From a virus, in the IMG/VR virus record IMGVR_UViG_3300031676_000013, positions 1-27,102 of that record: a stretch of DNA of 27,102 nucleotides; one strand, written 5' to 3'. Under the pieces are notes generated by a model. It worked only from the letters and a program-made list of their open reading frames with translations, was not told the DNA's origin and did no database searches. The translations under genes and the position numbers were made by a program. Of the stretch, positions 1-27,102 are shown in pieces. The stretch's first letter is position 1; each line of letters opens with the position of its first letter.

Positions 1-577
1 TAAATCTAGTAGTGTGTTTAATACTAAATCCTTTAAAGCCCATGTCTTTACTTAGTTGCTCACATGCATCTACTTGATGTTCGTTGTGTGCAAATACTAG
101 CATATCCCATCTTGCATCTCCGCCTGCCTGTATAAATGTTTGTGCATTTTTTAGAATCTTATTAAAGTCTGTATTAATTCTGTATAGTGAATGAGTATCT
201 CCTAAGCCATCAATACCAAATACAATCTTTACTCCTGCTTCTGCAAGTCCTTTGAACCAACTTGAAGTTCTAGCACTTCCGTTAGTGTGCATTTGTAAAG
301 TCATTTCAGGATTATGCTTACGTAAGTATTGCATTATGCCTAGAGTATCTTTGGCCATAATAGGATCGCCTAAGTTGCCACACATATTTAAAAACTTTAG
401 TTGCTGTACAAAACTTATAGGAAACCACTCTATAAAAGTAGCGTAACTAATTTCTGTAAGATCTAATCCGTCAAGTTCTGGGCCTCCGTTGACTCTTCTT
501 GGACACATAGGACAACGTGCTTGACACCTAGTTGTAACTTCTAAATGTATTGACGTTATGTCTTCGTAGTTATACAT
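1..577 (-). CDS. Radical SAM protein, 3' end cut by window edge
   Basis: The reading frame starts at ATG 577 and stays open to base 1, so about 192 residues are visible and the C-terminus is missing. Near the N-terminus lies TTRCQARCPMCPRR, a CX3CX2C cluster (Cys18, Cys22, Cys25) that in the radical SAM superfamily binds the 4Fe-4S cluster and SAM. The motif CGNLGDPI around residue 59 takes the place of the usual GGEP loop, and MHTNGS and FGIDGLGDTH follow as expected along the TIM barrel. The start overlaps the upstream stop as TAATG, so translation is probably coupled. It is the last visible gene of the operon that begins at 5105. The substrate is unknown. The family call is firm, but any auxiliary cluster domain would lie outside the window. 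Confidence 0.88.
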   Translation of the reverse strand, partial: MYNYEDITSIHLEVTTRCQARCPMCPRRVNGGPELDGLDLTEISYATFIEWFPISFVQQLKFLNMCGNLGDPIMAKDTLGIMQYLRKHNPEMTLQMHTNGSARTSSWFKGLAEAGVKIVFGIDGLGDTHSLYRINTDFNKILKNAQTFIQAGGDARWDMLVFAHNEHQVDACEQLSKDMGFKGFSIKHTTRF

Positions 578-1179
578 TATACATTTCCTATAATCATAAA
601 TCTCTTATACTTTGGTAACTCTAATTCATGTGCCGCATCAATATCTATATTACATGTTTTTTTAAATTCTTCTAACGAGCTTACACAATTAACATGTTCG
701 TCTAACTCATAATAGTTATTACTTTGCAATATAACCTTTGTTCCTTTAGGAACTCTGTCTAACCAAGTTTTATATTGTGTAGGTGTAACGTGTTCGCAAC
801 TTGTGTTAATAACAAAATACGGATCAGTTGTGTACTCGTACTTGCACATATCTTCTGTTACTGCTTTAAAACGTCCTGCCATCTCTTGACGCTTGTTAAC
901 TGTTGATGCAATTTTTTCACAGGCGGGGTCAATATCGATACTAGTAATATGTTTAGTTCCTAGGTCACTGTTAAACATCATACTAGCAAGTATACCATTC
1001 CAGCCTCCAAAGATAACTATATCAGCGTTAGCAATATGGGCTCTGTTTTCCATTTTTTCAATTAGCCAAGACTTGGATTGGAGTTGGCCTCCCCATAAAC
1101 TTTCTAAGGTACGATCTCTGTCTGCACTATTGCGAATAGCATCTGCCCAAAACTTTATGTCTTGAATATCAATCTTCAT
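577..1179 (-). CDS. Class I SAM-dependent methyltransferase-like protein
   Basis: This 200-residue protein has the size and order of a small Rossmann-fold methyltransferase. A hydrophobic strand ends in a glycine-rich loop (VIFGGWNGILA, about residues 55-65), the usual SAM-binding motif I. It is followed by SIDIDPACEKIA (80-91), where acidic residues at the end of strand 2 would contact the SAM ribose. The C-terminal half has VINTSCEHV and a KVILQSNNYYE strand that fit motifs IV and VI. The start overlaps the upstream stop as ATGA, and AAGG lies 7-8 bases upstream. It sits between two radical SAM enzyme genes and a 77-aa gene, so it may act on the same substrate. The acceptor (sugar, protein or small molecule) cannot be read from the sequence. 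A catalytically inactive relative remains possible. Confidence 0.75.
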   Translation of the reverse strand: MKIDIQDIKFWADAIRNSADRDRTLESLWGGQLQSKSWLIEKMENRAHIANADIVIFGGWNGILASMMFNSDLGTKHITSIDIDPACEKIASTVNKRQEMAGRFKAVTEDMCKYEYTTDPYFVINTSCEHVTPTQYKTWLDRVPKGTKVILQSNNYYELDEHVNCVSSLEEFKKTCNIDIDAAHELELPKYKRFMIIGNV

Positions 1180-1409
1180 CGTTTTCCTTGTAATTTTAAA
1201 TTAAGCGAAAAGTTCTCTACTAATAGTTTAGTCACAGTTGCCATCATTATCTCAGGCTCTGGCGTTCTTTGATGTATTTCCAATACGTAACTAGCCATTA
1301 ATAAAAACGCTTGTTCTTCATTAATATTAAGTTCGCCCCAATCTATAGGGTCAATACTTTCAGACTCCATTGCTAGTGTTGCTAGGTCTTTGATGCTTAA
1401 ATTAGTCAT
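1176..1409 (-). CDS. Small conserved-looking protein, unknown function
   Basis: This 77-residue acidic protein has no family I recognise. It appears to be mostly helical (SIKDLATLAMESES, EEQAFLLMASYVLEIHQ, EIMMATVTKLLVENFSLNLKL) with no signal peptide, membrane segment or cysteines. It is accepted as a gene for two reasons: its start overlaps the upstream radical SAM stop as ATGA and its stop overlaps the downstream methyltransferase start as ATGA, and AAGG stands about 8 bases before its ATG. A small helical protein between a radical SAM gene and a methyltransferase gene could be a partner or carrier for either enzyme, but nothing in its sequence proves this. Confidence 0.7.
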   Translation of the reverse strand: MTNLSIKDLATLAMESESIDPIDWGELNINEEQAFLLMASYVLEIHQRTPEPEIMMATVTKLLVENFSLNLKLQGKR

Positions 1410-2374
1410 GCTACTACCTTTGGTATTTTACTATCTGCACTACTTACACATGTAGCAGTTACACATTTAGATGGTGTCTTAAACAGCGTAAAACCGTCTT
1501 GTAGCGTACCTAGTGGTTCATCGCTACAACTATATGCTCTCTTAACTTCATTGCCACGTATGATACAACTCTGATAGCCTGCATTGCATTTCCACCCTTC
1601 AAATTTATTAAACCCGTATGCATTTAATCGCTCTGCTTGATCTATAAAATACGTAGAGCCACTAACATCAGTCAATCTAATTTGATAAACTTCTTCTCCG
1701 TTCCATTCTTGCGGGAACCCTTTTTGCATTTTTTCGATTTGGTCGGTAGTATATCCATCGATGATAAACGAGGCGGTAGGATCAGATTGGGGTTTGAGAG
1801 TAACATTAATGCCTCTGGTGGCAAATCGTTGTAAGCGTTCGTAAAGTTCTTCAAACATTTCAGGAACCATAACTTGATTGATCGTAACATATACTCCACC
1901 TTTCATTAATTGTAAACACTTGTCACCAAACTCTTGCTCTTTAGCAAACTCTGCATGGTAACTTGCTGTAATACTTCTACGTTGTAGACTACTTGTAGTT
2001 TCTAACCATTTGTTCCACCATTTGCTTCCTGGACTTAGGTTAGTTGTCATGTGTACGCTTTGATACTTAGCATCTGCATCGTCAGCGTAATATGCTACTA
2101 GCTCGCTAAACAATTTGTAAGCAGTTGGCTCGCCACCACTAAAACTAAAATGAAACTCTGTAAATCCGTTTGCTCTTGCTTGGCGTTTTATTTCGTCAAT
2201 GGTATTTGTATAAAGTTCAAATGCTTGATGATCAGGTTTATTAGAATTAGCGTACGGCCAGCAGTAACTACAACTGTAATTACAGAAGCGACCAAGAATC
2301 CAACTAACATTAAACAACGGTTTGTCTAACATTGTTTGTTGGCCAAATGATGCTATTTCTTTAAATGGTATCAT
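1406..2374 (-). CDS. Radical SAM enzyme with C-terminal SPASM/twitch-like cysteine region
   Basis: With the start at ATG 2374 the protein has 322 residues. RFCNYSCSYCWP gives the CX3CX2C cluster (Cys31, 35, 38) and FSFSGGEPTAYK gives the GGEP loop (80-83), both diagnostic of radical SAM enzymes. Near the C-terminus further cysteines at 263, 270, 283, 304 and 309 surround CNAGYQSCIIRGNEVKRAYS and GTLQDG. This resembles the auxiliary-cluster region of SPASM or twitch members, many of which modify peptides or act on sugars. The frame can be extended to a TTG at 2401, but ATG 2374 is preferred because AAGGA (2386-2390) precedes it and the overlap with the upstream gene falls to 14 bases. An AATAAATA box lies at 2405-2412. 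Its substrate is unknown. Confidence 0.88.
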   Translation of the reverse strand: MIPFKEIASFGQQTMLDKPLFNVSWILGRFCNYSCSYCWPYANSNKPDHQAFELYTNTIDEIKRQARANGFTEFHFSFSGGEPTAYKLFSELVAYYADDADAKYQSVHMTTNLSPGSKWWNKWLETTSSLQRRSITASYHAEFAKEQEFGDKCLQLMKGGVYVTINQVMVPEMFEELYERLQRFATRGINVTLKPQSDPTASFIIDGYTTDQIEKMQKGFPQEWNGEEVYQIRLTDVSGSTYFIDQAERLNAYGFNKFEGWKCNAGYQSCIIRGNEVKRAYSCSDEPLGTLQDGFTLFKTPSKCVTATCVSSADSKIPKVVA

Positions 2375-3032
2375 TATCGAATTGTTCCTTGAGCCAATCA
2401 AAATTATTTATTAAGTTAAGATCACTGCTACTGCTATTACCAAAACGCATGCCAGCCATAGCACCTCGTAACGCATCTCCGCTATGTACTCCTTCAGCAT
2501 AAGTAGTCCAAGTTTTAAGTCTATCATTTGTTTCTTCCTCCAGTTGTCCTTGTATTGTTTTACTTGCCAACTTAGCACATTCTCTAAACGCACCGCGCCA
2601 CGTACTAAGTGGATCTGTATTAAATGCCGTAACATTACTAACTTCTGTCATTGCTTTAAATTTATCACTAATACTAGTTGTCATATCTGTTACATTTGTA
2701 TCCATCTTTAGTGTAAGCATACGTGGTAACAGTTTAACTCCGCCATATCCGTATTCTAATCCGTTAACAGGGTTCTTAGCTCTCCATACATGCACACACT
2801 CTAGGTCGTAGCTACTAACTTCGTGATCAAATTTAAACTCGTCAACTATTCGTGCATCGCCATCAACTACCCAAAACATTTTTGTAAAGCATTTCTTTGC
2901 TCCTGCAATGTGTGCTTGATGTATTCCTTTAACATCTTTAACACGCTTTGCCATTGGATATTGTTGTTTAAGTTTATCCCAATTACTATCAGCGTTTGCT
3001 TCTCCGTAACTTATAAAAACAATATCATACAT
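2361..3032 (-). CDS. GT-A-like glycosyltransferase, first of two paralogues
   Basis: This 223-residue protein opens with DIVFISYGEANADSNWDKL and reaches FWVVDGDARIVD at about residues 53-64. The hydrophobic strand ending in DGD matches the metal- and nucleotide-sugar-binding DXD motif of GT-A glycosyltransferases. It aligns by eye with the 294-aa protein at 9986-10870. Shared blocks include SYxEANxxxNW/Y, the VDGD strand, NPVNGLEYGYGG versus NVNGLKYGNGS, and STWRGAFRE versus QAWRAGFRE. The start overlaps the upstream SGNH gene by eight bases. No signal peptide or membrane segment is evident, so it is probably cytoplasmic. Sugar donor and acceptor are unknown. It is shorter than typical family 2 enzymes, so enzymatic activity is likely but not certain. 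Confidence 0.7.
   Translation of the reverse strand: MYDIVFISYGEANADSNWDKLKQQYPMAKRVKDVKGIHQAHIAGAKKCFTKMFWVVDGDARIVDEFKFDHEVSSYDLECVHVWRAKNPVNGLEYGYGGVKLLPRMLTLKMDTNVTDMTTSISDKFKAMTEVSNVTAFNTDPLSTWRGAFRECAKLASKTIQGQLEEETNDRLKTWTTYAEGVHSGDALRGAMAGMRFGNSSSSDLNLINNFDWLKEQFDNDTI
2405..2412 (-). promoter_or_regulatory. Weak candidate late promoter box AATAAATA inside the 223-aa gene
   Basis: The box is 31 bases upstream of ATG 2374 of the radical SAM gene, with AAGGA between them. It lies within coding sequence of the upstream gene (codons for Leu-Ile-Asn-Asn), so it may be chance. If real it would give the radical SAM, methyltransferase and second radical SAM genes extra late expression. Confidence 0.3.
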
Positions 3033-3936
3033 GCGGTGCTATCTCGTTAGCTAGTTCCTCTTGTATTGTTCTATCTGCATGACAGTTATCCGGGAACCTA
3101 TCGCTTTTTGTCATAATATTAATCACGTCTTCGTATTCATCTACTATACGTTTAAATTCTGTTTCTTCACTTTCTTCCGGTAGGTTAGGAATATTAAGTT
3201 CTGGTCTTTGCCTAGCGAACATACGCAAACTTTCTGCGGCATTTTCTGTTAGGTCTGGTCTACGTCTACGTACATTTTCTGCTGTACCCCAACTACTAAT
3301 TAATGGTACAGGTCTTCCAAGTATTTTATCCATCCAATCACGGTGTACATATTTTATAAAAGTATACTTGCTAATATCTTTAGGCAGTTTGCCCCAACCT
3401 TCAATTACTAACCAAGGTATACCTGTTTGCTCGTAAATTGCTTGTGCGCCGTCTAATGCTATTGTAAGTAGTTCGTCACTTATCTCTTTAATGCTTGTAG
3501 CATTTTTAACTTTAGCTTCACTTGCATCATAATACTTTTGTAAGTCATACAGTCCTGCTTCGTCTGGCCATAGACTTCTTTTCAAATCTCTGCAAGGTTC
3601 AGTGAGCATCCATATAATTAAATTAGGTTTATAAAATACAGGACTAGTAAAACAAGGTGCAAGTCCTAGTGCTTCTTCTACTTTAAAAATTGCTTCAAAG
3701 TTACCTGATCCACCAAATGCATAGTTAGCAGTAGCGTGGCCCATTAGATCTAAGTTATAACCAAAGCCTGGCCATACAACTTGAAAAGGCTTAGGTGCAG
3801 ACCCTTCTAAGTATTTGTCTTTGTTCCACGGCTCAAACAGTTCTGGGTGTTTAGGGTTAGCACAAGCAGGCCCTGGAATAATAGTACCCCATTCACCTAG
3901 TGCATTACTATCACCTACAATTAATATTTTTTTCAT
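3025..3936 (-). CDS. SGNH/GDSL hydrolase-like protein
   Basis: This 303-residue protein carries the SGNH signature in the right order. ILIVGDSNALG (Ser10 of block I) would be the nucleophile, YAFGGSGNFE (Asn79) fits the oxyanion-hole GXN block, and PDNCHADR near the end gives the DXXH catalytic pair (Asp283, His286). Family members are esterases, lipases or acyltransferases that often add or remove acetyl groups on glycans. There is no signal peptide, which suggests a cytosolic or virion-associated role. Its ATG overlaps the stop of the sugar dehydrogenase gene as ATGA, and its 3' end overlaps the glycosyltransferase start, so the three are probably made together. Modification of a sugar made or transferred by its neighbours is a reasonable inference. 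Confidence 0.8.
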   Translation of the reverse strand: MKKILIVGDSNALGEWGTIIPGPACANPKHPELFEPWNKDKYLEGSAPKPFQVVWPGFGYNLDLMGHATANYAFGGSGNFEAIFKVEEALGLAPCFTSPVFYKPNLIIWMLTEPCRDLKRSLWPDEAGLYDLQKYYDASEAKVKNATSIKEISDELLTIALDGAQAIYEQTGIPWLVIEGWGKLPKDISKYTFIKYVHRDWMDKILGRPVPLISSWGTAENVRRRRPDLTENAAESLRMFARQRPELNIPNLPEESEETEFKRIVDEYEDVINIMTKSDRFPDNCHADRTIQEELANEIAPHV

Positions 3937-5105
3937 CGTGTGTTTCCATAATGGAATACTTCAAATTTATCTGACTTAAAGTCTCTCCAAGGATCAACTA
4001 CAACACTTCCTTCTGAGAGATAACAATAAAGTTCCGGGTGTGCTAATAGTGCTACAGCCGTAAACGGACCTTTTTGTGGACTAGCCATTGGATCAACTTC
4101 AATACAATGATATCCTGCTTCTTTACAATAATGTCCTACTAACAAACTATAACTTCCGTCAGTATAAGGTACTCCTGGTTTATATGCAATGCCGTTTAAC
4201 AAAATTGGTAAGTTTCGCTTCTCTGCAATCTTAACCAAATAGTTTGCCATGTTCTTAGCCTGCACTTCTCTTGCATTCATTATAGCATCAAATATGTCAT
4301 ATTGCAAGCCTAAATTTTGAGCCATGTATCGTAACGCAATATTATCACGTGGGTGACATGCACCGCCATCTCCCATTCCTGCTTTCATATAACTAGGACC
4401 CATTATACGTTGATCGCTCTTAGCAAGTGCAGTAGTTACTACATCGACATTAATATGTCCTTGCTTCTCTGCTACATCTTGAATCATGTTAACTAATCCA
4501 ATTTTTGCACTAATAAATGTGTTATAAAATACTTTGATACATTCACACTCGTCCCATGTACCAATTTCATAACGTGGATTGTTTTCCATTATAGTTTTAT
4601 AAAATTCAACAAGCTGTTTTGCATCACCTGTTTCGCTACCATCGTCTGTGCCGATCATAATCATTTCAGGATTGACCATATCCCATGCAACTGTACCCAT
4701 TGCAATTAAATACGGATTGTAAACAAATCTAGTATTAGTTACTAGTGGTGCAAATTCTCTACGTACTGTGCCTGGTAATACTGTACTAATTAATACAAGT
4801 AATTGACCTGTGTTCATCCACGCATTTGCTTCACGTATGCAATCAATCACAATGTCGTACCCAAAGTCTTTAGGTTCTAAATGAGCTGTGGGTGCTTTAC
4901 CATCATAGTCAGGGTGATGCGGAGTGGGTACTGCAATAAACACAATATCTCTATTTTGGACTGCTTCTTGTATAGTAGGACAAACTGTTACATTATCATT
5001 AACTGTTTCAACAATATCATAACCTGTTACGTCATGTCCTTTAATTGCAACAACTTCTGCACAAGGTAATCCTAATTTTCCTAATCCAATAAATCCAATC
5101 TTCAC
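3933..5105 (-). CDS. Nucleotide-sugar dehydrogenase (UDP-glucose/GDP-mannose dehydrogenase family)
   Basis: Read from GTG 5105 the protein has 390 residues and begins MKIGFIGLGKLG, the dinucleotide-binding GXGXXG at the very N-terminus that this family shows. The middle domain has CIKVFYNTFISAKIG (Lys191, Asn195), matching the catalytic lysine and asparagine. GMGDGGACHPRDN holds the catalytic cysteine (Cys250) that forms the thioester intermediate. A C-terminal nucleotide-binding domain follows (NGIAYKPGVPYTDGS). The family oxidises a UDP- or GDP-sugar at C6 to the uronic acid using two NAD+; the exact sugar cannot be told. A TTG at 5117 would add four residues, but GGAG six bases before GTG 5105 supports the shorter form. 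It is the first gene of the region A operon. Confidence 0.9.
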   Translation of the reverse strand: MKIGFIGLGKLGLPCAEVVAIKGHDVTGYDIVETVNDNVTVCPTIQEAVQNRDIVFIAVPTPHHPDYDGKAPTAHLEPKDFGYDIVIDCIREANAWMNTGQLLVLISTVLPGTVRREFAPLVTNTRFVYNPYLIAMGTVAWDMVNPEMIMIGTDDGSETGDAKQLVEFYKTIMENNPRYEIGTWDECECIKVFYNTFISAKIGLVNMIQDVAEKQGHINVDVVTTALAKSDQRIMGPSYMKAGMGDGGACHPRDNIALRYMAQNLGLQYDIFDAIMNAREVQAKNMANYLVKIAEKRNLPILLNGIAYKPGVPYTDGSYSLLVGHYCKEAGYHCIEVDPMASPQKGPFTAVALLAHPELYCYLSEGSVVVDPWRDFKSDKFEVFHYGNTR

Positions 5106-5111
5106 TCTGTT

Positions 5112-5115
5112 CTCC
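5112..5115 (-). promoter_or_regulatory. Ribosome binding site that fixes the GTG start at 5105
   Basis: On the minus strand the sequence reads GGAG, then six bases, then GTG AAG ATT. This Shine-Dalgarno core would overlap an alternative TTG start at 5117, so GTG is the better start for the sugar dehydrogenase. Confidence 0.7.
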
Positions 5116-5131
5116 AATCATTATATGCGTA

Positions 5132-5153
5132 CATAAATATAGTAGTATTTATG
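5132..5153. promoter_or_regulatory. Divergent pair of T4-type late promoter boxes forming an inverted repeat
   Basis: CATAAATA stands on the plus strand at 5132-5139 and again on the minus strand at 5153-5146, separated by TAGTAG. Both match the NATAAATA form of the T4-family late promoter, which is read by host RNA polymerase carrying a gp55-like sigma factor. Each box points towards a real gene: plus to ATG 5167 (28 bases away), minus to GTG 5105 (41 bases away). Inferred transcription starts would lie only a few bases apart, so each polymerase would cover the other's box. The 8-bp arms are perfectly complementary. Confidence 0.65.
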
Positions 5154-5166
5154 GAAAGTATACCTT

Positions 5167-6450
5167 ATGAAGTTAATTAAAGACTCTATCATCTTTAACG
5201 AATTTATTCAACAGCCAAAAACTACGCTGTCGATTGAAAAGTTAAAAGATCAATTAGTACTAAGTCAAGAAGGTTTTGATGATGTGTCTATTGTACATGC
5301 GTTAATCAGTTATCCCAAATGGCAGAAAGATGTTAATCTTTTTCAGTTTGTTAAACATCGAGCTCAGTCGCAATTAAGAAAAGATCCAAAATGTTTTTTC
5401 TTTTTTGATGCTAGTACCGAAGGCTTTAGCACAATACACGATGCCCCGTTCTTTGATGTACTATATTATAGCTGTAAACAAGCAAGAATAGATCCTGAAA
5501 AGATTATTTTCTTTAGTTCAAACATGTACGACAACGATAACATCATACGTTATAATATGGAACACAAGATTGAACACTCAATTAAAGTTGTTACATTTAA
5601 TAATTTTGAAAGTATGATATTTGGAATAGCAGGTGCTACGAAGCCTGGTGATGCTATTGGACAACAAATTGAAAAGAAACCTGTTGAAGTTATTTTGCAA
5701 GAACGACTAGAACATGAAATAGCACAAACAAAAAAACGTTACACAGGTAAATCATTTTTAAGCCTAAGTCGTGTTAACAGACCGCATCGGACGTTAAGTG
5801 CATTTGAAATTTTTCATAGTAACTTATACGATCACGGATTAGTAAGTCATAACAGATTTGATAAAAAAACTATCAAGCATATGGAAAGTTATCAGTTACC
5901 GGTAGGTTCACCCATTAGTCGATCTGATTTAAAAACTTGGAACAAAACTATTCTCCCCCTTACAGTTGATACAGATGATTTTGTAACTAATCATGCTATG
6001 AGTCTAAACAGCTACTTGCATCAGCAAACATTATTTCAAGTTGTAAACGAAACATTTGCAGAAAACTGGAACGGTACTAGTTTGTTCTGGAGCGAAAAAA
6101 CATTTAGAAGCATATACCATTTACAACCATTTGTTATATTTGGTCAGCATCAGTGTAATCAAAAATTACAAGACTACGGCTATAAACTATATGATGGAAT
6201 ATTTGATTATAGCTTTGATGATGAAAGAGATACATACAAGCGTTGGGTTAAACTTAAAGCACAAATAGTTAAACAAGTAAACCACTTACAACAGTTAGAT
6301 CCTAAAAAAGCAATCAAGTGGAAGTTTAGATTTGCAGATATATCTGTACACAACCTTAAAACTATGATACAAGAAAAGCATACTAAAAACGTTATGTTTG
6401 ATTTGGTTAAATATTTAAAAGAGAAAAAGAATGAAAAAACTAATACATAA
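5167..6450 (+). CDS. Possible glycosyltransferase-like phage protein, unknown specificity
   Basis: This 427-residue protein is not assigned with confidence. Two blocks recall a group of phage proteins thought to be transferase-like. FLSLSRVNRPHRTLSAFEIF (about 198-217) is followed by a long insert, then LFWSEKTFRSIYHLQPFVIF and LQDYGYKLYDGIFDYSFDDE (about 312-361). The second region resembles the 'EKT..PI...QPFV.....L..LG..TF' pattern seen in fucosyltransferase-like and related phage sequences. A lysine-rich tail ends the protein. No membrane segment or signal peptide is visible. The start is ATG 5167, with GGAAAG at 5153-5158; the earlier ATG at 5151 reaches a stop after nine codons. It overlaps the next gene by 20 bases on the same strand. 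It is one of only two plus-strand genes in the window. Confidence 0.6.
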   Translation: MKLIKDSIIFNEFIQQPKTTLSIEKLKDQLVLSQEGFDDVSIVHALISYPKWQKDVNLFQFVKHRAQSQLRKDPKCFFFFDASTEGFSTIHDAPFFDVLYYSCKQARIDPEKIIFFSSNMYDNDNIIRYNMEHKIEHSIKVVTFNNFESMIFGIAGATKPGDAIGQQIEKKPVEVILQERLEHEIAQTKKRYTGKSFLSLSRVNRPHRTLSAFEIFHSNLYDHGLVSHNRFDKKTIKHMESYQLPVGSPISRSDLKTWNKTILPLTVDTDDFVTNHAMSLNSYLHQQTLFQVVNETFAENWNGTSLFWSEKTFRSIYHLQPFVIFGQHQCNQKLQDYGYKLYDGIFDYSFDDERDTYKRWVKLKAQIVKQVNHLQQLDPKKAIKWKFRFADISVHNLKTMIQEKHTKNVMFDLVKYLKEKKNEKTNT

Positions 6451-7297
6451 TCATCCTAAAAGGATTTTTACATTTGGCTGTAGCTTTACTGGGTATCTAT
6501 GGGGTACATGGGCAAACATACTAGGTGCTGAGTTCCCTGATGCTGAGTTTAGAAACTTTGGCCGTAGTGGAGCAGGTAATCAGTATATTCATAATATGAT
6601 TATGCAGACTGATAATGTTTATAACTTTGATCACAACGATTTAGTTATTGTGCAATGGACTAATGTATGTAGAGAAGATAGATATCTGCCAGAGAAAGAC
6701 GGGTGGCTAGTTCCAGGTAACATATATTCACAGAGTGAGTATCCTCAAGACTTTATTCAAAACTTTTTTAGTGAGTACGGTGCATACGTTAGAGACTTTG
6801 CACTAATTAAAAGTGCTCATCAGTTACTTAAACATCGTACACAACATCACATGATACAAATGTTAGATTTTGAATTTCCTAATCAATGGAATCTTGCAAG
6901 AAATGTAGAATTAAAACTAAAAACTCTTATTGAGTTATACAACGAAAGTATAGATCCAATACTTCCTAGCATTTATCAAACACTATGGGCTAACAATCTA
7001 GAAGCTAAGTTTGTAAAAGATAGAAAAATTGTTGATAAAAGATTCCAAGACGGGCATCCAACACCAATTGAACATTACGATTATCTAAAGCAAATATTTA
7101 AACATGAGTGGAAAGATGAAACTGACAAAATAGTTGGGGAAGCTCAAACTAAATGGGTTAAGTTAATGAAGTCTGCTGTAAACAGTCAAACTGATGGCTT
7201 TAGTCTTTATGAAATGAAAAAGCGTTGGTTGGATATGCTAACGTATGAAACTGTTATGCGACAAAGCGACCAAATTAATCCGTTAATACATCACTAA
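6431..7297 (+). CDS. SGNH hydrolase-like protein, phage type
   Basis: This 288-residue protein has IFTFGCSFTGYLWG near the N-terminus (Ser18, with Cys in place of the Asp of GDS), FGRSGAGNQYI (Asn50, block III) and FQDGHPTPIEHYDYL (Asp207, His209) near residue 207. The order Ser, GXN, D-H fits the SGNH superfamily. The shortened D-X-H-P form differs from the DXXH of the 3025-3936 protein, so the two are distant relatives rather than recent copies. Its ATG lies inside the last codons of the upstream gene, with GAGAAA before it, consistent with coupling. Its stop lies inside the oppositely oriented radical SAM gene. Esterase or acyltransferase activity on a glycan is a family-based guess. Confidence 0.72.
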   Translation: MKKLIHNHPKRIFTFGCSFTGYLWGTWANILGAEFPDAEFRNFGRSGAGNQYIHNMIMQTDNVYNFDHNDLVIVQWTNVCREDRYLPEKDGWLVPGNIYSQSEYPQDFIQNFFSEYGAYVRDFALIKSAHQLLKHRTQHHMIQMLDFEFPNQWNLARNVELKLKTLIELYNESIDPILPSIYQTLWANNLEAKFVKDRKIVDKRFQDGHPTPIEHYDYLKQIFKHEWKDETDKIVGEAQTKWVKLMKSAVNSQTDGFSLYEMKKRWLDMLTYETVMRQSDQINPLIHH

Positions 7298-8468
7298 GTT
7301 CTGGAAACGTTTCGTCAAACGATCGATTTCGTATTTTATCAAAGTACATATTCTTAGACTTAAACAAGTCACTTGCACTTTGATCAAATGTTGACTTATG
7401 CAAATAATCAATAACACCTTGTACATGTCTTTTATGCTCAGTATGTGTTATTGTGTTTATATACGCTTGTAGCTTGTCTATAGCTGTTTGTCGTTGATTG
7501 TCTGTTAATACATTAAAGCTATAATAATTAGGTTCAACTATATTATAAAGCGTACTGTTGTTTACATCAAAGCCTTTGTTTGTCATATATTCTAAAAAGT
7601 CTACAAGTGTTAATACATTAAATGCACTTACTACACAATTAAAACTAATAATTACATGTGGGCTTTCTTCTTTAATAATTTTTAAGTTTTGTTCAATTGT
7701 AGGCCAGTCAGTGCCTTCTCTAATGTATTCGCCTCTATTTCCATAGCCGTCAATACTTGCACGTACTTCAACATGCTTAAAATTATTCCAATACTCTGTA
7801 ATGCTTTTCTTTTTAAAGAATAAGTTACTTAAATTACTATTGTATTGTAGTATAGCATCAGTCTTTTTATTTTCAATTAAGTAATCTAAAATATCATAAT
7901 GCTTATCTGTAATTAGAGGCTCGCCTCCTGCAAAATAATAATCTTGTATATCTTTAAGATAAGGTTTGAATTGATTAAATAAATCTTCGTTACTGTCTCC
8001 GCCTGCAAAAATATATACAGGTTTCTTTTCGCCGTTCTTATTATCTTCTAATGCCCAACTTGAACTATATGTGCTACTACACGTTCTACATTTAAAATTA
8101 CAAATATTACTCCAACGCACATCAAAGTATAACAACTTCATTAAGTCCAACGAACCGTCAATTTTGGTTTCGTCTTTTATATTAATATGCTTTATGAAGC
8201 GATTGTTTTGTGCAATCCTATTACTTTCTAAACCTGCTTCTTCATGCTTCCAACATTGTGTACACGTACTAGGCTTTTCGTTATTTAATAATGCTAGTCG
8301 TAACTTTTTATATTCTTCACTATTCCAAATTTCTTGAATAGTGTTGTTACGAGTATTTCCAAGAGGTTGACGCCAATCTCCAATGCAACAAGGGAGTACA
8401 TTACCGTCTGGATTTGCGTAGAAATGGATCCACGGAAGAATACAAAAAGTGCTACTTTCCGCAGTCAT
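7275..8468 (-). CDS. Radical SAM protein with N-terminal twitch/SPASM-like domain (second copy)
   Basis: In this 397-residue protein the cysteine-rich auxiliary region comes first. FCILPWIHFYANPDGNVLPCC (Cys9, 27, 28), LGNTRNNTIQEIWNSEEYKKL and CTQCWKHE (Cys69, 72) match the GXX...IWNS pattern usually found after the radical SAM barrel. The core follows with SNICNFKCRTCSS (Cys123, 127, 130) and FAGGEPLITD (GGEP at 181-184). This inverted order is known in phage proteins annotated as twitch-domain radical SAM. It ends ETFPELSDVLTD, closely like the end of the neighbouring 457-aa protein. The start overlaps the upstream gene by 17 bases. The 3' end overlaps the plus-strand SGNH gene by 23 bases. 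Substrate unknown. Confidence 0.88.
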   Translation of the reverse strand: MTAESSTFCILPWIHFYANPDGNVLPCCIGDWRQPLGNTRNNTIQEIWNSEEYKKLRLALLNNEKPSTCTQCWKHEEAGLESNRIAQNNRFIKHINIKDETKIDGSLDLMKLLYFDVRWSNICNFKCRTCSSTYSSSWALEDNKNGEKKPVYIFAGGDSNEDLFNQFKPYLKDIQDYYFAGGEPLITDKHYDILDYLIENKKTDAILQYNSNLSNLFFKKKSITEYWNNFKHVEVRASIDGYGNRGEYIREGTDWPTIEQNLKIIKEESPHVIISFNCVVSAFNVLTLVDFLEYMTNKGFDVNNSTLYNIVEPNYYSFNVLTDNQRQTAIDKLQAYINTITHTEHKRHVQGVIDYLHKSTFDQSASDLFKSKNMYFDKIRNRSFDETFPELSDVLTD

Positions 8469-9825
8469 TGTAAAACTCCTCTAGTTCAGGAAATGTTTCT
8501 ACTAAGCTACAATCACGCCTGCGATCAAATTCTTTAAACCAGTTATGGAAATCTTTACGTGCTTGTTCTAACTTACGTGGCTCGTAATGTGTTGTACGCA
8601 TGTACTCAACAACACGTTTAAACTTTTCTACTTCTAGTTCTGTAAATTTAGATCTGCTTTGGTCGTCTTGATTATCACGCATGTACTGTAAATGTTTTTC
8701 CATGTATGGTATAAATTCGTCCTTGGGCAATATGTTCATATCATATATACTAGGCTCTTTTAGGTGAGGTGTATCAAACCTAATACGTTGCCATTGTGTA
8801 GCATTATCATCGCTATTATATTTTTCACGCCATTCTAATATTTTTTCTAGTAACTGATTAAAACTAGTTACTCCAAATATATTAAATGTAATCATAAATG
8901 TCACAGGCCAATTTGTTTCAGTTAGATAGTAATCTAAGTTTTGTTCCCATAACTTAATGTCTAACCCTGTACGTGCATATTCAGCTCTTGGTCCCCAAGT
9001 ATCAATACTAGTGTATAGTTTAAAACTTTTAATTTTGCCTTCTGCTTTAAGACGCTTCACAGTTGTAGTTAATCTTTCAACTAGCTTAGGCTTAACGCCC
9101 ATGTTACTGTTAACTTCAATTTGGATATGAGGTTTAGGATCGTTGTCTAATTTTTCTAACAAGTTCCAAAAACTTTTATGCATTAATGGCTCACCGCCTG
9201 TGATACGTAAAATATTTAATGTCTTACTAAGCTCTGGCCACCATTCCCAGAACGCTTTTACATATGGATTAGTATCCTCGTCCTTCTGTATTTCAAACCA
9301 ATCAATGTCTTGCCTGTGTGTGCTTGACATGTTGTATGGTCCGTGCTGTTTTATTTCGTTATAGTACCTACTAGAAGCTTTAGGGTGACAATATCCGCAC
9401 TTAAAATTACACTCGTTACTAAAACTAATTTCAATGTACTCAGGATTTACGTTAAAATCCGCCCCTTTTTGTTTTATTTCCGCTACTCTTTCCTCAGTAT
9501 AGATACTAGTAGTTTTAATATGTCTATCACTAACAAAATCTTTACCCATTGCTTCAATTTTCCAACAGTAACTACAACCGTCTGGTTTATCTCCGCACAT
9601 CATTGCACTACGTTCAGCTTTCTTTTGCTTTGTGTTGTGTAATGCACTAGGATTATCTTTTAATTCTTCTAAAGGAATTTTATGAGGAGCAGGATGATAA
9701 CAACTATGTGTTTCACCTGTTGCAAGATAGATAGTTGTGTGATGCCACTTTGCTAAACAAAATGTTGGCGAAGTTTCAGCCTCAACAATAGGCATTACTG
9801 TTTTAATTTTTTCTAGTTCGCTCAT
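8452..9825 (-). CDS. Radical SAM protein with N-terminal twitch/SPASM-like domain (first copy)
   Basis: This 457-residue protein shares its layout with the downstream 397-aa protein. An N-terminal cysteine region comes first (FCLAKWHHT, Cys23; HSCYHPAPH, Cys42; MMCGDKPDGCSYCWK, Cys77, 84, 87). The radical SAM cluster SNECNFKCGYCHP (Cys139, 143, 146) and LRITGGEPLMHKSFW (GGEP at 210-213) follow, with a C-terminal ETFPELEEFYNDC. A TGETHSCYHP stretch resembles the 'DGNVLPCC' position of the other copy. The start is ATG 9825, overlapping the stop of the 55-aa gene as ATGA. Two such enzymes side by side suggest a heteromeric pair or two steps on related substrates. The reaction is not deducible. 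Confidence 0.88.
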   Translation of the reverse strand: MSELEKIKTVMPIVEAETSPTFCLAKWHHTTIYLATGETHSCYHPAPHKIPLEELKDNPSALHNTKQKKAERSAMMCGDKPDGCSYCWKIEAMGKDFVSDRHIKTTSIYTEERVAEIKQKGADFNVNPEYIEISFSNECNFKCGYCHPKASSRYYNEIKQHGPYNMSSTHRQDIDWFEIQKDEDTNPYVKAFWEWWPELSKTLNILRITGGEPLMHKSFWNLLEKLDNDPKPHIQIEVNSNMGVKPKLVERLTTTVKRLKAEGKIKSFKLYTSIDTWGPRAEYARTGLDIKLWEQNLDYYLTETNWPVTFMITFNIFGVTSFNQLLEKILEWREKYNSDDNATQWQRIRFDTPHLKEPSIYDMNILPKDEFIPYMEKHLQYMRDNQDDQSRSKFTELEVEKFKRVVEYMRTTHYEPRKLEQARKDFHNWFKEFDRRRDCSLVETFPELEEFYNDCGK

Positions 9826-9989
9826 TTAATATACTTGTCCACTAATTTCTTGCCAATGTACAATACTGCTATCACTGCTACTAAGATTCCTGCCTCTAAG
9901 TATAAGTTTCCTGTACTACTGTCTACTTCAATGCTGTCTGTGCTTATTGCTATACGACAATTTTCGCAAGTTTCTTCTAATTTACTCAT
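9822..9989 (-). CDS. Small single-pass membrane protein (55 aa)
   Basis: The frame from ATG 9989 to TGA 9824-9822 encodes 55 residues. The N-terminal part is polar with a CENC pair (Cys8, Cys11). A hydrophobic stretch LEAGILVAVIAVLYIG (about residues 31-46) can span a membrane, and a basic tail KKLVDKYIK would stay cytoplasmic. It fills an otherwise empty gap of about 160 bases, and both ends overlap neighbours as ATGA, which is strong positional support for a real gene. It lies between a glycosyltransferase-like gene and a radical SAM gene. It could be a membrane anchor or scaffold for those enzymes; a holin role is unlikely given the single segment and location. No family is recognised. Confidence 0.75.
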   Translation of the reverse strand: MSKLEETCENCRIAISTDSIEVDSSTGNLYLEAGILVAVIAVLYIGKKLVDKYIK

Positions 9990-10870
9990 TTGCGTAATAC
10001 CCTGTCTGTGTTAACATACACTTCTTTAAAAAAATGACTTTGTTCTTCGTCAAATGGGTTAGTTGAGATTGGTAAGCCTTGTTCGCTGTTAAGTGTCTTA
10101 CCATAGTGCTGAGCAAGTTCCATTGGATCCTTGTCTTTTGTAGAAAGCCATAACTCGTTTAAGTATTTAAAGTCTCTTGTTTGTACGTGATCCCAATCAG
10201 TACACGTTGTCATGTAGCACCCTTGTCTGGCTCCTGCTACACTCCATATACCGTTGTCTACATCAGCACCAACTTGCATCCATATTAACAAACGTTGATA
10301 GTTTTGCCACCAAGTTTCACTTGCAACGTCTTTAACTTTGGCTCCTCTATTCAAACTCATCTTTACACCTTCACGGAACCCTGCTCTCCATGCTTGATGT
10401 GGAGTAGCACTAATAATACTAGTACTGTAATTGTCATTTAGTTGATAATAATTATCAAAGTAACAAAATTCAATACTAGTGTCTGCGCCACCATCTGTGT
10501 TCTCATGTGTTTTCATATTTTTTACAAAATCTTTAGTCCACATTTTTAAACTGCCGTTGCCGTACTTTAATCCGTTAACATTAATGTTACCGCACCAACT
10601 AAATTGGTAGTCATCATCAACTCCTAGTGCATCTAAGTCTAATACTACATTTAAAAATGCTGGATCAATAACTGTATCACCATCAACTGTAACAAAGTGT
10701 TTGGTTTCACTAAGTTCTGCACACGCTTTGTGTGCGGCATCACTGCCATCTACACCATGTACACGTTTGGCCCAGGGCACTTTATTGATTAAATCAACAT
10801 AGTTCTTTTCGCAATTTGGTTCATCGTACGATAAGAAGATAATGTCTTGTTCAGCTATATTAATTTTCAT
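9986..10870 (-). CDS. GT-A-like glycosyltransferase, second of two paralogues
   Basis: This 294-residue protein begins DIIFLSYDEPNCEKNYVDL and has HFVTVDGDTVIDPAFL at about residues 59-74, a GT-A strand with a DGD metal/nucleotide-sugar motif. Shared blocks with the 223-aa protein at 2361-3032 (YxEPN, AKRVxxVxG, VDGD, NGLKYGNGS, WRAGFREGVKMSL) show the two are paralogues, one in each operon. The extra length here is an insert between the NGLKYG block and the WRAGFRE block (ENTDGGADTSIEFCYFDNYY) plus a longer C-terminus. Its start overlaps the 196-aa gene as ATGA and its stop overlaps the 55-aa gene the same way. No export signal is seen. Donor and acceptor are unknown. Confidence 0.72.
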   Translation of the reverse strand: MKINIAEQDIIFLSYDEPNCEKNYVDLINKVPWAKRVHGVDGSDAAHKACAELSETKHFVTVDGDTVIDPAFLNVVLDLDALGVDDDYQFSWCGNINVNGLKYGNGSLKMWTKDFVKNMKTHENTDGGADTSIEFCYFDNYYQLNDNYSTSIISATPHQAWRAGFREGVKMSLNRGAKVKDVASETWWQNYQRLLIWMQVGADVDNGIWSVAGARQGCYMTTCTDWDHVQTRDFKYLNELWLSTKDKDPMELAQHYGKTLNSEQGLPISTNPFDEEQSHFFKEVYVNTDRVLRK

Positions 10871-11457
10871 TGGTGTACCTCATACATGTATCTATCAAAG
10901 TTTTTGATGGTATACACACTAACTGGTTTTGCTTCAAATTCAAATTTACTGTCAAATGGAACAATAACGTATTTGGTATCATGTAGTTCTGAGAAATTAA
11001 ATGAAATTGTTTTTAGTAATATATTTGGGTCTGACTTTTCAGTTATACTAAAATACAAAGTATTTTTAAAGCTAACCCGTTGTGCTAATATGTTTGCTTT
11101 TAGATCACCACCTATTGTAATTTTCCAACAAGTATCGTTAATGTTTTGTATAATATGTATATCAGGACTATCTTCTGAAGTCATTGGAACTTCATATATT
11201 AAGTCGTCAACAAAATAGCTGTCTATACTAGTATTAGTTCGTAGTCTAAGTTCATATGTCTTAGTTTTTTTAATGTAGTGTACATAGTAATAGCTTAATG
11301 GTTCGGCGCCTGAAAGTAACCCTGTAACTTGCGTTTCTTCTACAGGAATATAACTACCTTCTTCTGGTTTGTAGTTAGGCAAAGAAAGAACGTCACCATT
11401 TGACGGATTAAATATTACATAACGTTGGTGTATTGGTTGTGTGTAACTTAGTTTCAT
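10867..11457 (-). CDS. Unknown protein, probably beta-rich (196 aa)
   Basis: No family is recognised. The protein is rich in alternating hydrophobic residues (YVIFNPSNGDVLSL, YELRLRTNTSIDSYFVDDLI, WKITIGGDLKANIL, NTLYFSITEK, KYVIVPFDSKFEFEA), which suggests a beta-sandwich. It begins MKLSYTQPIHQRYVIFNPSNG and lacks a signal peptide, membrane segment or cysteine cluster. The gene is certain from context: its start overlaps the GT8-like gene as ATGA and its stop overlaps the DGD glycosyltransferase start. It could be a carbohydrate-binding module, an accessory subunit or the acceptor that its glycosyltransferase neighbours modify; the sequence does not decide. Confidence 0.7.
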   Translation of the reverse strand: MKLSYTQPIHQRYVIFNPSNGDVLSLPNYKPEEGSYIPVEETQVTGLLSGAEPLSYYYVHYIKKTKTYELRLRTNTSIDSYFVDDLIYEVPMTSEDSPDIHIIQNINDTCWKITIGGDLKANILAQRVSFKNTLYFSITEKSDPNILLKTISFNFSELHDTKYVIVPFDSKFEFEAKPVSVYTIKNFDRYMYEVHQ

Positions 11458-12296
11458 ATCCCAATACCCTTTTCATATTTTGCAACTTTGTCATCTGTTA
11501 AGAACTCTTTTTCAGTATAATGAAAAATGCCTTGCTGTTGATGATTGCCTATTTTTAATGCTAGGTCATCTGTTAGATAACTGCCTACTCTACTACGCCA
11601 TGTTTCGCTAGGGTTATACCAACCTTGTATCTTAGGCTTCATATGTGTAAAACTTGGAAAGGAAACTTTCTTGTTTGTTATCTTATCTTCGCAGTCTAGT
11701 ATCTTTGCTACGATTGCAGTACTAGTATCAACACTTAACCAGTTTTGGTATTGCTTAGGTGCATACTTTCCATAAAATAGTTGCCAGTTGTTCATAACTA
11801 GTTCTAACCAAGTATAAAACTCCTTTGCAAAATCACACTTTTTAAAGTAATGTAAGCCAGCATACAAGTTAGGTAAGTCATTTGCTTTAAATGTCTTACG
11901 ATAGTAAGTATCATTTACTACAGTACCTCGGTATGTGTATACTTTGCTAACATAGAACATTTCATAGTTGCCTAAAAAGTCCCACCATGTATCAATGTTT
12001 TGTAATACAAGCATATCAGTGTCCATTACGATAGTTTCATCATACGGACTTGCATGGTATAACTTCCAACGGTTGTTTACTTTCCACTCTGTATCAGTTG
12101 CATCATCGTTCCATGGTATAGGTTTGATGCAATCAAACAGGTGTAAATACCTAGATGGTACTTTATCGTCGGTTAACAAGCAGACGTTAGTGTCATTAGT
12201 AGCCCTGATGCTCATTGCCAGCACACAGGCCTGCTTTACGTAGTCGTGTGTGCTGTTTTGCGCCAGTAAAACGATGCCTTTAGAGCCATTAAGCAT
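11454..12296 (-). CDS. GT8-like glycosyltransferase, downstream copy of a tandem pair
   Basis: From ATG 12296 the protein has 280 residues. It opens GIVLLAQNSTHDYVKQACVLAMSI and has SPYDETIVMDTDMLVLQN (about 83-100), where DTD is the DXD metal/UDP-sugar site of GT-A enzymes. Position and surroundings resemble family 8 galactosyl/glucosyltransferases. Later LYAGLHYFKK fits the strand that reports the acceptor side, and GIFHYTEKEF lies near the C-terminus. The upstream 12289-13137 protein has the same plan. A TTG at 12300-12302 would add two residues; ATG is preferred and AGGG lies about ten bases upstream. It overlaps the upstream gene by eight bases. It is probably cytoplasmic; specificity unknown. 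Confidence 0.75.
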   Translation of the reverse strand: MLNGSKGIVLLAQNSTHDYVKQACVLAMSIRATNDTNVCLLTDDKVPSRYLHLFDCIKPIPWNDDATDTEWKVNNRWKLYHASPYDETIVMDTDMLVLQNIDTWWDFLGNYEMFYVSKVYTYRGTVVNDTYYRKTFKANDLPNLYAGLHYFKKCDFAKEFYTWLELVMNNWQLFYGKYAPKQYQNWLSVDTSTAIVAKILDCEDKITNKKVSFPSFTHMKPKIQGWYNPSETWRSRVGSYLTDDLALKIGNHQQQGIFHYTEKEFLTDDKVAKYEKGIGI

Positions 12297-13137
12297 TATC
12301 AATGACCCTATTCAAACTAAATTTATTCATTACATGTACACTACTACCTTTAATACGCAATGGGGTATATTCTCCAAGGTGTTGTTCTTTCTCAACTAAG
12401 AATAGAAAATTATCATCTTCTAATTTCCATAGTATATCTCTGTCTGCTGTGTAGTATTTTTTACCTGGTAACTTATTTGCAAAATCACCATCTTGGTAAC
12501 CATTCATAATATGTATAGCAATACTAAACACCCAGTCATTACGAAACGTTGGTTTGTTAATTTGAAAAATACTATTGTAGTGTTGCCAGTTTTCTTGTAT
12601 ATGTTTAGTTAGATCAAAGAACACTTTATTGTCTTTTGTTTTTCTAAAAAATACAACAGTAGCCCAATAGAAGTCTACACTAGTTTCACTAATTTTAAGG
12701 AATTCTGTATTATCTCTAAACCCTGTTAAGTCACTTGCATCTTTGTAAATTAAAAAATTACTGTCTTGCTCAAAACAATGCGTTAACACATCATTTGCAA
12801 TAATGTAATCACTGTCTAATAAGATAGTTTCATCATATGGGCTTAGTTCGTATGCTTGTGTTCGGAGGTCGTTTTTAAATTCAAGTTGTTTGTACACACC
12901 TGATCCATCAAAGTATCTCTTTTCGCTAAGAGCTCTAGCAAATGGAACTTCAATTACTTGATCAAATACAGTATCATAGTCAGTATACGTTTCTTTCATA
13001 TACTCGATACTATCTGTAACAATAGTCGTTGGAATGCCGAGATATTTAGTAATACGTTTTGCTAGATAATGAGCTTGTTTAATATAATCAACTTGGGCAT
13101 TATTCCTAGCAAAGATTAATGCGCCTTTACTCCTCAT
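12289..13137 (-). CDS. GT8-like glycosyltransferase, upstream copy of a tandem pair
   Basis: This 282-residue protein begins KGALIFARNNAQVDYIKQAHYLAKRI and carries SPYDETILLDSDYIIANDVL (about 99-118), where DSD is the DXD metal/nucleotide-sugar motif. The segment (A/S)PYDETI(V/L)(M/L)D(T/S)D is nearly identical to that of the next gene, and the N-terminal 'xARN/AQNxxxDYxKQAxxLA' block also matches, so the two are a tandem duplication that has since diverged strongly. VHVMNKF near the C-terminus fits the terminal His region of family 8 enzymes. It overlaps the 117-aa gene by 11 bases. Donor and acceptor are unknown. Confidence 0.75.
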   Translation of the reverse strand: MRSKGALIFARNNAQVDYIKQAHYLAKRITKYLGIPTTIVTDSIEYMKETYTDYDTVFDQVIEVPFARALSEKRYFDGSGVYKQLEFKNDLRTQAYELSPYDETILLDSDYIIANDVLTHCFEQDSNFLIYKDASDLTGFRDNTEFLKISETSVDFYWATVVFFRKTKDNKVFFDLTKHIQENWQHYNSIFQINKPTFRNDWVFSIAIHIMNGYQDGDFANKLPGKKYYTADRDILWKLEDDNFLFLVEKEQHLGEYTPLRIKGSSVHVMNKFSLNRVIDNA

Positions 13138-13480
13138 ATTCTACAAGTCCAGATACCTTACGCTGACTTCTAATTTTTTCGTATGCAGTTAGGTATTCGT
13201 TTGATGCTGTAAAGTAGATATCTAATACATCGCTAAGAAAGTCTTCTACGTTTTCGACCTTTACAGGTATATCATTGTCGTCAATTAACACCACAGACTC
13301 TTGACCTGTTTGTACTAACATATTACAGAAGTTCATTAGGTCTTTGCTTACGGAGAATTGTCCACCGTTATGATAATGAATTGCACTTTCGTAAAACTTC
13401 TCTTTTATTACTCTTTTTTGGTTATTAAGAGTAGTCATGTAATTAGCAAAATCTAATGCTTTTTCAAGACGTTCGTCCAT
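13127..13480 (-). CDS. Small conserved phage protein of unknown function (117 aa), first gene of the early-type operon
   Basis: This 117-residue protein has a charged helical N-terminus (ERLEKALDFANYMTTLNNQKRVIKEKFYES), a middle SVSKDLMNFCNMLVQTGQESVVLIDDNDIPVKV stretch and a helical end. It feels like a protein shared among marine T4-like phages, but I cannot name a function. There is no membrane or signal segment. It has the strongest start signals in the window: AAGGAG six bases before ATG 13480 and a sigma70-type promoter just upstream. The ribosome binding site lies in a hairpin arm (see the separate entry). As first gene of the operon it may be a regulator or chaperone for the enzymes that follow, but that is only position-based. 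Confidence 0.75.
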   Translation of the reverse strand: MDERLEKALDFANYMTTLNNQKRVIKEKFYESAIHYHNGGQFSVSKDLMNFCNMLVQTGQESVVLIDDNDIPVKVENVEDFLSDVLDIYFTASNEYLTAYEKIRSQRKVSGLVEYEE

Positions 13481-13485
13481 AAGGA

Positions 13486-13521
13486 TCTCCTTTAAGTGTA
13501 TTATACACTATTTAAAGGAGA
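13486..13521 (-). promoter_or_regulatory. Hairpin that can sequester the ribosome binding site of the 117-aa gene
   Basis: On the minus strand TCTCCTTTA pairs with TAAAGGAGA (9 bp), then a three-base bulge AAT, then AGTGTA pairs with TACACT (6 bp) around a TAA loop. The 3' arm contains the AAGGAG Shine-Dalgarno sequence (13487-13492). Neither strand has a U-run after the stem, so it is not an intrinsic terminator. A transcript starting at the embedded sigma70 promoter would lack the 5' arm and leave the site open. Transcripts reading through from the structural genes would carry both arms and hide it. Confidence 0.65.
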
Positions 13522-13528
13522 AAGTCAA
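13500..13528 (-). promoter_or_regulatory. Sigma70-type (early) promoter for the region C operon
   Basis: On the minus strand TTGACT (13528-13523) and TATAAT (13505-13500) are separated by exactly 17 bases, close to the bacterial sigma70 consensus. The promoter lies in the 51-base gap after the 13532 stop codon and points at ATG 13480. T4-like phages use host sigma70 for early genes, so the glycosyltransferase and twitch radical SAM operon may be expressed early, apart from the neighbouring virion genes. No late-type box is seen in this gap. Confidence 0.8.
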
Positions 13529-13531
13529 GTT

Positions 13532-14425
13532 TTAAGTTAGATTTGAACTGCCGTTAGTGGAGTACGTAGGGGATACCAATGAAACTGCCGCTCCAGTTGG
13601 TCTTGTTTGCGTGATTGTACTGTTAAGAACACCTTGTACGTTTTCGTCAGTATTTGGATTACCTGTGTTATCGTCATTAAACGTAACTTTGAAACGTAAA
13701 ATTGTGCTACTTACTTTTGATCCTTCGATCTTGTAGTCGTTTGCGGCATATAAGCCTGAGCCTGTTTTTTCAAAAAGTTGTTGGTAACTAGAAGTTAGGT
13801 CGTGATAACCAATTGCTGAGCCTGAACCCGAGCCTGACGCAACTGTGTTAGTATAATTCATAGTAACTGTGCCCATGTTAACTAACATAGTCATCCAGTC
13901 AATTGTTTTTGAGTCAGAGCCAACATATGTAATGTTGGAAGCAAAGCGGACTTCTCCACCTGCATTAAAAAAGTGTCTTTGATGGCCTGCATCAGTAAAT
14001 GCAATATCAATAATATGTGATAATGTTCCGTTCCAGGCGGTTGTTCTAGTACCAGCAATGGCCGCTTCTGTTGTTACTTGAGTTGCATGTGCTACAAATT
14101 TATCATTTTCAAGTGTTGTAGCAAGATTTTCAAATTGTACAATACCTTTTTTGTTAATTGTATCACTGTCAAGCACAACGTCAACGTTTTGCGTAACAAG
14201 GTTAATTTCTGATGGTACTGCACCTGTTTGGTGAATACGACCAGCACTCATATCTTGATACAACTGATTAATATCAATTGCTTGTACTGTATCAGCAACT
14301 CCAACTTGGGCACTATTTAAGTTCTGTCCGTAGCCGTCATCTCCTGACCCTACTCCCATCACCGTTGCTACTCTTGATTGTAAGTTGTTGTACCTTGCCG
14401 CTGTGATTATATCGCCGACTGCCAT
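13532..14425 (-). CDS. Virion structural protein, tail/fibre region
   Basis: This 297-residue protein begins MAVGDIITAARYNNLQSRVATVMGVGSG, a start I associate with virion structural proteins of marine T4-like phages. It is rich in Gly, Ser, Thr and Asn with few charged helices (ASGSGSGSAIGYHDLTSSYQ, TFNDDNTGNPNTDENVQGVLN, TQTRPTGAAVSLVSPTYSTN), typical of an extended beta fibre or sheath-associated protein. No enzymatic motif is visible. It is the last gene of the structural block, four bases after the 496-aa fibre gene, with AAAGG upstream of its ATG. The exact position in the particle is unknown. Confidence 0.75.
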   Translation of the reverse strand: MAVGDIITAARYNNLQSRVATVMGVGSGDDGYGQNLNSAQVGVADTVQAIDINQLYQDMSAGRIHQTGAVPSEINLVTQNVDVVLDSDTINKKGIVQFENLATTLENDKFVAHATQVTTEAAIAGTRTTAWNGTLSHIIDIAFTDAGHQRHFFNAGGEVRFASNITYVGSDSKTIDWMTMLVNMGTVTMNYTNTVASGSGSGSAIGYHDLTSSYQQLFEKTGSGLYAANDYKIEGSKVSSTILRFKVTFNDDNTGNPNTDENVQGVLNSTITQTRPTGAAVSLVSPTYSTNGSSNLT

Positions 14426-14429
14426 AATT

Positions 14430-15920
14430 TTATACCTTTAATACGGCTTCTACTAAGCCTTCTTCGTCTTCTTCTGGTTCCCATGATTCTAAGCTAATAC
14501 CTACTAAGAAATGGCCTTCTGGTCTAATCGTTTGACCAATGCCGTCCATGTCTGCATAAATTGCTTCGCCTTTATTTACAGGTCCTTTAACTCTTACTGG
14601 TACCCGTCCTTTAAGTGCAACTGCTTGACCTTCAATAGTACTGTTCATTAAGAACGCTGGTTGAGCACTAATTACACCAATTGGAATTTCTGTTGGTTCT
14701 ATTGGTCTAACTTCTGCGTCAATATCTTCGTCAAATTTAACTACTGAAACAATAGTTCCTGTTGGAAGTTCTTCTGCTGTTGTGTACTTTTCCGCTAAAT
14801 CCGCATATTCTGCTGATGTTGCTGTACCTGTAAATTTGTTTGCTACTAGGTTACCACTTGCATCTCTAACTGCTACTGTATTGTTAGTAGCCGCTGTATC
14901 TGCACTACGGTAGTTTGCACCAACTTGTAATTTCTGTGCATTTTCTGCTAACCCTTTAAAGTTAGTTGCATGGATATCTTTGAATACATTGCTTGTTGCG
15001 CCAATATCATATGTGTTATGTGATCCTGGTACAATTCCTGTATCTGTAACTGTTGCTACATGCTGTTCAACACCGCCTGAGGTATCAACTTTAAGTTTAA
15101 TTTTTGTTCCAACATCATTTTTAATAACTGCTTCATTGTCATTTTCAATAAAGATTTTTAAATCGCTGGAGTTACCAATTGAAATACCTGCATCTGCAAA
15201 ACTAACAAGTGATGTAAATGATCCTGAACCTGCTAACGCAAAATCAGTAGCAGTATATCCACCTAGTTTTAATGAGTTACTAGCTGTACCCCAAAAATAG
15301 TCTTGTGTACTTGTAACACCGCCTGCGGCATTCATAGTATTTCTTAGTGTTAGACCCTTTTTAACAACATCAAAGCCTGTAATAGCGTTTGACGGATCTG
15401 TATTATCAATAGTAAACGTTGCACCACTAATAATATAGATTGTTTCATCGTTAACAACGGCTTTGATAACTAATCTGTTTACATTAGTTGTATCTCTTAC
15501 ATTAGCTGAAACCATCTGTGTTACAGTTGTACCTGCACCTTGTGGGCCAATTAGTACATATCCTGATCCGCTGTATGCATATAGTTGTTCGTTTGTCGAA
15601 TCCCACCATAAATCGCCAGTAGCTAAACCAGCTGGTGCAGTTGCGGCAACTTCAGCGCCGCCTGTTGTTCTAAATTTGGATCCATCATAGAATTTTAGTT
15701 TATTAGCACCCGAATCGTACCAAACCTGTCCTGAAATGGCCTTCGGAGGCTGGTTAGCACCACTAAAGTTTTCTAGTAAGTGTAAAAAGTTCTCGTTTTG
15801 GATCTCACCGTAACCGGCGTAATTCTTACCTACTAATTTAATATCAGTAGTTTGATCGACGGTACCATCTTCAACAACTGTTAAAGTAGTTCCGTTATAT
15901 CTGTCAATAGTATATGCCAT
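14430..15920 (-). CDS. Tail fibre-like protein, paralogue 1 (no collar domain)
   Basis: This 496-residue protein shares an N-terminal module of about 150-190 residues with the two genes upstream: ENFLHLLENF, SGQVWYDSGANKLKFYDGS, TGDLWWDSTNEQLY and YSGSGYVLIGPQG. The middle is beta-rich with short repeats. From about residue 365 a C-terminal domain begins with FTGTATSAEYADLAEKY and continues TGTIVSVVKF, VPVRVKGPVNKGEAIYADMD and an acidic end. This resembles C-terminal domains of marine phage fibre proteins. No chaperone peptidase motif is apparent. A GATAAATA late-type box and AGAGG precede ATG 15920. The N-module presumably docks on the baseplate or on a partner fibre. Confidence 0.78.
   Translation of the reverse strand: MAYTIDRYNGTTLTVVEDGTVDQTTDIKLVGKNYAGYGEIQNENFLHLLENFSGANQPPKAISGQVWYDSGANKLKFYDGSKFRTTGGAEVAATAPAGLATGDLWWDSTNEQLYAYSGSGYVLIGPQGAGTTVTQMVSANVRDTTNVNRLVIKAVVNDETIYIISGATFTIDNTDPSNAITGFDVVKKGLTLRNTMNAAGGVTSTQDYFWGTASNSLKLGGYTATDFALAGSGSFTSLVSFADAGISIGNSSDLKIFIENDNEAVIKNDVGTKIKLKVDTSGGVEQHVATVTDTGIVPGSHNTYDIGATSNVFKDIHATNFKGLAENAQKLQVGANYRSADTAATNNTVAVRDASGNLVANKFTGTATSAEYADLAEKYTTAEELPTGTIVSVVKFDEDIDAEVRPIEPTEIPIGVISAQPAFLMNSTIEGQAVALKGRVPVRVKGPVNKGEAIYADMDGIGQTIRPEGHFLVGISLESWEPEEDEEGLVEAVLKV
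15765..15791. repeat. 27-bp direct repeat, copy 1
   Basis: This stretch is identical to 19630-19656 and encodes the LHLLENF part of the shared N-terminal module. The third paralogue (15950-17761) encodes a different version at the same place. Identity this long at synonymous sites suggests exchange between the two fibre genes or strong constraint on this segment. Confidence 0.85.
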
Positions 15921-15939
15921 TTCTTTTCCTCTATGTTAC

Positions 15940-15947
15940 TATTTATC
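15940..15947 (-). promoter_or_regulatory. Candidate T4-type late promoter box GATAAATA
   Basis: The box lies in the short gap between the 15950 stop codon and ATG 15920 of the 496-aa fibre gene, correctly oriented, with AGAGG following at 15928-15932. Such boxes occur by chance in AT-rich DNA, but the placement in one of the few gaps of the structural block favours a real site. Confidence 0.5.
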
Positions 15948-15949
15948 TT

Positions 15950-17761
15950 TTACCACAAGCCGCCGCTTGATCCAAGATCGTTATCAAATGTCCACGCACC
16001 TGCGGCTACTATAAAGCGTTTTAACCCACGTCCTACAGTAACGTTAACTACACCTGCCGCTGATGCAAACGCAACATCCTGTACCACACTCTGGTTTAAT
16101 ACACCATTAGCGTCTACAGCAATGTATGATATGTTTTTAGCCGCATCAACGTCAATACCAGTAACCGTAGCACCTGAAATAGTTGATGTTGCAACATACG
16201 CATATGTGCCTGTTTTCTTATTACTAGCAGGATATATGTCTTCAATAATTGTAGCAATATTCGTGTTAGTTAATCCTGTGACGTCTAAACTTAAAGTAAC
16301 CGGTTCTAGATTAATTTGATCGTCAACATAATACTTTGTAGCGGCATCCGTGTTAGTTGTTGGTTCCGCTAGTCCTGTAATTTTTTGGTTATTAGTAATT
16401 GTAATAGAACCAGTACTTTCTAACTGTAAAGGTGTGCTAGTTGAAATCTTCGCACCCTGAATGTTAGTTTGGTCTACATTAAGTTGATTTAGTGTACCAA
16501 TATCAGTAAGTCCAAGTGCTTGTGTTACACTTGATCCTAGTTCTGTTTTGTTTAATACATTAACACCTTCTGCTTTATACCACTTAGTTGCAACAACATC
16601 AATATTTTCACTTGATGTCCACGCTCCTGTAGCATTTTTCCAAAGCCATTCTTTATCAAGATCACTTGATTTAAGAATAACTCCACCGCTATCAACTCCG
16701 GCATTATTTAATAATGTACTATCACTAGTAATACCTAGTTCAATATTCTTATCTTCAACTCTTAAATCTTGTGTTTCAATAGCAACAGCTGGTGACGTCA
16801 AATATAAATTTCCGTCAACACGCATATCTCCACCAACATGTAGTGTATGCTGTGGTGCATCTTTAAATATACCTAAGAATGATTCTGATGTGTCAATAGT
16901 TACTGCATCAACAAAGCCTGTTGCTTTTCTAACTCTAATTTTGTAATCATGATTTGACAATTGGTTTTCGTTAACAACACTAGTTCCAACTACCTTTTGA
17001 ATATTATTTTGTGCTGTACCAATTGTAATTCCGCCGCTGTTAGCAACTGTTAGTGTTCCAATAGTAGTAGCGTTTGTATCTGCTGATAAAAACTGTGATG
17101 CACTCTTTGCAACTCCAGCCGCATCAACTAGTGCTGATGCACTATCAGCTGACCCTCTAAATACAAAGTCAGTGACAGTTGAAATAATATTAAAGCCTTT
17201 CTTAATACTAGCTAACCCTGTAATAGCATATGCCGCTGATGGCGTAAATTCGTTGTTTGAAAATATTCCAATTAGTGTTCCGGCAATTGAAAACCTTACA
17301 ACAGTTTTACTATTGTTTTGGTTATCTAAAATTGTTACAGTTTCAAAACCTGACTTGCCTTGATCACTTGTATAAACAGGGCCTGCTAGGTTAAATTGTG
17401 TTCCGTCATAAAAGTGTAATTGCTTTGTTGCATTATTAATCCAAAGATCACCTGCAACTACGCCAACACCTGGTTGTGAATTTTGTACAATAGGACCGCC
17501 ACTGGTTCTAAAGTTTGATCCGTCATAAACTTTTAATCTTGCTTCTTGTGAATCGTACCATAGCTGTCCTTTTAACGGAAGACTTGGTGCAGAAGTATTT
17601 GCAAAGTTTTCTAAAATCTTAATAAAGTTTTCGTTAATGCTTTCGCCGAATCCTGAATAGTTTTTACCAATTAATGAAATATCAGTAGTTGTAGTATCTA
17701 ATTTACCATCTACTAGATCTACAAGTAACGAGCCGTCTGTTTTATTTAATTTATAACTCAT
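15950..17761 (-). CDS. Tail fibre-like protein, paralogue 2 (no collar domain)
   Basis: This 603-residue protein carries the shared N-terminal module: SLIGKNYSGFGESINENFIK, LKGQLWYDSQEARLKVYDGS and AGDLWINNATKQLHFYDGTQ. The remainder is beta-rich and repetitive. Around residues 310-360 is HTLHVGGDMRVDGNLYLTSP, a pattern common in fibre shafts, followed by IETQDLRVEDKNIELG and TNTDAATKYYVDDQI. The last 120 residues have Thr/Val-rich strands ending FIVAAGAWTFDNDLGSSGGLW. Its ATG overlaps the stop of the collar protein gene as TAATG. Probably a fibre or baseplate-attached spike; the exact role is unknown. Confidence 0.78.
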   Translation of the reverse strand: MSYKLNKTDGSLLVDLVDGKLDTTTTDISLIGKNYSGFGESINENFIKILENFANTSAPSLPLKGQLWYDSQEARLKVYDGSNFRTSGGPIVQNSQPGVGVVAGDLWINNATKQLHFYDGTQFNLAGPVYTSDQGKSGFETVTILDNQNNSKTVVRFSIAGTLIGIFSNNEFTPSAAYAITGLASIKKGFNIISTVTDFVFRGSADSASALVDAAGVAKSASQFLSADTNATTIGTLTVANSGGITIGTAQNNIQKVVGTSVVNENQLSNHDYKIRVRKATGFVDAVTIDTSESFLGIFKDAPQHTLHVGGDMRVDGNLYLTSPAVAIETQDLRVEDKNIELGITSDSTLLNNAGVDSGGVILKSSDLDKEWLWKNATGAWTSSENIDVVATKWYKAEGVNVLNKTELGSSVTQALGLTDIGTLNQLNVDQTNIQGAKISTSTPLQLESTGSITITNNQKITGLAEPTTNTDAATKYYVDDQINLEPVTLSLDVTGLTNTNIATIIEDIYPASNKKTGTYAYVATSTISGATVTGIDVDAAKNISYIAVDANGVLNQSVVQDVAFASAAGVVNVTVGRGLKRFIVAAGAWTFDNDLGSSGGLW

Positions 17762-19791
17762 TATACTGCTCCCGTATTAGCACCAGCATATATGATAAAG
17801 TTCATCGACATATATGGGTTCATAATGTCTATTGGTTGTCCAATTGCACTATTTGTTAAGATGCCACCTGATGATGGATAAGCCTGGGCCGCTCCTGTTC
17901 CTGTTGGTGCATCATATTGTATACCTTGTGGATCGTTTGGTGTACCTGTAATATCTCTTGATATGTAGTACTGATCTCCACTTGGGCCACGTTGATCATG
18001 TTCGTGTTCTGGTAAGTTAGTAAGTCCAACGGATTGTGTTTGTTGTCCTTCAACATTACCTATTGTATCTGCCGCGGCACTTGTTACAACGTTAGCACTT
18101 TCGCCACCCATGTTATCTAGGCCTAGCATAAATCTACCACGTAAGTCTGGTAAAGCAAATTTACCTGCTGTTACAAGTGATTGTGCTTTATAGTTGTATA
18201 AGATTACATTAAACAAGTTTTGGTATTCAGCAATAGTAACTTCTCTACCATCACAAATTAACCAATCAGCTGGTAGAACGCCTGCGGCAAATGCCGTAAC
18301 CATTCCAACTGGAAGTTGCGGAATTGCTTTAAACAAGTTAGTTCTTGATATCTTATATACACCAGTATCACCAGTTACTCTGTTGAACATAATTTCATCA
18401 GTGGAGTTACTTAATGCTTGTTCTGTTTTATTTGCAATAAACGTGTTATCAATTGACGTAATAAAAGTTTTAACACTTTCGTCTTGTCCGTTAAATGTAA
18501 ACTCAGAAGCACTAACGTCACCTGTCATTCTAAATGTTGTTGCACTTGCTAACTTATCAGTAGATCCTGATCTACCACTAATTGATCCTGTAACGTTACC
18601 TGTAACATTACCTATAAAGTTTTGCGAAAATACATTTAAGAACTGTTCGTTTGCAGTACCAATATTTCGTGTTGTTGTAATGTTTGGAACAATGTTGCCT
18701 GTGGTTAATAACCCTGCAATGTTTGTGTCACTACCTACAAATAACTTCTTAGCAATACCAACACCACCTTTAATAATGGCGCTACCTGTATTAATTGTTG
18801 CAGAGTCTGTTGTACCGTTAACTAGTATTTGACTATTTGTTTGAATATTACCAATAACATCTAATGCTTCAACTGGTGCTAAATTGTTAATACCAATTTT
18901 ACTTGTTGAGTCAACACGCAATACTGTAGTAGTTGTGCCTTCATTGTTAACTCTAATATCAATGTTTGATCCACTTGTTTGGTGACCAATAATTCCTGCT
19001 TGTCCTTCAATGCCGATATTCAATGCACTATCTGCACCAACTGTAAGTCCTGAATTGTTTTTAATCTTTATTGGAACAAGACTGTTAGTTTCTTTATCAG
19101 CTCTTAAGAAGTTTGCCGCTGGAACATTTTCTGCTCCAACTACTAATGCTTCTGCTTTTTCTGCTGTGCCGCGATATTTTCCAACACCTGAACCAGTAAT
19201 ATCAAATGTACTTAAATTGTACCCTGGACTAATAGTTGTAAAACCTTGCAACGTAGTCTTTGGTGTAAATGCATCAGTGGCCATAATTGCTAAAGTTTTT
19301 GCTTTAACTTCAACAATTAGAACTGTGTATGTAATATTGTCTGTACCAATAATAGTATCAGGCTTAACTCCAGTTGAAAGACCATCACTAAATGTTGGTC
19401 CAACTAAGATCCAACCCGAACCTGTAAACAAGTATAATTGTTGGTTGTCAGTATCAACCCATAAGTCGCCAACTACTGATTGGTTTGCTTCTGGTTGTGT
19501 GGTTGCTTTTTTAAGTCCACTTGCACTAACCCAATTAGTTCCGTCATACAATTTTAGTTGATCAATGCCTGGTGTTGTATCATACCATAGCTGACCTTCT
19601 ACTGGATTTGTCGGTGCTGTGTTAAAAGCAAAGTTTTCTAGTAAGTGTAAAAAGTTTTCGGCAATAGCTGTACCGTAAGCAGTTGTATTTCTGCCTGGCA
19701 AATCTAACGATGTTTGTTGATTGACAGTATTGTCTTCTACAACAATGCTACCTTTTTGGGATAAGTCAGTATAGTTTACGGTATATGCCAT
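17761..19791 (-). CDS. Short-tail-fibre-like protein with C-terminal tail collar domain
   Basis: This 676-residue protein starts with the shared module (AIAENFLHLLENF, EGQLWYDTT, VGDLWVDTDNQQLYLFTGSG). The middle has fibre repeats such as NVTGNVTGSISGR. From about residue 490 it has LPVGMVTAFAAGVLPADWLI, CDGREV, KFALPDLRGRFMLG and LTNLPEHEHDQRG, the signature of the phage tail collar domain found at the end of T4 gp12-type fibres and many other fibre proteins. In gp12 the collar domain helps hold the trimer and metal-binding receptor tip. The HEHD motif could be metal-binding. It is the only one of the three paralogues with this tip, so it is the best candidate receptor-binding fibre. GAGG lies in the upstream stop region. 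Confidence 0.85.
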   Translation of the reverse strand: MAYTVNYTDLSQKGSIVVEDNTVNQQTSLDLPGRNTTAYGTAIAENFLHLLENFAFNTAPTNPVEGQLWYDTTPGIDQLKLYDGTNWVSASGLKKATTQPEANQSVVGDLWVDTDNQQLYLFTGSGWILVGPTFSDGLSTGVKPDTIIGTDNITYTVLIVEVKAKTLAIMATDAFTPKTTLQGFTTISPGYNLSTFDITGSGVGKYRGTAEKAEALVVGAENVPAANFLRADKETNSLVPIKIKNNSGLTVGADSALNIGIEGQAGIIGHQTSGSNIDIRVNNEGTTTTVLRVDSTSKIGINNLAPVEALDVIGNIQTNSQILVNGTTDSATINTGSAIIKGGVGIAKKLFVGSDTNIAGLLTTGNIVPNITTTRNIGTANEQFLNVFSQNFIGNVTGNVTGSISGRSGSTDKLASATTFRMTGDVSASEFTFNGQDESVKTFITSIDNTFIANKTEQALSNSTDEIMFNRVTGDTGVYKISRTNLFKAIPQLPVGMVTAFAAGVLPADWLICDGREVTIAEYQNLFNVILYNYKAQSLVTAGKFALPDLRGRFMLGLDNMGGESANVVTSAAADTIGNVEGQQTQSVGLTNLPEHEHDQRGPSGDQYYISRDITGTPNDPQGIQYDAPTGTGAAQAYPSSGGILTNSAIGQPIDIMNPYMSMNFIIYAGANTGAV
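19630..19656. repeat. 27-bp direct repeat, copy 2
   Basis: Identical to 15765-15791 and in the equivalent place of the collar protein gene, encoding the same LHLLENF segment. The two copies diverge immediately afterwards. Confidence 0.85.
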
Positions 19792-19794
19792 TTA

Positions 19795-20412
19795 TTAAAC
19801 CTCGTTAAAACCTGTTAAACTCTGTACTCTAACAGTATAATCAATTTGGATTAATCTGTTTAGTGATTTTTGTACAGGGTGGAAAATTACATGCGTTAGT
19901 AATCTGCCTGTGCCGCTACTTGCGTAACTTACAAGACCTAATTCGTCAAACACGTATAAGCTATCATTAGCTGTTGCATTGTCTAATGCATCTTGTCCAC
20001 TAGGCTCACCGTAATCAAGTAAACATGTTGCTACAATATCTGTGTAGTTTGTGCCACTTACGTGTCTAGTCTCTAATTTGTTTCTAGTAGGATCTACGTT
20101 ATTAACGTTATTATTGTCAATAACTTTAGCATATGTTTGGTTATACAAACTAGCATTAGTTCCAGTGGAGTTTGGTGACAAGTACGTAATGATGCCTGTT
20201 GGGTCAACATTTGTACCGCCGTTACCAAATGCCATTTGGTATACCATTCCTTGTCCTTGGTTAGATAGACTCTCCGCTAATGAGATACTCATGTTTTCGT
20301 AGTGAATAGCATTACGCTTGTCCACCAAGATTTCACCAGTCTCTGGATTGTGTATCTTGATGTGCCCTTGTAAAAGAACACCTTGTTTATCATTAAATTT
20401 ATCTGTCATCAT
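19795..20412 (-). CDS. Virion structural protein, baseplate/tail region (205 aa)
   Basis: This 205-residue protein begins MMTDKFNDKQGVLLQGHIKI and contains NPETGEILVDKRNAIHYENM, YQMAFGNGGTNVDPTGIITY and HVIFHPVQKSLNRLIQIDYT. It has the look of a small beta-rich virion protein found beside fibre genes in marine T4-like phages. Tandem ATGs at 20412 and 20409 both fit AGGA at 20418-20421, with spacing slightly better for the second, so the real N-terminus may be MTDKFND. An AATAAATA box is upstream. It lies between the giant protein and the collar fibre, so it may connect fibre to baseplate. Confidence 0.72.
   Translation of the reverse strand: MMTDKFNDKQGVLLQGHIKIHNPETGEILVDKRNAIHYENMSISLAESLSNQGQGMVYQMAFGNGGTNVDPTGIITYLSPNSTGTNASLYNQTYAKVIDNNNVNNVDPTRNKLETRHVSGTNYTDIVATCLLDYGEPSGQDALDNATANDSLYVFDELGLVSYASSGTGRLLTHVIFHPVQKSLNRLIQIDYTVRVQSLTGFNEV
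20405..20412 (-). other. Tandem start codons of the 205-aa gene
   Basis: The minus strand reads ATGATG here. AGGA ends five bases before the first ATG and eight bases before the second, so the start is ambiguous by one residue. Confidence 0.5.
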
Positions 20413-20428
20413 ATGTTTCCTACAAGTG

Positions 20429-20436
20429 TATTTATT
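20429..20436 (-). promoter_or_regulatory. Candidate T4-type late promoter box AATAAATA
   Basis: The box overlaps the TAA of the giant gene (20432-20434) and points at the 205-aa gene 17-20 bases further on. The leader would be only about ten bases, including AGGAAA. Position favours function, but chance occurrence cannot be excluded. Confidence 0.5.
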
Positions 20437-23400
20437 TAGGTAACGCCACCTCTGTGTTCCTTAAGAACCGTGCAATGTCATTTTCTTGCCTATGCAGTGG
20501 AATTCCAGTATCAGTCCAAGGTCTACCAATGCGTCTAACCACCACTATCTTGGTATTAATAAGTGGTGTTTCTGCTAATACGACAGTTGATGTGGTTCCA
20601 TCCACACTAAACTCAGCTGGTGATGTAATATCGCCTTCTGGGCTATCTAGATCAACTGTTGGATCGTATATATTTATTGCATTTTTGCGTAGGCGGCGTC
20701 CTGCAACAAATATTTCAAAATCATTAACTGATCCTGGAATAAAGTCTACTACAATGCTACTTGTAGAGCCGTCTGCGGTAAATGTTTCTGTAAGTGTTCT
20801 GTCCTGGTATGGTACAGTTTGCTTATTACTCTGATCTAATAGCTCAGTTCCTGCAATATGTACTGTTGGAATACCAGTTCCTAATGTACCTCTACGTAAT
20901 TGTCTAAGTACTCCACCTTCTTTTAGATAATATTCTATGCGTTCACCGTTAATAAACACAATTCCTGGAATACTACGCTCTTTATTTGGTTGTGGTAACG
21001 TATCTACGTTACTAACTTTAATGCTTGTGTCGTAATAGTTTAAGTTTTCTGCTAGGAAGTATCTATTTTCATCACCTAAACGCTTAAAGTGTGTTCTGTT
21101 TAATATATCTTTAAACTGACTGAATCCAAACTTAGGAAGCATTGTGTTATTACTAAAGTGAATAAGTTCTAGTTCATCACCAGCATCAATATCAATTGCA
21201 ATCTTAATAGTTACTTTATCTTCTAATAATGCATATTCAATATTAGGTGATAGCAAATCACCGTTTCTAGTTAGCCACACATAACTTGTATCAATAGCCG
21301 GAGTTCTTAACTTAATAAATCCGTTTGTTAATTGATGGTACTCTGAATACTCAGCAGTTCCTTGTGTTACTGAAGCTCTTGCAACAACATCAAAGTTTAT
21401 TCTTTCAATTTTTGCAACATCGTGATTACTAAATTGATAAACTGTGATTGACTCTCCATTCTGTGGAGCAGTTGTTAACTGTACTTGATTTGGTGTTTCA
21501 TTCCAGTAGCCACTAGCATCAAAAGTACCAAAGTCGTACTCGCCATCACCTAGTAAGTAAATATCTAAAATATCACCTGCAACTCCAACACCGTTGAATA
21601 GTTCAACGCTTGAATTGTATCTGTTCCACATATAGTGTGTTGACAATATTTGTGCTACACCGTTTAGGAATACTTTAATTTTTTCTGCTGGTATTTGTGC
21701 AAGTCCAACTTGCCAATCACGCAACTTATATTCTCTAACTGCTGAAACTGTATACTGTTGATTGTATCCTGGTTTAAGTATTTTGTTTCCTACTTTAACA
21801 ACTACACTATTTGCCAACGGACGTTGTGTAAACGGTGCGTTTGCTAAATTAAATGTCTGTAGTGATCCTGACCCCGTAAACGAATCTGTTGATACTTGGG
21901 AGAATGACTTAGCTGTACTATCGTAGATAACATACTGTAATAGTTTGCCTGGTAGCGGAGCAACTGATAGTCTAAGTAATACTTGCCCTGCTTTATCGTA
22001 TGATGCATCAGTTTCTGCCAATACAGCATCTATAGGTTCACCATCTTGTGTAATGAACAACGATAGTCCTTGTTTAAATTCTACTGGTGTAACAAATACT
22101 GATGTTGACCCGTCACCTGTAAACGTATCTGCATCAAGAATGTTTTCACCATTTGCTGACATTGTAATAATGTTAACGCTATTACCAATAGCAGGTGCAA
22201 CTGAAGCATCTAATGTTAAAGTATTATCTTGATAGTTAACAGTAAACTTAGAGTAATCTAAAATAGTTCCGTTAACCTTAACAAATATATCTTTATTACT
22301 TGCTGGTACTACTGTAAGAGCATATGTATAGTTTCCGTCAAACACATAATTGTAATTATTAATAATGCTTGACCCGTCATTAATTCTATCGTATACTTTA
22401 ATATTCACACTATCAAGAAGTTGTCCTGGAACTAGTTCCTCTGGACCTTTCGATGTTAATGGTGTTACAAATCCGTCACCGTCAATAACAATATCTTCTG
22501 CTTCAATACCTCTTGCTGTTTGGTAAGCCATGTTACCACCTTGTAGCATTGTATCGTATGCATCAGCATCTGGTAAGAAACTTCCGTCCGATGTTGATTT
22601 CCTAATAACAATTACATCATTAAGTTGTGTTGATATTTTATCGTTGTCAATAATAAATGTATCTGTTTCTCCATCACCTAGTAGTGATAACATTACTGCA
22701 TTTGGATTTCCTGGTACAGTAGATCCGTCATATTCTGGATCATCAATTCTGATGCCGTTTTTGTATACGTTATATGTTACGCCATTAGCTAATGGTGCTG
22801 ACAATGTTAATGCAATAGTTGATCCATCTAGTTGGAAAATTTCATCTTCGTATGTTGCATCATATGAATCCCAAGTAGTTGTATAGTAAGGCTCATTACT
22901 CCAACCTGTTCCTGTATTAAACGCAAAACTCTTAACTTGAACTCCGCCGTAATCAATACCATCCATAAGTTGCGACACATCGTTACCAAGCTGTCCTGTA
23001 GTTGGATTGTAGAATAAGTTAATTCTATCCTGTGCTTGTAACATTGAAACATCTTTCTTATAGCTAACAATAATAGATGCGTTGTTTGCTGGAGGTGTTT
23101 CAAAAATTATACGACCTTTGTATCTTGCATAAGACTTATCAGTATATTCTTTATTACTAACAGAATAGTTACCTTGAAGTTCTTCAATACCGTTAACACT
23201 AATAGTAATTTGATTAGTTCTAACATCCATTGGCCATTTAACATCAAATATAGTTAAACTATTGTTTCCTGTAAATGTTTGTGTTTCTGACAATGTAGTA
23301 ATTAAGAATGTTCCAGTTACTCTATCAAACTTGCTACGTAAATGTAAACTTCTAACTTTACTGTTACCTAGTTGTGCAGATATTTTAGCAGTCCTACTAG

Positions 23401-26400
23401 TAATTGTAGTTGACAAACTTCCTTCAACTTCAACTGTTGGTGCTGACAAATATCCTGAACCTGGATTTGTAACTTCGATGCTTACAACACTTCCGCCTGA
23501 TCCTAATTTAGCAAGTCCTTTAGCACCTGTGCCGCCACCGCCAACAAATTTAATTACTGGTATTTCTGTATATCCAACACCTGGGTCACTAATATTACAA
23601 CTTACAACTTCAAAGCCAACATTATCTAACCAATGCTTGTTTGGATATACATTAAGATTTGCATCTTGTCCGTAAATTAAATTGTCTTTAACTTTAAGTG
23701 ATGCTGGTTCAATACGCTGTGTATCTTCGTTATACTGTGGTGCAAAATCAAAATCACTAATACTACTTTCAGTTTCGTCTGTTTTAGTATAGCTACTTAG
23801 ATATTCTCTAATTTTTGTTTTAAAAGGTTTAGTTTCTTTAACAAACTCTTCGTAACTAGGCAAGCTATCATTTTGGAATGTAACTTTTTGTTGCAAGTCG
23901 CCTGCGTTGTGTTTTGCTTTAATGAAACTAGATTTAAATGCCCAGTCAACAAACGGTTGCTCTGCAAATGCATATCTAATACTTGCAAGGAATAACTGAT
24001 TGTATTCAACTTCTAAGTTGTCGACAAATAAATCTTCTTTAAGTGCTTTTAATAAAATACGTAACTCTAGTGTAGGTTGGTTATCATAAAAACTAGTATC
24101 ATAACTTAGTCCATCAAATCCAACATAACTCTTTGCAAAGTTATACAATGTTTCTTTAAACGCTATTGTTCCGTTTTGTCTACCAATTGTTTGATAGTTA
24201 GTTGTATAATCAGCCGCTTCTTCGTTACTAATTTTTTCTAATAGTAACCAACCGCCTGCTCCAACATTATTAATTTTAATAATATCGCCAATGCTATCAT
24301 CTAATGATGTTAGTAAGTAACTTTGATCTATTGTAAAATCAACTTCTGTAAATTTACTGTATCCTGCAGAGTACCAATCAATGTAATCCCACCAAGCACT
24401 ACAATCATATGACTGTGTTGATGTTCTCTCATACAATCCTGTTATAGTATTGTATGCAAATATTGACCATTTGTTGTTTACGTTTTCGTCACTCTTAACA
24501 AGTACACTAAACAATCTTAGTGCTAAGTTTGTAGATGAAGCATAGTTCTTGCCTGGATTTCTAACTGTTACTGTAGCAATACCGCCTGAAGCATTTAATG
24601 TTATTTTAATTTGTGCTTTTTCGCCATCACCAACTTGTTCAAACTTGTATATCGGAACTGTAAGATACCCTGCGCCAGGGTTAGTAATATCAACTCTAAT
24701 TAATTTTCCTTCTTCAAAAATTGGAGTTAATGTTGCCGGCTTAACTTTAGAAATACTAACAAAGCCTAGTTCAGAATGTGTATCAACTGCTATGTCATAT
24801 TTTGCACTAATAAGATCCGGTTGTGGATCTTTAGAAAGCAAATTAACAAAGCTAAATTCATCTACAATTAATTCTTTTACTAGCACTCTATTAACACGTT
24901 CAACAACTTGTTTAAGTGCTTCAATGTTATTTCTAAACATTGATTGTCTAGGTCTATTAAGAATTCCGTATTTCTGTTTAAAGGATAACGCTGGATCTGG
25001 TACTGGTCTGTTATAAACATCAACACCAATTAAACTATCAATCCATTTTTCTTCTAAATCTTTGTTTGGCTTACTTGTTGACAATCCATCTGTAATAAGC
25101 TGATACTGACTATGTGTATTAATGTCTTGATTTTCAATAGTCCAGTAACGGAAGTTAATTGCTTTTTTATCATCTTCAACTAAACTTCCACAGTTATATA
25201 ATCCAAATCTATTATTAGCGTAGATTGCAACAAACTTATATCCTTGTGCTACCGGATCTTGAATTAATTGTGCAACATCAAATGCACTTGCACTTCTATT
25301 CTCTAAGTTAGGAATAATCTTAGTATTTTTAACCCAATAGTAATATCTGTTGTAGAACGCTCCGCTTACATTATTGTATAATCTTTTAGTTACAAATGTA
25401 GCAGTACCGTATTTAGGTGTTCCACTAATTCCTCTACTAAGTCCATCTTCTGTATCAGCTAGTTCTAACCATCTTGTTGGAGTTAATGTAGATTCAACCC
25501 ATTCATACACATCTACAGATGCGCCAACCATCAACTGGTTAAAGTTTGCTGTATTATAAATGATATTATTCTGATATGGTTCAACCCATTGTACTGTACT
25601 AATATCCCACCATAGTTTACCTACATGTTCTTCAGCCCAGTAATTTTCTTGGTCAACGTTTACAGTTGATTGATCACTTTCTGTATAAGTTGCAGGATCA
25701 AATGGTGTTGAAAATGCTAATTCTTCTTCAGCTGGTCCAGCAATTTTACCTTGTATTGGATCAATGTAGTCTAGCTGTGTTGCAGTTCCACTACCGTCTT
25801 TAGCGTAAATAAACACGCCTTTAAATTTGCTTAGGTCAACTTGTTTAGTTGGAGTTCTGTATTCTATCCACGGAAGTTTATTACGCTGTCTCTTATAATC
25901 AACAACAGTTCCAATAAAGTTGTTACCTGTAGTTGATGCACTTAGCTCTGGCATTGACACATAAATGTGATTTAATGATGCGTGGACAAATTCTCCAAAC
26001 CTTTCAACATCACTGTTATTAAAGGCTAATTTTTCTCCGTACAATAAGTATCCACCAACAAACTGATAAACAAACACTTCACCTGAGTCTAAATTTTCTT
26101 TACTAAACTGCGTTAGGTTGTTATCAAAGCTAGTTTCAACAGCTAAGTCCGACTCTTTATTATTAACATATTGTGCAGTAACTAGTGTGCTATCATCTAA
26201 GTATGTTTGAGGTTGCGGATCTGCTGGCAATTCGTATCTATCAAAGGAAGTATTGTTAACTAGGTTACCGCCTTGTGATGAAACCATTAATTCGTTTCCT
26301 GCAAAGTCAACTGTTTGGCCGAAGCGTTCAGCTACTGAACTATCTGGGCTAGTAAGTTCTTGGAATACGTTAAATGTTCCTTCAGTATTTTTATACACAT

Positions 26401-27102
26401 AAACTTTGCCGTTATCATTAGCAATGCTATCGTCTAACGGTGCACCTACTGCTAATAACTCTCCATCATCTGATAAAGTAATTGCACTTGCATATTTTGT
26501 AGACGTTAACGGAGTTATAATAGACTGTGTAAATTCATAATGTCCATTGTTGAATCTGTAAACTGCAATTTTAGGATCTGCATTTTCAAAGTCTGCAACA
26601 GTAGCTAATACTTGTCCGTTCTTACTTACAGTAAACGGGTGTGCAAAATTATATAATGTATTACTTTCATCGTCGAATGTTGAATCACCATCTGGTTGTA
26701 CTCCAGTATCGTTTGGAACATAGCCTAAGAAATCTGTCTGCTTTGGTAGTAACGTCCAACTATTTGAAAACACACCTGCCGCTTGATTCGTTGTACTCTG
26801 ATAAAAGTTATTACTATAAAGAACAATGTCATCAGTATAGTAAGGTGTTGCCTCACTAAATATTCCTTTATAATACGGATCTCTTGTTACACGCCAATCA
26901 TAAGTTCCGTTACTATCATATCCTGTTTTAACAAAATGTATTCTACCTGGATTAGTACCGTTGCCTGCACCTGGAGCACTTACAAATAATGTATACAAGT
27001 TAGTATGTTTAGTTAATACTAGCTGTGTTCCTAAGTTTTTATCATTGCCACGTTCTAAATTAGTATACCCGTGTTGTAAAGAATATTCACCACTACCAGT
27101 TT
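20432..27102 (-). CDS. Giant virion structural protein, 5' end beyond right edge
   Basis: The frame is open from the right edge to TAA 20432, giving more than 2,220 residues with no start in the window. The visible N-terminal part has TGSGEYSLQHGYTNL, LFVSAPGAGNGTNPGRIHFV and DGELLAVGAPLDDSIANDNG, the FG-GAP or beta-propeller pattern of integrin-like repeats. Central blocks pair two PGxGY-type repeats (NPGAGYLTVP near 808; PGVGYTEIP and NPGSGYLSAP near 1172-1210). The last 1,000 residues carry repeated stalk units such as TFTGDGSTSVF, SFTGSGSLQTF, TFTADGSTSSI with VNG/VFLNGV strands. QLMDGIDYGGVQVKSF lies between them. This architecture fits the very large tail or baseplate-attached proteins of marine T4-like phages; receptor binding by the propeller is an inference. 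Confidence 0.85.
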   Translation of the reverse strand, partial: TGSGEYSLQHGYTNLERGNDKNLGTQLVLTKHTNLYTLFVSAPGAGNGTNPGRIHFVKTGYDSNGTYDWRVTRDPYYKGIFSEATPYYTDDIVLYSNNFYQSTTNQAAGVFSNSWTLLPKQTDFLGYVPNDTGVQPDGDSTFDDESNTLYNFAHPFTVSKNGQVLATVADFENADPKIAVYRFNNGHYEFTQSIITPLTSTKYASAITLSDDGELLAVGAPLDDSIANDNGKVYVYKNTEGTFNVFQELTSPDSSVAERFGQTVDFAGNELMVSSQGGNLVNNTSFDRYELPADPQPQTYLDDSTLVTAQYVNNKESDLAVETSFDNNLTQFSKENLDSGEVFVYQFVGGYLLYGEKLAFNNSDVERFGEFVHASLNHIYVSMPELSASTTGNNFIGTVVDYKRQRNKLPWIEYRTPTKQVDLSKFKGVFIYAKDGSGTATQLDYIDPIQGKIAGPAEEELAFSTPFDPATYTESDQSTVNVDQENYWAEEHVGKLWWDISTVQWVEPYQNNIIYNTANFNQLMVGASVDVYEWVESTLTPTRWLELADTEDGLSRGISGTPKYGTATFVTKRLYNNVSGAFYNRYYYWVKNTKIIPNLENRSASAFDVAQLIQDPVAQGYKFVAIYANNRFGLYNCGSLVEDDKKAINFRYWTIENQDINTHSQYQLITDGLSTSKPNKDLEEKWIDSLIGVDVYNRPVPDPALSFKQKYGILNRPRQSMFRNNIEALKQVVERVNRVLVKELIVDEFSFVNLLSKDPQPDLISAKYDIAVDTHSELGFVSISKVKPATLTPIFEEGKLIRVDITNPGAGYLTVPIYKFEQVGDGEKAQIKITLNASGGIATVTVRNPGKNYASSTNLALRLFSVLVKSDENVNNKWSIFAYNTITGLYERTSTQSYDCSAWWDYIDWYSAGYSKFTEVDFTIDQSYLLTSLDDSIGDIIKINNVGAGGWLLLEKISNEEAADYTTNYQTIGRQNGTIAFKETLYNFAKSYVGFDGLSYDTSFYDNQPTLELRILLKALKEDLFVDNLEVEYNQLFLASIRYAFAEQPFVDWAFKSSFIKAKHNAGDLQQKVTFQNDSLPSYEEFVKETKPFKTKIREYLSSYTKTDETESSISDFDFAPQYNEDTQRIEPASLKVKDNLIYGQDANLNVYPNKHWLDNVGFEVVSCNISDPGVGYTEIPVIKFVGGGGTGAKGLAKLGSGGSVVSIEVTNPGSGYLSAPTVEVEGSLSTTITSRTAKISAQLGNSKVRSLHLRSKFDRVTGTFLITTLSETQTFTGNNSLTIFDVKWPMDVRTNQITISVNGIEELQGNYSVSNKEYTDKSYARYKGRIIFETPPANNASIIVSYKKDVSMLQAQDRINLFYNPTTGQLGNDVSQLMDGIDYGGVQVKSFAFNTGTGWSNEPYYTTTWDSYDATYEDEIFQLDGSTIALTLSAPLANGVTYNVYKNGIRIDDPEYDGSTVPGNPNAVMLSLLGDGETDTFIIDNDKISTQLNDVIVIRKSTSDGSFLPDADAYDTMLQGGNMAYQTARGIEAEDIVIDGDGFVTPLTSKGPEELVPGQLLDSVNIKVYDRINDGSSIINNYNYVFDGNYTYALTVVPASNKDIFVKVNGTILDYSKFTVNYQDNTLTLDASVAPAIGNSVNIITMSANGENILDADTFTGDGSTSVFVTPVEFKQGLSLFITQDGEPIDAVLAETDASYDKAGQVLLRLSVAPLPGKLLQYVIYDSTAKSFSQVSTDSFTGSGSLQTFNLANAPFTQRPLANSVVVKVGNKILKPGYNQQYTVSAVREYKLRDWQVGLAQIPAEKIKVFLNGVAQILSTHYMWNRYNSSVELFNGVGVAGDILDIYLLGDGEYDFGTFDASGYWNETPNQVQLTTAPQNGESITVYQFSNHDVAKIERINFDVVARASVTQGTAEYSEYHQLTNGFIKLRTPAIDTSYVWLTRNGDLLSPNIEYALLEDKVTIKIAIDIDAGDELELIHFSNNTMLPKFGFSQFKDILNRTHFKRLGDENRYFLAENLNYYDTSIKVSNVDTLPQPNKERSIPGIVFINGERIEYYLKEGGVLRQLRRGTLGTGIPTVHIAGTELLDQSNKQTVPYQDRTLTETFTADGSTSSIVVDFIPGSVNDFEIFVAGRRLRKNAINIYDPTVDLDSPEGDITSPAEFSVDGTTSTVVLAETPLINTKIVVVRRIGRPWTDTGIPLHRQENDIARFLRNTEVALPK

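Follow-up and report, generated by a model that had tools for sequence, protein, structure and literature searches.

Our analysis of a viral DNA stretch of 27,102 nucleotides (IMG/VR record IMGVR_UViG_3300031676_000013, positions 1 to 27,102; hereafter the window) suggests that a promoter nested in a hairpin probably acts as a lock on the ribosome site of the gene behind it, so that only locally started RNA would be translatable and read-through from late virion genes would be silenced. We found the promoter together with its hairpin, selection on pairing between promoter spacer and leader, late promoters upstream, and a split in promoter class.

The 51-base gap on the minus strand between a 297-aa virion-cluster gene (last base 13532) and a 117-aa gene (ATG at 13480) contains TTGACT-N17-TATAAT and a hairpin overlapping this sigma70 promoter, both on the minus strand from 13528 down to 13486:

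13523 to 13528, minus strand: -35 box (TTGACT) of the nested sigma70-type promoter, by sequence match
13513 to 13521, minus strand: 5' arm of the hairpin, within the promoter spacer and predicted to be missing from promoter-initiated RNA (fold and arm-swap tests)
13509 to 13516, minus strand: TTTAAATA, a possible weak T4-type late promoter box (NTAAATA kept in the window clade and its sister clade)
13512 to 13510, minus strand: 3-nt bulge of the hairpin (fold)
13509 to 13504 paired with 13500 to 13495, minus strand: upper stem (fold)
13500 to 13505, minus strand: -10 box (TATAAT), in the upper stem and loop (sequence match and fold)
13503 to 13501, minus strand: loop, TAA (fold)
13486 to 13494, minus strand: 3' arm, TAAAGGAGA, holding the ribosome site AAGGAG at 13492 to 13487 (fold and accessibility computation)
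13480 to 13478, minus strand: start codon ATG of the 117-aa gene

The promoter matches the consensus at 11 of 12 positions with a 17-nt spacer and is the top-ranked promoter-like site in window positions 1-20000. Promoter-like matches overall showed no excess (73 in the window versus 76 in shuffles), and the weight therefore rests on the quality and conservation of the TTGACT-N17-TATAAT site. The hairpin consists of 15 pairs (nine lower and six upper), its lower arms belonging to a 10-bp exact inverted repeat. Its minimum free energy over 13486-13528 was -14.9 kcal/mol versus -4.8 +/- 2.2 for shuffles (z -4.6; 0/200 as stable), and the identical hairpin was recovered in both the MFE and centroid structures of a 201-nt read-through context, though no curated RNA model in Rfam matched it at E <= 1. 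A first-pass annotation had placed the -10 box in the loop and upper stem, and the AAGGAG of the 117-aa gene in the 3' arm; the fold bears out both placements.

The predicted transcript start of the nested promoter lies at 13494-13493, 6-7 bases past the -10 box, which would leave some 13 bases of leader and no 5' arm. Folding of naked RNA at 37 °C gave the ribosome site an unpaired probability of 0.01 in read-through RNA versus 0.41 in promoter-initiated RNA, in agreement with the earlier proposal that the site is locked in the former and freer in the latter. The corresponding values in close relatives were 0.01/0.97 and 0.02/0.87. Within the window's short RNA, AAGG and CCUU can still pair in a weak helix.

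Pairing between spacer and leader is under selection across relatives of the 117-aa gene. These were taken from viral contigs, where more than 500 exist, and the best were kept to give 85 distinct upstream regions. A strong sigma70 promoter (TTGACA/TTGACT) occupies the gap in 59 of the 85, nearly always with a 17-base spacer, and spacer and leader are complementary in many lineages despite wholly different sequences (CTCCTATTAGT/ACTAATAGGAG in L078, CCCCTATTCAT/ATGAATAGGGG in L093, CCTTAGACTATA/TATAGTCTAAGG in L026 and TCTCCTTTAG/CTAAAGGAGA in L142). Exchanging the 5' pieces between lineages, with promoter and composition preserved, cost about 5 kcal/mol on average (z -15.5, 59 regions). The relatives are metagenomic contigs, and their 81-85 lineages share ancestry; a test on 14 non-redundant regions, which removes this only in part, gave z -6.8 (0/20,000 permutations matched). 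Among five close relatives, 6 of 12 pairs had changed on both sides, a compensatory pattern that failed in slid registers.

Ribosome-site closure also exceeded that of swapped hybrids (z -5.5), with pairing strongest just 5' of the site, and closed-site hairpins are scattered over the tree of the 117-aa protein. Strong closure is limited to about half of the lineages, with partial closure elsewhere; some lineages (L135, L172, L125) have the promoter and no hairpin. The uncompensated arm changes that the first-pass annotation would have counted against its idea are not the rule in relatives, though pairing has been lost in some lineages.

The locus was compared with other promoters in four related genomes, G001 (267 kb), G010 (169 kb), G016 and G015, with genes called by a simple script. 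There was no excess spacer/leader pairing at 44 sigma70 promoters of these genomes, copies of this locus included (z -0.10), or at 59 late promoters (z +0.42), so such pairing is not something that their promoters share at large. Of the G001 starts that have a ribosome site, only about 2% are closed as tightly as that of the 117-aa gene, and the site of the locus is not exceptionally closed in G010 and G015. The exact 19-base core occurs in other contigs preceding other genes, so the core alone is not a signature; the core AAATAGTGTATAATRCACT stands before unrelated genes in L053, with TTGACA upstream, and in L031, with AAGGAG directly behind. Two further regions of G001 have related features. 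A run of small genes (L180:1200-5600) carries repeated sigma70 promoters of the form TTTTGGTGCTATAGT with GAGGGCA before the start, one of them overlapping a long hairpin, and a 96-aa gene (upstream region L189:6523-6810) has GATAAATA within a CTCTCC...GGGAGA hairpin over its ribosome site, a possible instance of the T4 e/soc arrangement in its classical form.

The locus belongs to a family of large marine T4-like (jumbo) phages: the contigs encode a gp23-type capsid gene, and the nearest named relatives (68-71% identity) are Sinorhizobium phage Phosso, Vibrio phage 2.275.O and the Mimasvirus group (GAP32, CBB), all of them T4-like jumbo phages. Among the collections searched, none contains a known cultured member of the family. 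Promoter classes, assigned from motif matches, divide the genes of these phages. In gaps upstream of genes in G001, the T4-type late box ATAAATA was enriched (27 versus 0.65), as was TTGACA (13 versus 2.7). Ten late-box genes of G001 include those for tail sheath, baseplate hub, tail fibre, baseplate connector, UDP-glucose dehydrogenase and a radical SAM protein, and ten sigma70 genes include those for the late sigma factor, DNA ligase, SbcD, dNMP kinase and endonucleases. In T4, sigma70 boxes denote the early or middle class, and with caution we suggest that they do so in these phages; the capsid gene of G010 has a sigma70-like match too.

The two sides of the gap fall into different classes. 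In 72 of 81 lineages ATAAATA stands before one or both of the two virion genes next upstream, consistent with the earlier view of these genes as the source of late read-through, and it precedes the 117-aa gene in none of the 81, where a sigma70 site matching at 10 or more of 12 positions is found in 57. The surrounding genes and late boxes in the window are as follows:

20429 to 20435, minus strand: late promoter box ATAAATA before a 205-aa virion-cluster gene (motif)
15940 to 15946, minus strand: late promoter box ATAAATA before a 496-aa tail-fibre-like gene (motif)
13532 to 14425, minus strand: 297-aa virion-cluster gene, directly upstream, the putative source of read-through RNA
13127 to 13480, minus strand: 117-aa gene, first of five overlapping genes reaching to 9986 (ORF)
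12289 to 13137, minus strand: 282-aa second gene of the block, a putative glycosyltransferase by inspection, related in position to the next gene
11454 to 12302, minus strand: 282-aa third gene of the block, a glycogenin-like glycosyltransferase (profile match to glycogenin-1, E 8e-7)

A relative of the 496-aa gene matches tail fibre/virion families, and between the two late boxes (15946-15940 and 20435-20429) and the hairpin the window has no T-run terminator.

Late boxes also occur further along the window. At 5133-5152, where the UDP-glucose dehydrogenase gene (3933-5117, minus strand) diverges from the gene at 5167-6450 (plus strand), ATAAATA stands on both strands, 13 bases apart, likely forming a two-way late promoter. 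Another ATAAATA, at 2405-2411 on the minus strand, immediately precedes the radical SAM gene (1406-2401). Some of the modification region is therefore probably late, and the suggestion that this whole region is early does not hold, given the boxes just upstream of this gene and of UDP-glucose dehydrogenase.

Gene order around the gap is kept in the relatives examined: two virion genes, a gap of about 50 bases, the 117-aa gene, then a pair of genes for proteins of about 280 aa and one for a protein of about 190 aa, with ends mostly overlapping. In the window, five genes overlap in series from 13480 to 9986, and closing the first ribosome site could therefore silence the whole block if translation is coupled. 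We saw no mobile element or transposase gene in the block, and the flanking gene order is conserved across relatives. The second gene had no family match; the AlphaFold model of the glycogenin-like glycosyltransferase was poor (pLDDT 57), and its identification therefore rests on the sequence profile.

The 117-aa family is represented by hundreds of loci in viral contigs (window 13127-13480; relatives L001-L179), while tblastn with two queries found no homologues in the deposited phages searched and a profile search against five related jumbo phages yielded a single weak match (E 0.04). The protein matched no accepted family. Its predicted structure is confident (pLDDT 91.5), yet a viral fold search returned one unnamed relative and weak DUF4376 matches, and a PDB search nothing significant. 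The gene is also present in contigs of Neomarinimicrobiota and Gammaproteobacteria genome bins (PBPT01000016, PBPT01000082 and NZGL01000008; L224-L226), which are probably phage contigs within bacterial bins.

Together, these patterns suggest how the lock may operate. Host-type (sigma70) polymerase would initiate within the hairpin, near 13493, producing RNA without the 5' arm in which AAGGAG is reachable, so that the 117-aa gene and the overlapping glycosyltransferase genes could be translated. Polymerases arriving from the upstream virion late promoters would copy both arms, allowing the hairpin to form and close the first ribosome site of the block. Translation of the operon would thus be tied to local, mostly early-type initiation and untied from late read-through, one short DNA stretch probably deciding which transcripts are translatable. 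The existence of both RNAs, blocked 30S binding and a net early-on/late-off effect are what we infer from the folds and motifs. With late boxes upstream, and sigma70 sites at the 117-aa gene as at the late sigma factor and ligase genes, early local translation with silencing of late read-through fits the data.

Whether the operon is also shut off late depends on a second motif in the hairpin. The sigma70 promoter and TTTAAATA, acting as a late promoter, could both sit inside the hairpin, the operon being translated early and late and the hairpin silencing only the long virion transcripts, with no late shut-off; we consider this unlikely, though it is the strongest of the alternatives. Window-clade members carry TTTAAATA in the hairpin, or TCTAAATA (L015, L022), and in several of them the -35 box has decayed to TTGCTT/TTGCAT; CTAAATA, GTAAATA and TTAAATA are, like ATAAATA, enriched before genes of these phages; and a sister clade (L025, L059-L072, L080, L084) has TAAATA motifs in the gap without sigma70 boxes. 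Most of the family, however, lacks TAAATA and has a near-perfect sigma70 site instead, and TTTAAATA departs from ATAAATA, the late consensus of these phages, TTAAATA showing the lowest enrichment of the variants in G001 (6 versus 1.2). RNA from TTTAAATA, if this is a weak late promoter, would lack the 5' arm too. In the sister clade the nested promoter may be late, which would give either this dual arrangement or a T4-style one; for L059-L066 the lock is no more than suggestive, since there the site is closed by shuffled spacers as well. The first-pass expectation of an operon on early and off late is supported in part: the sigma70 class, shared with DNA-metabolism and late-sigma genes, fits early expression, while TTTAAATA and the sister-clade TAAATA motifs leave the late shut-off unsecured.

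It is more doubtful still that the hairpin chiefly ends or protects the upstream virion mRNA, as an intrinsic terminator or 3'-end barrier, and overlaps the ribosome site through compactness of the gap. A stem followed by a T run occurs in a few relatives (L115, L119, L130, L163), and in the 117-aa gene the bases that separate ribosome site and start are rich in T (0.58 versus 0.28), but T content is unrelated to hairpin strength, and at least five T in the next eight bases are found in only 4 of 40 strong hairpins and are absent in the window, which rules out an intrinsic terminator as a general reading. A repressor-bound DNA palindrome over the promoter is highly improbable: many lineages do have a dyad with the promoter at its centre, and mismatches show only slight enrichment in G-U (14 versus 9.8 expected), a mark of RNA structure, but the arms are bulged and extend into the ribosome site, and their sequences change completely between lineages while complementarity persists, unlike those of a DNA operator.

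The promoter-nested lock on the ribosome site thus remains our preferred reading. Since the local promoter appears to be of early class and the incoming transcription of late class, a reversal of the T4 logic is its most economical account. More tentatively, we propose that such a reversed switch may be kept by compensatory change throughout this large T4-like jumbo family, and that one clade may have exchanged its early-class nested promoter for a late one; the clades with TTTAAATA or TAAATA and the partial closure in about half of the lineages count against the early-on/late-off account. If it is true, the T4 trick of marking translatable transcripts by their start point also runs in the opposite temporal direction, and the reversed arrangement is old and widespread in marine jumbo phages. 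The design would be compact and dependent on pairing rather than sequence, with the 5' arm in the promoter spacer, the ribosome site in the 3' arm, and read-through ignored. It offers a clear test of how phages separate an early operon inside a late gene cluster without a terminator, and draws attention to a very common phage protein family, unmatched in the deposited phage genomes searched.

Counterparts of this arrangement are known from mobile elements, bacteria and phages. In IS10/Tn10, transcripts that come in from outside fold so that the transposase ribosome site is hidden, while those from the internal promoter do not; the same relation of outside and internal RNA is predicted here, though the IS10/Tn10 arms are the transposon end and this locus is a fixed operon junction with gene order conserved on both sides. 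In Bacillus subtilis sigG, a hairpin has been proposed to keep read-through RNA of the upstream operon from being translated, and transcripts that start at the sigG promoter itself are unable to form it (PMC5942855). Our locus would resemble sigG in both respects, but sigG is a single bacterial sporulation locus with 20 or more pairs, unlike this phage early/late junction.

Closest are the T4 genes e, soc, 49 and I-TevI, where hairpins close the ribosome site in early or middle read-through RNA and late promoters lift the block, and segB and Aeh1 mobE, whose late promoters likewise lie within the ribosome-site hairpin (PMC3014915, PMC2988022); the second of these reviews notes that every T4 gene controlled in this way is a late gene carried on early or middle transcripts (PMC2988022). 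As in e, soc and I-TevI, a stable hairpin pairs the ribosome site in the computed read-through RNA, and a promoter within it, here in another T4-like phage, would yield RNA without the 5' arm from the predicted start. We found no description of the reversed version, with an early-type nested promoter and late read-through, in the open papers searched. The locus thus appears to work like the T4 group and sigG, and to depart from the T4 group in two defining features: the nested promoter, late in T4 (TATAAATA), is here sigma70-type, the window clade adding no more than the weak late-like TTTAAATA; and the incoming transcription, early or middle in T4, comes here from late virion genes. On this evidence, a sigma70 promoter nested in a ribosome-site hairpin that acts against late read-through would be new relative to the e/soc/I-TevI kind.
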